DNA of 64,000 nt, taken from positions 372,001 through 436,000 of the forward strand of contig NZ_HG916855.1 in the NCBI RefSeq assembly GCF_000577275.2. Reading direction: 5' to 3'. A program made the position numbers and the translations under genes. Below the pieces are notes generated by a model. The model did no database searches, was not told where the DNA came from, and saw only the letters and a program-made list of their open reading frames with translations. Below are positions 1 through 64,000 of the stretch, piece after piece; positions within the stretch are counted from its first letter, which is position 1, and every line of letters begins with the position of its first letter. The DNA is from Rhizobium favelukesii (GTDB lineage Bacteria > Pseudomonadota > Alphaproteobacteria > Rhizobiales > Rhizobiaceae).

Positions 1-572
1 TCGGACCCAAGCCGAGGGGCGGCTTTTGGCACATGGACCTGCAGACAAAGAGTTTCGAGACGTCGGACCGGCTGGCGCGTTTCATCGGCGGACCCCAGGC
101 AGGTCGAATGGACCTCAAGGCGTACCTGGTAAACGTGCACCAAGATGACCATCCTGCTGCCGACCTCACGCCGCTTCTGGAAGGGAAGGTCGACAAGTCT
201 GTAGCGGAATATCGTCTTCGAACCACCGAAGGAGAGCGCTGGATGCGTTGTGACAGGCGTCTGCTTAGGGACGCTCAGGGAACACCCTTCCGTATAATTG
301 GCGTGGTGATCGACTTTACTGAAGAACACCTGCGACGCGCCGAACTTGAGGCCAATGCTGACACCGACGTGCTAACAGGACTTTTCAATCGGCGCGGCCT
401 GCAGAAGAAGTTCGATCGCATGAGCAAGGAGAAGGGCCGACTGGTGCTCACGATCGATCTCGATGGCTTCAAGGAGGTCAACGACAGCTTAGGTCATGCC
501 GCCGGCGACCAGGTGCTGATCGAGACGGCCTCGAGATTGAAGGCGGCGGTGGTTTGCGAGATTACGGGATGA
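1..572 (+). pseudogene. PAS-GGDEF diguanylate cyclase remnant, truncated at both ends
   Basis: The reading frame is open to the left edge, so the true start lies outside the window. The first ~100 codons look like the end of a PAS fold (WHMDLQTKSF..., then a RRLLRDAQGTP / IIGVVIDFTE strand pair). A GGDEF domain opens with DVLTGLFNRRGL and continues through the metal and substrate region IDLDGFKEVNDSLGHAAGDQ. The coding similarity stops near codon 175, before the GG(D/E)EF signature loop, and runs into VCEITG and a stop. A GGDEF domain is ~160 residues and only the first ~65 are present, so the product cannot synthesise c-di-GMP. I see no insertion-sequence end at the break. Confidence in the family is high; the cause of the truncation is unknown. 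Confidence 0.8.
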
Positions 573-885
573 TTGACCCCGTATCCGCGGTCTCGCTGTT
601 CACGCGAATTACGAAAAATGGCCCCGCGTATACGAGGGGTGAGCGCAGGGCCAGGTCGCCAGCTTTTCTGGCTTGGATGCGCAGCACCCGGTCCATTTGA
701 CGGGATTGACATACCGCGCGTTCCACTGCCTCAACGAGCCAACAGGAGTCTCGTTCCGGCCTCGAGCATCCGAGTTCGCATTGGACCAGACAGCATGATA
801 CTGGCGGTTCCGCTACAATTTTTAGTGACGATTTGCTAACGCATGTGTGCAAACCTAAGTCGAGTTTGTTCAATTGGCAGGGACT
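573..885. other. Non-coding or degraded stretch after the GGDEF remnant
   Basis: Short frames exist on both strands, but none has a convincing ribosome site or a recognisable family. The segment is probably decayed accessory DNA between the truncated GGDEF gene and the next small frame. No promoter, RNA or repeat could be supported. Confidence 0.3.
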
Positions 886-1089
886 ATGTTTGTCGTATCG
901 ATCTTCCACGAAGGCCACGAGCGTAACCTCGTCGCCACCGGCATCCGGATGCAAGACAGTCTTGTCGTCGTTCAGGCAGGTGGAAGGCGACACGTTTTTC
1001 CTTCCGCAAACCTGATCGAGATCATGATGATCGAAGAGGACGTGGAAGACGATCACTTCATCACTAGCCCGAATTTGCTGATCAACTGA
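886..1089 (+). CDS. Small hypothetical protein (67 aa)
   Basis: The frame starts at an ATG (MFVVSIFHEG...) preceded by GGCAGGGA, a weak but usable ribosome site. The product is acidic at its C-terminus (IMMIEEDVEDDHF) and alternates hydrophobic and polar residues like a small beta-rich protein. I recognise no family, signal peptide or membrane segment. It sits alone between two broken genes, so it may itself be a leftover. The protein-like composition is the only argument for it. Confidence 0.3.
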   Translation: MFVVSIFHEGHERNLVATGIRMQDSLVVVQAGGRRHVFPSANLIEIMMIEEDVEDDHFITSPNLLIN

Positions 1090-1195
1090 CCCTCTCTCCG
1101 AGGACGTGGCGGGAGCTTGGCATTTGTGGATCGGACCCCACACGTAACCAAGGCTCCCCTCCTTAATCGAGCCGATAGCACGGCGTTTGCCCCAG

Positions 1196-1471
1196 CTAGT
1201 TGGGTAGGTCAAGGGGGTCGAAACCCTCTCGGAACTGCAGAAGCTGCCCCTCGGACTCAACCACTACGCCATGCCGTAAGAATTCATTGATAGTGAAATC
1301 AGGATGGGCGGCAAGAAGAAGTCGTGCTTCATCGGCTGCCTCCTTCGACCGTCCCGCTCGATTGAGGCAAGCTACTATCCGTCCCCAAGTAAACTTGCCT
1401 GGATTGGGAAGCCGACGAAGTGCGGCCAAAGCCTCTTCATAGGCACCCCCCAAATACATCGCATTCCCTAG
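1196..1471 (-). pseudogene. C-terminal TPR part of an adenylate cyclase gene split by a transposon
   Basis: This is the 3' piece of the class III cyclase gene whose 5' piece lies at 7974-9404. It encodes the last TPR-like helices (GAYEEALAALRRL, then GRSKEAADEARLLLAAHPDF) and a short tail ending DPLDLPN. If the 6.5-kb transposon and one CTAG duplicate are removed, codons run from HWYYAV at the right-hand piece directly into LGNAMYLGG here with no frame change. That confirms that both pieces were one gene. It has no start of its own and is unlikely to be translated. Confidence 0.88.
1468..1471. repeat. Left CTAG target duplication of the composite transposon
   Basis: CTAG stands immediately outside the left terminal inverted repeat and is matched by CTAG at 7970-7973. 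IS701-family elements duplicate 4-bp targets of YTAR type. In the cyclase gene the tetramer is the codon for Leu plus the first base of Gly. Confidence 0.88.
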
Positions 1472-2885
1472 CATTACAGTTGCATATCTATCTGTGGTCT
1501 GAATCTATGGGTCTCCATGATTCGGAGGTCATGGATGACAGGTGCATCAATCGAGACGACGCTTGAGCTTTGGGCATCATCGTTGCGCGACGTGAAGGCT
1601 CGCATGCGCAGACTGTTTACGCAGGAGCGAGTTGCAGCCTCTGCGAACCTTTTCCTGGACGGCTTGCTGGGTGACGAGCGGCGTAAGACAGGTTGGATGC
1701 GTGCTGAGGCGGCCGGTGATCCCGGCCCGTGGCGGCAACAAGCCATTCTGGGGCGCGGGCGCTGGGACGCGGACGCACTTCGCGACATCGTGCGAGAGTA
1801 TGTCGTAGAAAACCTCGCCACGGATGATGCGGTCCTGGTCATCGACGAGACGGGCTTCCTCAAGCAGGGCAAGACATCGTGCGGTGTTGCACGTCAATAT
1901 ACAGGTTCGGCTGGCAAGATAACGAACTGCCAGATCGGTGTGTTCGCCGCCTATGTGTCCGTTCGCGGTCATGCCTTTATCGATCGGGCCCTGTACTTGC
2001 CCAAAAGCTGGACCGGCGATCCGGCAAGGCTGGCAGCAGCTCATGTTCCTCAGGCTACAGCCTTCGCTACCAAGCCAGGCCTGGCTGTCGAGATGATACG
2101 GCGTGCGCTGGCAGCCGATGTGCCGTTTTCATGGGTGGCCGCAGATGCGGTCTATGGCGTCGGGGACGTTGAAGGGACCCTGCGTCGAGCCTGCAAAGGC
2201 TACGTTCTTGGGGTTAAATCGGACCACCATTTCGGCTCCTGGTCGGGTAAGCCTCCGGTCGCCGGCACAGCGCAGGAGATCGCCCGTGATCTCGATTCAA
2301 GTGCATGGCAGCGTCTTTCCGCCGGTGAGGGCACCAAAGGCGCGCGGCTTCATGACTGGGCCTACTGTGAACTCGCCGATCTCGATGCCGACGAATACAA
2401 CGAGACGACATCAGGGCTTTGGACCCGTGGCCTCCTGATCCGGCGCAATATCAGCGACGGTGATCTCGCATTCTTCACCACATGGTGCCTGGCCGGGACG
2501 GACATCCAGACGCTCGTTTCCGTTGAAGGCCATCGCTGGGCGATCGAAGACAGCTTCGAGACCGCCAAGAACGAGCTCGGACTCGATCACAATGAAACCC
2601 GGTCATGGCATGGCTGGCATCGCCACGTCTCCCTCGTCATGCTTGCCTTCGCCATGATGGCGGTGATCCGGTACCGCGCCAATGACGCGACGCCCCCAAA
2701 AAGACCGCGGATGCCGACCATCAGGATTTGATCCGCTGGTCTATCCAGGAAGTCCGGCGCATCGCCATCAGACTCGCCCAGCGTCGCATAAACCCCGCCT
2801 ACGTCATCGCATGGTCATGCTGGAGACGCGCCCATCAGGCGGCCGCTCGACGAGCTCATCTCAAAACTAAAATGCAACTGTAATG
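1472..2885 (+). mobile_element. IS701-family element, copy A
   Basis: It is 1414 bp long. The left end reads CATTACAGTTGCAT and the right end is its reverse complement ATGCAACTGTAATG; CTAG lies outside each end. It carries one transposase gene with a frame break near its 3' end. The inverted copy at 6556-7969 appears identical, since both encode the same transposase and the same incidental frames. Confidence 0.88.
1535..2731 (+). CDS. IS701-family DDE transposase (A), C-terminus in the -1 frame
   Basis: The catalytic DDE set is visible: D in LVIDETGFLKQG, D in VAADAVYG and E in WAIEDSFETAKNELGLDH. The start ATG at 1535 follows GGAGG by six bases, which is better placed than the in-frame ATG at 1517. 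The open frame ends early after PPKRPRMPTIRI. The -1 frame, entered at the run CCCCCAAAAAG (2693-2703), continues for ~50 more codons (KKTADADHQDLIRW...) to a TAA at 2880-2882 inside the terminal repeat. Either the gene carries a one-base loss shared by both A copies, or ribosomal or transcriptional slippage on the A run makes the long form. The catalytic core is complete in both cases. Confidence 0.85.
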   Translation: MTGASIETTLELWASSLRDVKARMRRLFTQERVAASANLFLDGLLGDERRKTGWMRAEAAGDPGPWRQQAILGRGRWDADALRDIVREYVVENLATDDAVLVIDETGFLKQGKTSCGVARQYTGSAGKITNCQIGVFAAYVSVRGHAFIDRALYLPKSWTGDPARLAAAHVPQATAFATKPGLAVEMIRRALAADVPFSWVAADAVYGVGDVEGTLRRACKGYVLGVKSDHHFGSWSGKPPVAGTAQEIARDLDSSAWQRLSAGEGTKGARLHDWAYCELADLDADEYNETTSGLWTRGLLIRRNISDGDLAFFTTWCLAGTDIQTLVSVEGHRWAIEDSFETAKNELGLDHNETRSWHGWHRHVSLVMLAFAMMAVIRYRANDATPPKRPRMPTIRI

Positions 2886-2889
2886 CTAG

Positions 2890-4288
2890 CACTACTTTGG
2901 CAGATTAATCCTCGGTTAACGATGATCGGCCATCTTTGACACTTCAACAGGGGTGCGAAGGATGGCAGAGCAGGATGTTGCACTGACGGAATGGCTGAAG
3001 CCGTTCGTTGAAAAGCTTGGCCACAAGAAGCGTCGGCAGATGTGCCCGATCTATGTTTCTGGCCTGATCGGGCCGGGAGATCGCAAGAGTATCGAGCCGA
3101 TGGCGGAGCGCCTGGCACCTGATCGCTACGACCGCCTGCATCATTTCATCTCGGATGGCATTTGGGACGCCGGTCCGCTTGAGGCGGAATTGGCGGTGCA
3201 GGCTGACAGAATAGTCGGGGCTTCGGATGCTTTTCTGGTGATCGATGATACAGCTCTTCCGAAGAAGGGCGATCATTCTGTTGGGGTCGCACCACAATAT
3301 GCATCGATGCTAGGCAAGAGAGCCAACTGCCAGACGCTGGTGTCATTGACGCTGGCACGCGACGAGGTTCCTGTTCCCGTTGGCCTGCGGCTGTTCCTGC
3401 CCGACAGTTGGACCAGTGATCAGGATCGGATGGCAAAAGCCGGTGTTCCCGAGCTATTGCGCATATCCCGCACCAAACCGGAGATCGCGCTTGACGAGAT
3501 CGACAGGCTGATTGCCGCGGGCGTGCGGTTTGGCACCGTGCTTGCTGACGCAGGTTACGGTCTGTCGGCCGCTTTTCGCCAGGGTTTGAGTGCGCGGGAT
3601 CTCACCTGGGCGGTCGGCATTCCCAAGCATCAGAAGGTGTATCCCCATGATGTCGCATTGATCTTTCCTGTTGCTGGCCATGGACGACCGCGCAAGCATT
3701 CAATCCCCGATACGCTGTCGACAGCAGCCGAAACGATCCTTGCGGCATCGACATGGAAGACGCTCAGCTGGCGGCGCGGCACCAAAGGTCGATTGGTAGC
3801 GCGCTTTGCTGCCGTCCGCATTCGAATTGCGGATGGCAGTCCGCAGCGTATCCTCGACAAGGGACAGCAGCATATGCCGGGCGAGGAAGCCTGGTTGGTT
3901 GGCGAGTGGCGCTCAAACGACGAACGCAAATATTATCTGTCCAATCTGCCGACCGCGGCGACATTGAAACAACTCGCGGCGGCCATTAAAGCTCGTTGGG
4001 TCTGTGAGCAGGCTCATCAGCAGATGAAGGAAGAACTCGGCCTCGATCACTTCGAAGGCCGATCATGGCAAGGCCTCCATCGACACGCACTGATGACCAT
4101 GATCGCTTATGCCTTCCTGCAGCATCAGCGCCTATACAAGGCAAAGCGGGAAAAAAGGAACAGACGCGGCCCGCCTAAACCGACACTGCCAGCTATCCGA
4201 CGCGCCGTCATAGCCGCGCTCTCAAACCACCATCCACCACAACGATGTCCACACTGCCGTATCAGGTTCCAAATGACCCCAAAATCAA
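2890..4288 (+). mobile_element. IS701-family element, copy B, right end missing
   Basis: The left end is CACTACTTTGGCAG next to CTAG. The element matches inverted copy B' base for base as far as I could compare, up to CCAAAATCAA at 4288. It then lacks the last ~16 bp containing the right terminal inverted repeat. That repeat is replaced by the end of B', which begins at 4289. Confidence 0.82.
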
Positions 4289-4308
4289 CACTACTTTGGC
4301 AGAATTGA
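2962..4308 (+). CDS. IS701-family DDE transposase (B)
   Basis: A 448-residue transposase of a second IS701 lineage. Catalytic residues are D in FLVIDDTALPKKG, D in VLADAGYG and E in CEQAHQQMKEELGLDHFEG. The C-terminal arginine- and proline-rich tail ends with a zinc-knuckle-like CPHCRIRF. The chosen ATG (MAEQDVALTE) follows GCGAAGG; a GTG three codons upstream is possible. Because the element lost its right end, the reading frame runs past the old stop into the B' terminus and acquires a changed tail (MTPKSTLLWQN instead of MTPKSILPK). The core is intact, so it could still act on the complete B' ends. Confidence 0.85.
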   Translation: MAEQDVALTEWLKPFVEKLGHKKRRQMCPIYVSGLIGPGDRKSIEPMAERLAPDRYDRLHHFISDGIWDAGPLEAELAVQADRIVGASDAFLVIDDTALPKKGDHSVGVAPQYASMLGKRANCQTLVSLTLARDEVPVPVGLRLFLPDSWTSDQDRMAKAGVPELLRISRTKPEIALDEIDRLIAAGVRFGTVLADAGYGLSAAFRQGLSARDLTWAVGIPKHQKVYPHDVALIFPVAGHGRPRKHSIPDTLSTAAETILAASTWKTLSWRRGTKGRLVARFAAVRIRIADGSPQRILDKGQQHMPGEEAWLVGEWRSNDERKYYLSNLPTAATLKQLAAAIKARWVCEQAHQQMKEELGLDHFEGRSWQGLHRHALMTMIAYAFLQHQRLYKAKREKRNRRGPPKPTLPAIRRAVIAALSNHHPPQRCPHCRIRFQMTPKSTLLWQN

Positions 4309-5703
4309 TTTTGGGGTCATTTGGAACCTGATACGGCAGTGTGGACATCGTTGTGGTGGATGGTGGTTTGAGAGCGCGGCTATGACGGCGCGTCGGATAG
4401 CTGGCAGTGTCGGTTTAGGCGGGCCGCGTCTGTTCCTTTTTTCCCGCTTTGCCTTGTATAGGCGCTGATGCTGCAGGAAGGCATAAGCGATCATGGTCAT
4501 CAGTGCGTGTCGATGGAGGCCTTGCCATGATCGGCCTTCGAAGTGATCGAGGCCGAGTTCTTCCTTCATCTGCTGATGAGCCTGCTCACAGACCCAACGA
4601 GCTTTAATGGCCGCCGCGAGTTGTTTCAATGTCGCCGCGGTCGGCAGATTGGACAGATAATATTTGCGTTCGTCGTTTGAGCGCCACTCGCCAACCAACC
4701 AGGCTTCCTCGCCCGGCATATGCTGCTGTCCCTTGTCGAGGATACGCTGCGGACTGCCATCCGCAATTCGAATGCGGACGGCAGCAAAGCGCGCTACCAA
4801 TCGACCTTTGGTGCCGCGCCGCCAGCTGAGCGTCTTCCATGTCGATGCCGCAAGGATCGTTTCGGCTGCTGTCGACAGCGTATCGGGGATTGAATGCTTG
4901 CGCGGTCGTCCATGGCCAGCAACAGGAAAGATCAATGCGACATCATGGGGATACACCTTCTGATGCTTGGGAATGCCGACCGCCCAGGTGAGATCCCGCG
5001 CACTCAAACCCTGGCGAAAAGCGGCCGACAGACCGTAACCTGCGTCAGCAAGCACGGTGCCAAACCGCACGCCCGCGGCAATCAGCCTGTCGATCTCGTC
5101 AAGCGCGATCTCCGGTTTGGTGCGGGATATGCGCAATAGCTCGGGAACACCGGCTTTTGCCATCCGATCCTGATCACTGGTCCAACTGTCGGGCAGGAAC
5201 AGCCGCAGGCCAACGGGAACAGGAACCTCGTCGCGTGCCAGCGTCAATGACACCAGCGTCTGGCAGTTGGCTCTCTTGCCTAGCATCGATGCATATTGTG
5301 GTGCGACCCCAACAGAATGATCGCCCTTCTTCGGAAGAGCTGTATCATCGATCACCAGAAAAGCATCCGAAGCCCCGACTATTCTGTCAGCCTGCACCGC
5401 CAATTCCGCCTCAAGCGGACCGGCGTCCCAAATGCCATCCGAGATGAAATGATGCAGGCGGTCGTAGCGATCAGGTGCCAGGCGCTCCGCCATCGGCTCG
5501 ATACTCTTGCGATCTCCCGGCCCGATCAGGCCAGAAACATAGATCGGGCACATCTGCCGACGCTTCTTGTGGCCAAGCTTTTCAACGAACGGCTTCAGCC
5601 ATTCCGTCAGTGCAACATCCTGCTCTGCCATCCTTCGCACCCCTGTTGAAGTGTCAAAGATGGCCGATCATCGTTAACCGAGGATTAATCTGCCAAAGTA
5701 GTG
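4289..5703 (-). mobile_element. IS701-family element, copy B', complete
   Basis: It is 1415 bp, flanked on the right by CTAG (5704-5707). Terminal repeats are CACTACTTTGGCAG at 4289 and its complement at 5690-5703. It is inverted relative to B and directly abuts it with no CTAG at the inner junction. The two copies form a 1.4-kb-arm hairpin with a 16-bp centre (4289-4304). Confidence 0.86.
4291..5631 (-). CDS. IS701-family DDE transposase (B')
   Basis: The 446-residue product is identical to the B transposase up to MTPKS and ends natively with ILPK. The same DDE residues are present (LVIDDTALPKKG, VLADAGYG, QMKEELGLDH). The stop codon lies inside the terminal inverted repeat, as is common in this family. 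The start was chosen as for B. This is the only copy of the B lineage here with both ends and an undisturbed C-terminus. Confidence 0.86.
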   Translation of the reverse strand: MAEQDVALTEWLKPFVEKLGHKKRRQMCPIYVSGLIGPGDRKSIEPMAERLAPDRYDRLHHFISDGIWDAGPLEAELAVQADRIVGASDAFLVIDDTALPKKGDHSVGVAPQYASMLGKRANCQTLVSLTLARDEVPVPVGLRLFLPDSWTSDQDRMAKAGVPELLRISRTKPEIALDEIDRLIAAGVRFGTVLADAGYGLSAAFRQGLSARDLTWAVGIPKHQKVYPHDVALIFPVAGHGRPRKHSIPDTLSTAAETILAASTWKTLSWRRGTKGRLVARFAAVRIRIADGSPQRILDKGQQHMPGEEAWLVGEWRSNDERKYYLSNLPTAATLKQLAAAIKARWVCEQAHQQMKEELGLDHFEGRSWQGLHRHALMTMIAYAFLQHQRLYKAKREKRNRRGPPKPTLPAIRRAVIAALSNHHPPQRCPHCRIRFQMTPKSILPK

Positions 5704-5706
5704 CTA

Positions 5707-6552
5707 GGGCGTCGACTCATAAACTCTGACACCAGATCCGCGCCGCGACAAGTTTGACAGCGGCGAGATAGTTTTCCGGGCGCTTGTCGTAGCGTGTGGC
5801 GATACCTCTGAACTGTTTGATCTTGTTGAAAAACCGCTCCACGAGGTTTCGCTGCCGATAAACCCAGCGCGAGAATGAGAAGGAGCCCGTCCGATTTGCT
5901 TTGGGCGGGATGTTGGCCCAGGCTTTGCGCGCGGCCGCCTTAGCCCGGATGGCGTTACTGTCATAGCCCTTGTCGGCAAGCAGGATGTCGCCTTCGCCGA
6001 GGCTGTCAGTCAGCGCATCGGCTTCAGTGCAATCAGCAATCTGCCCGCCGGTCAGACGGAGCGTGACGGGCCGACCTTCAGCATCGACGAGCGCGTGGAT
6101 TTTGCTCGTGAGCCCGCCGCGGGAACGTCCCATGCCACCATCGTCTTGATCCCCTTTTTTCCCGTGGCCGCGTGCTGGTGAACGCGAACACAGGTCGAGT
6201 CGATCATGACGATGTCGCCATCGTAAGCTTCTGAAACCGCTTCAAGAAGCCGATCCCAGACACCAGCCTTCCGCCAGCGGACGAAGCGGTTGTAGCAGGT
6301 GGTTGGCGGCCCATACCGCTCAGGAACTTCCGCCCAAGGAGAGCCTGTTCGGAAGCGCCAAAGGATGCCATTCAACACCCGTCGGTCGTCGACACGGGGA
6401 ACGCCGCGCGGCTTGTTGGGAAGAAGTGGCGAAATAATCGACCATTCCTGGTCCGTGAGTTCGTAGCGGCGGCGTGTCATCATGGCTCCTCATTCGGAAG
6501 CCTTGAATCACGAGGCACGCAAAACGCCAAGAACATTAATGGGTTTACGCCC
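5707..6552 (-). mobile_element. IS5-family (IS427 group) element inserted in a CTAG junction
   Basis: It is 846 bp with ends GGGCGTCGACTCATAAA and, inverted, GGGCGTAAACCCATTAA. It is flanked by TA duplications at 5705-5706 and 6553-6554, both within CTAG. The IS427 group typically inserts into TA inside CTAG-like sites, and the IS701 junction tetramer supplied one. This is the most recent insertion in the nest. Confidence 0.85.
5717..6483 (-). CDS. IS5-family (IS427 group) transposase in two overlapping frames
   Basis: The first frame (6483-6052) begins MMTRRRYELTDQEW and carries the first catalytic Asp in DGDIVMIDSTCVRVHQHA. The second (6133-5717) carries the second Asp in LLADKGYDSNAIR and the Glu in RQRNLVERFFNKIKQFRG. 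They overlap around a slippery G-AAAAAA-GGGG run at 6151-6160. IS427-group elements make the full transposase (~255 residues) by programmed frameshifting at such a run. All catalytic residues are present, so the element is probably active. The start follows GAGGAGCC. Confidence 0.85.
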
Positions 6553-6555
6553 TAG

Positions 6556-7969
6556 CATTACAGTTGCATTTTAGTTTTGAGATGAGCTCGTCGAGCGGCC
6601 GCCTGATGGGCGCGTCTCCAGCATGACCATGCGATGACGTAGGCGGGGTTTATGCGACGCTGGGCGAGTCTGATGGCGATGCGCCGGACTTCCTGGATAG
6701 ACCAGCGGATCAAATCCTGATGGTCGGCATCCGCGGTCTTTTTGGGGGCGTCGCGTCATTGGCGCGGTACCGGATCACCGCCATCATGGCGAAGGCAAGC
6801 ATGACGAGGGAGACGTGGCGATGCCAGCCATGCCATGACCGGGTTTCATTGTGATCGAGTCCGAGCTCGTTCTTGGCGGTCTCGAAGCTGTCTTCGATCG
6901 CCCAGCGATGGCCTTCAACGGAAACGAGCGTCTGGATGTCCGTCCCGGCCAGGCACCATGTGGTGAAGAATGCGAGATCACCGTCGCTGATATTGCGCCG
7001 GATCAGGAGGCCACGGGTCCAAAGCCCTGATGTCGTCTCGTTGTATTCGTCGGCATCGAGATCGGCGAGTTCACAGTAGGCCCAGTCATGAAGCCGCGCG
7101 CCTTTGGTGCCCTCACCGGCGGAAAGACGCTGCCATGCACTTGAATCGAGATCACGGGCGATCTCCTGCGCTGTGCCGGCGACCGGAGGCTTACCCGACC
7201 AGGAGCCGAAATGGTGGTCCGATTTAACCCCAAGAACGTAGCCTTTGCAGGCTCGACGCAGGGTCCCTTCAACGTCCCCGACGCCATAGACCGCATCTGC
7301 GGCCACCCATGAAAACGGCACATCGGCTGCCAGCGCACGCCGTATCATCTCGACAGCCAGGCCTGGCTTGGTAGCGAAGGCTGTAGCCTGAGGAACATGA
7401 GCTGCTGCCAGCCTTGCCGGATCGCCGGTCCAGCTTTTGGGCAAGTACAGGGCCCGATCGATAAAGGCATGACCGCGAACGGACACATAGGCGGCGAACA
7501 CACCGATCTGGCAGTTCGTTATCTTGCCAGCCGAACCTGTATATTGACGTGCAACACCGCACGATGTCTTGCCCTGCTTGAGGAAGCCCGTCTCGTCGAT
7601 GACCAGGACCGCATCATCCGTGGCGAGGTTTTCTACGACATACTCTCGCACGATGTCGCGAAGTGCGTCCGCGTCCCAGCGCCCGCGCCCCAGAATGGCT
7701 TGTTGCCGCCACGGGCCGGGATCACCGGCCGCCTCAGCACGCATCCAACCTGTCTTACGCCGCTCGTCACCCAGCAAGCCGTCCAGGAAAAGGTTCGCAG
7801 AGGCTGCAACTCGCTCCTGCGTAAACAGTCTGCGCATGCGAGCCTTCACGTCGCGCAACGATGATGCCCAAAGCTCAAGCGTCGTCTCGATTGATGCACC
7901 TGTCATCCATGACCTCCGAATCATGGAGACCCATAGATTCAGACCACAGATAGATATGCAACTGTAATG
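6556..7969 (-). mobile_element. IS701-family element, copy A' (inverted)
   Basis: 1414 bp, the inverted partner of 1472-2885, with the same terminal repeats and CTAG on both sides (6552-6555, partly rebuilt by the IS5 insertion, and 7970-7973). The two A copies define the outer ends of the composite unit. Confidence 0.88.
6710..7906 (-). CDS. IS701-family DDE transposase (A'), C-terminus in the -1 frame
   Basis: Identical in sequence to the product of 1535-2731, including the early stop after PPKRPRMPTIRI and the -1 frame continuation entered at the same C5A5G run. The catalytic Asp, Asp and Glu are intact. Identity of the frame break in both copies means either that one copy was duplicated after the mutation or that the shift is functional. 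Start chosen at the ATG following GGAGG. Confidence 0.85.
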   Translation of the reverse strand: MTGASIETTLELWASSLRDVKARMRRLFTQERVAASANLFLDGLLGDERRKTGWMRAEAAGDPGPWRQQAILGRGRWDADALRDIVREYVVENLATDDAVLVIDETGFLKQGKTSCGVARQYTGSAGKITNCQIGVFAAYVSVRGHAFIDRALYLPKSWTGDPARLAAAHVPQATAFATKPGLAVEMIRRALAADVPFSWVAADAVYGVGDVEGTLRRACKGYVLGVKSDHHFGSWSGKPPVAGTAQEIARDLDSSAWQRLSAGEGTKGARLHDWAYCELADLDADEYNETTSGLWTRGLLIRRNISDGDLAFFTTWCLAGTDIQTLVSVEGHRWAIEDSFETAKNELGLDHNETRSWHGWHRHVSLVMLAFAMMAVIRYRANDATPPKRPRMPTIRI

Positions 7970-7973
7970 CTAG
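7970..7973. repeat. Right CTAG target duplication of the composite transposon
   Basis: Copy of the tetramer at 1468-1471, lying directly outside the right terminal repeat ATGCAACTGTAATG. Joining the cyclase pieces through one CTAG restores the reading frame. Confidence 0.88.
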
Positions 7974-9404
7974 CACGGCATAATACCAGTGTGGCGGAAA
8001 TGGATTGAGCCGCATACCCTCATCGATCCATCGAACACCCTCCTCAACGCGGTTGCGCCGCGCCAGGAGTCCGCCCAATTGAACGGCGGCGTTCGCGTCG
8101 CTTGGATTGAGTGCGCATGCCCGTCGAAGCTCCCCTTCCGCACCATCGAAGTCCTTCAAATATAGAAGGGCGAGACCGAGCACGCGGTGTGAACCTGACT
8201 CTGCTTCATCAAGGAGAACGGCCCTTCTCGCAAGGGAAGTGCAATCTCGAAGCACATCAGGCGGAGCCTTGGCGTATCCGTGTACCGCGATTTGCGACAG
8301 AGCGAGATAAGCGTGGGCGAGAGCAAACCCGTTGTCGCGATGGACAGCAGCTTCGAACATCTCGCAGGCCTTGAGATTGTCATCGGATTCATACCCTCGA
8401 AGATGCGCGAGGCCACGCAGGTAGAATTCGTAAGCCTCGAGATTGTCGGGTGCCTTACGAAACGACTCCTGGTAATCGATGTTGTGAATTTGACCCACCA
8501 GACTTGAGACGAGCATTCTGACGATTTCGTCCTGGATGTCGAAGATATCCCCGGCACAGCGGTCATATTTCTCCGACCAGATGAGCCGAGCGTTCGCCGC
8601 CTCGATCAAGCGGACGGTTGCCCTGATCACACCTCCAGCAAGCCTGAGATCGCCCGTGACGAGATAGGTTGCGCCCAATTTCCGAGCGACCTCGGTTGTA
8701 TCTTCGGACAAGTCCTGGGCCGCGAACGACGAAGCGGCTGCGATCACCGATAGACTTCGAAAGCGGGCTAGACCTCCTATGATGTCTTCTGTGAAACCAT
8801 CGGCAACAAATGGCTGATCATCAGCTTCCCTTAGGTTTCGGAAGGGCAACACCGCTACGACCGGTCTGCCGGAGGCTCGCGGAACGGGAGCCTGAGGCCA
8901 ATGCCAAACATGGACCGGTTTGGCGATATTCTTCAGTCGAATATCTCCCCCGTCCTTGAATAGTGAATGCGCAGTTCCTTTAACCTGAGCATATGCGGCA
9001 TCGCTGATGCAGATGCCCCCCGAACTCGCTTCCCGCTCAAGACGGGAGGTCACATTCACCCCTTCGCCGAAAATGTCACCCTCGATCACGGCGACTTCCG
9101 CAAGGTTGATACCAATTCTCAAGCGGATTTGTTCTTGGCAGACCCTCAGTTCGGCCTCGCTCCCGAGAAGCTTCTGGATGTTCATGGCACAGGACACCGC
9201 CTCGCTCGCGGTATCAAATACCGACAGAACGCCATCGCCGATGAGCTTGACGATCCGCCCTCCGCGCGAGCCGATTTCGGTTGCTAGTATGGTGCCGTGC
9301 AATCGTGCGAGAGCGGCAAGCGTTTGTTCCTCGTTGGCTTCCATCAGCCGCGAGTATCCGACAATGTCGGTAGCCATGATCGCCTGCAATCGCCTCTGGG
9401 TCAT
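7974..9404 (-). pseudogene. Class III adenylate/guanylate cyclase with TPR repeats, N-terminal part; gene disrupted
   Basis: The first ~180 residues are a class III nucleotide cyclase domain: MATDIVGYSRLMEANE supplies the first metal Asp, and IVKLIGDGVLSVF and FGEGVNVTSRLE follow. Next is the TolB-like module common in rhizobial cyclases (PVVAVLPFRNL...DGFTEDIIGGLARF) and then TPR repeats. Such proteins are cytosolic and make cAMP. The frame is open to 7973, where the composite transposon starts, and continues for ~33 codons into it. The missing ~90 C-terminal residues are at 1196-1471. The catalytic domain is whole, so a truncated protein could still be active. The start ATG gives MTQRRLQAIMATDIVG, the usual N-terminus of the family. 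Confidence 0.88.
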
Positions 9405-9637
9405 CCGCCACCATTGCTCAACGGCTGCACCGTGACACTACCACATCCCCACAGTCGAAGCACCGATTCGGTCACGGCGAATCGTTAGGCCGCCAGTCGT
9501 CGCCGCCCGCTTAGCGCTTCAGAAGCGCCACTCTGCCGACCCAACAGTCTCCATTATGGGAGGCAGCTCCAACTCGGAGCTACCAGTTCCGTGGTGCTGA
9601 TGCTGTGCATTATGGAATTGAGTTAAGGAACTGAGCA

Positions 9638-9793
9638 TTGACACAACCCGCAGCCGGTCAGGTCCGCTTTAATTTTGTCACGCAATGTCCAAGGGATGAT
9701 GGCTGCGGCGTTTTCGTCTTGCAGATGCTGACGGGCAAACCCTACGACCAAATTGCCAGCATGATCGATTGGGGCGTTCAGACGCCATCGTAA
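9638..9793 (+). pseudogene. C39-like peptidase domain fragment (51 aa), cut by an IS6 end
   Basis: A TTG start at 9638 sits behind AAGGAA. The peptide RFNFVTQCPRDDGCGVFVLQMLTGKPYDQIAS resembles the start of C39-like or papain-like cysteine peptidase folds, where Q...DCG(V/A) leads to the active-site helix and an LTGKxY turn. The usual active-site Cys in the DCG motif is C of GCG here. The frame stops at TAA in the sequence TCGTAAACTTA, which resembles the terminus of an IS6-type element (compare 22843), so the gene seems to have lost its 3' part there. Family assignment is tentative. Confidence 0.38.
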
Positions 9794-9930
9794 ACTTAAC
9801 ATTCGACAGCCAAGTCAGTGCAATGCTTGCGGGGTTCAGGCGGATTGAAGGCGTGCGATTTGCCGCCATGTTTGCATAGCGCCGTCTCGGAGTTCGCGAT
9901 GGTGGGATGAGGCAATATCGGGACGGGGCC
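9784..9930 (-). mobile_element. IS6-family fragment (transposase C-terminus and one end)
   Basis: The minus strand encodes HHRELRDGAMQTWRQIARLQ and a stop at 9836, closely matching the end of the IS6-type transposase at 22894-23544 (HYRELRGAAMQMWSEIAHLQ). The sequence GTAAACTTA further left also matches that element's terminus. Only ~150 bp remain. The fragment lies exactly between two truncated genes, so a deletion mediated by the element is likely. Confidence 0.65.
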
Positions 9931-10414
9931 ACGCCTCGACGTTGGAGGAAGCGCGCGATGCATTCGGGTCGCGGCTGATCAACCTGGCAAAGGCGCATGA
10001 CGTTTTGACTCGCGAAAGCTGGGCGAGTGCAAACCTGGCGGAGATCATCGCCGACACCGTCAAGCCACATGCGGGTGGCGAAAACCGCTTCCACATCGAA
10101 GGTCCAGACCTGCAGCTTGCGCCGAGCGCCGCGTTGGGCTTCGCCATGGCGCTGCACGAATTGTGCACCAATGCTGCGAAGTATGGAGCGCTTTCCACCG
10201 AAAACGGCCATGTCTCCATCGTTTGGGCGATGGAAGGCGAAGGCGACGAGCGCCGCCTAATTCTGCACTGGGCCGAGAACGGGGGACCGAAGGTCGTTCC
10301 CCCGAAACACAAGGGCTTCGGTTCGCGCTTAATCGAGCGGGCGCTGGCGGCGGACCCGCCGGTGTCGTCTGCACGATCGATGCACCCCTGCCGGTCGGCA
10401 GAATGGCTGAAGGA
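9931..10414 (+). pseudogene. HWE-type histidine kinase, C-terminal catalytic fragment, frameshifted
   Basis: The fragment begins in the dimerisation/ATPase region (RLINLAKAHDVLTRESW) and contains the HWE hallmark N box MALHELCTNAAKYGALS. It continues with VSIVWAMEG...LILHWAENGGP and the G box GFGSRLIERALA. In the HWE family this domain binds ATP and phosphorylates a His upstream; that His and the sensor are missing. After LAAD the frame is lost: the expected VCTIDAPLP ending appears in another frame at ~10385. The 5' side borders an IS6 fragment. A response-regulator remnant follows at once, as is usual for HWE kinases. Confidence 0.75.
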
Positions 10415-10416
10415 CC

Positions 10417-10791
10417 TTGGCGGCCAACCAGACAGCAATCCGGATTCTGATCGTCGAAGATGAATACTTGGTCGCCCTTCACCTTGAAGATTTGCTGACG
10501 GAATTGGGGCATCAAGTGCTCTAGTCAGCCAGCCGCATCAACGAAGCGCTCCATCTTGCCCGTACCGGTGAGATCGATTTCGCCGTGCTTGATGTAAATC
10601 TGGCCGGCACCTCATCCTTCGCCGTCGCACAGGTTCTGTACGAACGCGGCATTCCGTTTGTGTTAGCGACCAGTTACGGAAGCGATGGTCTTATCGACGG
10701 TTATCGTCATGAAACGGCCTTGCGTAAACCCTACGACGCAGGAGAACTTGCGGACGAAATAGCGCGGGCGTTTCCATCAATCCCTCTCTAA
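10417..10791 (+). pseudogene. Single-domain response regulator with an in-frame amber stop
   Basis: The translation gives a receiver domain: IRILIVEDEYLVALHLEDLL with the acidic pair E-D, the phospho-acceptor Asp in DFAVLDVNLAG, the conserved Thr/Ser region VLATSYGS and the Lys in ALRKPYDAGEL. A TAG at ~10522 interrupts it after GHQVL, about residue 35. The start is probably the TTG at 10417 (AANQTAIRILIV). Such stand-alone receivers follow HWE kinases in rhizobia. Both partners are broken here, so the system is dead unless the amber codon is suppressed. Confidence 0.75.
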
Positions 10792-11222
10792 TCTCAACGG
10801 CACTTCGGCGGCGTCATATCCATGCCAGTTTGACGAGTTTGCTCAGGGATCTCCCGGAAAATGAAGTTCCCCGGCTAGGGCACACGCCGTCTGTGACCAC
10901 GATCGATTTGTTCGCGGTGCGGCGGATAAAACCGGAACAGTTAACCTCCATTCTGGTTCTGCTAAAAAGATCCATCCGATCTCTTCAATGGAGGAACTCA
11001 TGCCATCGTCAAGCGGAACCACCGGAAGGACAGCTCTCACGAGCAACTCTCAAGGCCGGCGAGCAGAGCCATAAAAGCGGCAAACAGGGGGTGAACAATT
11101 CCTGAGCTTTTTTGCCTTTGTTCGGCCTCTCCGAACTTTTCTGATCGCGCCGGGCGCTTCTTCAAATTATTCCGTGGCCGGAAACACCCGGCTGAGGCTT
11201 GTGCGGTCAAAGGGAGAGCATC
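10792..11222 (+). other. Intergenic region upstream of the AI-2E family gene
   Basis: 430 bp with no convincing gene. A short frame (ATG at 11000 behind GGAGGAA, 24 codons) has a good ribosome site but no recognisable product. The promoter of the downstream permease gene should lie here; I could not fix its -35 and -10 boxes. Confidence 0.3.
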
Positions 11223-12344
11223 ATGGTCATCGATGACAAGACCGAATTGGTTGTCCCAACAGAAGAGCTAGAGGTCGTCGCAGACATGCGGGTCAGATCT
11301 CTCGATCTTCCTTCCGATCCAATTGTTGTGCTGCTTGCAATATTAGTGGCGCTCGCCGTTCTATGCTTGGCGTATCTGGCATCGGAAATTGTACTTCCGA
11401 TCGTGTTGGCCCTGGTCCTCAAACTTCTGTTTCAGCCGGGCATGCGGCTGCTGGAGAAACTTCGTCTTCCGCGAAGCCTTGCGGCCCTCGTGCTCATTCT
11501 GCTGGTGTTCGGAGCCATCGTTGGCATCGGCGCTGCGATCTCTGGTCCGGCGACCGAATGGGCTGCGAAACTGCCCGAAGGCATTCCCCGATTGCAGGAG
11601 CGCCTTAAGTTCCTGAACGAACCCGTCGAGGCTTTGCAAACATTTCTGCACAAGATTGACGGCTTCATGCAACAAGGATCGGGATCGAACACCGGCTCCG
11701 GTTCAACGATCGCTGCGACGCTCTTCGCGGGCACGACCCACTTTGCCGCCAGCTTCTTCGAGACGATCGTCATCCTGTTCTTTTTGCTAGTATCAGGCAG
11801 CACATTCCTGAAACGGGCCGTCGAAATTCTCCCCAATTTCAAGGAAAAGCGGCAGGTCGTGGAATTGTCCCAGGATGTCGAGAAGAACATTTCTGCCTAT
11901 CTCGTCACCATCACCCTTATGAATGCTGCCGTCGGGCTCGCCACAGGGATTGCCATGTGGCTGACCGGCCTTGGTGATCCGGTTCTGTGGGGTGTCGCAG
12001 CTTTCCTTCTCAACTACGTCCCGATCATGGGGCCTCTTCTAGGCGTCGGGATTTTTCTGCTGGCCGGCCTTTTGGTGATCGACACACTGTGGTTGGCTCT
12101 TCTGCCGGCAGCACTTTATTTTGCGATCCACATCGTCGAGGGCGAGATTGTCACCCCGCTGCTCCTCGCCCGGCGGTTTACCCTTAATCCTGTGCTTGTT
12201 ATCATAGCGCTGATCTTTTGGTTCTGGATGTGGGGTGTGCCCGGAGCGATCCTCGCGGTGCCGATGCTGGCTATCACCAAAATCGTCTGCGATGGAATAC
12301 GGCCGCTTGCCGCCATCGGGCACTTTCTCAGCGGTGACGAATAG
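11223..12344 (+). CDS. AI-2E family transporter (PerM/TqsA-like permease)
   Basis: A 373-residue inner-membrane protein. After a ~35-residue cytosolic N-terminus come two or three close hydrophobic helices (VVLLAILVALAVLCLAYLAS, IVLPIVLALVLKLLF), an amphipathic segment (AAKLPEGIPRLQERLKFL) and five further helices. The family signature appears in the middle and C-terminal parts (AAFLLNYVPIMGPLLG; HIVEGEIVTPLLLARRFTLNPV). Members were first described as autoinducer-2 exporters, but many transport other solutes or Na+, so the substrate is unknown. The start ATG at 11223 follows AAAGGGAGAG. No partner gene is adjacent. Confidence 0.85.
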   Translation: MVIDDKTELVVPTEELEVVADMRVRSLDLPSDPIVVLLAILVALAVLCLAYLASEIVLPIVLALVLKLLFQPGMRLLEKLRLPRSLAALVLILLVFGAIVGIGAAISGPATEWAAKLPEGIPRLQERLKFLNEPVEALQTFLHKIDGFMQQGSGSNTGSGSTIAATLFAGTTHFAASFFETIVILFFLLVSGSTFLKRAVEILPNFKEKRQVVELSQDVEKNISAYLVTITLMNAAVGLATGIAMWLTGLGDPVLWGVAAFLLNYVPIMGPLLGVGIFLLAGLLVIDTLWLALLPAALYFAIHIVEGEIVTPLLLARRFTLNPVLVIIALIFWFWMWGVPGAILAVPMLAITKIVCDGIRPLAAIGHFLSGDE

Positions 12345-12431
12345 TTACGCTTTTTGCTGCCAGCGATGTGCGCCGAGCGATTGGAAGATCCTTTCCTGGA
12401 TGCGGCGAGGCTCGCGCACCGCTAGTTCGAG

Positions 12432-13718
12432 CTACTTAGCGGCCACATTTTCCTGCGAAGCGTTGCTGGGTTCGAGGAAAAAGCGCACCATCTCGTTTGT
12501 TGCGTCTGGCCCGTCCTGGTCTGTGTACGATCCGCCGGCATCACCGCCGGACCAGGCATGGCCGGCGCCCTCGACCAACCAATATTCCAGCGCCGGGAGC
12601 CGCTGCGCATTTGTAACAATTTTCCTCGTATAGGCGCGCTTACCAGCGGAGCGGCCGGTGTGCGTTTGTGTTGTGGAGTTGGGCTCTGGCGGAATGGCGG
12701 CCGCGACTATCCGCTCAGCATTGGAAGGATTGACCGTGCGGTCCGCACCTCCATGAAACACGATCGTGCGAACCTCTGGTTTGGAGCGGTAACGGGGTTT
12801 CGGTTCAGATATGAGACATGCTTCGCCTCGCATGACGGAGAAAGCCGACATGACGTCGCTTGCCGAAGCATAGGCTAGTCCGGAATGAATGCCTACGGCG
12901 CCGTAGAGATCAGGATACGTCTCTCTCATAACCGCGGCCATCGCGCCGCCTGCCGACAGGCCCGCAACAAAGACCCGGTTCCGATCGAGGTCGAATTCCG
13001 CCATGATCTCCGCCGTAATTCCTGCAATGATCGAGGGTTCCCCAGCATCGCGCTTCTGATCAGCAGTTCTGAACCAGTTCCAGCAGCATGAGGGATTGTC
13101 CGATGCTGTCTGGTGGGGATAGGCAACGAGGAGGCCATGCACCTCAGCAACGGCGTTCATGCCGGTGCCTGTGGCAAAGTCGTCGGGGTTTTGTTTGCAG
13201 CCGTGGAGCATGACGACCAGTCCACGTGGCTGGTCCAGCGCGGATGCCGGTATGTAGAGTTTGTAGCTTCGGATGCCGGCCGCGCAGGCATAGGATCGCG
13301 TCAGAAATTGCGCTCCAGATGGCACGGCAGGAGAGGGGCCATGTTTCGCCAGTCCGGGCAGGTCTATGCCCGGCATTGAGGCGAATGCGCCAGAGGCCGT
13401 CCGTCCTTCGCGCAAGATGCGCAGTGTCTCGCCGAGGGGCTTTCGGAACCGATCGGATCCAAGACCGTCATGCCGCTCCATGGCTCCGGTCGCTGGCTGT
13501 GTGCCCGGCTCGATAATTTCGGCGTTGGGATCTATCTGAAAAGGTTTCGAATGATGCACCCGAGGAGTGTCCGCGATGTCGGGTTCTGTTGAGGCACGAG
13601 CGCCGGAGGCGGGACGGCCAGCAAGTGCATCCTGGATCACGCGGGTTGCCTCGGCAATATTCGAGGTTCGCGTCAAGGACGTCGCCCGCCTCACGGCAAT
13701 GAAGAAATCATCGTTCAT
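12432..13718 (-). CDS. PHB-depolymerase-family esterase (LpqC-like)
   Basis: A 428-residue alpha/beta hydrolase. An N-terminal ~130-residue extension of low complexity precedes the core. The core has the oxyanion strand LVVMLHGCKQNPDDFA, the nucleophile box GLSAGGAMA, the acid region FHGGADRTVNPSNAE and the catalytic His in VEGAGHAWSGG. The PHB-depolymerase esterase family hydrolyses polyhydroxybutyrate oligomers or related esters such as feruloyl esters. No signal peptide is evident, so it is likely cytosolic and may act on stored PHB. It ends with the common tail MVRFFLEP. A ribbon-helix-helix gene lies 29 bp upstream on the same strand, and the two may be cotranscribed. Confidence 0.8.
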   Translation of the reverse strand: MNDDFFIAVRRATSLTRTSNIAEATRVIQDALAGRPASGARASTEPDIADTPRVHHSKPFQIDPNAEIIEPGTQPATGAMERHDGLGSDRFRKPLGETLRILREGRTASGAFASMPGIDLPGLAKHGPSPAVPSGAQFLTRSYACAAGIRSYKLYIPASALDQPRGLVVMLHGCKQNPDDFATGTGMNAVAEVHGLLVAYPHQTASDNPSCCWNWFRTADQKRDAGEPSIIAGITAEIMAEFDLDRNRVFVAGLSAGGAMAAVMRETYPDLYGAVGIHSGLAYASASDVMSAFSVMRGEACLISEPKPRYRSKPEVRTIVFHGGADRTVNPSNAERIVAAAIPPEPNSTTQTHTGRSAGKRAYTRKIVTNAQRLPALEYWLVEGAGHAWSGGDAGGSYTDQDGPDATNEMVRFFLEPSNASQENVAAK

Positions 13719-13747
13719 GGAATGTCCTCGTTGGTGGGGCTACAGGC

Positions 13748-14167
13748 CTAGCGAATACGTTCGGCCAATGTCGATTTCAGTTCCGCACTGGCCTGAAGTG
13801 CGCCGAGCACGGTGATAGATTCGATTGTTGCCAAGGCGAGTTCAGGCGTGACATCCGGGGCAATGCGGGCCAGTCCAAGCACCTTGATCTCGAGCTTTTC
13901 TCCCGCGGCCTTCACGGCTTCCAGATCGGCCTTGCTGTAGTCGCGTAGGCCGAGTTCCAGCGTTTGCTTGATGATTGACTGTTTGACCGCCTCACCCTCG
14001 CTGGCGAGCTGGTTTCGGATCGCTGTTCGTATGAAATCGCTGCGATTGGAATAGAAGCCTTCCTGCACGAGAAGGTCGATACGACCTAGATCGACATAGC
14101 CGAGATTGATCGTGATTTTTTCCGACTCGCTGTTTTTGTCGCGAAGCTTGTAAACGTTGTCAGCCAT
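13748..14167 (-). CDS. Ribbon-helix-helix (CopG/Arc type) DNA-binding protein
   Basis: A 139-residue protein. The RHH motif is at residues ~18-62: the strand KITINLGYVDLGRIDLLV, then helices in EGFYSNRSDFIRTAIRNQLAS, the classical YxNRSEFIR pattern. The C-terminal half is helical (LELGLRDYSKADLEAVKAAGEKLEIK...) and could be an oligomerisation or ligand domain. The ATG at 14167 (MADNVYKLRD) is preferred over 14182, because the inverted repeat at 14174-14202 would otherwise lie in the coding sequence. No toxin gene is adjacent, so a transcription-repressor role is more likely than antitoxin. It precedes the esterase gene. Confidence 0.75.
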   Translation of the reverse strand: MADNVYKLRDKNSESEKITINLGYVDLGRIDLLVQEGFYSNRSDFIRTAIRNQLASEGEAVKQSIIKQTLELGLRDYSKADLEAVKAAGEKLEIKVLGLARIAPDVTPELALATIESITVLGALQASAELKSTLAERIR

Positions 14168-14173
14168 GCTTTT

Positions 14174-14202
14174 ACCATCCACATGGATGTTACATGGATG
14201 GT
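14174..14202 (-). promoter_or_regulatory. Inverted repeat, probable autoregulatory operator of the RHH gene
   Basis: ACCATCC at 14174-14180 and its complement GGATGGT at 14196-14202 enclose a second nested pair, CATCC-ACAT-GGATG. A further ATCCGGAT palindrome follows at 14203-14210. The array lies 7 bp upstream of the preferred start. RHH proteins bind such short repeats as paired dimers and usually repress their own promoter. Confidence 0.5.
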
Positions 14203-14397
14203 ATCCGGATGTTTTACAAGGGCCTCAACGATAAACCTCGAAAATGATCAGGCGTTTGGAGAGGCATAGGGATCCGAGGGCGTCACAGGTGCTATCGTCA
14301 CTCCACTAACCAGTAATGCTTGGATAGAGATGGCTGGCTCATCATTCTGATTCTTCAAGGGCTGATCGATCCGCCTCCCCATTCTCTCGATAATCCT

Positions 14398-14571
14398 ATG
14401 CCTTTGAGGCAGCGGTCCGACCCTTCGGTCCCTTTCACCGGCAGGAGCGATGCAACCGGTCCCGGAGCATGGGAGCATTCCTACAAAGGCAGTGGCAGAC
14501 TGCAGGGAAAGGTGGCCCTGATCACGGGTGTGGATTCCGGTGCCCGACGCCTCGGTGCGATGGCCTGCTAG
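14398..14571 (+). pseudogene. Short-chain dehydrogenase N-terminal relic
   Basis: The frame gives a proline- and glycine-rich leader, then YKGSGRLQGKVALITGVDSGARRLG and a stop. This is the YghA/YhdF-type SDR start, where YxGxGRLxGKxALITGGDSGIGRAVA carries the TGxxxGxG nucleotide loop. Here the loop is damaged (GVDSGARRLG) and the remaining ~200 residues are absent. It is a dead fragment. Confidence 0.6.
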
Positions 14572-14648
14572 CTCGAGGCGGAGGGTCTTCCATTTGCACG
14601 CCCAGCGGCCTCAGCCTCGAATGATGCCTGATGCACGCGGTCGCAGTT

Positions 14649-15161
14649 CTATTGTGTTGCAGCTTCGCTGAAGGAGACCTCGTCCAAAGCCAGCATCAAA
14701 GCCATCCGAGCACGTGCGACGCGGCTTTTGATGGTGCCGATTTCGCACCCGCACTCCTTTGCAGCATCCATGTACGAGCGCCCGGCCACGACCAGCATTA
14801 GCGCTTGTCTCAACTGTTGGGGCAGGCGATCAATCGCGTCTGAAACATCTTTCAGCCGCAATGGCCAATCCTGATCCGATGGCACGGGGATCTCGAAGGA
14901 GCCGTCGGAGAGATCGGAGGCTGGACGGCAACGCTTCGAGCGCTTGTACTGGCTGCAGTAGTGGTTCCGCAGGATGGTGAACATCCAGCTTTTGAGGTTG
15001 GTTCCGGGCGTGAAATGATCCAGATGGCTGAGGGCCTTCATGATCGTTTCCTGAGTAAGATCCTCGGCGTCGGCATCTGATCTGGTGAAGCGATGCGCGA
15101 AGGCCTGCATGACAGGACGCAGGGCAACGATGTCATCTTGAAGGGAAGCGTATTGCGGCAT
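14649..15161 (-). CDS. ECF-type RNA polymerase sigma factor
   Basis: A 170-residue sigma-70 family protein with region 2 (DADAEDLTQETIMKALSHLDHF, then NLKSWMFTILRNHY) and region 4 (LPQQLRQALMLVVAGRSYMDAAKECGCEIGTIKSRVARAR, a helix-turn-helix). Regions 1 and 3 are absent, as in ECF factors. The start ATG at 15161 follows GGAGGAA. No anti-sigma factor or PhyR homologue is adjacent, so its control is unclear. It resembles the alphaproteobacterial RpoE/EcfG-like paralogues common on rhizobial plasmids. Confidence 0.85.
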   Translation of the reverse strand: MPQYASLQDDIVALRPVMQAFAHRFTRSDADAEDLTQETIMKALSHLDHFTPGTNLKSWMFTILRNHYCSQYKRSKRCRPASDLSDGSFEIPVPSDQDWPLRLKDVSDAIDRLPQQLRQALMLVVAGRSYMDAAKECGCEIGTIKSRVARARMALMLALDEVSFSEAATQ

Positions 15162-15621
15162 TGCGGTTCCTCCGAACATCAACCGCAATGGATACGAGCA
15201 CTAGTGGTTCCGGCATTTTGCCCACCGTCCGATATCGAACCAAAAGGTTGGGTTTGACGTGATCGCGCCACGAACGAATCTTGCCATTCTCGTGGGTGGC
15301 GAAAAGTAGGTCTGAGGAATCCCCTCGGCCACCATCTGGCGGGAGGTCCTGAAACGAGGTGAGTTCTACGGAACTCACACCTCGATTCATCTGAAATTCG
15401 GATCCGCGGTGATCCATTGGCCTAGATCTCGTGATGTCGGCCATATTTGCCCAACGGGGAGGGTGTTGTTCCGGCCGTTGATGGAAGTTCCGGTCGAGAG
15501 CCTTTGTTTTTTTGCAGCCCGCGCAGGGGATACCCGCGTTTGTCTAAGGACGTCGGAACAAAACTTTCGACCGCAGGTTCGCCTTTTCACGGCCGACCGC
15601 CACCGACCGGCGGAGACCATC
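15162..15621. other. Region upstream of the sigma factor gene with no clear gene
   Basis: A minus-strand frame ending at 15133 contains ENGKIRSWRDH, which resembles the GKIxRWRDYFD signature at the end of SnoaL/limonene-epoxide-hydrolase-like folds. It may be a decayed relic of one. Otherwise nothing can be assigned. The sigma-gene promoter should lie within the first 150 bp. Confidence 0.3.
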
Positions 15622-15815
15622 ATGAGAGCATTGACCTGGCAGGGGCCCCGGCGACATTCGTTGCGAAGAGGTCGACAATCCCGTCCTTCAGGATGATCGC
15701 GATGCGATTATCAAGTAACACGTTGCCCCATCTACGGATCGGACCTCCACCTGTATGGTGGGGCTCGTGCCTGGAATGCATGCCGGGGACATCATGGGTC
15801 ACGAGACGACGGGAT
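15622..15815 (+). pseudogene. Zinc-dependent alcohol dehydrogenase relic with several frameshifts
   Basis: An ATG begins MRALTWQG. A second frame continues DIRCEEVDNPVLQDDRDAII, a third gives CPIYGSDLHLYGG, and a fourth gives PGMHAGDIMGHETTG. In order these make the N-terminus of a formaldehyde-dehydrogenase-like zinc alcohol dehydrogenase: the catalytic zinc ligand region CxxxGSDLHxY and the GHExxG motif. At least three frame changes and loss of the cofactor domain mark it as dead. Confidence 0.7.
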
Positions 15816-16114
15816 CAACCGCTTGTGGGTTGTGCTGGCCTTTGCGGTAGCCGCAGCGATGCCGACGCGGCAAAGGATACTGTCGCGGAGCAGGCGTCGA
15901 CAATTGTCGATCAGGGGAGGGACATCCGCCTCTGACGTCTATGACAAGGCACTCGCCGTTGCGCCTCACTCCGGTAAAGGATCGTGTTCTCGACGAGGCG
16001 GACGCAGGATAACACCCAGGTTCAACGTGCGGTTCCCAGCACATTTCGCCGAAAAACCGGTATCGCTACCGTCGGCAGACTGAGGTGGTATCATCGAAAT
16101 AGCGTCAATCACGG
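15816..16114. other. Degraded DNA between the dehydrogenase relic and the DUF72 gene
   Basis: About 300 bp without a convincing gene. One frame ends SDADAAKDTVAEQASTIV before a stop at 15935, but it has no start or family that I recognise. Confidence 0.25.
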
Positions 16115-16739
16115 TCATGCGGGGTTGTCCAGGCCCGGGTGCGAGCCCAGCATCTGCAAGAACGACTTGGCATTCCTGATAGCATTCCCGCCGCGGTCGT
16201 TATTGAAGTATCCCCATACAGTTCTTGCATCACGTCGCTTTACCCGATCAGCCCACACCAGCAGATCCGCTTCGCTGTAGTTGTGTCGATACCATTGTGT
16301 TGTGCCGTGAAAGCGAATGTAGATATCGTCTGCTGTCTTCAGCAACTCGTCGGGAAGCCTAGGCCCGCTGCACGAGCAGAAGATGGCTCCCGCCGTCTGG
16401 AATTGCGCGAACGTATCGTCGTTCCACCAGCTTCTGTGACGGAACTCCACTACATTTCGCCGGCTCGGATCAAGTTGGCTCAGTATAGTTCGAAGTGTCT
16501 CCGGACTGTAGCGAACGCTCGGGGTAGTTGAAACAGAAAACAACCCATTTGATTGCCGAGCAAATCAGCAATGTAACCGAAGTCTCGAATCAGAGTAGCT
16601 GTTCCGTCGAAACGCCTGATATGCGTTATGAGTTCACACACCTTGACGGTGTAGACGAAGTCCGCTCTGGATTGACGCAACCAAATTTTGACGGTCGCGA
16701 CAGTTGGCCAAGAGTAGAATGGAGCGTTCAACTCCACCG
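16115..16739 (-). pseudogene. DUF72 protein, C-terminal part, frameshifted and split by an IS21 element
   Basis: Two frames make one DUF72 (YecE-like) protein. The first (to 16480) gives ELNAPFYSWPTVATVKIWLRQS...FVYTVKVCELITHIRRF...GCFLFQLP. A one-base shift follows, and the second frame (from ~16520) continues SVRYSPETLRTILSQLD, EFRHRSWW and the terminal VWGYFNNDRGGNAIRNA. DUF72 is a TIM-barrel-like family of unknown biochemical role. The N-terminal part is at 19315-19495 beyond the IS21 element. So two lesions, an insertion and a frameshift, inactivate it. Confidence 0.8.
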
Positions 16740-16841
16740 TGCGTATTCCGATGAAGCCGGCCATCGATTCCGATTTGAAGGCGGCCATTTCTCGGACTGA
16801 TCCTGGGTCTGTTTGATGTTTGGATCTGGTTTTGTTTCAGG

Positions 16842-17597
16842 TCAAGCGTGCTGTGTTTCAGCCGCTATCGGTAAGCGCTGTTTTCGCATGCTTTCACCGG
16901 TGAGATCGATGCGATAGGCATTGTGAACGAGGCGATCCAGGATGGCATCTGCGAGCGTGGGGTTTGCGATAATTTCCCACCAGCGATCCAGCGGGACCTG
17001 ACTGGTGACGATTGTCGATCGACGCTCGTAGCGGTCTTCGATGATCTCAAGCACATCGCGCCGCTGATCATCGTTGAGTTTTTCCGGTCCCCAGTCGTCG
17101 AGGATAAGCAGGTCGGTCTTGGCGAGAGATTTGAGGATCCTGCCGTATCGCCCGTCACCTCTTGCAAGCGCCAGCGTGGCGAACAGCCGTGGAACCCGGT
17201 GGTATGCGACGGAGAAATCCTCGCGGCATGCCTTGTGGCCGAGTGCGCAGGCAAGCCAGCTTTTGCCGACACCGGCTGGCCCGGTGACAAGCAGACTATG
17301 ATGCTTGCGGATCCAGTCGCAGCCGGCGAGCGCCATGAACAGATTACGGTCGAGGCCGCGTGCAACACGAAAGTCGGCATTCTCGATCTGCGCGTCATGA
17401 CGCAGCTTGGCAGCCCTGGCGCGGGCTTCGAAACGTTTCTGGCCGCGCATGGTAGCCTCTCGTTCGAGCAGTATGGCAAGCCACCCTCCATGCTCGAGGC
17501 CGCGCGCTTCAGATTGTGCGTCGAGCTCCTGGAAGGCTGTGGCCATACCGTAAAGGCCGAGTTCGCGCAGCATATCGATGGTAGGATTGATCAGCAT
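16842..17597 (-). CDS. istB: IS21-family helper ATPase IstB
   Basis: A 251-residue AAA+ DnaC-like ATPase. It has Walker A GPAGVGKSWLACALG, Walker B DLLILDDWGPEKL and sensor region STIVTSQVPLDRWWE. In IS21 transposition IstB assembles on target DNA with ATP and recruits the IstA transposase. The reading frame is complete and ends GESMRKQRLPIAAETQHA. It lies just downstream of the broken istA, in the usual order. Confidence 0.9.
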   Translation of the reverse strand: MLINPTIDMLRELGLYGMATAFQELDAQSEARGLEHGGWLAILLEREATMRGQKRFEARARAAKLRHDAQIENADFRVARGLDRNLFMALAGCDWIRKHHSLLVTGPAGVGKSWLACALGHKACREDFSVAYHRVPRLFATLALARGDGRYGRILKSLAKTDLLILDDWGPEKLNDDQRRDVLEIIEDRYERRSTIVTSQVPLDRWWEIIANPTLADAILDRLVHNAYRIDLTGESMRKQRLPIAAETQHA

Positions 17598-17609
17598 TGG
17601 TTTGTTTCC

Positions 17610-19161
17610 TCAATGAAAGTAATCAGGGCCACGCAGATTGGCGTGATCGACGATGGCGGTCGGTTCGGTGGAATGGCGGGCGGCCTTGTGATTGGCCAGG
17701 AGCGACGCAATGCTTTTGCAGTTCAGCCCACCGATCTCGACAGCGCGGGCTGATACCGCTTCGGCACGATTGCGGTCGATGTCGCGAAACAGGCGCAGAA
17801 CACCCAGGCATGTTCGAAAGCCCTGCTCGGGGTGCGGACGACTGGAAAGGATTGCGATGACCAATCCTTCTGTCTGGGGCCCGATGGATGCGGCCCAGCG
17901 CCGAAAGCGATCCGGTGTCCACTCAGCGTATCGCCGGTGGGAACTGGGCATGTGATGTGGGTCGGTTCCATGACGAGGGCCGCCATAGCGGCGCTGATGG
18001 ACGGCGATGCGCTTGCCGCGGTGAAAGATCTCGATGGTACGCGCCGTTGCTCTCAGATCGACCTGCTGGCGAATGAGGGCATGGGGACGGAATAAAAGAA
18101 GCTTTTGAACTCGACGTGATCATCGGTCGAGACACGGACCAGACGCCATTCGGCGAATTCGTAGTCTTCACCGGAAGGCTAGCGAGCGCAGCACGTTCGA
18201 CACTTTCAAATACGTGCCGCCGGGTAACACCCAATCGACGCATGAGGTGATCGTTGATGCGATCAAGTGCTTGGCCAATAGCGGCATTGGCCTCAGCCAG
18301 CGAGAAGAAAGTCAGCTTACGCAACCGCCCCAGGATGCAGGTGTGGGCAAAACGGACTCCGTTCTCAACTTTCGATTTATCCCGCGGTTTTTTTGGCCGT
18401 GCCGGAAGAACACCGACGCCATAATGGGATGCCATCCTGCCGTAGCTGCGGTTAATCTCGGGGTCGTAGAAGCTGGCGTGATTGACGCCCGACTTCAGAT
18501 TGTCGGGGACGATCAGTCGCGGAACGCCGTCGAAGAAACGAAACATTCGCACATGCGAGCCGATCCAGTCGGTGAGCGTTTGCGTCCAGGTCGCTTCCGC
18601 AAAGGTGAAGTTGGATGCACCGAGCACAGCCACGAAGATCTCTGCCTCACGGATCTCACCGGTCTTGCGATCAACGATCGGGATCTTCTTGCCGGAATAG
18701 TCGACGAAGACCTTGTCGCCGGCCGCATGCTCCTGGCGCATCGTCGGCGAAAGCCGCTGCTCGAAGCTTCTGAAGAGCTCACAAAAACGGCTGTAACCGT
18801 AACCCTCGGGGTGCGACCCACGATACTCCTCCCACAGGATGAGCAACGTCACGCCGGGCTTCTTGAGCTCGACGGCAAGATCGGCCCAGTTGGGCTCGAC
18901 GCGTCGTCTCGTGCCCTGTTTGATGCCGTTGCGAGCGAAGAGTTTGTTCTCGAGAGCATCGTCAGTGAGTTCGCCCGGCAACGGCCAGCTCAATCCAATT
19001 GCTGCTGCGCGCTGCAGATTATCCTGCACCGTACTGCGCGCTATTCCCAATGCGACTGCAATCTCGCGGGAGCTCGTCCCGCTTCCGGCAAGCCGAAGCA
19101 TTTGTCTTAACTGTCTCATGGTCGGCCTTCTCTTTGCCGGCATCAAAATGTCCCCGTTCAT
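17610..19161 (-). pseudogene. istA: IS21-family transposase IstA with two frameshifts
   Basis: The N-terminal helix-turn-helix (MRQLRQMLRLAGSGTSSREIAVALGIARSTV) and the DDE core are intact in one frame: D in KVFVDYSGKKIP, D in RLIVPDNLKSGV and E in KSKVENGV. After AALASLP, near 18180, the frame changes. The expected EDYEFAEWRLVRVS segment appears in a second frame, and the C-terminal MPSSHRRYAEWTPDRF...GLNCKSIASLL in a third (17951-17610). IstA is normally ~500 residues in a single frame. Because the core precedes the lesions, a truncated product might form, but the C-terminal DNA- and IstB-contact region is lost. Confidence 0.82.
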
Positions 19162-19220
19162 CGCGAGGTATTTGATGCCAAAGTTACTGACCCAGGAGGT
19201 AATCTTCAGTGCCGAAAACC

Positions 19221-19314
19221 GGCCGGTCTTTGATTGGAACGGTGGCCGGCTTCAAATCGGAATGGTGGCCGGTCTTTGATCGGAATGGCGGCCGGCTTCA
19301 CGTCGGAATCCGCA
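19221..19314. repeat. Four 23-bp terminal repeats at the IS21 right end
   Basis: Units start at 19221, 19244, 19267 and 19290 with exact 23-bp phasing. Each opens GGCCGG(T/C)(C/T)TT and ends near (T/A)CGGAA(T/C). IS21-family ends contain multiple terminal repeats that serve as IstA binding sites. One or two weaker units can be seen at the left end (GGCCATCGATTCCGATTTGA). Confidence 0.75.
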
Positions 19315-19495
19315 CCACCGTATCGAATTCGTTCTGATAAATGGAAAACCACTGGTCTGGAGCCACTTCCGCCGGGTAGAACTTCCCTTTCAAGTGCCAG
19401 TAGTACCACCCGGAGCAACCGATGTGGATGGGACGGCAGAGACCCTGTCCGGCCGTTGAAGCGCTCGACGGATTAGTGAACCTGAGATGATGCAT
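19315..19495 (-). pseudogene. DUF72 protein, N-terminal part
   Basis: Encodes IHIGCSGWYYWHLKGKFYP and VAPDQWFSIYQNEFDTV, the conserved opening of DUF72 proteins (IGTSGWxYxxW...FYP...YYA..FNTVE). The reading stops at the IS21 insertion; the rest of the gene is at 16115-16739. The start is uncertain: ATG at 19495 gives a short leader and has no strong ribosome site, and the frame is open farther upstream. Confidence 0.78.
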
Positions 19496-19813
19496 TTTAC
19501 TGGCGCGCAAGACGTTTGCTTGCCGCTGCTTTTCGCGACGCTCTGCTCGGCGCAACCTCCGACTCTCGACTTCCTTCAACTCACCTTCCCCGCAACGCCG
19601 ACCGCCGCAAGCAACACTTTGCGACGGGGTTGGTACTGCTCTGAGAACCATGCAGCCCAGCGACAGTTCCCTGGAACGAGCCGTTCGCAAACCCAGCGAC
19701 GACCAGGGTGATCGGACGAGATGATTTTGGGTGGCGACGGCGTGTGCCAGATCTTGGCTATCCCAGACTGTTGAGGCCGCCGCTGGCGCGGAAACGGTGC
19801 GTGGCTTCGCCAG

Positions 19814-21952
<2,139 letters not shown>

Positions 21953-21991
21953 ATCTTGGCTCCCTTGGGATGTCGCACGAGGTCGAAATAG

Positions 21992-22028
21992 GAAAAGGCC
22001 GCCCGAAGGACCGGCCTTCCTGGGCGGC
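21992..22028 (-). terminator. Rho-independent terminator after the DUF892 gene
   Basis: On the minus strand GCCGCCC pairs with GGGCGGC, and GAAGG with CCTTC inside it, followed by CCTTTTCC. It lies 11 bp past the DUF892 stop and before the katE ribosome site, so katE probably has its own promoter or depends on read-through. Confidence 0.65.
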
Positions 22029-22038
22029 TTGCCTCTGT

Positions 22039-22533
22039 TCAGGCGGCTTTCTTGCCCTTGGGATTCGCTGACGCCTGTGCGAGTTGGGTAAGCTTCTTGT
22101 CGGTGGCTTCCTCTTCGGCAAGGGTTGCCTGAAGAAGCGGGACCGCTTCGTTGCGGCCGAGCTGTTTGGCCCAGGCGATCAGGGTGCCATAGCGCGCAAT
22201 CTCGCAGTGCTCGACCGCCTGAGCAGCCGAAATCAAGCCGGCCTCCAGCGCGATCGAGCCCTTGTATTCCTCCATGATATCTTCGCCTTCGGCGAGGATG
22301 CCCTGGATCGCTTCGCAGGTCTTGCCACGAGCTGGCTTGCCGATTAACTCGAACACGAGGCGCTCAATCTGTCCCTGTGTTTCGTCGCGATGCTGCAGGA
22401 AACCTCCCTTGCCTTCTTCGGACTGTGCCGCCCGAGCCATCTTGGGAAGGGCCTTCAGGATCTGCTTTTCAGCGAAATAGATGTCCTTGAGAGTATCAAG
22501 GAAAAGGTCGTTGAGGGTCTTTTCGGCAGCCAT
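22039..22533 (-). CDS. DUF892 (YciE/YciF) ferritin-like protein
   Basis: A 164-residue protein. DUF892 opens [27 protein letters not shown] and forms a four-helix ferritin-like bundle. Candidate metal ligands are the acidic residues in [17 protein letters not shown] and [13 protein letters not shown]. The C-terminus is Lys-rich (NPKGKKAA). Members are stress-induced and structurally like rubrerythrin, but the activity is not established. The ATG at 22533 follows AGGGAGGACACC, which excludes a longer start upstream. The neighbouring katE fits a role in oxidative stress. Confidence 0.88.
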
Positions 22534-22842
22534 GGTGTCCTCCCTATGGCATTTGCGGGCACGAAACTCCGCGTGATGGTGGATGTTCCCGTGCAAGAAA
22601 TGATGGACGTCCGTTTCCAGGACGTCGTCTCAACCCACAAAGGAGAGAAAGCCGGTCGGCATTACTGCCAGACAGTCCTATGCAGAGAGCACGGGTCGAC
22701 CGGGTCGCAGGCACAACTGCCACCCAGCGCCGTTGTTCCATCGATTTCGGCCTTTTCGACAGCTTTTCGGCTCCGACAAGATTTAGGTAGGGTTGTCTCT
22801 GCCGAAAATGGATGCGGCAGGGCGGCTCAAGGCGCCTCACTG
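22534..22842. other. Intergenic region upstream of the DUF892 gene
   Basis: 309 bp between the DUF892 start and the IS6 end, presumably holding the stress promoter. I could not define its boxes and see no gene. Confidence 0.3.
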
Positions 22843-23544
22843 GGCACTGTAAACTTATCGGCGTCGGGTCAAGGTAGGGCAGGAGGTCTGTGATCAAGCG
22901 GCCTGCAGATGGGCGATCTCGCTCCACATCTGCATCGCGGCCCCTCGCAGCTCGCGGTAATGGGGAGATGGGATCTCGTGGCGGGGAATTTGGAAGAGGT
23001 TGGCGATTGGATCATGGATCGAGACGAAGCGCTGAAGCTGTCTGGCTGACTTGAACCGCTTCATGATCCTCTCGCGTCGTCGAATAGGCTGATGAGAATT
23101 CTCCGCCCGATTGTTCAAGCCCTTGTGCGAACGATGCTCGACGCCGTGCATGATCTCCCGCTTCGCCGCACCATAGGACCGAAGCTTGTCGGTGATCATA
23201 ACGCGCGGGGCAGAAGCTTGGCCTTTCAGAAGCTTGCGCATCAAACGCTTGGCAGCCCTGGCATCACGGCGGCTTTGGACCAGAACGTCGAGGACGAAGC
23301 CATGTTGATCGACGGCGCGCCACAACCAGTGTTTCTTTCCCCCAATGGTGATGACGACCTCGTCGAGGTACCATTTGTCACCGAGCCTGCCGGCTGAACG
23401 CTTCCGGATATTATTGGCAAAGTGCCTGCCGAATTTCTCCGCCCACAATCTCACGGTCTGATGAGAGACCATGATGCCTCGAGCTGCCAGCATATCCTCG
23501 ACCATTCGTAGGCTGAGCGGAAACCGGAAAGAGCGATACCCCAT
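22843..23544 (-). mobile_element. IS6-family element, 5'-truncated
   Basis: The downstream end (GGCACTGTAAACTTATCGG at 22843) looks like an IS6-type terminus. The transposase lacks its first ~25 codons, and no matching end is found on the other side at ~23550. Instead the DNA runs into a macro-domain-like gene fragment. The element is a deletion remnant. Confidence 0.7.
22894..23544 (-). pseudogene. IS6-family transposase, N-terminus missing
   Basis: From FRFPLSLRMVEDMLAARGI on, the sequence follows the IS6 transposase. The helix-turn-helix gives SHQTVRLWAEKFG. The DDE core has D in KWYLDEVVITIGGKKHWLWRAVD, D in PRVMITDKLRSYGAAK and E in NNRAENSHQPIRRRER. The normal N-terminus (KxHRFPPExIxHAVWLYF) is replaced by MGYRS, about 25 residues short. 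The zinc-finger-like start is thus absent and activity is doubtful. Confidence 0.8.
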
Positions 23545-23597
23545 CGGCAGCGTTGCGAAAATTTCGACACACGGGAAAGGCCTTCTGCTTTCTTGCC

Positions 23598-23918
23598 ATG
23601 TCGGAGCTTAACGCGCAGGGAACGGCGAAATCGACGCCGAAGATTATAGACGCAGCCCTTGAGGGTCTGTGGGAGTATATCGCCACCCAGGGTGAGTTCG
23701 GGGATATCGCAATCGCATTGGTCGGCACAGGTCGGGGTCGAGTGGCGCTGTCTCGAAAGAAAATCGCGGAAAGGATCGCGCAGTCCTTCGCGGACGCCTC
23801 TCGTGAGAAGGTGTTCTCCAACAAACTCACGATCGTCATCTATCCCGGTGACGCCGAACGCTTCGCCGTCAATCTGTTCGAGATCCGCGACTATCTCTCA
23901 CAGAGCCTCCACATCTGA
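23598..23918 (+). pseudogene. Macro-domain-like (DUF6430-type?) C-terminal fragment
   Basis: The readable part STPKIIDAALEGLWEYIA...GDIAIALVGTGRGRV and SNKLTIVIYPGDAERFAVNLFEI resembles the C-terminal half of macro-domain-like proteins. There ALxGTGRGR is the ligand loop and a final beta strand and helix follow. Some of this kind occur in phage-defence genes such as Thoeris. The N-terminal half, including any membrane segments, is missing at the IS6 border. The ATG at 23598 is only the first in frame, not necessarily a real start. The family call is from memory of the motif. Confidence 0.4.
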
Positions 23919-24110
23919 TCGACCTCGGCGAACCCCAGCCGCTGCGGAACAGCGTGGGCATGTTGCGAAGGAAGTTCGGCGTCTCCTAGTAGGCCAGCGC
24001 TACCGTGGATCGGCAGGCCATTCCATTCGAGGTCTGGCCGGATCGCCACGTAGATGTCAATCGATCCCGACAGCCGTCATGTTCCTACTCCCTGCCTCCC
24101 ATAGGTCCGA

Positions 24111-25292
24111 TTATCTTTTTACCAGGTCTTCCACCACTTCGGGACCGAGAGCCTTTCCGAGGGCTTTGATGCCCTTTTCCGGCAGCCTCGCGATGCCCTT
24201 GCCGATAGCCTCTTTCCACGCATCCCCTCGATCCCATGCTTCTTCCCACGCAATAGCGATTGCATCGCTCTGCCGCGTCTCCACGAGGCCTTCGAAGAGC
24301 AAGGCGGCCTGCGTCAGGTCTTTGTCCGCTTTCACGCGTCCAAGCGTGTCTGTGAGCCTTCTGGACGACACGATCAGCTTGTGGACGGCATACCGCTCGG
24401 GGGCGGGGACTAGCACGTTCACGCCTTCGCGGTGGAGAAGCACCGTGCGGATAGGTTCATAGATCAGGTAATCGAGGAACCTCAGGTTTTCCGCCGACGC
24501 ACCGCCGAGGGCAGGCATGGGCGACGGCTTGCCCGTGTATTCGTCCGATCCCCGGTTTCCCGTCAGGAATTCCACCCGGTAGCCCTTGGCGTTCTGGAAG
24601 GCGACCACCTTGGCTTTGTCCGCCTGGTGCGGAACTGCTCGGAATTCGGGATCGACCGACTGGAGGACTTCCAACACCGGAGGCAGGCTGTCTTCGACCC
24701 CGGCCGAGATCGCGAAGTCTTGCGCGAAATCCGCGTCGCCCGTTTGCATTGCCGACGAGGGCAATCGGACCCCTAGCATCCCTGCGTAGGTACTGAATGC
24801 CACCGACCCGATTAGGACAGCACGCAGCCGGAACAATCCGGCATCAGCGAGGGCTTTCGTGACGTCGCCCGCAAATGCATCGGGACCGGGAAGGCCAGCA
24901 CGGCGCAGCGTACTCACCATGCGCCTCCGCTCCCGGATGTTGTCCTTGATCTCCTTGTGGGCCTTTACCCGCGCCGTGATCGCTTCGTCGCTGTGTGGGC
25001 CGACATAGCTTCGCTTGTCCTTTCCCTCGGGAGTAGGGAGATCGAAATACCAGTAATCGCGGTCCTTCACGGTGACGGTTACGAACCATCCCTCCATGGG
25101 GAAGTCTGCCGCGAATTGCGCGTCGAGAGTACGCTGCGCCAGCTCCGCGAACATCGTTCGGTAGCTGATGTCGATCTCTTTCATCATTGGCATTTCTTCC
25201 TTCTGGAGTGCGGCGGCTCTCTCGGCGACAAACTCGGCCCACGCCTTGTCCATGCGCTCTTGCCTTCTTCTGACGAAATCGTCTCCGCTCAT
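24111..25292 (-). CDS. GSU2403-family nucleotidyltransferase-fold protein
   Basis: A 393-residue protein. The N-terminal ~135 residues are charged and helical (RRRQERMDKAWAEFVAERAA... KAHKEIKDNIRERRRMVSTL). The nucleotidyltransferase core then shows the G-S strand turn LRAVLIGSVAFSTYAGMLGV and the metal-binding DxD in QTGDADFAQD. A later candidate acidic site lies in YRVEFLTGNRGSDE. The C-terminal part (VPAPERYAVHKLIVSSRR) matches the GSU2403 family. Function is not established; distant relatives include tRNA-modifying toxins and AbiEii-type antiphage enzymes. The gene stands alone behind two 29-bp operator-like repeats. The ATG at 25292 has only a weak ribosome site (GGGTATTAG). Confidence 0.75.
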   Translation of the reverse strand: MSGDDFVRRRQERMDKAWAEFVAERAAALQKEEMPMMKEIDISYRTMFAELAQRTLDAQFAADFPMEGWFVTVTVKDRDYWYFDLPTPEGKDKRSYVGPHSDEAITARVKAHKEIKDNIRERRRMVSTLRRAGLPGPDAFAGDVTKALADAGLFRLRAVLIGSVAFSTYAGMLGVRLPSSAMQTGDADFAQDFAISAGVEDSLPPVLEVLQSVDPEFRAVPHQADKAKVVAFQNAKGYRVEFLTGNRGSDEYTGKPSPMPALGGASAENLRFLDYLIYEPIRTVLLHREGVNVLVPAPERYAVHKLIVSSRRLTDTLGRVKADKDLTQAALLFEGLVETRQSDAIAIAWEEAWDRGDAWKEAIGKGIARLPEKGIKALGKALGPEVVEDLVKR

Positions 25293-25304
25293 CTAATACC
25301 CGCT

Positions 25305-25333
25305 GTTATAAGTGTTTGCCAAAACCTTATAAC
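25305..25333 (-). promoter_or_regulatory. 29-bp operator-like repeat, copy 1
   Basis: It begins GTTATAAG and ends CTTATAAC, perfect 8-bp inverted arms around a 13-bp asymmetric core with TTTGCCAAAAC. It lies 13-41 bp upstream of the GSU2403-family start codon, where it would overlap a promoter or block initiation. The second copy is 48 bp away in the same orientation. Confidence 0.65.
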
Positions 25334-25352
25334 TCCCACCTCTGATGTCAAC

Positions 25353-25381
25353 GTTATAAGTTTCTGCCAAAACCTTATAAC
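25353..25381 (-). promoter_or_regulatory. 29-bp operator-like repeat, copy 2
   Basis: Same arms (GTTATAAG...CTTATAAC) with a core that differs from copy 1 at two bases. Such paired sites suggest cooperative binding of a repressor dimer. No regulator gene is adjacent; the DNA to the right has been replaced by an IS6 element, which may have removed it. Confidence 0.65.
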
Positions 25382-25407
25382 AGAGCCCGACCTGATACTT
25401 CAGGGCT

Positions 25408-25501
25408 ATGACAAACAAAAAAACCCTGGAAAACCGGGGTTGGGAAGTTGCACGCGTCTCAGTCAGTTCGGTGGCTGTTAGGCCTTCTCATCGGCCTGCA
25501 C
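25408..25501 (+). pseudogene. Start of a divergent frame cut by an IS6 element
   Basis: An ATG at 25408 begins MTNKKTLENRGWEVARVSVSS and runs into the IS6 end at 25502. It may be the 5' end of a gene divergent from the nucleotidyltransferase. However, the first codons overlap a terminator-like hairpin and no ribosome site is clear, so this is weak. Confidence 0.2.
25411..25441 (-). terminator. Rho-independent terminator facing left
   Basis: On the minus strand AACCCCGG-TTTT-CCAGGGTT (8-bp stem with one G-T pair) is followed by TTTTTGTTTGT. It would end transcription arriving from the right, insulating the nucleotidyltransferase promoter. The gene it once served has been lost to the IS6 insertion or deletion. 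Confidence 0.6.
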
Positions 25502-26307
25502 GGCGATGTCACGTTGTTCGCTTAATCCCCGACAAGGCGTTTGCCGATGAACTTACGCAGTTGCGCCGGTCACGGCTTTCCAATGCGCTATTGCGCGGAT
25601 GCGATGAATGTGAGTGGCGAGGGCTGAGCGTTTCTGGTGCGACGGGACGAAAAGATTTCTGATTGCTGAAAAGACCGAGATGAAGCGTTGCAAGCCGCCG
25701 ACGGATCGGAAGCACTGCATCATTCTTTCTCGTTCTCGTAGTGGTAGATGAGAATTCTCCGCGCGATTGTTCAGGCCCTTGTGGGATCGATGTTCGACGC
25801 CGGGCATGACATCGCGCCTTGCCGCTCCGTATGAGCGCAGTTTGTCGCTGACGATGCGCTTCGGCGACAGGCCTTGCTTCTTCAGCAGCCTGACCAGCGA
25901 TCGCTTGGCAGCCTTGGTATCGCGGCGGGCCTGGACGATCTCGTCGAGAACGTAGCCGTCCTGGTCAACCGCGTGCCAAAGCCAATGTTTCCGGCCGCCG
26001 ATGGACATCACCACCTCGTCCAAATGCCAGATATCCTTTTGCGACGGCTTCTTTCTGCGCAACTGCTTGGCATAAGCCGCCCCAAATTTACGGCCCCATC
26101 GCCGGATCGTTTCGTACGATACGACAATGCCACGCTCCAACAGCATTTCCTCGACCAACCGCAGGCTCAAGGAAACCGGAAGTACAGCCACATCGCATGG
26201 GCGATGATCTGCGGTGGAAAGCGGTGGTTCTTGTAACTGATCGTCGTCGAGCTCATCCTCGCCCAATTATCCCTCAACCGTTAAGCTGCAGACAACGTGA
26301 CATCGCC
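25502..26307 (-). mobile_element. IS6-family element, both ends present
   Basis: 806 bp. The ends are GGCGATGTCACGTTGT at 25502 and the inverted copy at 26292-26307. Flanks (CCTGCAC left, GGACAATG right) are not an 8-bp duplication, so a rearrangement followed insertion. A near-identical 3' fragment lies inverted at 30408-30591. Confidence 0.82.
25553..26256 (-). pseudogene. IS6-family transposase with an N-terminal frameshift
   Basis: From the ATG at 26256 the first frame gives SYKNHRFPPQIIAHAMWLYFRFP and a stop. One base out, the second frame continues SLSLRLVEEMLLERGIVV to the end. The DDE core is complete: WHLDEVVMSIGGRKHWLWHAVD, KRIVSDKLRSYGAARR, NNRAENSHLPLRERER. A single-base loss near 26180 separates the zinc-finger-like N-terminus from the core. 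The element is probably immobile unless complemented by a related copy. Confidence 0.82.
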
Positions 26308-26418
26308 GGACAATGCATTGGACTGGCGATGCGGTATGTTTGCGTCAAAAGCGAATACTACGTTGAACGTGATTGCATCTCTGATGCCTGCGCCTGTTTT
26401 GGCCCTGCGTCCAGCGGG

Positions 26419-27387
26419 TCACTCGTTTGCAAGCACTGTCTTTCCCGATGCAAATTGGCGATCATAGAACATCCGAACCGAAAGAACGACGCCGGCGATC
26501 AGGACAACAACGCCGACGACTTCGATCGGCGTTGGCCAGCGCGCATGCACGACAAGTCCGCCGATCACGCCGAAGGCAGTCTCGGAGACGATCAATTGCG
26601 CGGCCAAGGCAACCGGCAGGGTCCTTGACGCAATATTCCAGGCCCAGACGCCGCCTACGGTGGCCAGCAGCGCGAGAGATACGCCCCAGACATAGAGGTT
26701 TCCGGCAGCGCTCCAGCCGAATCCCAATGTCGGAAGGCGGAAGAGGTCCATCGTAGCACCGATGGGATAGAAGGCCAGCATCAGGACGCCGCCGCCGACC
26801 AGTATCAGCGCCGACCACACACCGGAGGGCATGTCCGGCCGGGCGGCGAGCGCTGCCTGATTGGCAAGCGCGAACCAGACCCAAAGTCCCACGGCAGCAA
26901 GAGCCAGTGGCACGCCAATCCACAACGATTGCACAGAGTCCAGTCCATCGGCCGTGAATGCCGTGCCATTGACGAGAACGAGGCCAACCGGCACCAGCGC
27001 CAGAGGCACCATGAGGGATCGCCATGGCAATGATGCCTGACGCTGATTGCCAGCCACCATCAATACGATCGGTACCAGACCGAGAAAGGCCGGAGCGATG
27101 ACCGGGCCGGCAAAGACTGCCGCTCCGGTCACCGTCAGGAAGTAGCCGACATAGCCGACGAAGGCGAGCCAGATGGCTTGCAGGCAGTTCCGAAGCGTGA
27201 TGTGGCGTATGACACCCTTCTCGGAAAACAGAATGTAAAGCCCGACGAGCGCCGAGACGATGTGACGGATGAGGGCAAAATCAAAGGTGGAATAGTCACC
27301 GATGATGAAGGGCACGACGAAGTTGAGCGAAAAGGCAAAGGCCGCGAAGAGAGCGGCCGACACGCCAACATAGAAAAGTCTGTCCAT
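26419..27387 (-). CDS. EamA/DMT-family permease
   Basis: A 322-residue inner-membrane protein with about ten hydrophobic helices in two halves (LFYVGVSAALFAAFAFSLNF through LVPVGLVLVNG, then WIGVPLALAAVGLWVWFALA through VVGVVVLIAGVVLSVRMF). This is the drug/metabolite transporter architecture. The substrate is not predictable; many members export amino acids or amphipathic metabolites. The ATG at 27387 follows AAGGGTG; a GTG three codons earlier is possible. The LysR gene to the right is divergent across 335 bp and is the likely regulator. Confidence 0.8.
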   Translation of the reverse strand: MDRLFYVGVSAALFAAFAFSLNFVVPFIIGDYSTFDFALIRHIVSALVGLYILFSEKGVIRHITLRNCLQAIWLAFVGYVGYFLTVTGAAVFAGPVIAPAFLGLVPIVLMVAGNQRQASLPWRSLMVPLALVPVGLVLVNGTAFTADGLDSVQSLWIGVPLALAAVGLWVWFALANQAALAARPDMPSGVWSALILVGGGVLMLAFYPIGATMDLFRLPTLGFGWSAAGNLYVWGVSLALLATVGGVWAWNIASRTLPVALAAQLIVSETAFGVIGGLVVHARWPTPIEVVGVVVLIAGVVLSVRMFYDRQFASGKTVLANE

Positions 27388-27722
27388 AGTGTTCACCCTT
27401 TTGAAGTTGCGTCACCGAGCCCTGGCCTCCGCGGCACCGACTGTGCCGTTTGGCAATGAAGTGAAATGCTTGATCGAATGGGGAAAATTTACCGGCCACG
27501 CGCCCTGGTCGGTAGCCGGCGAAAATGAGAACCACCCTCTCGATGGTCATCACCTGGGTCGTGACCCGGTGCTGCATCGCGGGGTCGCGATGCGTGTGCA
27601 ACGCTTCGAAGTGGTGATCGCGGCATCATCGGGATTGGATTCACGCGGACGGGCGTGCCGCCTGTTCAGCAGAGCCGATTTCCCTTATCCTCGACATCGG
27701 GGATTCCAGTCGGCGGGGTGTC
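27388..27722. other. Divergent promoter region between the permease and LysR genes
   Basis: 335 bp with no supported gene. LysR proteins usually bind T-N11-A sites in such intervals; I saw several candidates, but none stands out. Confidence 0.3.
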
Positions 27723-28637
27723 ATGGATCGGCTTGATGCAATGCGGGTTCTGCTTGCGGTGGTTGACTCCGGCAGCTTGTCGGCGGGCAGTCGGAAGCTG
27801 AATGCGCCGCTGCCGAGTGTCAGCCGCAAGGTCGCCGATCTCGAGCGCTATCTCGGCGCAAACCTCATTATCCGGACAAGCCGCAACCTGCAGCTCACCG
27901 ATGCCGGCCGCGACTATGTGGAGGCGGCGCGCAAGATTATCGCCGACGTGGAGGAGGTCGAACGCAGAGCGTCGGGCGAGTATCAGACGCCGCGGGGACT
28001 GCTGACCATCACGATGCCGATCGAGTTTGGCCACCGCTACGTCCTACCGATCGCACTCGACTTCATGAACAGGCATCCGGAAGTGACATTGAACATTCTC
28101 TCCATCGATCGTACCGTTCATCTGGTCAACGAGCAGGTCGATGTCGCGATCCGGCTTGGCGAACTGGTCGACAGTTCGCTCTATGCCGTCAAGGCCGGCG
28201 AATTCCGTCTGTTGACCTGCGCAAGCCCAGCCTATCTGGAACGGCGTGGCACCCCCCAGCATCCCAGCGAGCTCGCCGGCCACGACGGAATCATGTTCCA
28301 CAACCGGTCGTTCTTCTGGAATTTCGAGATCGACGGGGCGCCGTTCGAGGTGATGCCGCGGAACCGGATCGAGGTCACCACGGCGGCCAACTGCGTCGTC
28401 GCCGCGCGACATGGTGCCGGGATCGCCCGCCTCTTCGACTATCAGGTTCCGGAGGAAATGGCCTCGGGCGCGCTGGTGCAGATCCTAAAGGACTACGATG
28501 GCGATCCCAAGCCGATCCACATCGTCTATTCCCGTCAGGGCCTGCTTGCGCTCAAGGTGCGCACTTTCATCGATTGGGTCCTGCCCCGACTTCGCGCGGC
28601 TTGCGGCAACTATGGCGATGTGCCGTCAGCGGAATGA
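27723..28637 (+). CDS. LysR-family transcriptional regulator
   Basis: A 304-residue protein. The N-terminal winged helix-turn-helix reads MDRLDAMRVLLAVVDSGSLSAGSRKLNAPLPSVSRKVADLE, with the linker RYLGANLIIRTSRNLQLTDAGRDYVE. The substrate-binding domain starts at ~90 (PRGLLTITMPIEFGHRYVLPI) and keeps the family pattern VDVAIRLGELVDSSL and AARHGAGIARL. It belongs to the subgroup related to AaeR/DmlR. It is divergent from the EamA permease and convergent with the hydrolase gene, overlapping its 3' end by 12 bp. The effector is unknown. Start ATG follows GGCGGGGTGTC. Confidence 0.88.
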   Translation: MDRLDAMRVLLAVVDSGSLSAGSRKLNAPLPSVSRKVADLERYLGANLIIRTSRNLQLTDAGRDYVEAARKIIADVEEVERRASGEYQTPRGLLTITMPIEFGHRYVLPIALDFMNRHPEVTLNILSIDRTVHLVNEQVDVAIRLGELVDSSLYAVKAGEFRLLTCASPAYLERRGTPQHPSELAGHDGIMFHNRSFFWNFEIDGAPFEVMPRNRIEVTTAANCVVAARHGAGIARLFDYQVPEEMASGALVQILKDYDGDPKPIHIVYSRQGLLALKVRTFIDWVLPRLRAACGNYGDVPSAE

Positions 28638-29579
28638 AGCGCGCACTTCCTCGACCGTCCGATCCAGGTCATGGAGGTGCGGATAGTGCCCGATGCCCGG
28701 GAGAACCGAGAATTCGGCCCCGATCCGTTCGGCTAGTTCTGCCCCCATGGCCTTGTTGATGTAGAGGTCCTTCTCACCCCAGACCACCTTTACCGGCGTC
28801 TTGAGCCTGTCCAGGTTGGCCTCGAAATAATCCTGGTCCCGGGTGAAATGCGCGTAGTAGCTCGCGAAGGCATCTGCTGTTGTCAGCGCGCCATGGGACC
28901 AGCCACCCGCCATGTCCTTCCTGAACTGCGCGGAGACCTCGAACTGCGCCTCCTTCGCCAGACCTCTCCTGAATGTGTCCTCCAGAATCTCGGCACTGTT
29001 GTTGTTGAAGTATTCGCGAGCCTGAGCCGCCGATTGCTTCACCTTCAGCTTCAGCAGGCTGTCATACATGTAGTCCGGCCGGTCGAAGGGCGCAAAGTCG
29101 CCAACGATGATTGCCCGTGCAATGTCGGGCTTCTCCAGGGCCAGCAACAGGGCCGGAAGGGCGCCGATATCTGTGGCATAGATCGTTAGCCTGGATCGGT
29201 CGATGCGAGCCTTCTCGATATAGCCGTCGAGGACGCGTGCGTAATCGATCGGCGCATAGGAGAAGCGGTCCGTCGCCGGCCGCGATGAAAACCCATAGCC
29301 GGGCCAATCGAAAGCGTGGACCTCGTAATCGTCGGCAAGCGCCAGGGATGCTTCCTTCCAGGCATATATGGTTTCCGGGAAGCCATGCAGGAAGAGCACG
29401 GTCCCCTTTGGGTCGGGACTATGCACGACCATCCTTCTCAGCGTGATATCGTTGTCGATCTGGATAAAGCTGATATTCGCCAGCGGTTGCTGCGAGCGGC
29501 CGTCGGCGTGGGTCACGGTCGCGATGGAGGAAACGATCGCGGTGGTGGCAAACAGCGTTCTAAGGGTACCCATTGTCAT
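28626..29579 (-). CDS. Secreted alpha/beta hydrolase (dehalogenase/epoxide-hydrolase type)
   Basis: A 317-residue protein with an N-terminal signal peptide (TLRTLFATTAIVSSIATVTHA). The fold shows the oxyanion motif LFLHGFPETIYAWKEA, an Asp nucleophile in YATDIGALPALL instead of the usual Ser, an acid in VVWGEKDLYI and the catalytic His in LPGIGHYPHLHD. An Asp nucleophile is typical of haloalkane dehalogenases, epoxide hydrolases and fluoroacetate dehalogenases, so an ester-forming mechanism on halides or epoxides is inferred. Periplasmic location is unusual for that group. It overlaps the convergent LysR gene by 12 bp. Confidence 0.8.
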   Translation of the reverse strand: MTMGTLRTLFATTAIVSSIATVTHADGRSQQPLANISFIQIDNDITLRRMVVHSPDPKGTVLFLHGFPETIYAWKEASLALADDYEVHAFDWPGYGFSSRPATDRFSYAPIDYARVLDGYIEKARIDRSRLTIYATDIGALPALLLALEKPDIARAIIVGDFAPFDRPDYMYDSLLKLKVKQSAAQAREYFNNNSAEILEDTFRRGLAKEAQFEVSAQFRKDMAGGWSHGALTTADAFASYYAHFTRDQDYFEANLDRLKTPVKVVWGEKDLYINKAMGAELAERIGAEFSVLPGIGHYPHLHDLDRTVEEVRASFR

Positions 29580-29603
29580 GTCGGCTGCTCCACATTCGGC
29601 TTG

Positions 29604-29825
29604 TTAACGGACGACGCGGTCGACCTGCGCCTGAAGGCGAGGGCCGATCAGCAGGATGGCGGGGATGACGATGAGGTAGCCGATGCTCCACGAGCGTAGC
29701 CATGTCAGGACGAAGCCGCTCCAGAATCCCAGATTGAGCGCGAGCAGCGCGAAAGAGATCAGTCCCGTGGTTAGGATACCCATCGAAAGGGCGAAGGCGA
29801 TCTTGCGTTTGAGATGCGTGTTCAC
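29604..29825 (-). CDS. DUF2798 small membrane protein
   Basis: A 73-residue protein starting at GTG (29825) behind CCAGGAGACC. Two hydrophobic helices (IAFALSMGILTTGLISFALL and GFVLTWLRSWSIGYLIVIPA) and a basic tail ending VDRVVR match the DUF2798 family (two-helix inner-membrane proteins of unknown function). It precedes the hydrolase gene by 24 bp on the same strand, so the two are likely cotranscribed. Confidence 0.75.
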   Translation of the reverse strand: MNTHLKRKIAFALSMGILTTGLISFALLALNLGFWSGFVLTWLRSWSIGYLIVIPAILLIGPRLQAQVDRVVR

Positions 29826-30011
29826 GTCGGTCTCCTGGCTGGATGGGAGATCGTAGCTACCTCTTGAGGCCACGATCTCGGGTTAGTGCTGCGAAGATCG
29901 CGCAATTCCCGCGCCGGCGGTAGCGAGTCAAGCCGAGAGGCAGCCTCTTGAATTTGGCAAGTTCCCAAAGGCAGGGAACGCGTTAGACCGACCGCGAAAG
30001 GACGAACCGTC

Positions 30012-30407
30012 ATGTCGCGAACACGCCCCAGAGCTCTCATCATCCATGCATCCTGTGCGATTGGCCTGGTCTACGCCGATCGCCTGGCGCGCCGCGGATA
30101 CGATCTTGTGCTGCTCACACACCATCGCGAGCGCTCGGCCGCGCTTGCGCGTGATCTTCGACGCGAAACCGGGGCAGCGATCGACGTCAGCGTCAACGAT
30201 CTGACGAGGGAGCGCGGCTTACAAGATGTCGAGGCCGCGCTCGCCGGGGTTGACCTCATTGTCAACAATCTCGAACTGCCGTCGGCTGGATTGCTTGCTC
30301 ATGGTCATACGCCGGGTCTCGATCGGCTGCTCGATGTCAATATCAAGGCTTATGCCCGGCTGGCGGCGGCGGCAGCCGCAAGCATGGCTGGGCGGCGCCA
30401 GGGCGCG
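30012..30407 (+). pseudogene. Short-chain dehydrogenase, C-terminus cut by an IS6 fragment
   Basis: Begins MSRTRPRALIIHASCAIGLVYADRLARRGYDLVLL. It is an SDR Rossmann fold in which the TGxxxGIG loop is altered to HASCAIG and lacks the usual glycines. The NNAG-like strand is LIVNNLELPSAG. The reading joins the IS6 fragment at ~30408, before the catalytic YxxxK region. The product would therefore be inactive. The degenerate nucleotide loop suggests that decay began before the truncation. Confidence 0.7.
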
Positions 30408-30591
30408 CTTCATCTCGGTCTTTTCAGCAATCAGAAATCTTTTCGTCCCGTCGCACCAGAAACGCTCAGCCCTCGCCACTCGCATTCATCGCATCCGCAC
30501 AATAGCGCATTGGAAAGCCGTGACCGGCGCAACTGCGTAAGTTCATCGGCAAACGCCTTGTCGGGGATTAAGCGAACAACGTGACATCGCC
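30408..30591 (+). mobile_element. IS6-family 3' fragment, inverted copy of the 25502 element end
   Basis: 184 bp almost identical to 25502-25685 in inverse orientation. It encodes SAIRNLFVPSHQKRSALATRIHRIR and ends at the terminus ACAACGTGACATCGCC. It differs from the full copy by a few bases (ATRIHRIRT against ATHIHRIRA). It cuts the SDR gene on its left. Confidence 0.82.
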
Positions 30592-31018
30592 CTACCGGAT
30601 GAACTGGACGTGCTTTGCAGAGAAGCTGCGACAGACGGCTTTCATTCATGGACAGGCTCGTCAGAGAATGGCGACCAGGCGGACCGGATGGCCAGAGAGA
30701 AGGAGAATATGGCCTCCGACATTCGTTCATCATGCTCGTCCCTGCTCTTCACCCGGGAACATCAGTTCATCAAAGCCGAATTTTGCGATGTCGTAGAACG
30801 GACTTTTGCAGCAGCCGCAATGACGCACGCCTTTTGTGCGCCGCCTTGGCGGTGGCCCCGGACCGACACCGGAAGGTCGTAACCTCGGTATTTTCACTTG
30901 TCCGGCATCCGACCGTTGTCATCATTGTCAATGAGGACAATTCTAATGATTGTTCACCCGATACATTAATTTGGGATGGGTAAAACATCCCCAGACACAC
31001 ATCTGGAGGCGGTAGAAT
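30592..31018. other. Stretch with no recognisable gene
   Basis: 427 bp after the IS6 terminus. A plus-strand frame (30610-30882) gives MAREKENMASDIRSSCSSLLFTRE without a known family. The right half should hold the promoter of the following secreted-protein gene. Confidence 0.3.
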
Positions 31019-31327
31019 ATGAATCACACCAGTGCAAACAGAGCTTGCAAGCACTTCGCCAAGGCCGTGGCGCTCGGGTTGGCAGTGGCAGCAATACTTG
31101 CCACCGGAGCTGAAGCCGGCGGAGCCAGAAATGGCAATCCGGTGGTTCGCGCGGTGTACCTCGTCAAGTCCGGCTCAGGCAGTCAGGTGCGATACAACAA
31201 GAATCCAGGCAAGAAAGTCATCATCAACGTTTCTGCTTCTGAATATATCAAAAGCAATCCCTATGTCTGTACGCCGAGCGGGTTTGGCCAGAAGGCGCGC
31301 TGCTACGTGCGTGGCCTGTCGCTCTAG
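31019..31327 (+). CDS. Small secreted hypothetical protein (102 aa)
   Basis: ATG follows GGAGGCGGTAGAAT. A signal peptide is clear: a basic start (NRACKHFAK), the hydrophobic core AVALGLAVAAILATGA, and cleavage near AEAGG. The mature ~68 residues are basic (VRYNKNPGKKVIINV) and contain two Cys (YVCTPSGFGQKARCYV), able to form one disulphide. I recognise no family. A strong terminator follows. The gene stands at the downstream end of the polysaccharide cluster but convergent with it, so a link is only positional. Confidence 0.6.
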   Translation: MNHTSANRACKHFAKAVALGLAVAAILATGAEAGGARNGNPVVRAVYLVKSGSGSQVRYNKNPGKKVIINVSASEYIKSNPYVCTPSGFGQKARCYVRGLSL

Positions 31328-31360
31328 AGCGAATTCCTCCGCTACGTTGGGGCATCATCA

Positions 31361-31399
31361 AAGAGCTGTTGGACGGGTGTCCGACAGCTCTTTTCATGT
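31361..31399 (+). terminator. Strong rho-independent terminator
   Basis: AAGAGCTGTTGGAC-GGGT-GTCCGACAGCTCTT forms a 14-bp stem (one G-T pair) followed by TTTTC. It lies between two convergent genes and may also serve the minus-strand operon ending at 31413, although the T run on that side is short. Confidence 0.85.
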
Positions 31400-31412
31400 A
31401 CAGCACAGCGGC

Positions 31413-31985
31413 CTATTGATTGCGGATACCTTTGATCTTTTCCGACGCCAGGTCCTCGGGGACAAGCTTCGAAATCTCATCATTGTCCTGGGCTTCGGAA
31501 TGCTTGAACACATACCAGCCGCCGGTCGGCTCTTTGCGCTGGTAGATCGTCTGGCCATCTGTCATGTGCAGGAAACATGTGGTGCCGCCCGTTGGGCCGG
31601 ACTTAACGTGCCAATCAGCCTCGAAGCACAGCTTTCCCGAGTTGGCCACGGTCCAATGGCCATCAGCCCAGGACGCGCGATCGCCCGAACCCGACCATCC
31701 CTTAAAGACCCGGCCTTTATCCTGCATGTAGGCTGCGCCATCGCACCACTTCCAGCTCTTGTCGCGGTAAAGCTCGTGAAGCTCCACCGCCGTCATTGGC
31801 CGGACATTTTCCGGCAGACGCAGACTCAGACGCTCTTGGCCAGTTTCCGGCGTGCCGCATGCAAGGTCCTCAGCCATCGCATTTGATGAGGTCAACATCG
31901 CACCTACCAAGGCAGCCATGATCGGTGCGCAGTTCTTGCCGAGGCGCGATGCAAAATATGGGGAGACGCTATTCTTCATCATCAT
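31413..31985 (-). CDS. DUF995 secreted protein 1
   Basis: A 190-residue protein with a signal peptide (CAPIMAALVGAMLTSSNAMA). The DUF995 core is visible: MTAVELHELYRDKSWKWCDGAAYM, WADGHWTVANSGKLCFEADW, CFLHMTDGQTIYQRKEPTGGWYVFKH. The WxW at the start, paired Cys and a Y-x-K/R-x-P-x-G-x-W motif define the family. DUF995 proteins are known mainly from rhizobia and have no established function. This is the last gene of the minus-strand polysaccharide set, 111 bp below the second DUF995 gene. The periplasm is the likely location. Confidence 0.82.
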   Translation of the reverse strand: MMMKNSVSPYFASRLGKNCAPIMAALVGAMLTSSNAMAEDLACGTPETGQERLSLRLPENVRPMTAVELHELYRDKSWKWCDGAAYMQDKGRVFKGWSGSGDRASWADGHWTVANSGKLCFEADWHVKSGPTGGTTCFLHMTDGQTIYQRKEPTGGWYVFKHSEAQDNDEISKLVPEDLASEKIKGIRNQ

Positions 31986-32096
31986 GATTTCACCTTCTAC
32001 GTTAAACTATTCATCGATTGATGCGGAGAGGCTGGGACAGGTAGACTTACAAGAGCTCCCGAGCGAACTCAGGAAACCCACACCGGCGTCTCGTTC

Positions 32097-32651
32097 TTAG
32101 CGGCCGCTGGCTTTGATCCGTGCGACAGCCGTGCTCACCCGGTCACCATTGACCAGCTTGCGCACCTCATCGTCTTTCCGAACGGGATTGTTCCGGAAGA
32201 CATACCATTTCCCGCCGATTGACGGCTTCTGGTAAATCACGCCATTTGTTTCGCGGTGCAGAAAACAGGTGACCGCTTGCGTCCCGGCTCTGTAGTCGTT
32301 GGAGAACCAACTCGCACGCATGCATAGCTCACCGTCGTCGGTCGCGCGCCAAGTCCCTTCCGCATAGGACCAATGGGTACCGTTGCGGACTTGAGCTGCA
32401 AACTTATTGCGGCTTGCTGGGAGCAGCCAAACTTTGGTTTTCTCGGCAGAGAAATATCCTCCTCCACTAGTCCACTTCCACGTGCGCCCGGCGTAGAGCT
32501 TTTCAAGTGCATTGGCTTTCATCGGGCTCGCCTTCACAGCAAGCCGGGCAATCGGATCCTCAGCCTTGGGCCTGGGGGCTGCGCTCGCATTGCCTACCAG
32601 CAAGAGAGCGAACATGACTGCGCTCGCGATGGTGAAACACTTCCGTATCAT
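32097..32651 (-). CDS. DUF995 secreted protein 2
   Basis: A 184-residue protein. The signal peptide is FTIASAVMFALLLVGNASA. The DUF995 pattern follows: MKANALEKLYAGRTWKWTSGGGYF, YAEGTWRATDDGELCMRASW, CFLHRETNGVIYQKPSIGGKWYVFRN. The ATG at 32651 (MIRKCFT) follows AGGAAAG. It diverges from the two neighbours (about a third identity by eye), so the three are old paralogues rather than recent copies. Encoded 119 bp downstream of the GH26 gene on the same strand. Confidence 0.82.
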   Translation of the reverse strand: MIRKCFTIASAVMFALLLVGNASAAPRPKAEDPIARLAVKASPMKANALEKLYAGRTWKWTSGGGYFSAEKTKVWLLPASRNKFAAQVRNGTHWSYAEGTWRATDDGELCMRASWFSNDYRAGTQAVTCFLHRETNGVIYQKPSIGGKWYVFRNNPVRKDDEVRKLVNGDRVSTAVARIKASGR

Positions 32652-32770
32652 TTTTCTTTCCTGTCGATCGAGTGGTTTCAGCAAACTGCCCTGGGCGGAA
32701 CTGCACAGAGCAAAGAGAAGAGCGGCTCAGCGTAGCCTGCGAACGCGAACCGCTCTGGTCGTTACGTCGG

Positions 32771-33715
32771 TCAATCCAGCGGATGGTTTGCGACGCGCCA
32801 ATCGGGCCGTCCGACGCCTTGCGGCCACGGATAGACTTCGCGATCGTTGAAATAGACAACGGCTGTCAACGCAGGGAATTCGGCGTGCGGCTTGTTGGCT
32901 TCCTTCGCCCAGTCTCGTACATAGTTGTCGTTGCCGGCATAACCGAGCTCGGCAATCACGACGGGTTTACCAAAGGCAGCGACACGATCGTATCCCGGCT
33001 TTGTGCGCTCGACGAACGTCGTGTCCCGACCCACTACCAACTTGTCGTAGGGCTGGTAGCCAAAGACGGACAATCCGATAACGTCAACATATTCGTTGCC
33101 CGGATAGTAAGCTTCCAGACCTTCATCCCCTTGCGGCGACCACATGTATCGAGCATGAGGAAGATCCTTGCGGCAGATATCGACGACGTGTTGATAGGCC
33201 TTCACATAGTCTTCCGGCTTCCAGAAGGACCAGCTGAACTGCCCTTCCTTGTCATCCATTTCCTGCGCCCAGCGGATGGTTACAGGGCTCTTCAGCTTGG
33301 AGGCTGCCGAACAGACAGCGGACATGTTCGAGTCGTAGCGACCCTCAAGAATCCCGTCCAACAGGTCGTCCGGGCTGACACGCCAGTCACGAGCCCATGA
33401 CCACGGTTCAACGGTGATCTGCAGGGATCGGCCGCGCTGGCCGGCATAGTCATCTGCGGCGCTTAGGGTTGCCAAATCCACATCTTCCCAGGGAAGGAAG
33501 AGGTGCTCAATTTTCGAGTTCGCGTCGTTGGTGTAGTCTCCGTTGGGATCATAGGCACCAGCCGTAACTGAATCCGCGGTGATAACAGGCCGTTTGTCGT
33601 GAAAAAGATTGCGACTGTCGACACTGGCACCGGATACGCCACTGGCGGCGTAGACCGCACCGGAAATGATCCCACTCCCGAGCAAGACCGCGCTGAGTTT
33701 CAAGAGACCTTTCAT
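32771..33715 (-). CDS. Secreted GH26-type glycoside hydrolase
   Basis: A 314-residue protein with a signal peptide (LLKLSAVLLGSGIISGAVYA). The (beta/alpha)8 features of GH26 appear: substrate strand LQITVEPWSWARDW, acid/base Glu in VTIRWAQEMDD and nucleophile Glu in KPVVIAELGYAG, with AVVYFNDREVYPW near the end. GH26 enzymes cut beta-mannan, and some cut beta-1,3-xylan or mixed-linkage glucan, with retention. In this operon a polymer-trimming or lyase-like editing role at the secreted polysaccharide is inferred, as is usual for hydrolases in exopolysaccharide clusters. It starts behind AGGAGAG, 13 bp after the upstream DUF995 gene. Confidence 0.82.
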   Translation of the reverse strand: MKGLLKLSAVLLGSGIISGAVYAASGVSGASVDSRNLFHDKRPVITADSVTAGAYDPNGDYTNDANSKIEHLFLPWEDVDLATLSAADDYAGQRGRSLQITVEPWSWARDWRVSPDDLLDGILEGRYDSNMSAVCSAASKLKSPVTIRWAQEMDDKEGQFSWSFWKPEDYVKAYQHVVDICRKDLPHARYMWSPQGDEGLEAYYPGNEYVDVIGLSVFGYQPYDKLVVGRDTTFVERTKPGYDRVAAFGKPVVIAELGYAGNDNYVRDWAKEANKPHAEFPALTAVVYFNDREVYPWPQGVGRPDWRVANHPLD

Positions 33716-33728
33716 AGCTCTCTCCTTT

Positions 33729-34280
33729 CTATTCCTTGGACGGTTGCATTGTTGGACCGACGGCAGCCTTCATGTCTTTCAGCCGTCCGGACACGAGGTC
33801 TGTGGCAAGCAACGTGTTCGCCTCATCCCCGCCCTGGGGTGGGACATGACGGAACACGAACCATTTGCCGTCGGGTTCGCGCTTTTGGTAAATGGTTCCG
33901 CCGTCAACCATGTGCGAGAAACACGTTCTGGCGGGAAAAGCGCCGCTTGCCGAATGCCATGTGGCATCGAGGCACATTTGACCAGTCTTGGTAACGAGCC
34001 ATCGGCCCTCTGCCCAGGATTTGTCATTCTCGCCATCGACCCATGCGCTGAATCGCCGCCCTTCGGCTTTCATCCGTCCGGCGCCGTTTTCCCACTTCCA
34101 GCTTTTGTTGCTGAAAAGTTCGTGAACTTCGCCGGCGGTCATTGCCTGCGCGCTCGCTGGTAAAACAGCGTCCTGGGACGTAGCTTCGTAGGTCGATCCG
34201 GAGAGAGCCAACGCCAACGTAGCGATCGCCGTCAGCAATCGGACGCCGCTTTGAGTTCGAGATTGTTGGAACTTAGCCAT
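33729..34280 (-). CDS. DUF995 secreted protein 3
   Basis: A 183-residue protein with a signal peptide (LLTAIATLALALSGSTYEATS). The DUF995 core is MTAGEVHELFSNKSWKWENGAGRM, WAEGRWLVTKTGQMCLDATW and CFSHMVDGGTIYQKREPDGKWFVF. The ATG at 34280 overlaps the end of the UDP-glucose dehydrogenase gene by 8 bp, so translation is probably coupled. That tight overlap ties DUF995 function to the sugar-nucleotide pathway. It is closer to DUF995 protein 1 than to protein 2. Confidence 0.82.
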   Translation of the reverse strand: MAKFQQSRTQSGVRLLTAIATLALALSGSTYEATSQDAVLPASAQAMTAGEVHELFSNKSWKWENGAGRMKAEGRRFSAWVDGENDKSWAEGRWLVTKTGQMCLDATWHSASGAFPARTCFSHMVDGGTIYQKREPDGKWFVFRHVPPQGGDEANTLLATDLVSGRLKDMKAAVGPTMQPSKE

Positions 34281-35703
34281 TGTCAACGGAGCCTCCCATC
34301 ACGTCGCAATGAACCCCGCTGGCGCCTCGGCTGGAAGTGACGACATCTGCTGGATGCGGCAGGAGTTCGGAGCTCCGCGCATCATGTCGCGCCGAAGTGG
34401 AGCGACCAATTGCCGAAACCCGAAACCCGGCCTTCTCAGCGGCGCCGGGCTCGTAAGCATTTCTGAGATCGACCAGAACTGGTTGGCGAACAATCGTCTT
34501 CAGGCGCGAGAGGTCAAGAGACCGGATGTCGCCCCACTCAGTAATGACGACAACAGCATCGGCTCCTCGTGCGCATTCATACGGGTCTTCGATTAGCTCG
34601 ACATCTGATAGGATCTGCTGGGCATTCTCGATCCCGACTGGATCATAGGCGCGAATGCGAGCGCCAAAGCGCTGTAGGGTTTCGATAAGCGGAACCGAAG
34701 GAGCGTCGCGCATATCGTCCGTATCGGGCTTGAACGTGAGACCGAGAACCGCGATGGTCAGGCCATCGACCTCACCTCCGAGCGCGTCCATCACCTTCAA
34801 GGCCATGCGACGCTTTCGTGCTTCGTTGGCGGTAACGGTTTCCTGCACGATCCGCACAGCAACCCCGTAGTCCTGGGCGGTGCGCAGAAGTGCCATCGTG
34901 TCCTTGGGGAAGCACGAGCCGCCATAGCCTGGGCCGGCATTGAGGAAGCTTGTTCCAATACGCTTGTCGAGCCCCATACCGAGTGCTAGTTCACTGACAT
35001 TGCTTTCCACCTGTTCGCACAGATCGGCAAGCTCGTTGATGAAGGTAATCTTGGTCGCCAGAAACGCATTGGCGGCATATTTGATCAGTTCTGAAGTGCG
35101 GCGCTGTGTGACCACGATCGGAGTCATCTGTACTTCGAGCGGCGCGTTATAGAGTTCCGTGACCACCTTGCGCGCGTGCTCATCCTCGACGCCAATCACT
35201 ACGCGGTCAGGCTCCATAAAGTCGCGGATTGCAACGCCTTCCCGCAGGAACTCCGGATTTGATGCCACGGAGAACGTTCCAGCCTTGCGCACTGAACCGA
35301 TAATCTTCTCCACAACATCGCCCGTACCGACCGGGACGGTAGACTTCACCACAACGACGGCATTGTCGTCGATTAGAGGTGCGAGTTCGCGTGCTGCCAT
35401 GTAAACGAATGACAGATCTGCATCGCCGTGACCGGCGCGGGGCGGTGTACCGACGGCGATGAACACAACGGCTGCACCCTTTACGGCGTTTGCCAGGTTG
35501 CAAGTAAAGCTCAATCGGCCTGCAGCTACATTCCGCTCGACGAGTTCGTCGAGACCGGGCTCATAGATTGGCACAACGCCAAGTTCCAGAGCGTTGATCT
35601 TCTGGGTGTTCTTGTCGACACACACCACTTCGTTGCCCCAAGCTGCGAAACAGGTCCCGCTGACCAATCCGACATAGCCGGTTCCAATAACTGCGATCTT
35701 CAT
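34273..35703 (-). CDS. UDP-glucose 6-dehydrogenase
   Basis: A 476-residue cytosolic enzyme that oxidises UDP-glucose to UDP-glucuronate with two NAD+. The Rossmann start is MKIAVIGTGYVGLVSGTCFA. The substrate and catalytic region includes EFLREGVAIRDFMEPDR, the Lys in ELIKYAANAFLATKITFINE and the active Cys in NAGPGYGGSCFPKD. The second nucleotide domain has LGLTFKPDTDDMRDAPS. The start at 35703 follows AAGGCAAC; the frame is open upstream but lacks the family N-terminus there. The C-terminal ~35 residues beyond FRVSAIGRST are an extension. It supplies the substrate of the UXS enzyme encoded upstream in the same set. Confidence 0.93.
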   Translation of the reverse strand: MKIAVIGTGYVGLVSGTCFAAWGNEVVCVDKNTQKINALELGVVPIYEPGLDELVERNVAAGRLSFTCNLANAVKGAAVVFIAVGTPPRAGHGDADLSFVYMAARELAPLIDDNAVVVVKSTVPVGTGDVVEKIIGSVRKAGTFSVASNPEFLREGVAIRDFMEPDRVVIGVEDEHARKVVTELYNAPLEVQMTPIVVTQRRTSELIKYAANAFLATKITFINELADLCEQVESNVSELALGMGLDKRIGTSFLNAGPGYGGSCFPKDTMALLRTAQDYGVAVRIVQETVTANEARKRRMALKVMDALGGEVDGLTIAVLGLTFKPDTDDMRDAPSVPLIETLQRFGARIRAYDPVGIENAQQILSDVELIEDPYECARGADAVVVITEWGDIRSLDLSRLKTIVRQPVLVDLRNAYEPGAAEKAGFRVSAIGRSTSARHDARSSELLPHPADVVTSSRGASGVHCDVMGGSVDNG

Positions 35704-35716
35704 ACGTAGTTGCCTT

Positions 35717-37564
35717 TTATTCTTGGATCGAATTGCTGCCGGCGTAGCCGCGCCAACGGGGGTTGAAGACGGTCTTGTGTACGTTCTTGCCGCCAATGCC
35801 TGCTCCGGCCACTGAGAAGTGGTCATCAAAAAGAGAGAAACTGCGAGTGCCCCAGGCAAGCGCCTCAACGCCATCGCGTCCGTGTTCAACAGCCGCCAAA
35901 CCCGGCAGTGTCACAAGGGCGAGCAGGCTGGCTGCAAGCGCAGGCCGATAGATGCGAGTACGATAGCGCACCCGATTTTCGCGAGCGTGTTGCACGACGA
36001 TGACAAGCAGCAGCAGGGCATAGATGGCTGCGTTGAAGATGGCGAAAACGTAGAAACCACGCGTGGCATCGCTGGCATTCGGCACCAGTAGCACCGGCAG
36101 GACGGAGGTCAGCGCAAGGAAGCCATACGGGGCCAGCACACGGAACGGAAGTGGATCCACATCGGCTGCCCCCTTCGGCGTCACGCGGAAATCCACGAAC
36201 GAACCGGTTGACCAGTCACGCACCGCCGCAAGCGTTCCTGCGAGCGCCCATGGCCAGCGTGCAAACACGAAGAGCGTGTTCTCAAAGCTGAGAATTTTCG
36301 CGTTGTAAGGGCGGTAGGTTCCCGAAGCGCGCCAGCGGTAGGCCATAAAGATCAGCATGAGCGATTGAGGCAGGAAATGGCTGAGGAAATCAGGATAGGT
36401 GACGCCTACCAAATTATCTCCCGTCAGCAGTGCCGTGATCGGCAGAAGGAACATCAGCGCCATGAAGAAGGAAAACAGCGGATACCAGAACTGCGAAAAC
36501 AGGAATTGGAACTTCAGTCGCGCTGGCAGGGGGCGAACGAACCTGGGCGAATATTGCAGCAGAAGCATCACAAGGCTGCGCGACCACTGGAATTCCTGGG
36601 TGACGAGATCGGCAAACGTACGCGGTCCGTCGCCATGAGCGATAGCATCGAGCGCGTGCGCTCCACGCCAACCATAGGAATTCATCATGAGCGTGGTGGA
36701 ATGATCTTCCGCCAACTCAGGGCCCAGACCCCCAATTTCGCACAATGCGGCAGTGCGAACGGCGTAATGCGATCCGATGCAAAGCGGGGCAAGACCACTG
36801 TTATATCCGGCCTGAAGTGAGCCGTGCATACTGGCTTCTGCATACAGGCGGCCACGTGCCGACCAGCTCTCAGCCGCATTTCGGTCGCAGATGCTCGGCG
36901 CAGAGACATAGCCAATCGCGGGGTCGGCAAACGGGCGCAGCATCTGGAACAGATAGCCTGGCTCCGGAACATGATCGGCGTCGAGCTGCACCACGAAATC
37001 GTAACGCTCGTAGCCATATTGATCGTAGAAGAAAGCAAGATTGCCTTCCTTGCAGCGAGTGCGTCGCGGCCAAGTCTGGAGATGGTAATCCGACCGGCCC
37101 TTGCGAGTGGAAACGAAGACCCCGTGAGCCTCGCACCATGCGAGTGTTTCAGGAGTTGGATCCTCGTCGGCAAGCCATGTGTCATGCGGCACATCCTGGG
37201 CCAGCATGGCGCGGAGTGTTTCGGCGACGACGGGGAACGGTTCGGACGGTGCCTTTGTCACAACCATAGCAAAACGGCTACCCGAAGGAAGATTCAAAGG
37301 ACCGCTTGGGCGCCGCGCGCGAAAGAACACGACAATGAAATAGGCGGGCAAGAGTGTGACCCATGCCAGGATAGCAGTCACTAGGATGGATCCGAGAAGA
37401 TGGATATGATTGGCGGGGGAAAGCCACCAGCGCCAGAAATATGCTAGTGCTATCGCCCAAAGCCCTGCACTGACCAGATACTCTTTCCGTTGCCAGCCCG
37501 TGAAAATCGACACGGATAGGGGCTCAGCGTTTGTGGGTTTCCTCTTCTTTTGGAAAATTCTCAT
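35717..37564 (-). CDS. Membrane GT2 glycosyltransferase, cellulose-synthase-like
   Basis: A 615-residue inner-membrane polymerase candidate. Two helices at ~32-82 precede the GT2 domain. That domain has acidic motif TWLADEDPTPE (~129-138), metal-binding DAD in QLDADHVPEPGY (195-197), the catalytic ED in ELAEDHST (286-287) and the acceptor motif QEFQW (323-327). In canonical processive synthases the last motif is QxxRW; the Arg is Gln here, which is unusual. Five or six C-terminal helices could form the export pore. No PilZ domain is attached. The start overlaps the galE-like gene by 4 bp (ATGA). It probably polymerises pentose or related units from the encoded UDP-sugars. Confidence 0.87.
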   Translation of the reverse strand: MRIFQKKRKPTNAEPLSVSIFTGWQRKEYLVSAGLWAIALAYFWRWWLSPANHIHLLGSILVTAILAWVTLLPAYFIVVFFRARRPSGPLNLPSGSRFAMVVTKAPSEPFPVVAETLRAMLAQDVPHDTWLADEDPTPETLAWCEAHGVFVSTRKGRSDYHLQTWPRRTRCKEGNLAFFYDQYGYERYDFVVQLDADHVPEPGYLFQMLRPFADPAIGYVSAPSICDRNAAESWSARGRLYAEASMHGSLQAGYNSGLAPLCIGSHYAVRTAALCEIGGLGPELAEDHSTTLMMNSYGWRGAHALDAIAHGDGPRTFADLVTQEFQWSRSLVMLLLQYSPRFVRPLPARLKFQFLFSQFWYPLFSFFMALMFLLPITALLTGDNLVGVTYPDFLSHFLPQSLMLIFMAYRWRASGTYRPYNAKILSFENTLFVFARWPWALAGTLAAVRDWSTGSFVDFRVTPKGAADVDPLPFRVLAPYGFLALTSVLPVLLVPNASDATRGFYVFAIFNAAIYALLLLVIVVQHARENRVRYRTRIYRPALAASLLALVTLPGLAAVEHGRDGVEALAWGTRSFSLFDDHFSVAGAGIGGKNVHKTVFNPRWRGYAGSNSIQE

Positions 37565-38547
37565 GCGCGCACCTCCAGCCCGAAGTGTGGAGCGGCTGTG
37601 CGAATAATGGTGTCGAGGTCGGAATAGACAGTCTGGAAGCCGAGTTTCTCGGCAGCGAGAGCGGGGTCGGCGTAAAGTGCAGGCGGATCGCCTGCACGGC
37701 GCGCGCGCATCGCAACCGGCACTTCGCGGCCAGTCAGGCGGCTGATGGCGTCAAGGATTTCCTTGATGGACGTGCCGTGTCCGCTGCCGAGATTGACGGC
37801 GAGGTTGTCTCCATCATTGACCAGATGCTCGACCGCGAGCACATGTGCGCGCGCCAAGTCGGTAACATGAATGTAGTCGCGAATGCAGGTGCCGTCTGTT
37901 GTGTCGTAATCTTCGCCGTAGACTTCAAGAAAATCGATATTGCCGGCAGCGGCCATCAACGCGCGCGGAATGAGGTGCGTTTCCGGATCGTGGGCTTCCC
38001 CCAGTTCGCCGTCCAGATCGGCTCCGGACGCATTGAAATAACGAAGGGCCACATAGCGCGATCCGTAGGCAGCCGCGTAATCAGCGAGCATGTGCTCCGC
38101 GATCAGCTTCGTGCGGCCATAGGGATTGATGGGACGCTGAACCTCACCTTCGCGGATAGGAAGCCGTTCTGGAATCCCGTATGTCGCGCAGCTGGATGAA
38201 AAGATGATGTTCCGGCCGCCGGTCAACCGGCATGCCTCGAGTAGGGATTGCGTGCCGCTGACATTATTCCGGTAGTATTTTGCGGGGTTTCCGACCGATT
38301 CCCCAACATAGGCGGAAGCCGCAAAGTGAATAACCGCGATCGGGTCGTGTCTTTCAACGGCTTTGATCAGACGCGGTGTGTCAAGGATGTCTCCCTCGAC
38401 CAAGGTTCCCCAGCGAACGGATGCGCGATGTCCGGTCGAAAGATTGTCGTAGACGATTGGCTCATAGCCCTGCTTGGCCAAAAGTTTAGCGGTGTGGCTG
38501 CCGATAAAGCCTGCCCCCCCGACCACAAATACTGTCTTGTTGGTCAT
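37561..38547 (-). CDS. galE-like epimerase, probably UDP-xylose 4-epimerase
   Basis: A 328-residue extended SDR. NAD loop VFVVGGAGFIGSHTAKLLA; catalytic YxxxK in NPYGRTKLIAEHML with the partner Ser in IIFSSSCATYG; substrate loop DGTCIRDYIHVTDLA. By family alone it would be UDP-glucose 4-epimerase. Its place after a UDP-xylose synthase matches the S. meliloti uxs1-uxe pair, so interconversion of UDP-xylose and UDP-arabinopyranose is more likely (inference). The ATG at 38547 gives MTNKTVFVVGG. Its stop overlaps the start of the GT2 gene. Confidence 0.88.
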   Translation of the reverse strand: MTNKTVFVVGGAGFIGSHTAKLLAKQGYEPIVYDNLSTGHRASVRWGTLVEGDILDTPRLIKAVERHDPIAVIHFAASAYVGESVGNPAKYYRNNVSGTQSLLEACRLTGGRNIIFSSSCATYGIPERLPIREGEVQRPINPYGRTKLIAEHMLADYAAAYGSRYVALRYFNASGADLDGELGEAHDPETHLIPRALMAAAGNIDFLEVYGEDYDTTDGTCIRDYIHVTDLARAHVLAVEHLVNDGDNLAVNLGSGHGTSIKEILDAISRLTGREVPVAMRARRAGDPPALYADPALAAEKLGFQTVYSDLDTIIRTAAPHFGLEVRA

Positions 38548-38651
38548 TATTGTAATTTCCCGGAGCGCATCGAACCGTTTGCGCATCTGACAGATACGCA
38601 TCGTTCATTGCTGTTCATCTGTGTTTTGGGGTGTGAATGGACGTTGGCCCC

Positions 38652-39659
38652 TTAGGCTGCCGCTGCGAGTTTCCCTGTCCGCTTAGCCAGTTGACGCTCG
38701 AAGTAAGCGATCGTCGACCTCAGGCCGTCAGCCAGCTCGACTGTCGGTTGCCATCCAAGTTCTCGCTTCGCCACCTCGATATCCGGACGGCGCTGGCGCG
38801 GATCGTCAACGGGCAATGGCCGATGGGCGACCTTGGAGCGCGACCCGATCATATCTATGATCTGCTCTGCTAGCGCCCCGACAGTGAATTCGTCGGGATT
38901 GCCGATATTGACCGGCGTGTGAATGGCGTTCGGGCTGTACATCAGACGATGAAAACCCTCAATCAGGTCGTTGACGTAGCAGAAGGAACGGGTTTGGGAG
39001 CCGTCGCCATAGACCGTGATATCCTCGCCCTTCAGTGCCTGCACGATGAAATTGGATACGACCCGGCCGTCGTCCGGGCGCATGCGCGGACCGTAGGTGT
39101 TGAAGATACGCACAACACGGATATCGACACCGTGCTGCTGATGGAAGTCGTGGAACAGGGTTTCGGCGGAACGCTTGCCTTCGTCATAGCAGGAGCGCGG
39201 ACCAAAGGAATTGACATTTCCCCAGTAGTGTTCCGGCTGCGGGTGCACATGGGGGTCTCCGTACACTTCCGAGGTGGAAGCCTGGAAGATTCTGGCCTGG
39301 TAGCGAGTGGCCAGCTCCAGGAGATTGAGCGATCCAATCACGTTCGTTTTCATCGTGTGGATCGGGTCGGCCTGATAATGTGGCGGCGATGCTGGGCAGG
39401 CAAGATTGTAGATTTCGTCCACCGGCAGGTCGAGTGATGCGACAATGTCGTGTCGAACGAAACTGAACCTGTCAAAACTCAGAAGATGGCTAAGGTTTTC
39501 CATTCGTCCAGTGGAAAGGTTGTCCAGGCAGACAACGGAATGGCCCTGATTCAGAAGTCTTTCGCAAAGATGGGACCCAAGAAACCCTGCGCCTCCGGCA
39601 ACGAGAATGCGGCGCGCGGATGTGTTCAGGGAATTTCCGTTCGATATATTGGAAATCAT
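38652..39659 (-). CDS. uxs: UDP-glucuronate decarboxylase (UDP-xylose synthase)
   Basis: A 335-residue SDR. NAD loop [19 protein letters not shown]; the UXS signature [24 protein letters not shown], with the catalytic Thr/Ser in [23 protein letters not shown]; YxxxK in [15 protein letters not shown] oxidises UDP-glucuronate at C4, decarboxylates it and releases UDP-xylose. The start ATG at 39659 lies 11 bp behind GGAGGA; a TTG at 39665 is possible. It is the first gene of the polysaccharide set and faces the AraC regulator across a ~790-bp intergenic region. The next gene is 104 bp downstream. Confidence 0.92.
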
Positions 39660-40453
39660 TTCCAAGAGTCCTCCAGTATATGAAGAAGTGCTTTGCTAAG
39701 CGTCCAAGCGACGAATAGATTTCTACTACCGCCAACTCTCAGTTCTTATCTCGCTCTTCGTTTTTATTGCGAATTTGATGTCCAATAGATATCGATCACT
39801 ACCTAAAGCGGCGATATCAACGAATCCGCGAACTTTTCAAAACATCCATTTTTGATTCGCGGCTTGGAGGGGGACGACGCAACGCGATCAATCATTGCTC
39901 CGCAAGGCGGAGCTCTTGCCTGCCGGAGTGGCATTGATGAAGTCGTCTGCAGGGGAGAGCCAGAACCACCCCTCGCCGGCCCACTACGTCGCTCACGATC
40001 CCCGTCATTGCATCAACTGTGAGCGGATCTTTCTTGTCGCTAATTGGACATCCACGGCAATCGTTGTCGCAATTGGATGTGCGAAGGCATTGAATGCCCT
40101 TGTGAATTTTATCAGGGTCGGAATGTCGGCGGCAGCGCAAGTACCGGAAAGGAGCCTACAGACGAGCTTGGCTATCCCAGTGGCGCATTGGATGTCGCCA
40201 CGTCGAACGTCTGGCTACACTGGGCAGTCATCAAAACTGCCCGAGGATGGCGGCAAAGTCCTTGCTGAATGCTCGACTAATAGCCCCGTACAACCTAAGC
40301 TCCTCCGCAGGTCGTGCTCTCCCTACATGTCAATGACATCTTTTATGTCGTAGGGCAGCTCTTGCGTGAGGGCGGCTTTTAAGGTCGGTTCAAGATCGGC
40401 TGAATACTTAAAAGGACATTCCATCGTTTCGCGTGGCAGCTGGGAGTTAGTTG
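39660..40453. promoter_or_regulatory. Long divergent promoter region of the polysaccharide locus
   Basis: 794 bp with no supported gene. An AT-rich part (39700-39860) holds the inverted repeat CCGCGAA (39826-39832) / TTCGCGG (39856-39862), a candidate regulator site ~170 bp upstream of uxs. A perfect hairpin GCTCCGC-AAG-GCGGAGC lies at 39897-39913. The length suggests complex control or a small RNA; neither can be shown from sequence alone. Confidence 0.5.
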
Positions 40454-41587
40454 ATGAGTAATCAGGACAACCCATTATCACCAGGATTTGTTGAACGCAG
40501 GCGCCACCCGCGTGTGGCCAAAGAAGCCCTGGGTGTCGAGGAGGGCAAAGAAGGAACCCTCACTCCGTTGCGATTTGAAACGTCGTCGCTTCCAGCTTTT
40601 CGGCAGTTTCCCACGTGGAGGGAACACATGGCAGCGCTGATGGATTGTCGGTTGCCGGACCATGCTGACCCAGAAAGTGGGTTTCTCGCGGAACAAGCGA
40701 TCTGGAATTTGGGCGGGGTATTGCTCCTGCAGCAAACAACCCCGGCATTCAGCTTCGTCCGCTCACCCGAAATGGTGCGCCTCAGTCCGATCGATCATTG
40801 GTACATTACATTTCTTCGAACGGGATGCAGTTGGGTAGAAGCGGATGGTCATGTAGCCGAAAACAAACCGGGTATGATGTCTATTCGTTCGCTTGGTCGT
40901 CCATTTCGTGGACGAAAACAAGCAACCACGACCGTCAGCTTGATAATGCCTGCCGATCTATTTGCCAATCACGGCGGACTGCCGGCTGCGTGCAACAACG
41001 TCATCTTGGGAGGACATCGGGTCAAGCTGCTTCTGGATTATATTTCCAGCGTGGAAACAAATCTCACACATTTCACGGAGGGCGATTTGCCGACCGTGAA
41101 GGATCGTATGCGAGACATGGTGTTCGATGCAGTGACTCCTTTGGTGGACCGTGATCAAGGCCACGATCATATTTCGCAAATTGGATTGATGACGCGGGCC
41201 AGGCGCTTTATCCTCGGGAATATATCTTCTCCCGATCTGACTATCGAAGGTATTTGCAAAGAGCTCGCGATCTCACGAACGCGTCTCTACGAACTGTTTG
41301 AGGCGTCCGGTGGCGTCGCAAATTATATCCGCCGCCGCCGTCTCCTCGCAGCTCACGCCATGCTCGCGGATCCCGCGGATAATCGTAAAGTCGCTGAAAT
41401 TGGTTTGACAATTGGTTTCGATTCCGCTGCGAATTTCAGCCGCGCGTTCACACAACACTTTGGATACAGCCCGAGCAACATATTCAAGCGAAATGCCCCC
41501 GGCGATCAAGCCTTGCGTGGGATGAAGGATAATATGAAATCGGACGTGACTTTCGATGGCTTGCTACGGACGCTAGCGCTCGTCTGA
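40454..41587 (+). CDS. cuxR: AraC-family activator with N-terminal RxxxR motif, CuxR-like
   Basis: A 377-residue regulator. Near the start, VERRRHPRVAKEAL contains R16-RHP-R20, the RxxxR c-di-GMP-binding pattern that CuxR of S. meliloti shares with PilZ proteins. A cupin-like sensory domain follows (PAFSFVRSPEMVRLSPIDHWYITFL). The C-terminal double helix-turn-helix is at ~240-345 (TIEGICKELAISRTRLYELFEASGGVANYI; KVAEIGLTIGFDSAANFSRAFTQHFGYSPS). CuxR is reported to activate uxs1 when c-di-GMP is bound, and the divergent uxs gene here gives the same arrangement. c-di-GMP binding is inferred from the motif. The ATG at 40454 follows GGGAG. Confidence 0.82.
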   Translation: MSNQDNPLSPGFVERRRHPRVAKEALGVEEGKEGTLTPLRFETSSLPAFRQFPTWREHMAALMDCRLPDHADPESGFLAEQAIWNLGGVLLLQQTTPAFSFVRSPEMVRLSPIDHWYITFLRTGCSWVEADGHVAENKPGMMSIRSLGRPFRGRKQATTTVSLIMPADLFANHGGLPAACNNVILGGHRVKLLLDYISSVETNLTHFTEGDLPTVKDRMRDMVFDAVTPLVDRDQGHDHISQIGLMTRARRFILGNISSPDLTIEGICKELAISRTRLYELFEASGGVANYIRRRRLLAAHAMLADPADNRKVAEIGLTIGFDSAANFSRAFTQHFGYSPSNIFKRNAPGDQALRGMKDNMKSDVTFDGLLRTLALV

Positions 41588-41776
41588 AGTGCCCCAATTT
41601 TGTTCACCAAGGGCTTGTCGGGTTGGCTCGTCTCAAAGACGGACATGAGGGCTGGACGTCTGATTGTCCTTGCCGGTCCACAGGTACATTCGCCCTTATC
41701 GCAGGATCCGGCGCTCGCCGCGCGTGTTGATGGCGAAATGCCGGTCGCAGTCTTCGGGCGTCACATGCCGGGTTCA

Positions 41777-42180
41777 TCATGCGCTCCGGGACGCTGCTCG
41801 TGGAAGCTCGCGCAAAATTCTGATGAGGTGAAGCACTGTTCCGCTTGCCGCCATCAGCAGGACAACCACCCATGGCGGGGTCTTCCACACGACCAGCAGG
41901 TTGAGGCCGATCAGTGCAAGCGCGAAGTCGTAGGGGTTCAGGATGGCGCTGGTCCAAACCGGGCCGTAGAGAACCGCCCCGAGAATTCCGACGACGGCGG
42001 CGTTGGCGCCGCGCATCGCAGCCTGGGGCATGGGGTCGTTTCCGGAAAGCTGTCCCAGAACGGCAAGGAACCGACGAGTAGCAAGAATCCGGGCAGAAAA
42101 ATCGCAACGAGGCACATTGCTGCTCCAAGCACGCCATTGGGTGGCGGACCAGCAGCGTCGTGACGCGGGTGACCGCTTCT
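41777..42180 (-). pseudogene. Chromate transporter ChrA C-terminal relic
   Basis: Two frames combine into the end of a ChrA-type permease. One gives VAIFLPGFLLLVGSLPFWDSF (41938-42132) and the other GANAAVVGILGAVLYGPVWTSAILNPYDFALALIG followed by VVWKTPPWVVVLLMAASG. ChrA proteins have ~400 residues; fewer than 130 are recognisable, with a frameshift between them. The fragment follows the AraC gene and is unrelated to it. Confidence 0.7.
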
Positions 42181-42638
42181 TCGAACATGCGGCGACTGCC
42201 GGTCGTGTGGATATTGCCTTACGATCAGTCCACTTTGCTCGAAGCCGCGAGTAAATTCTGCCGAACAACGAAATAGAGCCGGCAGAAAGGAATGTTATGC
42301 GGGAGAACACCTAATCTGTTTCAAGAGGCGAAGCAGGCCCTTCAAGCTACTGCCGGAGAGATGAACAATGGCCGAAAACACTCCTGATCTAACTTTGGCA
42401 GAGCGCCAGATCGTCGATGTCAAGCATCCGCCGATCGACTAGCTCGGCGGCGCCTGCTGCGTCATCAGCAAGACCATCGTCTGTCAGGAAGCAGAGGCAG
42501 GTGTCCTCGACTGCGTGCCTGCCGTTCTCGGTTGCGAACGCAGGGTCATTTGAGACGTCGAATCCGATGAAACGAACCTTCAGGCCCAGGCCCCTGGTGA
42601 AGACTCGGTCCGACGCGACGGTCCTTGGAGCTTGTGTC
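42181..42638. other. Stretch between the ChrA relic and the sugar locus
   Basis: About 450 bp without a supportable gene. A short frame at 42368 (MAENTPDLTLAERQIVD) ends after ~24 codons. It has a plausible start region (GGAGAGATGAACA) but no known relatives that I recognise. Confidence 0.3.
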
Positions 42639-43481
42639 TTAAAACACGAAGGCTTGCATCACATAGGTCGGAGACGCACCGGTGTCGGTGATGATGCGGT
42701 CGAGTTCGCCGTCACTCATGTCGGCCAGTATTCCGGTTCTGACGAGTACGCTGTCCAACCGGGCAGACGCCGCTCCGAGGATGTCGTGCTCGACGCTATC
42801 GCCTATGCAGACGACGCGTCTCCTGTCCTCAACGCCGGCAAGCCTAAGCGCGTGATCGTAGATTTCAGGATAGGGCTTTCCGATCCAGACCACTTTTCCG
42901 CCCATCGCTTCATAGAGCATGGCAATGCTGCCAGCACCCGGCGCAACGGAACCCTCGTGGAGTTTGTGGATATCAGGATTGGTGCAGTAGCACGGCACAT
43001 TGTTTTCGGCAGCCGGCCTCAACATCTCGCGGTAGTCGTGCATGGAAATGCGCTCGGCCTCGCTGCCTGAGATGATGACGATGTCTGCTTCCTTCCCGCT
43101 ACGTATGGAGGTTAGTCCCAATCGATCGGCGAGGTTGGTATCCCCACCGCTTGAGATCGTCAGCGCTCGCGATCCCTGGTAGATGGCGACACCGGGACGT
43201 GACAGAATCTCAAATGCAACGTCACCCGATGTCACGAAGAAGTCGAAGCTTTCCGGCGCGAAGCCGAGCTTCACCAGCCGTTCGGCGTTGTACTCGCCGC
43301 TCCGCCCTGAATTTGAGAGGATCACGATCCTCTTGCCCGCGTGGCTCAGTTGCCGAAGGGCATCGACCGCGCCCTGATACGGCCCGATGTCGTCTCGAAG
43401 GACGCCGAACTGATCGACGAAGAACACGTCATACTCAGCGCTCAATCGCGACGCCATGTTCACTGTGACAGGTCTAGGCAT
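42639..43481 (-). CDS. HAD-superfamily (class IIA, NagD-like) phosphatase
   Basis: A 280-residue protein. HAD motif I is altered from DxDxT to VFFVDQFGVLRDD: the nucleophile Asp is kept and the second Asp is replaced by Phe-Gly context, as in several class IIA members (DxxG). Motif II is VILSNSGRSG, motif III the Lys in WIGKPYPEIYDHAL, motif IV IGDSVEHDILGA. It probably dephosphorylates a sugar phosphate of the pathway. The ATG at 43481 overlaps the kinase stop by 8 bp, so it is translationally coupled and last in the operon. Confidence 0.82.
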   Translation of the reverse strand: MPRPVTVNMASRLSAEYDVFFVDQFGVLRDDIGPYQGAVDALRQLSHAGKRIVILSNSGRSGEYNAERLVKLGFAPESFDFFVTSGDVAFEILSRPGVAIYQGSRALTISSGGDTNLADRLGLTSIRSGKEADIVIISGSEAERISMHDYREMLRPAAENNVPCYCTNPDIHKLHEGSVAPGAGSIAMLYEAMGGKVVWIGKPYPEIYDHALRLAGVEDRRRVVCIGDSVEHDILGAASARLDSVLVRTGILADMSDGELDRIITDTGASPTYVMQAFVF

Positions 43482-44754
43482 CTTCCTGCTCCAGCGCGGC
43501 AATAACCAGAGATGCCGTGCCGACGGCGGCCTCCAGCGATTTGGCCGTCAAAGGCTCGACGCCGAGGGCGCGCGACCGCATTAACGTCCAGGCCGGATTG
43601 CGTGCGCCGCCCCCGACAGTTCTCAAGGTCTTGAGAGGCATGGCGCCCAGTTCCTCGAGGCGTCGGTAGCCAAGACGTTCTATCTCGGTCATCCCCTCCA
43701 GAATGGCTTGGAAGAATTGCGCGTCATCGGCAGGCCGCGGATCTAGCCGAGGTTGATAATCAGGATCGTTGAAAGGAAACCGTTCGCCCGGCCGTAGAAG
43801 GGGATAGTAGTTGAGACCGAGCGGCTGCTCGGGGTTGGTCCGGGCGGTCAATTCGCCGAGCTTGCTATCGCCGATCAAGGCTCGAACCACGTTGCCACCG
43901 CTGTTGGAAGCGCCTCCGAGCAGCCAAAACTTGCCCACCCGATGGGAATAGACGCCGAATTCCGGGGCGTTGATCGGGCGGGCGGAGGCGAGTTTCAGCA
44001 CGATCGTCGAGCCGAGCGCCGTTACCGCGTCGCCAATCTCCGATGCTCCCGTCGCGAGGAATGACGCACATCCGTCCGTCGTGCCGGCATGGAAAAACGC
44101 CGATTTCGGAAGGCCGAGGTCACGCAAATAGCCTGCGACCGGTGCGACTTTCTTGCCGGCGCGCACGACCTTGGGCAGTGCGCCCACATCCATCCCGGCG
44201 CGCTCGATCCACTCAGGCCAACGCTCCGAGGCGAGATCATAGCCTGTTTTCAGAGCATTGTTCTCGTCGCTGATGCGCGCCGGGCAACCTAGCATCATCA
44301 AGATCCAATCAGCCTGGTGAACGGCGGTAACGGCGTCTTGCCCCCGGGACAGGTAGATGGCCCGTGCAAGCCCCGAATTGGCGCCGACCGCAGTACTGCC
44401 CGCAGGAGCATGGCGAGCGATCCGGCTGGCGATCTCAGACTCGGGGCAGGGCTCGTTGTACATCAGCACCGAGCCCGTCGGACGGTCGCGGCTGTCGAGT
44501 GCTAGCACGGTGCCGGACGTGCCATCGACGGCAACGCCTCTGACAGCTGTCAGGTCGACCTTGGAGTTGAGGTTTTCGACGGCCTGGCGCACACGTGTCC
44601 ACCACGCGTCGGGCTGCCGAGTCTCGGCAGGGCTTTCAAATGGCGCAGCCGCGAAGCCTATTGGGTTTCCATGCCGGTCGACGGCGCTCGCCCGCGCACC
44701 CGACGTGCCGATGTCGATGCCAAGCGCATATGCCTGCTCAGAACCGGTGTTCAC
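43474..44754 (-). CDS. FGGY-family carbohydrate kinase (1)
   Basis: A 426-residue kinase. The N-terminal ATPase lobe reads YALGIDIGTSGARASAVDRHG with AVDGTSGTVLALD; the second lobe has GTTDGCASFLATGA and the adenosine motif TVGGGARNPAWTLMRSRALG. It resembles xylulokinase-like members but lacks their standard length (~480). Substrate unknown: a ketose or a sugar acid. GTG at 44754 overlaps the aldolase stop by 4 bp (GTGA), so the longer upstream starts are unlikely. It is paired with a HAD phosphatase and a class II aldolase. Confidence 0.85.
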   Translation of the reverse strand: MNTGSEQAYALGIDIGTSGARASAVDRHGNPIGFAAAPFESPAETRQPDAWWTRVRQAVENLNSKVDLTAVRGVAVDGTSGTVLALDSRDRPTGSVLMYNEPCPESEIASRIARHAPAGSTAVGANSGLARAIYLSRGQDAVTAVHQADWILMMLGCPARISDENNALKTGYDLASERWPEWIERAGMDVGALPKVVRAGKKVAPVAGYLRDLGLPKSAFFHAGTTDGCASFLATGASEIGDAVTALGSTIVLKLASARPINAPEFGVYSHRVGKFWLLGGASNSGGNVVRALIGDSKLGELTARTNPEQPLGLNYYPLLRPGERFPFNDPDYQPRLDPRPADDAQFFQAILEGMTEIERLGYRRLEELGAMPLKTLRTVGGGARNPAWTLMRSRALGVEPLTAKSLEAAVGTASLVIAALEQEDA

Positions 44755-45833
44755 GCCGAGTGCCTCGTTGACTGTCGGTCGAGTGCCTGGCGGTATTGTT
44801 CCGCTTCCCAATGTGTCAGTTCGTATTCATCGGCATCAGAGAGATAGGCGATCTTCTCGCCATCAGGAATTCGGCCGACGACCTCTGCAAGGCAGCGGGC
44901 CATGACCTCGCCTCCGGCCGTCAGCGTATTCGACAACAGGATGCCTTTGCCAGGAACGATTACCAGCTTGGGCAGCTCGCGTCCCTCCCTGGCGCAGGCC
45001 GCTTCCAGATCGGTGGCGTTCTGTCCGGGCGTGAGCGTACCGATCTCGATTCCGAGGAAGATCACATGGTCGGGATAAAGCGAGCCGCCAAGGGCGAGCG
45101 CCTGGTTGATCCCCGGTAGCGCAATCGCATGGCTTTCGAGATCTTTTGCGGCATGAAAGGTTGATCCTTTTGCCGCAGTGGCCAGGGCGTCGAGATCGGG
45201 TGCAGCGGTTGCACGCGGTTCTGAACGAAGGGCCTCGGTGACGCGATCAATCCGTTCGGCGACTTCGCTTACCGTGTCGCCGCAAACGATGATGCCGTGG
45301 TTGAAGAGGATCAGGATATCGGGCCTTGCTGCCGCGGCTTTTCCAATCTCTCGAGCCAGAGGGGTGCCGGGGCGCCTGTAAGGTATAGAGGCCCATTTCA
45401 GGTCGGGAACAGCTGCCATCCGTGCCGCCAGCACCTCGTCGCGCCGGTCCAGCACCGCAAGCGCAATTGCGTTCACGCAGTGGTAGTGGGCGACAACCGG
45501 GCTCTGCAGCGCGGCATGGAAACTTGTCTCGATCGACGGTCGCAGGCCGCTCGAGTTCAGTTCGTCAACGACGAAATCGATCGACTTTTCGGCCCTGGCG
45601 TCGCCTTCCCGCAGTGCCGTGACCAGCGGATCCACAAGAACGGGAACCATGATGTCCTGTTCGCCGGCCTTCGCAAGCCAGGTTCCCGAGGCCTTCACCC
45701 ACATGACGCCGTCATGCTTGATCGAGGTATTGCCGCCGGCGCCCTGGGTTTTCTGTATGTCGTTGCCGATCCCGCTTGAGAGGTGGAGGAAATCCCCGAA
45801 CAGGTCGGTTTTCCGCAAGTCCGGGATTGTCAT
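44751..45833 (-). CDS. Class II aldolase/adducin-family protein
   Basis: A 360-residue protein. The zinc-site pattern of the fuculose-1-phosphate aldolase family is present: Glu in SIETSFHAALQ, two His in VAHYHCVNAI and a third in LILFNHGIIVCG; substrate residues include GAGGNTSIKHDGVMWVKASG. Typical FucA proteins are ~215 residues. This one has an added ~130-residue C-terminal half, as in the YgbL/OtnC-related and RhaD-like larger members. It would split a phosphorylated ketose into DHAP or a two-carbon unit plus an aldehyde. It heads the minus arm of the locus, divergent from the DeoR regulator. Confidence 0.83.
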   Translation of the reverse strand: MTIPDLRKTDLFGDFLHLSSGIGNDIQKTQGAGGNTSIKHDGVMWVKASGTWLAKAGEQDIMVPVLVDPLVTALREGDARAEKSIDFVVDELNSSGLRPSIETSFHAALQSPVVAHYHCVNAIALAVLDRRDEVLAARMAAVPDLKWASIPYRRPGTPLAREIGKAAAARPDILILFNHGIIVCGDTVSEVAERIDRVTEALRSEPRATAAPDLDALATAAKGSTFHAAKDLESHAIALPGINQALALGGSLYPDHVIFLGIEIGTLTPGQNATDLEAACAREGRELPKLVIVPGKGILLSNTLTAGGEVMARCLAEVVGRIPDGEKIAYLSDADEYELTHWEAEQYRQALDRQSTRHSA

Positions 45834-45850
45834 CTGGTTCTCCTCCTAAT

Positions 45851-45900
45851 GCGCATTTGCTCAACCGTGCTGGATATGCTGAGCAAACTTTGGCGCGATC
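45851..45900. promoter_or_regulatory. Inverted repeat in the divergent promoter of the sugar locus
   Basis: TTTGCTCA at 45856-45863 and its complement TGAGCAAA at 45880-45887 are separated by 16 bp; the match extends loosely to GCGCA/TGGCGC outside. It lies just upstream of the aldolase start and ~130 bp from the DeoR gene. It is a good candidate for the DeoR-family operator controlling both arms. Confidence 0.5.
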
Positions 45901-46022
45901 CTATAAACGTGATCGAAGATCGTCAACTGTGAAGATTTTCAGTCTAATCTATTGCGACAGTTACGTCAGTGTGATTATAGTTCGTCATAGCGCTTGAGGA
46001 GAAGCGCGAATGGAGGCACTTC

Positions 46023-46802
46023 TTGAACGATTCCGATCGCCATCGCCTGATCACCGAGATGCTGCTCGAAACGCCTTTCGCATCGGTGCGCGATCTGCAG
46101 GAGCGCCTTGGCGTGTCTCCGGCTACCATTCGGCGTGATATCGACAAGCTTCACGAGATCGGCAAGGCGCGGAAAGTCTATGGCGGCATTTCCGCAAATG
46201 ATGTCTCTGCGACCGGGCGTCTCTCCGCGCGGCCCTACGATGAAAATCGCGACATTGCGGTGGACGCAAAGCGTGCAATCGCGGAGAAGGCGGCCGGCCT
46301 TGTCCGGGACGGGGACTCCATAATCGTCCACGCCGGCTCCACCTGCTATCAGCTCGGGCAGCAGCTTGCTCGGCGCAACGTCCGCATCTACACCAATTCT
46401 ATGCCGCTCGCTGCCTATCTCGGGGAGCACGGAACGTGTCACCTGACGCTCGCCGGCGGTGAACTTTATCGCGAGCCGGGCATAATTCACGACCCTTCCG
46501 CTGGCGCGCCGGATTTCTTTGCGTCTCGCTTCTTTCTCGGCACGCAAGGCATCAGTGCCGAAGGACTGTTGGAATCGCATCCGCTCCTGACCAAGGCAAT
46601 TGGCGAGCTCAGCACCTGCGCTGACGAGATCGTCCTTTTGGCCGACAGCCGGAAGTTTTCGATCCAGCCGCGTAACATCGTTCTGCCGCTTTCCAGGATC
46701 GGGACGATCGTCACCGACGATAGCCTGTCCGACTCTGGCGCAAAGATGCTCGAGGATGCCGGCATAACCATCCTGATTGCTGCGATCGGAGTGCCGTCAT
46801 GA
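46023..46802 (+). CDS. DeoR-family transcriptional regulator
   Basis: A 259-residue repressor type. The N-terminal helix-turn-helix is TPFASVRDLQERLGVSPATIRRDIDKLHEIGKARKVYGGI. The DeoR C-terminal sugar-phosphate sensor follows: IIVHAGSTCYQLGQQL, IYTNSMPLAAYLG, and VLLADSRKF with GTIVTDD. The start is TTG at 46023 behind GGAGG, and no ATG fits the family N-terminus. It overlaps the kinase gene by 4 bp. It probably responds to a phosphorylated intermediate of the locus and represses both arms. Confidence 0.88.
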   Translation: MNDSDRHRLITEMLLETPFASVRDLQERLGVSPATIRRDIDKLHEIGKARKVYGGISANDVSATGRLSARPYDENRDIAVDAKRAIAEKAAGLVRDGDSIIVHAGSTCYQLGQQLARRNVRIYTNSMPLAAYLGEHGTCHLTLAGGELYREPGIIHDPSAGAPDFFASRFFLGTQGISAEGLLESHPLLTKAIGELSTCADEIVLLADSRKFSIQPRNIVLPLSRIGTIVTDDSLSDSGAKMLEDAGITILIAAIGVPS

Positions 46803-48205
46803 CCGGGCAGGCAGCAGTAGCGGTCTTTGACCTCGGCAAGACGAACTCGAAACTGTTCGTCCTCGGTCACGATGGCTCGATACTTTGGGACGCTCGCAGC
46901 AAGCCAAGCTGGGTCGATCATGATGGAATTCGGGTTCTTGACGATCAGGCGCTCTTCGCGTGGATGAAGGACGTATTGAAGACGGCTGTTGAAGATCATG
47001 GGGCACGGCACGTGACCTTTTCCGGACATGGCTGCACCTTCGCATTGACTAAGGGTGACAGCCTTGTCCATCCGATCCTCGACTACGAGCAGGAGCCGCC
47101 CCGCGAGGTCACCGATCGCATCGACATGCTGGTTCCGACCTTCAGCGAGACCTATTCGCCTCGCCTTCCACTCGGGTTCAATTATGGTCGGCACATTCTC
47201 TGGGTCGAGGCGACGAGGCCTGGGCTTCTGGCTCAGGCAGATGCCATCTTGTCCTATCCTCAATTCTGGTCCTGGACGTTCTCAGGCCGGAAGGTGTCGG
47301 AAGTTTCTTACATTGGTTGCCATTCCCATCTCTGGGCGCCTCTGATCGGAGATTTCAGTAGTCTGGTCGACAACAGGGGTTGGCGGGAGAAAATGCCGGC
47401 CTTTGCGAAGGCGGGCGACGAGCTCGGCACATTTCCGGTTGAGACGAAATCCGGTGAGGCTGTTCCGGTCGCGGTTCATAACGGAGTCCACGACAGCAAC
47501 GCGGCCCTCTATTTCTATCGCTCGGTCGGGTTCGATGATTTCACGCTGGTGTCCACGGGGACCTGGGTTGTGATCTTCAACTCCACTTGCCCTCTTGAGG
47601 CGCTGGATGAACACCGCGACATGCTCGCCAATGTGACTGTCGATGGTAGGCCCGCGCCGACCATTCGCTTCATGGGTGGTCGGGAATACGAGATCGCGAG
47701 CGGTGGCTGGAACAAGCCCGTCAGCCTGGAAGCCTTGTTGCGCGTGATTGCCAAGGGCGCGTTCGCATTGCCCTCATTTGCCCCCGGTGGGCCAATGCAA
47801 GGGTTCGATGGTCGCTTTGTCGGGCCTGTTGTCGGTGGCGAAGAGAGGGCGGCTGCTGCTCTTCTCTATGTCGTGCTGATGACCGACCTCTCGCTTGACC
47901 TCATACGCTCAAGCAACCCCATCGTTATCGACGGCGGCCTCGTCAAGACCGGTTTGTTTGCACAGTTGCTTGCCCAATTGCGTCCGGCCCAGCCGATATT
48001 CACGAGCACGACTGCCGAAGGAAGCGCTTTCGGAGCCGCCGCGCTCGTTTTCGATGAACTCGGCCAGCATCCGTTCGCCAACGAGACGGTTGAGGCTGCC
48101 TCGCTCGGTGTCGAGGGCCTTGATGCCTACCGGCGCGGCTGGAGCGGCTTCTTGGAAATCAAAGACGCGTCCGCGATGCAGCCAGAAAAGGAGCTCCACG
48201 CATGA
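46799..48205 (+). CDS. FGGY-family carbohydrate kinase (2)
   Basis: A 468-residue kinase with the ATPase start [19 protein letters not shown] and [15 protein letters not shown]. The central lobe shows [19 protein letters not shown] and [10 protein letters not shown], and the adenosine region [20 protein letters not shown]. It resembles L-fuculokinase/rhamnulokinase-like enzymes acting on free ketoses after uptake. It is distinct from the first FGGY kinase of the divergent arm, so the locus phosphorylates two different intermediates or epimers. It starts in a 4-bp overlap with the deoR-type gene and ends in one with the ABC ATPase gene. Confidence 0.87.
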
Positions 48206-49746
48206 GTGCGGCAGCGCCAAGGGCGAATGCGCCCGTTCTTGAAATGAAGAACATCAGCAAGACGTTTGGCAACACGAGAGCTCTGACCAACGTGTCGCTG
48301 ACAGCCTACCCAGGCGAGGTTCACGCCCTGATGGGTGAGAACGGTGCTGGAAAGTCCACGCTGATGAAGGTGCTGTCAGGCGCCTATACGGCTGATCCAG
48401 GCGGCACTGTTGCGGTTGATGGTCAGCCGATCGTCTCTGGCGATCCCATTCGCGCAAAGGCAAATGGTATTGCGGTCATCTATCAGGAACTGTCTCTCGC
48501 GCCGAACCTGACGGTTGCCCAGAATATGTTTCTCGGTGCGGAGCCCGCTCGCTTCGGGGTGATCGACAAGTCGGCAGCGCGCGAGCGCGCCGAACCGATC
48601 CTCAAGCAACTCGGCATTGAGTTCGGCCCGTCACAGCTTGTCGCGGCCCTGTCTCTCGGCGAGCGTCAGATGGTGGAAATCGCGCGCGCGCTGACGACCA
48701 ACGCGAAGATCATCGTCATGGACGAGCCGACGACCTCCCTCACGTCGAGAGAGACCGAGCGCCTGTTCGACGTCATTGCCGGCCTCAAGGCCCGCGGTAT
48801 CGCCATCATCTATATCAGTCACCGTATGGAAGAGGTCTATGCACTCGCCGATCGTGTCAGCGTTCTGCGCGACAGCGCTTATGTCGGAACGCTGGAGCGC
48901 GCCGAGCTTTCGGCCGAAAAACTCGTCTCTATGATGGTCGGTCGCGACCTGTCGTCTTTCTACAAGAAGGAGCACCGCGCGCCGCAGCAGGCCGCTCGGA
49001 CGATATTGTCCGTCCGCGATATCGGAGACGGCCGACGCGTCCACGGATGTTCCTTCGATGCAAAAGCCGGGGAAGTCCTCGGGATCGCCGGTCTCGTTGG
49101 TTCCGGCCGAACCGAGCTCGCCCGCCTGATTTTCGGGGCCGACAGAAAGATCTCGGGAACCGTGCTGCTCGAAGGCCGCGAATTGACGATCGGCGGCCCG
49201 CGCGATGCCATGGATGCCGGTATTGCCTATCTTACCGAAGACCGGAAGGGTCTGGGGCTGTTCTTGGACATGACGATCAACGAAAACATCAACATCGGTG
49301 TGATCGGCAAGGACGCGGCGAAGGGTGGCATTCTGAATTTCGCGGCGGCTCGCGAACGCGCGGCAAAGGCGATCTCCTCACTTTCCATCCGAACGCTGAG
49401 TGCCAGCATCAATGTTGGAGCGCTGTCGGGTGGAAATCAGCAGAAGGCATTGATCGCGCGCCTACTGGAAACCAAGCCGAAGGCCATCATCTTCGACGAA
49501 CCGACGCGCGGCGTCGACGTCGGCGCGAAGTCCGAGATCTACCGGATCATTGACGAACTTGCGCAGACCGGCATCGCGATTGTCGTCATTTCCAGCGACC
49601 TTCCCGAAATCATCGGGATTGCCGATCGCGTTCTTGTCATGCGCGAGGGCCACATCGCAGGCGAGGTGTCGTCGACGCCCGAGCAACCAATCCGCCAGGA
49701 AGCCATCATGGCGTTCTCGACCGGCTCTGCGCCGAAAGTCGCCTGA
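48202..49746 (+). CDS. Sugar ABC transporter ATP-binding protein (RbsA/XylG type)
   Basis: A 514-residue protein with two fused ATPase domains, the CUT2 architecture. Domain 1 has Walker [13 protein letters not shown], signature [15 protein letters not shown] and Walker [12 protein letters not shown]. Domain 2 has the degenerate Walker [14 protein letters not shown], signature [15 protein letters not shown] and Walker [19 protein letters not shown]. It powers uptake with the permease and binding protein encoded next. Peripheral on the inner membrane. Confidence 0.93.
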
Positions 49747-49778
49747 GTTCGCCCATTCAAAAAGACGGGACAAGAAGC

Positions 49779-50762
49779 ATGACCGCGACATCAACCGAAC
49801 AGCTGAACGCCAGCAAGGCCAGGTTCCGATCAACGCTGACGGCGCTTGGCATGCTTCCAGTCCTGGTCATTTTGGCAATCGGATTCCATCTTCTCAGCGG
49901 ACGCTTTCTAAGCGTCAACAATCTGTCCATCGTCATGCAGCAGGCATCGATCAATACGGTGCTTGCCGCTGGCATGACCTTTGTCATCCTTACCGGCGGG
50001 ATTGATCTTTCCGTGGGTTCGATCCTGGCGGCATCCGCCATGGTCGGCGTCATCGTTTCACTTTGGCCCGATATCGGCATGCTCGGGATTCCGGCTGCGA
50101 TCGCCGTTGGCCTTGCCTGTGGCGTTATCAACGGGACGATCATTTCGGCTCTGAAGCTGCCGCCGTTCATCGTGACTCTCGGCTCGCTGACTGCCATGCG
50201 CGGCATTGCGCGGTTGATCGGAAACGACACGACCGTGTTCAATCCCGATCTGCCCTTCGATTTCATAGGAAACGGAAGCTTCCTCGGCGTGCCATGGCTT
50301 GCCATCATCGCGCTTGCGACGATCCTGATCTCCGGGTTCATCCTCAAGCGAACCGTCCTCGGTACCTGGATCTATGCGGTTGGCGGCAACGTCGAGGCCG
50401 CGCGCCTGACAGGCATCAAGGTGCCGCTCGTCCTGCTGTTCGTCTATTCGATGTCTGGTCTTCTTGCCGGTCTTGGCGGGGTTATGTCGGCAGCGCGGCT
50501 TTACGCGGCCAATGGTCTTCAGCTTGGCCAGGCATACGAACTCGATGCGATTGCAGCTGTCATTCTTGGCGGTACCAGCTTCGTCGGCGGCGTCGGCTCG
50601 ATCTGGGGCACGCTCATTGGTGCCCTGATCATCGCCGTCTTGTCGAACGGTCTCATCCTCGTCGGTGTCTCGGACATCTGGCAGTACATCATCAAGGGAC
50701 TTGTCATCATCGTGGCCGTGGCGCTCGACCGCTATCGGCTGAAGGGGCTTAGCCGCACGTAA
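49779..50762 (+). CDS. Sugar ABC transporter permease (RbsC type)
   Basis: A 327-residue inner-membrane protein with ~8-10 helices and the CUT2 permease pattern: SVNNLSIVMQQASINTVLAAGMTFVILTGGIDLS near the N-terminus, and AVGGNVEAARLTGIKV, the EAA-like loop, in the second half. Only one permease gene is present, so the channel is presumably a homodimer, as in the ribose system. It begins 32 bp after the ATPase gene. Confidence 0.92.
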   Translation: MTATSTEQLNASKARFRSTLTALGMLPVLVILAIGFHLLSGRFLSVNNLSIVMQQASINTVLAAGMTFVILTGGIDLSVGSILAASAMVGVIVSLWPDIGMLGIPAAIAVGLACGVINGTIISALKLPPFIVTLGSLTAMRGIARLIGNDTTVFNPDLPFDFIGNGSFLGVPWLAIIALATILISGFILKRTVLGTWIYAVGGNVEAARLTGIKVPLVLLFVYSMSGLLAGLGGVMSAARLYAANGLQLGQAYELDAIAAVILGGTSFVGGVGSIWGTLIGALIIAVLSNGLILVGVSDIWQYIIKGLVIIVAVALDRYRLKGLSRT

Positions 50763-50828
50763 GGTGCGGCTGATGGGACCGGGGGTTACCGGATAACAAG
50801 GCGCAGGAGGCGCCCAATGGAGGAAAGA

Positions 50829-51767
50829 ATGCGCATGATTTCGAAACTGCTCGCCGCCAGCGCGCTGGCTGCATCGATCGCAATGCCGGCGGCTGCAAAG
50901 GACCTCGAAAAGATCGGCATTTCCGTCGGCCTTCTCGGCAACCCCTTCTTCGTCGCCACCATCAAGGGCATCGAGGACCGCGCCAAGGAAATCAATCCGA
51001 ACGTTCAGGTAACCTCGGTTTCCGCGGACTATGACCTCAACAAGCAGGTATCGCAGATCGACAGCTTCATCGCTGCCGGTGTCGACATTATCATGCTGAA
51101 CGCAGTCGACGCCAAGGCGATCGCTCCAGCCGTCAAGAAGGCACAGGCTGCCGGTGTTATCGTTGCCGCATTCGACGTTTCCGCACCGGGTGCCGACGTC
51201 ACCGTCATGACTAACAACGTGAAGGCCGGCGAGGAAGCCTGCCAGTACATCGTTGATCAGCTGAAGGGCAAGGGCAACGTGATCATCATCAACGGACCGG
51301 CATCGTCGTCGATCATCGACCGCGTTCAGGGATGCAAGAATGTTCTCGGCAAGAGCCCTGATATCAAGATCCTCTCGGACGATCAGAACGGCCAGGGCTC
51401 GCGCGACGGCGGCCTTGCGGTCATGCAGGGGCTTCTAACCCGCTTCGACAAGATTGACGCGATCTTCGCGATCAACGACCCGACCGGTATCGGCGCTGAA
51501 CTGGCGGCAAAGCAGTTGAACCGTAACGAGTTCATCATCACTGCCGTCGATGGCGCCCCTGATATCGAAAAGTCTCTCGCCAGCGGCAAGTCGATGATCA
51601 AGGCCTCGGCCTCCCAGGACCCCTACGTCATGGCAGGTGACTCGCTCAAGATGGCTGTCGACGTGCTGAACGGCAAGAAGCCTGCCGAAAACACCGTTCT
51701 GTTGGATCCGAAGCTGATCACGGCCGACAACATCAAGGACTACAAGGGCTGGACTGCAGCTCGCTAA
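50829..51767 (+). CDS. Periplasmic sugar-binding protein (RbsB type)
   Basis: A 312-residue type I periplasmic-binding protein with the signal peptide LLAASALAASIAMPAAAK. The fold shows KIGISVGLLGNPFFVATIKGIEDRAKE, IDSFIAAGVDIIMLNAVDAKAI, and IFAINDPTGIGAELAAKQL. The ATG at 50829 directly follows GGAGGAAAGA. Relatives bind ribose, xylose, allose or psicose; the pocket cannot be assigned by eye. The gene after it encodes an isomerase, so transport and first conversion are linked. Confidence 0.9.
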   Translation: MRMISKLLAASALAASIAMPAAAKDLEKIGISVGLLGNPFFVATIKGIEDRAKEINPNVQVTSVSADYDLNKQVSQIDSFIAAGVDIIMLNAVDAKAIAPAVKKAQAAGVIVAAFDVSAPGADVTVMTNNVKAGEEACQYIVDQLKGKGNVIIINGPASSSIIDRVQGCKNVLGKSPDIKILSDDQNGQGSRDGGLAVMQGLLTRFDKIDAIFAINDPTGIGAELAAKQLNRNEFIITAVDGAPDIEKSLASGKSMIKASASQDPYVMAGDSLKMAVDVLNGKKPAENTVLLDPKLITADNIKDYKGWTAAR

Positions 51768-51843
51768 GGTCTCCTCCCGCGCGGCCCGCCGATGCCTCTG
51801 TGCTCGGCGGGTCGTGATCTCAAGCAATCAGGAATACGGTCTT

Positions 51844-52743
51844 ATGTCCAAAATCGGCGTCCACTCCTTCGTCTGGAGCGCCGGCTCCTCGAAAGACGAG
51901 CTGGCGAGAACTCTTGAACGCTCCCGCGAGCTTGGCTTCAAGCTTGTCGAATTCTCGTATCTCGATCCAAAACAGGTCGACGTGAAATGGCTCGCCTCGC
52001 GTATCGAACAACTCGACCTGGATGTCGCGATCAGCATGGGGCTGCCGGCGGAAGGGGATATCTCCAGTGACGATGCATCCGTCGTCGCCAACGGTGTCGA
52101 TATTCTCGACCGTGCGGTTGCCCTCGTCAGGGACCTCGGCGGATCGAAGCTTGCAGGTATCCTGAGTTCCGCACATGGGAAGCAGGAGAACGCGCTGACC
52201 AAAAAGGCCTGGGACACAAGCGTAAGGACGCTGTCGAAAGTCGCGGAACGTGCGAAGTCGGCTGGCGTTACCTTGAACCTGGAGATCGTCAATCGCTTCG
52301 AGAGCAACATGCTCAATACCGCCGCCCAGGGTCTTGCCTACATCAAGGACACAGGCGCCTCGAACGTCTTTCTTCACCTCGACACATTCCACATGAACAT
52401 CGAGGAGGCCGACGTGGGTCTGGCGATTCGCAATGCTGCGGACAAGATCGGCTACGTTCACATCGGTGAAAGCCACCGTGGCTACCTCGGTACGGGGAAC
52501 ATCGATTTTGTCGCGATCTTTGACGCCCTCATATCAATTGGATGGGATGACTTTGTCACATTTGAGTCATTCTCCACCACAATCGTCGACAAGGACCTGT
52601 CGTTAAAAACGGCGATCTGGAGGAACCTCTGGAGCGACAATGTTGCACTTGCCGAGCATGCGCGGCGGTTCATGGAGCTCGGGTTGGAGACGGCGCGTCT
52701 AAAAGCGCAGCTCGTAACCAACGCTCACTTGCCAATGGTGTAA
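51844..52743 (+). CDS. D-tagatose/psicose 3-epimerase-like sugar isomerase
   Basis: A 299-residue TIM-barrel protein of the AP-endonuclease-2-like family. The four metal ligands of the D-tagatose 3-epimerase group are visible: Glu in VTLNLEIVNRF, Asp in FLHLDTFHMNI, His in VHIGESHRGYLG and Glu in FVTFESFS. These enzymes use Mn2+ or Co2+ to epimerise ketoses at C3. With two ketose kinases and an aldolase nearby, it may convert an imported ketose into the kinase substrate. The ATG at 51844 (MSKIGVHSF) follows CAGGAA. It is the last gene of the plus arm. Confidence 0.87.
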   Translation: MSKIGVHSFVWSAGSSKDELARTLERSRELGFKLVEFSYLDPKQVDVKWLASRIEQLDLDVAISMGLPAEGDISSDDASVVANGVDILDRAVALVRDLGGSKLAGILSSAHGKQENALTKKAWDTSVRTLSKVAERAKSAGVTLNLEIVNRFESNMLNTAAQGLAYIKDTGASNVFLHLDTFHMNIEEADVGLAIRNAADKIGYVHIGESHRGYLGTGNIDFVAIFDALISIGWDDFVTFESFSTTIVDKDLSLKTAIWRNLWSDNVALAEHARRFMELGLETARLKAQLVTNAHLPMV

Positions 52744-53061
52744 ACGGCTTTCCTTCGGCAACGGGGAATAGCGGAGGAAGCAGCGCGCACTCCGGAGTGG
52801 GACGCGGCACGTTGAATGCTGGCCAAATCCATTGTCATTGAAATCTATGCGGCTTGCTCTGAATCCGCGCTTGGGAGATGGACGGTCGTCTCGTTAATTA
52901 AGCGCACTTATCTAGGCTTGATGCTTATTTAAAGGCGCTCGCTCCAACTGACCGGACTAATTTTCCGACACATGATCGGTTTGAAGGTCATTTGAAATAT
53001 CACCTTTGGCGGCGTCGGGGGAACAGCCCGGGTTCATGGCGACTTGTCTCAAGCTGCATCC
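52744..53061. other. Intergenic stretch after the sugar locus
   Basis: 318 bp with no gene, no convincing terminator and no repeat that I could support. Confidence 0.3.
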
Positions 53062-53268
53062 TTACCCCGTGGGACCCGCCTCATAGCAAAAGTGAAGCTT
53101 GGCTCCGCGCTTGGAAAGCTTATTGACCATTGATGCCACCGACGCCGGCTCCGAGGAGATGTCGCCTAAAAACCGTACCTCGCCGTTGCGTGCTCCGTCA
53201 GCAATCGCCACCGAAATCTTCAACTTCGACGTATCCAAGCCGATGAAAATTACGCTATCCTCTTTCAT
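53062..53268 (-). pseudogene. IS110-family transposase N-terminal fragment
   Basis: The first 68 residues of an IS110-type DEDD transposase: VIFIGLDTSKLKISVAIADG carries the first catalytic Asp, and LHFCYEAGPTG the Glu of the second motif (usually EAGPCGY). The protein stops there, while IS110 transposases are 300-400 residues. It is a 3'-truncated relic marking a rearrangement point between the sugar locus and the mosaic to the right. Confidence 0.8.
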
Positions 53269-53479
53269 GGTTCGCCCTCGCTAAGCATGGGGCAAGGCTC
53301 CGGCCTATCCAGAGCAACCCCCGATTTTAGCTTAACGCGGGGGCGGGCCACCTTCACCAAGCGAACATACGGTCTAGGTCCAAACACCCGTCTGTGGCTT
53401 TAAGACTGCTTGGTGTGAAGTCGTTGACGCGCAAGTAAAGGACGGTGATCATCCTTGCATCGTACGAGGATTCGCCGAG
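53269..53479. other. Short non-coding interval
   Basis: About 210 bp between the IS110 relic and the hydrolase gene. It probably holds the hydrolase promoter; no element could be defined. Confidence 0.25.
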
Positions 53480-54190
53480 ATGGATTCTGATCAGGGCAGA
53501 GCAATTGTGCCGAATGTTTCCGGTCCACGCCCAAAGCTCCACAATTGGATGATTGAGGAGCGTGAGTATGACCGGCAGGAGCAGAGACGTGGGCGACGGT
53601 ATGCATATGAATCTGTCGACGCCCGCCGCACGGCCCTGATCGTAATCGATATGGTCCCGTTTTTCGTTGAGGAAAGCGGCTACTGCAGAGGGATACTGCC
53701 CAACGTCATTCGCCTCGGAGACGCCCTTCGCAGCGCTGGTGGCACCGTGGCGTGGGTTGTTCCGGGCTCCGATCAACCTCACCCAGACCTCACACGGGAG
53801 TTCTTTGGCGAAGAGGTAACCGAAGTATTCAGGACGTCAGGCGGCGCTGGCCCGATATCGGGGAGAGTGTGGGCTGGCCTGTCACCGCAAGCGGAAGACC
53901 TGTATTTCGAGAAGTCCGCCTATAGCGCGTTTTTCCCTGGCTCTTCAGACCTGCCTGCGGCCCTTGGCGCTCGCGGAATCGACACGGTCATCATCACCGG
54001 AACCGTGACGAACATCTGCTGTGAGTCCTCGGCCCGAGACGCCTACGCCAGCGGGTTCCGGGTAGTTTTCGTAGCTGACGGGACGGCTGCAAGGCGCGAT
54101 CAGGACCACAACGCAGCACTTCACAATATCTATCGGAGCTTTGGCGATGTGCGGCCGACAGATGAAGTTATCAGTCTTTTATCCACCTAA
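53480..54190 (+). CDS. Isochorismatase-family cysteine hydrolase
   Basis: A 236-residue enzyme. The catalytic triad of the family is visible: Asp in TALIVIDMVPFFV, Lys in LYFEKSAYSAFF and Cys in TVTNICCESSARDAYASGF, with the cis-peptide segment TGTVTN before the Cys. Members cleave amides or vinyl ethers such as nicotinamide, N-carbamoyl compounds or biuret. The exact substrate is not predictable. The start at 53480 gives a ~45-residue lead before the core; an ATG at 53549 is possible. It stands alone. Confidence 0.85.
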   Translation: MDSDQGRAIVPNVSGPRPKLHNWMIEEREYDRQEQRRGRRYAYESVDARRTALIVIDMVPFFVEESGYCRGILPNVIRLGDALRSAGGTVAWVVPGSDQPHPDLTREFFGEEVTEVFRTSGGAGPISGRVWAGLSPQAEDLYFEKSAYSAFFPGSSDLPAALGARGIDTVIITGTVTNICCESSARDAYASGFRVVFVADGTAARRDQDHNAALHNIYRSFGDVRPTDEVISLLST

Positions 54191-54248
54191 GTGGAGGCTG
54201 TGGTTGGCGGGACCGATCTCGGGGCCGTCGAGACCTATTTCCCCGATT

Positions 54249-54761
54249 TCATCTCACGTCCAAGCGCATCAATATTTCATCATGGAATGTGTCGCCGACC
54301 TTGAGGGCCTCCGCTTCCAGGGCCCAACGTTTAAAGCCCGCTGATTCATACAACTTGATAGCCGGATCGTTGTTTGCTTCTACGCAAAGCCGAAGCGATC
54401 TTACTGATGGTCCAAATTCCGCTACTGCCGCGTTGAGTAACTGCCGAGCCAAACCTTTTCCCCGCGCAGCCGGGCTCACGTACATTCCCCAGATGGACCC
54501 AATGTGTTGCGTCTTCTGGCCTTTGGAGCGGGAGATGCCTATGGTCCCTACGATCATTTCCCCTTCGGATATACCGCCGATGACATGTCCGTTTTCGAGC
54601 CGTTCGGCAAAGCGAGATTCGGGCTGATCCTGCTCTTCCTCCCAAGAGGCTCCAAACGCCTCGGGATGCTCGCGAAGTGCCCGGAGGCGGACTTGCCTGA
54701 ATGCCGACGCGTCATCACTGCGGAGGCGGCGTAATGCGAAGCGTTCCAATACAATCCCCAA
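54249..54761 (-). CDS. GNAT-family N-acetyltransferase
   Basis: A 170-residue enzyme transferring acetyl from acetyl-CoA. The acetyl-CoA loop is in GMYVSPAARGKGLARQLLNAAV (R/Q-x-x-G-x-G/A), followed by LRLCVEANNDPAIKLYESAGF, the conserved motif B. The N-terminus (LRRLRSDDASAFRQVRLRALREHPEAFG) is typical of the RimI-related group. The acceptor is unknown. Convergent with the isochorismatase-like gene. Confidence 0.85.
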   Translation of the reverse strand: MGIVLERFALRRLRSDDASAFRQVRLRALREHPEAFGASWEEEQDQPESRFAERLENGHVIGGISEGEMIVGTIGISRSKGQKTQHIGSIWGMYVSPAARGKGLARQLLNAAVAEFGPSVRSLRLCVEANNDPAIKLYESAGFKRWALEAEALKVGDTFHDEILMRLDVR

Positions 54762-54805
54762 TTCAAATATATCTGATTATAAAACCAAGGAACATAATCA
54801 TGCAC

Positions 54806-55205
54806 TTAAACATCAAACTCAAGACCGTGTCCTCTGGCTAGGCTCGCTGGAGCCGCCGCGACTATCTCGTTGATGACATCGATGTCGCCGACGAGAACGA
54901 CGGTTTCTATGCCGCGTGTTATCGCGGTGTAGAGCATGGTTCGGTCCAGCAGCTTCGACCGGACGACGGGGATTATGACCCGCTTGAACGCCGATCCCTG
55001 AGCCTTGTGGACGCTGATCGCCCAGCCGTGGGTGAGCTTCTCAAGGTCGGCCGTAGTGATCACATCTTCAGCGCCGTCGTCGAACCGTACCCAGGCACCC
55101 TTAGAATGAGACTTCGTGACGACGCCCAGGGAGCCGTTCATGAACCCCGCGCAGATCGGATCGCAGTCACCTTGTCAACGACAGGTTTCCCGTCAGCGGT
55201 GAGCT
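54806..55205 (-). pseudogene. RecD/UvrD-like helicase C-terminal fragment, frameshifted
   Basis: The piece encodes GSLGVVTKSHSKGAWVRFDDGAE and the helicase motifs LTHGWAISVHKAQGSAFKRVIIPV and LDRTMLYTAITRGIETVVLVGD, the end of RecD-like or TraA-like superfamily 1 helicases. A frame change at ~55140 separates it from LTADGKPVVDKVTAIRSA. The ATPase motifs (Walker A and B) are missing. It is probably debris of a conjugative relaxase-helicase or a stand-alone RecD-like gene. Confidence 0.72.
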
Positions 55206-55215
55206 GAGGGGCCTT

Positions 55216-55911
55216 GTCTTCTCACCACATTGAAGGCCATGATAAACGGCGCCTATGGGAATCAAAAACTATCTGATCGAAGGCGGTTCCGGCACTGGAA
55301 AAACATCGGTCGCTACCGAACTGGAGCGGCGGGGCTACCATGTCGTCCATGGTGACCGGGTCTTGGCCTACGTCGGCGACCCCGAGACAGGCCAGGCACT
55401 CGCAGGACCGCCCGAAGGCGCGGACCGCATCGTTTGGGGATACGCGCACTGGATCTGGCCTGTCGACAAGGTCCACGCTATTGCTGCCGACACCACACAT
55501 CCTGCCACCTTCTTCTGTGGCGGCTCGCGCAATGTCCACAAATTCCTGGACCTATTCGACAAGGTTTTCGTACTCGACATCGACGTAGAGACGTTGAACC
55601 GACGATTAGATGGGCGGCCGAATGAGCCGGGCTTCGAGCCGGCCGAGCGGGCGTTGGTACTCCGCTACCATCATACCCGGGAATATCTTCCCGTCGGCAT
55701 CAATATCGACACGGCGGGTACCGTCCCAAGTGTCGTCGACGATATCCTCGCTCAACTCACCTGACGCCCTGAAAGTATTGAGAATGGGATGGAAAGCACT
55801 CGATTATTGTGGGAACGCTAGCCGCCTGAACGGCTCACAGGCGGCATTATCGCTTTCGTAGTCGACCGGCAGCTCTTAGAACGACAAACCGGTGTCTTAA
55901 CGATCGACATG
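55216..55911 (+). repeat. ~696-bp duplicated block, copy 1
   Basis: It matches 60431-61126 in direct orientation at a constant offset of 5215 bp, with only a few base changes. It covers a kinase gene, ~35 bp upstream and ~150 bp downstream. The downstream part includes the hairpin GCCGCCTG...CAGGCGGC. Similarity stops abruptly after GACATG. Confidence 0.88.
55255..55764 (+). CDS. Small P-loop nucleotide kinase-like ATPase, copy 1
   Basis: A 169-residue protein with Walker A LIEGGSGTGKTSVATELERRG at the N-terminus, a lid-like HGDRVLAYVGDPETG, and a Walker B-like strand VFVLDIDVETLNRRL. The C-terminal NIDTAGTVPSVVDDIL is the usual close of such kinases. It resembles adenylate/shikimate-kinase-like orphan proteins widespread in rhizobia. 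The substrate is unknown. A second copy lies at 60470. Confidence 0.75.
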   Translation: MGIKNYLIEGGSGTGKTSVATELERRGYHVVHGDRVLAYVGDPETGQALAGPPEGADRIVWGYAHWIWPVDKVHAIAADTTHPATFFCGGSRNVHKFLDLFDKVFVLDIDVETLNRRLDGRPNEPGFEPAERALVLRYHHTREYLPVGINIDTAGTVPSVVDDILAQLT

Positions 55912-56115
55912 AGGCGCACACCGGCCGTGCTAGTCGTGAGCGCCGATCTTCCACGCCGCTTAATCGAGATTGTTGTTGTCGCGGTCATCGGCGATCGGGC
56001 GGTGCTTCCTCGCCGGAACGAGAAAGCACCGCCATGTCACGGATTTAGCCTCACCCGACACTCCGGCCACTTGAGACCTCGCCTCTTCTGCTCACCTTGG
56101 CCGGAGCTCCAAGAG

Positions 56116-57324
56116 TCAGCTGCGGGGCTGAAGCAACGCCAGAACGATAGTCGATGCCGCTAAGACGGCTGTAAATGTCAATGGCGCTGAGGCACCATAG
56201 TGATCGACCACATAGCCGCCGAATAGCGCACCGATGCTGATGGCGACCTGGAACGAAACGACCATCAGGCTGCCAGCAGCCTCCAAGGCGTCCGCTGCGC
56301 CCCGGGACAAGTTGGTAGGCAGTACCACCGGAGCCATCCCAAAAGCGAAACCCCAAAGTGTAACCAGGGCAAACGCGATGCCGCTATGTGCACCCCAGAG
56401 TACGAGAGCAAGCGCCGAAAACGCCATCAATACGCCGGTGACAGCGAGCGCCATGCGGATATTTGCGTCTGCCAGTCGGCCGCCGGCGACATTGCCGATC
56501 ACAGCGGCGATGCCAAACCCGAGGAGCGCCAAGGCAATCGGCCCGGTGCCAAGGAGCGTCACTTGTTCGAGGAAGGGTCGCACGTAGACCGAGCCGGCAA
56601 AATGTCCCGTCATCAGCAAGAGGATGGCAAGCATTCCAAGTTGAACAGTGCGCCGTTTCGTCAGCCGGAAGACGTCGGAAAGACTATTGCTTGTGCTTGC
56701 GGGTAGCGTCGGCAAGCTGAGTATCTGCAGCAGCATCGCAATCGCTGCGAGCCCTGCAGTCATGGCCGTGGCGGCACGCCAGCCGAGCCAATCGCTAATC
56801 AAAGCACCCATAGATGGTGCAGCTATGGTGGCAAGAGAGACGCCGAGGGTGACTATAGCCATACCCCGACCTGTCGCATTGGTGCCAACCAATCTCGCCA
56901 CGACGGCAACTGAAAGCGCCCAGAAACCACTGAGCGCGATGCCCAGCCCGGCTCGGCCCAACAACAATAGCCAAAAATCCGTCGCGAGCGCGGCCACGAG
57001 ATTGGAGCCGATAGCCAAGGCACTTAGGCCAACCAGGACAGTCTTCCGGTTCAGTTTGCCGATGAGAACATTGCTCAACAAGGCCGTCACCGCGCCAACA
57101 GACGCGGTGGCGGTGACAACCTGACCGGCGGTTCCCTCGCTGACGCCAAGGTCACGCGCCATTGGCGTCAACAGACCTGCCGGCAGGAATTCAGCCGACA
57201 CCAGCGCAAAGCTTGTGGCTGCCATTGAAATAACGGCAAACCAGGTCGTGGGGCTCCATGTACTCGGGACGGTAGAATCGAGGCCAATCGCGGGGCCGTC
57301 AAGCTGTGATGTTGTGTCCGTCAT
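56116..57324 (-). CDS. MFS exporter (DHA1, NepI/AraJ-like)
   Basis: A 402-residue inner-membrane protein with 12 predicted helices. The family motif A variant after helix 2 is LLSNVLIGKLNRKTVLVG, and the motif near helix 5 is GVSLATIAAPSMGALISDWLGWRA. The DHA1 group exports drugs, sugars or nucleosides using the proton gradient. Its AraC-type neighbour, 59 bp upstream on the same strand, is the likely regulator. The substrate is unknown. The protein ends AASTIVLALLQPRS. Confidence 0.85.
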   Translation of the reverse strand: MTDTTSQLDGPAIGLDSTVPSTWSPTTWFAVISMAATSFALVSAEFLPAGLLTPMARDLGVSEGTAGQVVTATASVGAVTALLSNVLIGKLNRKTVLVGLSALAIGSNLVAALATDFWLLLLGRAGLGIALSGFWALSVAVVARLVGTNATGRGMAIVTLGVSLATIAAPSMGALISDWLGWRAATAMTAGLAAIAMLLQILSLPTLPASTSNSLSDVFRLTKRRTVQLGMLAILLLMTGHFAGSVYVRPFLEQVTLLGTGPIALALLGFGIAAVIGNVAGGRLADANIRMALAVTGVLMAFSALALVLWGAHSGIAFALVTLWGFAFGMAPVVLPTNLSRGAADALEAAGSLMVVSFQVAISIGALFGGYVVDHYGASAPLTFTAVLAASTIVLALLQPRS

Positions 57325-57383
57325 TGAAGTACCTCCAAGGTTTGGAGGTCTTAATAGCGGAGTCTAACAGGATGATATGTGTC

Positions 57384-58364
57384 CTAAAGTCCGAATTCTA
57401 TGTCCGTTCGTCCGGAAATGGTGCGGCGCACAACGCCAGGTGAAACGCTGGTGATGCGCTTGAAGGCGCGAGCGAAAGAAGCTTCAGATTCATAGCCCAG
57501 TTGAGAAGCGACCTCGGCAACCGACATGTTTTGACCGAGCAACTCTCGTGCAAGCTGCATGCGCAGACGGGCGAGATACCGTGCCGCGCCTTCCCCTAAG
57601 ATGGCGCTGAAGCGTTCCGCGAAGATCGAGCGCGATTGACCTGCCACGCCAGCAAGGGTCTCAAGCGTCCAGTCATGGCCGGGATCTCGGTGCATGGCTG
57701 CCAGCGCACGACCGATATGAGGATCACGGATCGCGGCGAGCCAGCCGCTGGTCGAGGCTCCGCTGCAATTGACCCAGCAGCGAATAAGCCGCGCGACGAG
57801 TACGTCCGCCATGCGTGACAAGACCGTGGCGCTGCCTATCTGGGGCTGCGACGCCTCTGCCGTCATGGCGGCGAGGAGGGGGCCGACGATCGGATCATTG
57901 CCAGCAACATCACAACCCTTGATGATCGGTGGCATCAGAGCGATCAACGGGTTGAGGGCATTCGCACCCAAAGCCATGGAACCGCAGAACAAGGTGCTCG
58001 TCGCTCCTGTTCCTTCCTGCACCACTTCGCAGACATTGCCCCCCAACTTGGTGACCTGGCAGCTCTTAAGCGAGTCCCCGACAACATCAGGCTTACTGGC
58101 CAGTCGGTGTTCGACACCTTGTGGCAACAACACCAGATCGCCGTCTTGCAACTCCTGCCATCCTTGGGCTTCGGTATGGATCCAGCATGGCCCCTCACTG
58201 ACGAAATGAAAGCGAAGCAGCTGTTGCTGCGGAAAGGCGATGCTCCATGGATGACGTAGCTCGCAGCGGCCGTAGTTGACTCCACTCAGGCGAAAGTCCT
58301 GTAGAACTTCGCTTAGTGCGTCCGTAGGAATTTGCGTCGGAGACTGGGATGAACGATCAAGCAT
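57384..58364 (-). CDS. AraC-family regulator with cupin_6 domain
   Basis: A 326-residue regulator. The N-terminal AraC-binding cupin reads CELRHPWSIAFPQQQLLRFHFVSEGPCWI and LQDGDLVLLPQGVEHRL. The C-terminal double helix-turn-helix reads WTLETLAGVAGQSRSIFAERFSAILGEGAARYLARLRM and MSVAEVASQLGYESEASFARAFKRITSVSPG. This pair of domains commonly controls a neighbouring MFS gene or oxidoreductase. Here the MFS exporter follows directly. The effector is unknown. Confidence 0.87.
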   Translation of the reverse strand: MLDRSSQSPTQIPTDALSEVLQDFRLSGVNYGRCELRHPWSIAFPQQQLLRFHFVSEGPCWIHTEAQGWQELQDGDLVLLPQGVEHRLASKPDVVGDSLKSCQVTKLGGNVCEVVQEGTGATSTLFCGSMALGANALNPLIALMPPIIKGCDVAGNDPIVGPLLAAMTAEASQPQIGSATVLSRMADVLVARLIRCWVNCSGASTSGWLAAIRDPHIGRALAAMHRDPGHDWTLETLAGVAGQSRSIFAERFSAILGEGAARYLARLRMQLARELLGQNMSVAEVASQLGYESEASFARAFKRITSVSPGVVRRTISGRTDIEFGL

Positions 58365-58808
58365 TGGGATAATTTATATGCCGACCGTCCGGACTGCAAG
58401 TAAGGCATCTGTGTCATGGCCGGCTCTGAGGTCATCAATGGGAATGGGAGCAACTGACCCTCTCCGCGACGCCTGAAGCTGAGGGACCGGATGTATTGGT
58501 GGTCCTCGGAAGTAGGGACCAGTTCTTTTCCCGCCCGTCAGTCCTGTATCCCCATGTGAAAATAGCAGTTCTCGAAGGAGAAACGCACATGGCAATCCTC
58601 TCGTCATTTCTGGATAGCCGACCATAACGCTTATCCTCGACGAGCCCTTTCATCTGTTCCCTGCGCCAAAAGAAAGGCCGGTTCCGGGAACGTCGATCTG
58701 TACCGCGAATGACCGCAGTGAGGGCGCATAGCCGCTCGATAGGACTGCGAGAATCCAGAATGCTTTCCCCAAGCAGCTTGGCCCCGCACGCAGCGGGGCC
58801 GCACATTG
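58365..58808. other. Stretch with no supported gene
   Basis: 444 bp between the AraC gene and the integrase relic. It probably includes the promoter of the AraC-MFS pair. Nothing else recognised. Confidence 0.3.
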
Positions 58809-59158
58809 TCAAATCTCTGTATGCTCCGCCAGTTCCAGCGCATCCTCGATGTCCACGCCCAGGTACCTAACCGTTTCTCGATCTTGGTATGTCCAAGCAG
58901 GATCTGGATTGCACGAAGATTGCCCGTCGCTTCGGTGACGAGGGTTCCGATCTTGATCTTAACCGGATCGCAGCCTTGTAGCTTACTGTCGATTGCGAGA
59001 TCGAACAGCGCCCGGTCTCGCATGCGCCCCTCCCTAGCGAGGAAGAAACGAATTGCCCAAATCTGGCGCCGCTTCAGGGGCTTCTTTACGCCGACCTTCC
59101 GGCCGACGTTCCATGCCGGTCGACCGAGTGCAGCAGGATCGTATTGCGCGGTACCCAT
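58809..59158 (-). pseudogene. Tyrosine recombinase/integrase relic with internal deletion
   Basis: The start (MGTAQYDPAALGRPAWNVGRKV, KPLKRRQIWAIRFFLAREGRMRDRALFDLAIDSKLQGCD) is that of a small rhizobial integrase family. After VKIKIG about 90 residues, including the RxxR-type catalytic residues, are missing and the sequence jumps to TGNLRAIQILLGHTKIE. Then the frame shifts. The final DVEDALELAEHTEI-like end, carrying the Tyr region, appears in another frame down to the stop at 58809. It cannot be active. Confidence 0.8.
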
Positions 59159-59416
59159 TTGAGTTCTCCTTCGGCCACCATTGGCCGTCGGAAAAACGTG
59201 CGAACGCAAGGAGCGACGGGGCCGTAGCCGGCGGACTGCTTTCGGGGAGCAGGCGCTGAAAGCTGACATTCGTTCATTAGCGGCTCGAAGGTCCGCTTGA
59301 CCCGCAGCAGACGATTTTGCTGCCCGCCGCGGTGCATGACCTCGAATGACCAGTCTACGGCAGGAAAGTTCGGGACGCTTGCGCTTTCTGCGCGAGCGGG
59401 TTACATGCTGAACTAG

Positions 59417-59773
59417 ATGGTTCAGTATTTAAGTCCTCCCCTCGATCTCTCGTTTGCGGCGCTGTCCGATGCGACCCGCCGCGGGATCATCGATCAGCTT
59501 GGGCGAGGGGATGCGTCGATCACCAGTCTCGCGGATGAGTTCCAGATGACGCTGACCGGCATGAAGAAGCACGTCCAGGTTCTCGAGCGTGCGGGGCTCG
59601 TCGTCACGCAGAAGGTCGGACGGGTGAGAACATGCAAGCTTGGGAAACGCGGCCTCAAGGCGGAGGCCGAGTGGATCGAGGCGCATCGCAAGCTCTTCGA
59701 GGCTCGCTTCGAAGCATTGGACGAAATCATCAGCGAAATGAAACAGGCGGGAAGCCATGACTCAGCAAGTTAA
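59417..59773 (+). CDS. ArsR-family winged-helix regulator
   Basis: A 118-residue protein. The winged helix reads FAALSDATRRGIIDQLGRGDASITSLADEFQMTLTGMKKHVQVLERAGLVVTQKVGRVRTCKL, the subgroup without metal-binding Cys that regulates SRPBCC genes. The C-terminus is helical (EWIEAHRKLFEARFEALDEII). It overlaps the following SRPBCC gene by 17 bp, so the two form an operon; the regulator probably represses both. Confidence 0.88.
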   Translation: MVQYLSPPLDLSFAALSDATRRGIIDQLGRGDASITSLADEFQMTLTGMKKHVQVLERAGLVVTQKVGRVRTCKLGKRGLKAEAEWIEAHRKLFEARFEALDEIISEMKQAGSHDSAS

Positions 59774-60260
59774 CAGTGCAGGTGGTGCGCAGAACCGCAC
59801 GTCAGTCGAGCGCAGAGGGGATCGCGAACTCGTCGTAACGCGGACATTCAATGCGCCGCTGAGCACGGTTTACAGGGCGTGGAGCCAGCCTGAGCTGTTC
59901 CAGCGCTGGTGGGTGCCAAAATCGGTGTCCGGCGTTTCGCTCGTATCGTGCGATATGGACGTCCGTACCGGCGGCAAATATCGGCTGGAATTTGCCGCCA
60001 CGGGTTCGGACACCATGGCCTTCTATGGCAAGTATCTCGAGGTGGTGCCGAACGAGCGCATCGTCTGGACCAACGACGAGGGCGAAGAGGGCGCGATCAC
60101 GACCGTGACCTTCGAGGACCAAGGCGGGAGGACACTAGTGAATTTCCACGAAGTCTATCCGTCCAAGGAGGCGCTTGAGGAAGCACTACAGGGCTCGGCG
60201 GCCGCATTGCCGGAGCAGTTGGATCAGCTCGACGAATTGCTTTCCAGCATAGGCGAGTAG
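59757..60260 (+). CDS. SRPBCC (AHSA1-like) domain protein
   Basis: A 167-residue START/Bet v1-like protein. The family opening is LVVTRTFNAPLSTVYRAWSQPELFQRWWVPK, followed by MDVRTGGKYRLEF and FYGKYLEVVPNERIVWTNDE. It forms a hydrophobic ligand cavity. Members paired with ArsR regulators are common in bacteria, with no defined ligand. Expressed in overlap with the regulator gene. No active-site residues are expected. Confidence 0.87.
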   Translation: MTQQVNSAGGAQNRTSVERRGDRELVVTRTFNAPLSTVYRAWSQPELFQRWWVPKSVSGVSLVSCDMDVRTGGKYRLEFAATGSDTMAFYGKYLEVVPNERIVWTNDEGEEGAITTVTFEDQGGRTLVNFHEVYPSKEALEEALQGSAAALPEQLDQLDELLSSIGE

Positions 60261-60430
60261 CGCGGGTCGGGAAACTCGCCTCGGGGGAACGTCTGCTCTT
60301 GGGAAGTGACCCCACCGGCCTTTCTGGCCGGAGCGTGGGCGCGTATCCGCCAGACATTCGCCGCTAATTCGAAAAGTGCCGAAATACCTTGATCAGGTCA
60401 GCTCGTTGGCGGAGCGTTCCCAGGTAGAGT

Positions 60431-61126
60431 GTCTTCTCACCAGATTGAAGGCCATGATAAACGGCGCCTATGGGAATCAAAAACTATCTGATCGAAGGCG
60501 GTTCCGGCACTGGAAAAACATCGGTCGCTACCGAACTGGAGCGGCGGGGCTACCATGTCGTCCATGGTGACCGGGTCTTGGCCTACGTCGGCGACCCCGA
60601 GACAGGCCAGGCACTCGCAGGACCGCCCGAAGGCGCGGACCGCATCGTTTGGGGATACGCGCACTGGATCTGGCCTGTCGACAAGGTCCACGCTATTGCT
60701 GCCGACACCACATATCCTGCCACCTTCTTCTGTGGCGGCTCGCGCAATGTCCACAAATTCCTGGACCTATTCGACAAGGTTTTCGTACTCGACATCGACG
60801 TAGAGACGTTGAACCGACGATTAGATGGGCGGCCGAATGAGCCGGGCTTCGAGCCGGCCGAGCGGGCGTTGGTACTCCGCTACCATCATACCCGGGAATA
60901 TCTTCCCGTCGGCATCAATATCGACACGGCGGGTACCGTCCCAAGTGTCGTCGACGATATCCTCGCTCAACTCACCTGACGCCCTGAAAGTATTGAGAAT
61001 GGGATGGGGAGCACTCGATTATTGTGGGAACGCTAGCCGTCTGAACGGCTCACAGGCGGCATTATCGCTTTCGTAGTCGACCGGCAGCTCTCAGAACGAC
61101 AAACCGGTGTCTTAACGACCGACATG
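60431..61126 (+). repeat. ~696-bp duplicated block, copy 2
   Basis: Direct repeat of 55216-55911. Its right edge (GACATG) coincides with the start of the IS91 element, and its left edge lies in unrelated sequence. Differences from copy 1 are few single bases (for example CACACAT against CACATAT in the kinase gene). Confidence 0.88.
60470..60979 (+). CDS. Small P-loop nucleotide kinase-like ATPase, copy 2
   Basis: 169 residues, differing from copy 1 by one visible change (His to Tyr in AADTTHPATFF). Walker A LIEGGSGTGKTSVA and the DIDVETLNRRL strand are intact. Preservation of both reading frames suggests that the duplication is recent or that both are functional. It lies between an ArsR-SRPBCC operon and an IS91-type element. 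Confidence 0.75.
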   Translation: MGIKNYLIEGGSGTGKTSVATELERRGYHVVHGDRVLAYVGDPETGQALAGPPEGADRIVWGYAHWIWPVDKVHAIAADTTYPATFFCGGSRNVHKFLDLFDKVFVLDIDVETLNRRLDGRPNEPGFEPAERALVLRYHHTREYLPVGINIDTAGTVPSVVDDILAQLT

Positions 61127-61425
61127 GTGAAGGGTTTCGGGTGCCGTCAGGCGTACGAAAGCCTCTCATGCAGGAACCCGCGGTCGGCATTCCGTGAGCT
61201 ATGGGGTTTTGTGTATCGGATCTTCCGGCGGGCCGCTGCTCGCAGCGTCGCTTGTCGGTCCCAGCGGGTGAAGATTGGTGTTTTCGGGTGTGACGGCCGA
61301 GAGTTTCGTGGTGATTGGGAGAGCGTTTGGCCGGTTGGAAGCCAGCGCCATTCGGACTGGCGCAGGCCCTCCCGTTGGCCGGCTCTGTTTTGAGTGGACC
61401 ATATGAATGGATCTGCCATGCCGGG

Positions 61426-62619
61426 TCATGACGCACTCTCCCGGTTCGTTGTTGCCTTATCTGGCGGTCCGCGCGGTTGCCGCCAGCGTTCGAACACCTT
61501 GACGACGATCATACGTCCGCCGCAGCATGGGCATGGCGGGCGGATATCGTTCGGCTCATCGGTTGCGTCGTCAGCGGGCGGCGGGACAGCGTTCAGGAGT
61601 TCGCGGGCGCGAGCGATGCTGATCTTTCGGGAGCTGCCGGCGAGCAGACCGTAATGCCGGATGCGGTGGAACCCGCGCGGCAGGACATGGAGCAGGAAGC
61701 GGCGAATGAACTCGACGGTCGCGAGCGTCATGATTTGCTGCCGGTCGCGGCCGTCGCGGCGGTAGTCCTTGTAGCGGAAGGTGACACCGGTCTCGTCGAA
61801 CGAGATCAGACGACTGTTCGAGATGGCCACCCGGTGCGTATATCGTGACAGATAGGCAAGAACCGCCTCAGGTCCCGCGAAGGGCGGCTTGGCATAAACG
61901 ACCCAACGCTTCTTTCGCACCGGCGACAGGTACCGTACGAATGCCCGACGGTCAGTGAGATGCGCAGCCGAACCGAAGAAGCCGAGCCGCCCGGCATCGT
62001 GGAGTTGGAGCAGTCTCGTGAGGAACAAGCGCCGGAAGAGCTTGCCTAGCACACGCACCGGCAAGAGGAATGCAGGACGTGACGATATCCAGCGTGACCC
62101 ATCAAGGGAGATGCCGCCGCTTGGCACGATCATGTGAACATGGGGATGATGGGTCATGGCCGATCCCCATGTGTGCAGCACGGCGGTCATGCCGATGCGC
62201 GCGCCGAGATGCTTCGGATCGGCGGCGATCGTCAGCATCGTTTCCGATGCGGCCTTGAACAGAAGGTCGTAGACGAGCGCCTTGTTGTAGAAGGCGATCG
62301 CGGCGATCTCGGCAGGCAGCGTGAAGACGACATGGAAGTATCCGACCGGCAAGAGATCAGCCTCGCGCTCGGCGAGCCATGTGCGTGCGGCGGCGCCCTG
62401 GCACTTCGGGCAATGCCGGTTCCGGCAGGAATTGTAGGCAATGCGCCACTCTCCGCAATCCTCGCAGGCCTCGACATGGCCGCCCAATGCAGCGGTGCGG
62501 CAGTGCTCGACCGCCGACATCACTTTGAACTGGGCCAAGCTGAGGTGTCCCCCATGGGCTTTCCGATAGGTCGGCCCGGCAACACGGAAGATATCGGCGA
62601 CCTCAATCGAGGTGCGCAT
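61426..62619 (-). CDS. IS91-family HUH transposase
   Basis: A 397-residue protein. The N-terminal zinc-binding region is CEDCGEWRIAYNSCRNRHCPKCQG, the HUH metal motif HHPHVHMIVPSGG, and the catalytic Tyr region AYLSRYTHRVAISNSRL. A C-terminal zinc ribbon (PCPCCGGRM) follows. The enzyme nicks one strand at the origin end and drives rolling-circle transposition. The frame is intact. It shares an operon with the recombinase encoded upstream. Confidence 0.9.
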   Translation of the reverse strand: MRTSIEVADIFRVAGPTYRKAHGGHLSLAQFKVMSAVEHCRTAALGGHVEACEDCGEWRIAYNSCRNRHCPKCQGAAARTWLAEREADLLPVGYFHVVFTLPAEIAAIAFYNKALVYDLLFKAASETMLTIAADPKHLGARIGMTAVLHTWGSAMTHHPHVHMIVPSGGISLDGSRWISSRPAFLLPVRVLGKLFRRLFLTRLLQLHDAGRLGFFGSAAHLTDRRAFVRYLSPVRKKRWVVYAKPPFAGPEAVLAYLSRYTHRVAISNSRLISFDETGVTFRYKDYRRDGRDRQQIMTLATVEFIRRFLLHVLPRGFHRIRHYGLLAGSSRKISIARARELLNAVPPPADDATDEPNDIRPPCPCCGGRMIVVKVFERWRQPRGPPDKATTNRESAS

Positions 62620-62622
62620 GGC

Positions 62623-63528
62623 TCAGCCGTCGGGCGTTTTGCCTTCCATCAGCGCCATCAGCCGGTCGAGGGGCCCTGCGACCGCGTGAATAGTCCGGGT
62701 GGAGACCTTCGCATAGAGCGCGGTCGTCTCCAGCTTGCTATGTCCGAGCAGAACCTGGATGACGCGGATATCGGTGCCATCCTCCAGAAGGTGGGTGGCA
62801 AAGCTGTGCCGTAGGGTATGCGGGCTGACGCGCTTGTGGATGCCGGCGACCTCCGCAGCTTCCTGAACCGCGCGATGCAGTTGCCGCGACGAGATCGGGT
62901 CGGTGCGACTGCGCCCCGGAAACAGCCAGCCATGAGGCAGCATCACGCCGCGCCGCTTTCCTTCGCGCCACCACAGTCGCAGCAGTTCAAGGAGTTGCGG
63001 AGAAAGCAGGGCATTGCGATCCTTGCGTCCCTTGCCTTGTTCAACGCGGATCAGCATGCGCGTCGAGTCGATGTCATCGACCTTGAGATGCGCGACCTCG
63101 GAGACGCGCAAGCCCGCGCCATAGGCCACGCCAAGCGCCGCTTTGTATTTGATGCCTGGCGCCGCCTCGAGCAACCGCGCAGCTTCCTCCATGCTCAGCA
63201 CATCGGGTAGCTTGCGTGGATTGCGGGTTATCACCAGCGCTCGCGCCAGATCCCGCCGCTTTAGCGTCACCGCAAACAGAAAGCGTAGCGCCGAAACCGT
63301 GCCGTTGATCGTGGCCGGACCCACACCGTTCTCATGCTGATACAACTGGAAATGTCGTATGTCCTCGACCATTGCGGTGTCAGGGGTACGCCCAAGAAAC
63401 GTGGCGAAGCGCCGGACATGACGGATGTAGTCCTGCTGAGTGTGGGATCCCAACCCTCGCATCACCATGTCTTCCTGCATGCGCTGGCGAAGCGGGGTGG
63501 TCGGGGCATCATTGGAGAAGCTGGCCAT
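62623..63528 (-). CDS. Tyrosine recombinase of the IS91-type element
   Basis: A 301-residue phage-integrase-family recombinase. It has an N-terminal SAM-like domain (LGSHTQQDYIRHVRRFATFLG), then the catalytic Arg in GVAYGAGLRVSEVAHLKVDDID, His-x-x-Arg in HTLRHSFATHLLEDG, and the Tyr nucleophile in SKLETTALYAKVST. All core residues are present. The ATG at 63528 follows AGAGGAACG. Its job within IS91-type elements is unclear, possibly circle resolution. Confidence 0.88.
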   Translation of the reverse strand: MASFSNDAPTTPLRQRMQEDMVMRGLGSHTQQDYIRHVRRFATFLGRTPDTAMVEDIRHFQLYQHENGVGPATINGTVSALRFLFAVTLKRRDLARALVITRNPRKLPDVLSMEEAARLLEAAPGIKYKAALGVAYGAGLRVSEVAHLKVDDIDSTRMLIRVEQGKGRKDRNALLSPQLLELLRLWWREGKRRGVMLPHGWLFPGRSRTDPISSRQLHRAVQEAAEVAGIHKRVSPHTLRHSFATHLLEDGTDIRVIQVLLGHSKLETTALYAKVSTRTIHAVAGPLDRLMALMEGKTPDG

Positions 63529-63811
63529 TGAACGTTCCTCTCGTTGAAGGGAACTCAATGGTCAGGCAACACCAACAGCCTGCCCAGAACTTCAGATAAT
63601 CACACCAACCTCACCGCGCACGCCCTCCCGCGAAGCGGGTTCGTGCTCGAGGCGCAAAGCAGTCGGACCCCTCGCGACCCCAAAGCAGACCTTCGCAGCA
63701 TGAGCACGACGGCCAGAAAGCTGCTATAAATAATTGCGCTGTCATCTTACGCGAAATCAACGAGCTGGTCCGGACTACCGCAGATTGAGAATACCCTGGC
63801 GCTGTGGCGTT

Positions 63812-64000
63812 TCATGTAAGGGCGGTGATGGCTGGATGGATTTGTCGATCGTAAAGGGCCAACTCCTCGGCGGTTGGCGGCTCGAACAGCTTCGACCACC
63901 TAAGCAGGTCCGCCCGCGAGATGTCGAACGTGCCGACTGGAAGCTCGGCGTTTCGCCGGGAGACCCGGTCCCAAAGCTCGTCAAAGGGAACGTCGAGGAC
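63812..64000 (-). CDS. C-terminal end of a P-loop ATPase/kinase, partial at window edge
   Basis: 63 codons in an open frame from the right edge to TGA at 63812. The peptide VLDVPFDELWDRVSRRNAELP and FDISRADLLRWSKLFEPPTAEEL is the lid and C-terminal region of small AAA/P-loop kinases of the zeta-toxin or chloramphenicol-phosphotransferase-like type common in Rhizobiaceae. The Walker A part lies beyond the window. It is different from the duplicated kinase at 55255 and 60470. Confidence 0.6.
   Translation of the reverse strand, partial: VLDVPFDELWDRVSRRNAELPVGTFDISRADLLRWSKLFEPPTAEELALYDRQIHPAITALT

Follow-up and report, generated by a model that had tools for sequence, protein, structure and literature searches.

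The window analysed here, a 64,000-nt stretch of contig NZ_HG916855.1 of Rhizobium favelukesii LPU83, contains an operon with the order uxs-uxe-apsS-ugd-DUF995-GH26-DUF995-DUF995, divergent from the regulator gene cuxR (Table 1). The open frames of the genes named for 31413..41587 in the initial annotation were all confirmed, and the gap between the uxs and cuxR frames, given there as about 790 bp, is 785 bp. For ugd, a longer frame (34273-35889) was set aside, as its start falls inside the GT2 gene; the start at 35703 is preferred because it agrees with the annotated Phyllobacterium gene. Nothing in 31000-42500 matched Rfam at the gathering score, so that a described RNA family was ruled out for this locus. 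The locus is very probably the arabinose-containing polysaccharide (APS) cluster that was reported in 2021 on the chromid pLPU83d, as described in the available part of PMC7902896, where LPU83 colonies are neither wrinkled nor stained by Congo red under the conditions used. That part of the paper makes no mention of the LPU83 cuxR, the operator, ugd, a second CuxR or small-protein targets. The gene cluster itself is ordinary for rhizobia and had already been noted in LPU83, while the 72-nt promoter element before uxs is new here.

Table 1 Features of the APS locus, in window positions
Feature	Position	Strand	Basis
cuxR, regulator of the AraC family; N-terminal c-di-GMP motif RxxxR (in ERRRHPR), C-terminal HTH	40454..41587	+	homology and motif alignment
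Predicted CuxR operator/promoter of the APS operon, 72 nt	39786..39858	-	motif search of uxs-upstream regions
uxs, UDP-glucuronate decarboxylase (UDP-xylose synthase)	38652..39665	-	human UXS1 structure 2b69, E 6.5e-115
uxe, GalE-type 4-epimerase (UDP-xylose/UDP-arabinose, possibly also UDP-glucose/galactose)	37561..38601	-	homology
apsS, membrane GT2 synthase, cellulose-synthase-like	35717..37564	-	Pfam: GT2 families only
ugd, UDP-glucose 6-dehydrogenase (UDP-glucuronate supply)	34273..35703	-	homology
DUF995 gene, apsH1 position	33729..34280	-	homology and gene order
GH26-like glycoside hydrolase, apsE position	32771..33715	-	PF02156
DUF995 gene, apsH2 position	32097..32651	-	homology and gene order
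Third DUF995 gene	31413..31985	-	no counterpart in 80 related loci

The best PDB match of the regulator is CuxR itself (5NLA, E 7.6e-94), and the two proteins from LPU83 and Sinorhizobium meliloti share 44% identity, with homology spanning both the ligand-binding and the DNA-binding domains. The RxxxR motif proposed from the first reading of the sequence is present as R16-R-H-P-R20, and both arginines are kept in 84 of 85 aligned CuxR frames of APS loci, the window included, which indicates more than chance; the sole exception is a broken Shinella copy (L004), and a cuxR in three pieces (L055) fell below the coverage cut and is outside this count. The motif is likewise kept in 15/15 CuxR matches from a sample of 151 genomes, and is absent from a more distant paralog in the same genome (C62:788568). 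CuxR binds c-di-GMP through RxxxR, according to the accessible part of PMC9045272, and c-di-GMP promotes its dimerisation and DNA binding, according to that of PMC12538310. The assignment of the gene as a CuxR-like regulator with a c-di-GMP motif is thus supported in silico. The window CuxR would bind c-di-GMP and activate the uxs promoter.

The 72-nt element precedes the start of uxs by about 120 nt. Two GGA-N6-GATAA-like half-sites, at 39847-39834 and, 20 bp on, at 39827-39814, form a direct repeat in it, followed by a weak -35 at 39814-39809, which fits the consensus poorly, and a -10 TAT at 39791-39789. Of 85 regions upstream of uxs, 83 carry the element on the same strand, a count that is partly circular for close relatives because the model was trained on uxs promoters, and the dinucleotide TA stands at offset 19 in 70 of these 83. 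When similar training sites were removed, it ranked first within the whole locus in 81/83 loci, and the window copy scored 28.9 bits versus -10.5 for the next best site in the locus. Among the 151 genomes, which are related to one another, the element occurs in 13, all of them among the 14 with CuxR; it occurs in none of five genomes that have ApsS without CuxR, and in one of two that have CuxR without ApsS. One genome (G149) carries an RxxxR CuxR, yet no element is detectable, and in two loci (L073 and L089) that have the element the fetched stretch contains no cuxR.

We take the element as the predicted CuxR operator of the APS operon. It includes a fixed -10 box and a 17-bp spacer, and part of its conservation is therefore that of a core promoter, as would be expected if it served another factor (an alternative sigma factor, for instance, or a different global regulator) and only happened to travel with CuxR loci. 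We consider this improbable, since over the 151 genomes the element tracks CuxR rather than ApsS, and since the 20-bp spacing of the tandem repeat is close to that usual for AraC-type sites. As a candidate operator, the element allows a prediction of the genes under an RxxxR AraC regulator, and so offers a testable switch.

The LPU83 genome has three strong copies of the element (C62:411788, C62:1396771 and C59:3299572), one before uxs and two before genes that lie elsewhere and encode related small proteins. A second CuxR (CuxR2), which also has RxxxR, adjoins a copy of the element and closes a row of Sia-like and GGDEF-EAL genes about 985 kb from the window cuxR; a relative of CuxR2 in another locus (L076) adjoins the element likewise. 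As the same element precedes both small-protein genes, CuxR and/or CuxR2 probably runs a regulon of three promoters. In a FastTree phylogeny CuxR2 and the S. meliloti CuxR share a clade of 40 (support 0.81), whereas the window CuxR falls in a separate clade of 44 (support 0.999) without the S. meliloti protein; whether the window gene is a strict ortholog is therefore uncertain. This grouping, together with the motif and the adjoining element, would suit a model in which the uxs promoter is activated chiefly by CuxR2, with its Sia-like cassette, the local CuxR being redundant or antagonistic. We regard that model as unlikely: the local cuxR is adjacent to uxs and divergent from it, a layout shared by 43 of the other 84 placed CuxR frames, and the protein has conserved residues in both RxxxR and HTH. 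The local CuxR is thus kept as the presumed activator, and the Sia-like phosphatase/kinase/STAS module and GGDEF-EAL enzyme beside cuxR2 are a candidate source of c-di-GMP. In S. meliloti, and in 24 of 87 sequences scanned, a row of this type lies next to the APS genes.

The initial annotation had also claimed a complete biosynthetic route, from UDP-glucose to UDP-glucuronate (Ugd), UDP-xylose (Uxs), UDP-arabinose (Uxe) and finally polymer (ApsS), and this finds in silico support. A full ugd is present in 52 of 80 relatives. No PilZ domain was matched by Pfam in ApsS, and control of APS is for this reason probably transcriptional. The GH26 protein matches PF02156 with 32.1 bits (cut-off 20.2), and its residues E152 and E256, which we presume to be catalytic from GH26 motifs, are invariant in 15/15 sequences. 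The DUF995 protein at the apsH1 position is predicted to begin with a signal-like segment and to fold, beyond it, into a small beta-barrel; its cysteines C103 and C120 are conserved.

The polymer would be expected to contain pentose. However, the uxe product resembles UDP-glucose 4-epimerases (TIGR01179, 398 bits; structure 4twr), and among relatives of known structure a beta-1,3-xylanase is nearest to the GH26 protein, as would suit a chain containing xylose. Uxe might then act mainly as a UDP-glucose 4-epimerase, and ApsS might use xylose, glucuronate or hexose. A polymer not based on arabinose seems doubtful to us, because the locus matches the S. meliloti operon in gene content, and the product of that operon is termed arabinose-containing.

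The best reading of the observed homology, gene order, motif conservation, element and co-occurrence with CuxR is that c-di-GMP-bound CuxR would activate a small regulon that includes APS. Rising c-di-GMP, which the Sia-like module and GGDEF-EAL enzyme by cuxR2 may supply, would be bound through the N-terminal RxxxR and yield a CuxR dimer. This dimer would sit on the two half-sites 20 bp apart, reaching the poor -35 upstream of uxs, and recruit RNA polymerase. Ugd, Uxs and Uxe would then produce UDP-glucuronate, UDP-xylose and UDP-arabinose, from which ApsS would polymerise and translocate the chain; the GH26 enzyme might trim or release chains in the periplasm, while the small DUF995 barrels might bind or guide the glycan. 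The roles of the DUF995 and small proteins are conjectural. That the locus is the APS operon of LPU83 with a CuxR-type activator acting in this manner we hold with considerable confidence.

A broader proposal, which we judge evenly poised, is that the RxxxR AraC proteins of Rhizobiales form a class of c-di-GMP-reading regulators with their own operator, in which a 20-bp direct repeat is fused to a core promoter, and with a true regulon. This regulon would comprise APS and a family of small proteins of ~70 aa, to which other genera would add a DUF995-acyltransferase pair and a NarL/LuxR-type regulator. Several lineages would couple these regulators to a dedicated Sia-like phospho-switch that comes with a GGDEF-EAL enzyme of its own, and in LPU83 two such regulators would share three promoters. 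If true, this class would link an external cue to coat synthesis in LPU83. The literature searched, which lies outside the main CuxR papers, yielded neither a tie of the small proteins or the signalling cassette to APS, nor the likely control switch and the two further target genes. Operator, small proteins and cassette open two testable matters, namely the cue that turns APS on and the function of the DUF995 proteins.

The S. meliloti APS operon on pSymB, uxs1-uxe-apsS-apsH1-apsE-apsH2, has the same gene order as that of LPU83, with a divergent RxxxR CuxR, the DUF995-GH26-DUF995 tail and, in a scan that covered pSymB, the same promoter element. The likeness to the CuxR-uxs1-uxe arrangement noted at the outset is therefore borne out, but the GH26 and DUF995 genes, read there as additions to the S. 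meliloti plan, are for the most part its apsE, apsH1 and apsH2, and that view was rejected. What differs is the ugd inside the LPU83 operon and the third DUF995 gene at its end, both without counterpart in S. meliloti APS. Some 3.3 kb separate the Sia-like cassette from cuxR in S. meliloti, whereas the LPU83 cassette is remote and joined to cuxR2. This cassette shares with the SiaABCD system of Pseudomonas aeruginosa a SpoIIE phosphatase with HAMP, an slr1658-type kinase-like protein (NF047703, 170.7 bits, above the cut-off of 100), an slr1659-type STAS partner (NF047705, 128.4 bits, above the cut-off of 100) and a GGDEF enzyme, all in one row. In contrast, its scores are far below the equivalog cut-offs for SiaA (NF038263, 133 versus 700) and SiaD (NF038266, 92.7 versus 290), it has GGDEF-EAL where SiaABCD has GGDEF only, and it includes an additional STAS-methyltransferase, a second slr1658-like protein and, at the end of the row, the RxxxR AraC regulator.

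The locus at 31413-41587 is a member of the CuxR-APS kind, with an AraC-type plus-strand gene and eight minus-strand genes, and its gene content and layout are those listed in the initial annotation; the divergence of uxs and cuxR, put there at about 790 bp, measures 785 bp from frame to frame. The LPU83 assembly comprises 7,569,648 bp in 62 contigs, and the window lies within contig C62 (1,932,030 bp); the chromid pLPU83d of this strain has 1,932,030 bp (PMC9048898). Three plasmid records (T136, T1470 and T1473), from strains named R. favelukesii (PMC12981098), match 31000-42000 at 99.9-100%. PMC7902896 reports the APS gene cluster on pLPU83d, drawn in its Figure 1, so that the cluster itself is already published for LPU83, whose colonies were neither red nor wrinkled under the conditions of that study. 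By eye, a frame of GGDEF type (3-572) that is already open where the window starts comes to a stop at 572, with two transposase-like genes after it (1517-4308); insertion elements may have disrupted a c-di-GMP enzyme gene here. Adjoining the locus on the minus strand, HAD-type, FGGY-kinase-like and class II aldolase-like frames, also named by eye (42639-45833), resemble a gene set for the breakdown of a sugar alcohol or a tetrose.

Preferred gene starts and predicted regulatory features in R. favelukesii LPU83
Feature	Position	Strand	Remark
cuxR	ATG 40454	+	
ugd	ATG 35703	-	longer ugd frame runs into apsS
DUF995a	ATG 34280	-	
DUF995b	ATG 32651	-	
Element copy 1 (window)	39858-39786		before uxs
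cuxR2	C62:1396994-1398187		last gene of same-strand row
Cassette, element and 73-aa gene	C62:1396459-1404930 (L127 9459-17930)		
Element copy 2	~155 nt beyond cuxR2 stop		then 73-aa small-protein gene
Element copy 3 and 84-aa gene	C59:3299572-3299932 (L170 6573-6933)		chromosome; element before the small-protein gene

The closest PDB match of the regulator is 5NLA (E 7.6e-94), which is CuxR (PMC7499043), and its gene is 44% identical to that of S. meliloti. The N-terminal RxxxR motif claimed for it was confirmed, within ERRRHPR. Both arginines are present in 84 of 85 CuxR frames of APS loci, a count that leaves out the fragmented cuxR of L055, and the exception is the broken frame of L004. They are also kept in all 15 CuxR matches (E ≤1e-60) of a 151-genome sample, and are missing from a distant LPU83 paralog at C62:788568. 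One caution comes from a FastTree phylogeny of 86 sequences: S. meliloti CuxR groups with CuxR2, the second RxxxR paralog of LPU83, in a clade of 40 (support 0.81), apart from the window CuxR, which belongs to another clade (44 sequences, support 0.999). In the Shinella plasmid pShin-11 (L004, 2100-15193), a Tn3-family transposase and a recombinase lie between apsS pieces of the APS operon, and the uxs, uxe and cuxR frames are all broken.

An EM search of 70 dereplicated 500-bp regions 5' of uxs returned a single strong motif, the predicted CuxR operator/promoter element, with the consensus AAATGgAC-n5-GAtAAgTTTCcGGATTc-n3-GATAACGACA-n17-TAt. Its half-sites are spaced by 20 bp (top autocorrelation among lags 10-31), and 70 of 83 copies have TA at offset 19. 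The best core match is on the same strand in 83 of 85 uxs-upstream regions; no cuxR was present in the stretch fetched for the two others, L067 and L090, but the same holds for L073 and L089, which do have the element. Core scores reach 15-20 of 21 in 82 of the 85 regions (14 in one, 13 in two); among 255 base-shuffled controls, 241 score 11-13, 12 score 14, and one each reaches 15 and 16. With training sites of at least 72% identity taken out, the element ranks first in its own whole locus in 81 of 83 cases, the misses (L076, L110) both having a second strong site. The window copy scores 28.9 bits versus -10.5 for the runner-up in 64 kb.

The 151 genomes, which are related to one another, were scanned with a profile built from 34 copies and trained on uxs promoters (E ≤0.001, stricter filters). 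It matched 13 genomes, all within the 14 that encode CuxR (E ≤1e-60; Fisher p 7e-18, a test that ignores relatedness). ApsS occurs in 17 genomes: the element is present in all 12 that also have CuxR and in none of the five without it, in which ApsS is diverged (54-60%). One of the two genomes with CuxR and without ApsS has the element. Further caveats are that in G029 it precedes a small protein and not APS, that in G096 the contig ends just 3' of it, and that none turned up when the whole G149 stretch was scanned.

The LPU83 genome holds three strong copies, the next match having E 0.33. The 73-aa and 84-aa proteins are alike, both carrying REEVLA..F..FVQRA.AAGW.E.EVALTLADIADDYVMALARRV. The element also precedes genes for related small proteins in G128 (two), R. 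rhizogenes (L178) and L076, with a more distant form 434-446 nt from it in G029 and R. leguminosarum. Different genes follow the element elsewhere, several of them identified by eye from sequence: DUF995 together with an acyltransferase (M. tianshanense L176, G090), second uxs-type clusters (G045, G138) and, after weaker sites, a NarL/LuxR-type regulator (L062, similarly L079 and G090). Several further weak sites showed no clear target. The S. meliloti pSymB record, the sole replicon scanned, has one copy, at APS. Beside the chromosomal LPU83 copy, acyltransferase-, glycosyltransferase- and ABC-transporter-like genes are seen by eye on the opposite strand. In L132 (2652-5076) and L133 (13594-16108), an RxxxR CuxR and the element adjoin a uxs-type gene distinct from that of APS (54-55% identity), and a GT2-like gene (22-24%) lies at a greater distance. 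Each of the two genomes has its APS operon elsewhere, and this is a possible second CuxR-controlled polysaccharide.

As for the pathway, uxs resembles human UDP-glucuronate decarboxylase structures (E 6.5e-115). The uxe product matches GalE-type epimerases, so a pentose activity is predicted from the gene order shared with S. meliloti, whose uxe is 69% identical. The apsS product is similar to the catalytic part of cellulose synthase, with no match to a PilZ domain. The ugd product supplies UDP-glucuronate; since LPU83 has five further ugd-type genes (two at 56%, three at 31-38% identity), the local one may boost supply rather than be the sole source. In the GH26 protein, E152 and E256 are conserved in 15 of 15 sequences, and the nearest solved relative is the beta-1,3-xylanase 2ddx (phmmer E 4.8e-8; profile E 4.2e-9). 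DUF995 accompanies ApsS in all 17 ApsS genomes and occurs in 3 others, the source of L026, L027 and L028, which alone lack GH26 among 31 DUF995 loci examined. DUF995 is modelled with confidence (pLDDT 86) as a small eight-stranded barrel, for which comparison of the model gives no fold family that can be claimed.

A scan of named genomes yielded 337 ApsS relatives. Among the best 80 loci, uxs is present in 79, uxe and GH26 in 80, ugd in full in 52 (2 more partial), and cuxR inside the fetched stretch in 75. Of these loci, 65 have two DUF995 genes, 12 have one, 2 have none and 1 (L060) was counted with three. The count in L060 includes one gene in two pieces, and thus the third DUF995 of the window is unmatched in these 80. 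L104 (6509-15516), titled Bacillus subtilis SK6B4, has the same APS gene map as Pseudochrobactrum L111, at almost identical coordinates, a probable contamination of a public assembly.

No mention of the predicted operator, of the proposed three-promoter regulon or of a second, paired regulator turned up in the literature searched, a search that the three main CuxR papers lie outside. The signalling genes ending in cuxR2 form a cassette that is a candidate input to CuxR/APS control, in the order GGDEF-EAL, slr1658-like, STAS-methyltransferase, SpoIIE phosphatase, slr1658, slr1659 and cuxR2. The phosphatase carries a HAMP domain, and its dCache match is sub-threshold; scores under cut-off were also obtained for the second slr1658-like protein and for the STAS part. 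Of 87 sequences (the window plus 86 loci), 24 have at least four of the six signalling genes in the stretch fetched, 2 further cases being cut by the locus end. In nine loci of Rhizobium, R. tropici among them, the cassette reads co-directionally toward uxs. The cassette marker occurs in 16 of 151 genomes, 9 of them with ApsS (expected 1.8), and is adjacent to ApsS in only one of these (G140); 5 of the 16 stretches, which include short ones, have an RxxxR CuxR next to the cassette. The association with APS thus differs between lineages, some showing it strongly and others not at all. The cassette would work like the P. aeruginosa Sia pathway (PMC7647112); its proteins score below the SiaA and SiaD cut-offs, and it is therefore not assigned to that pathway. 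In S. meliloti 1021, the entire cassette lies about 3.3 kb from cuxR.
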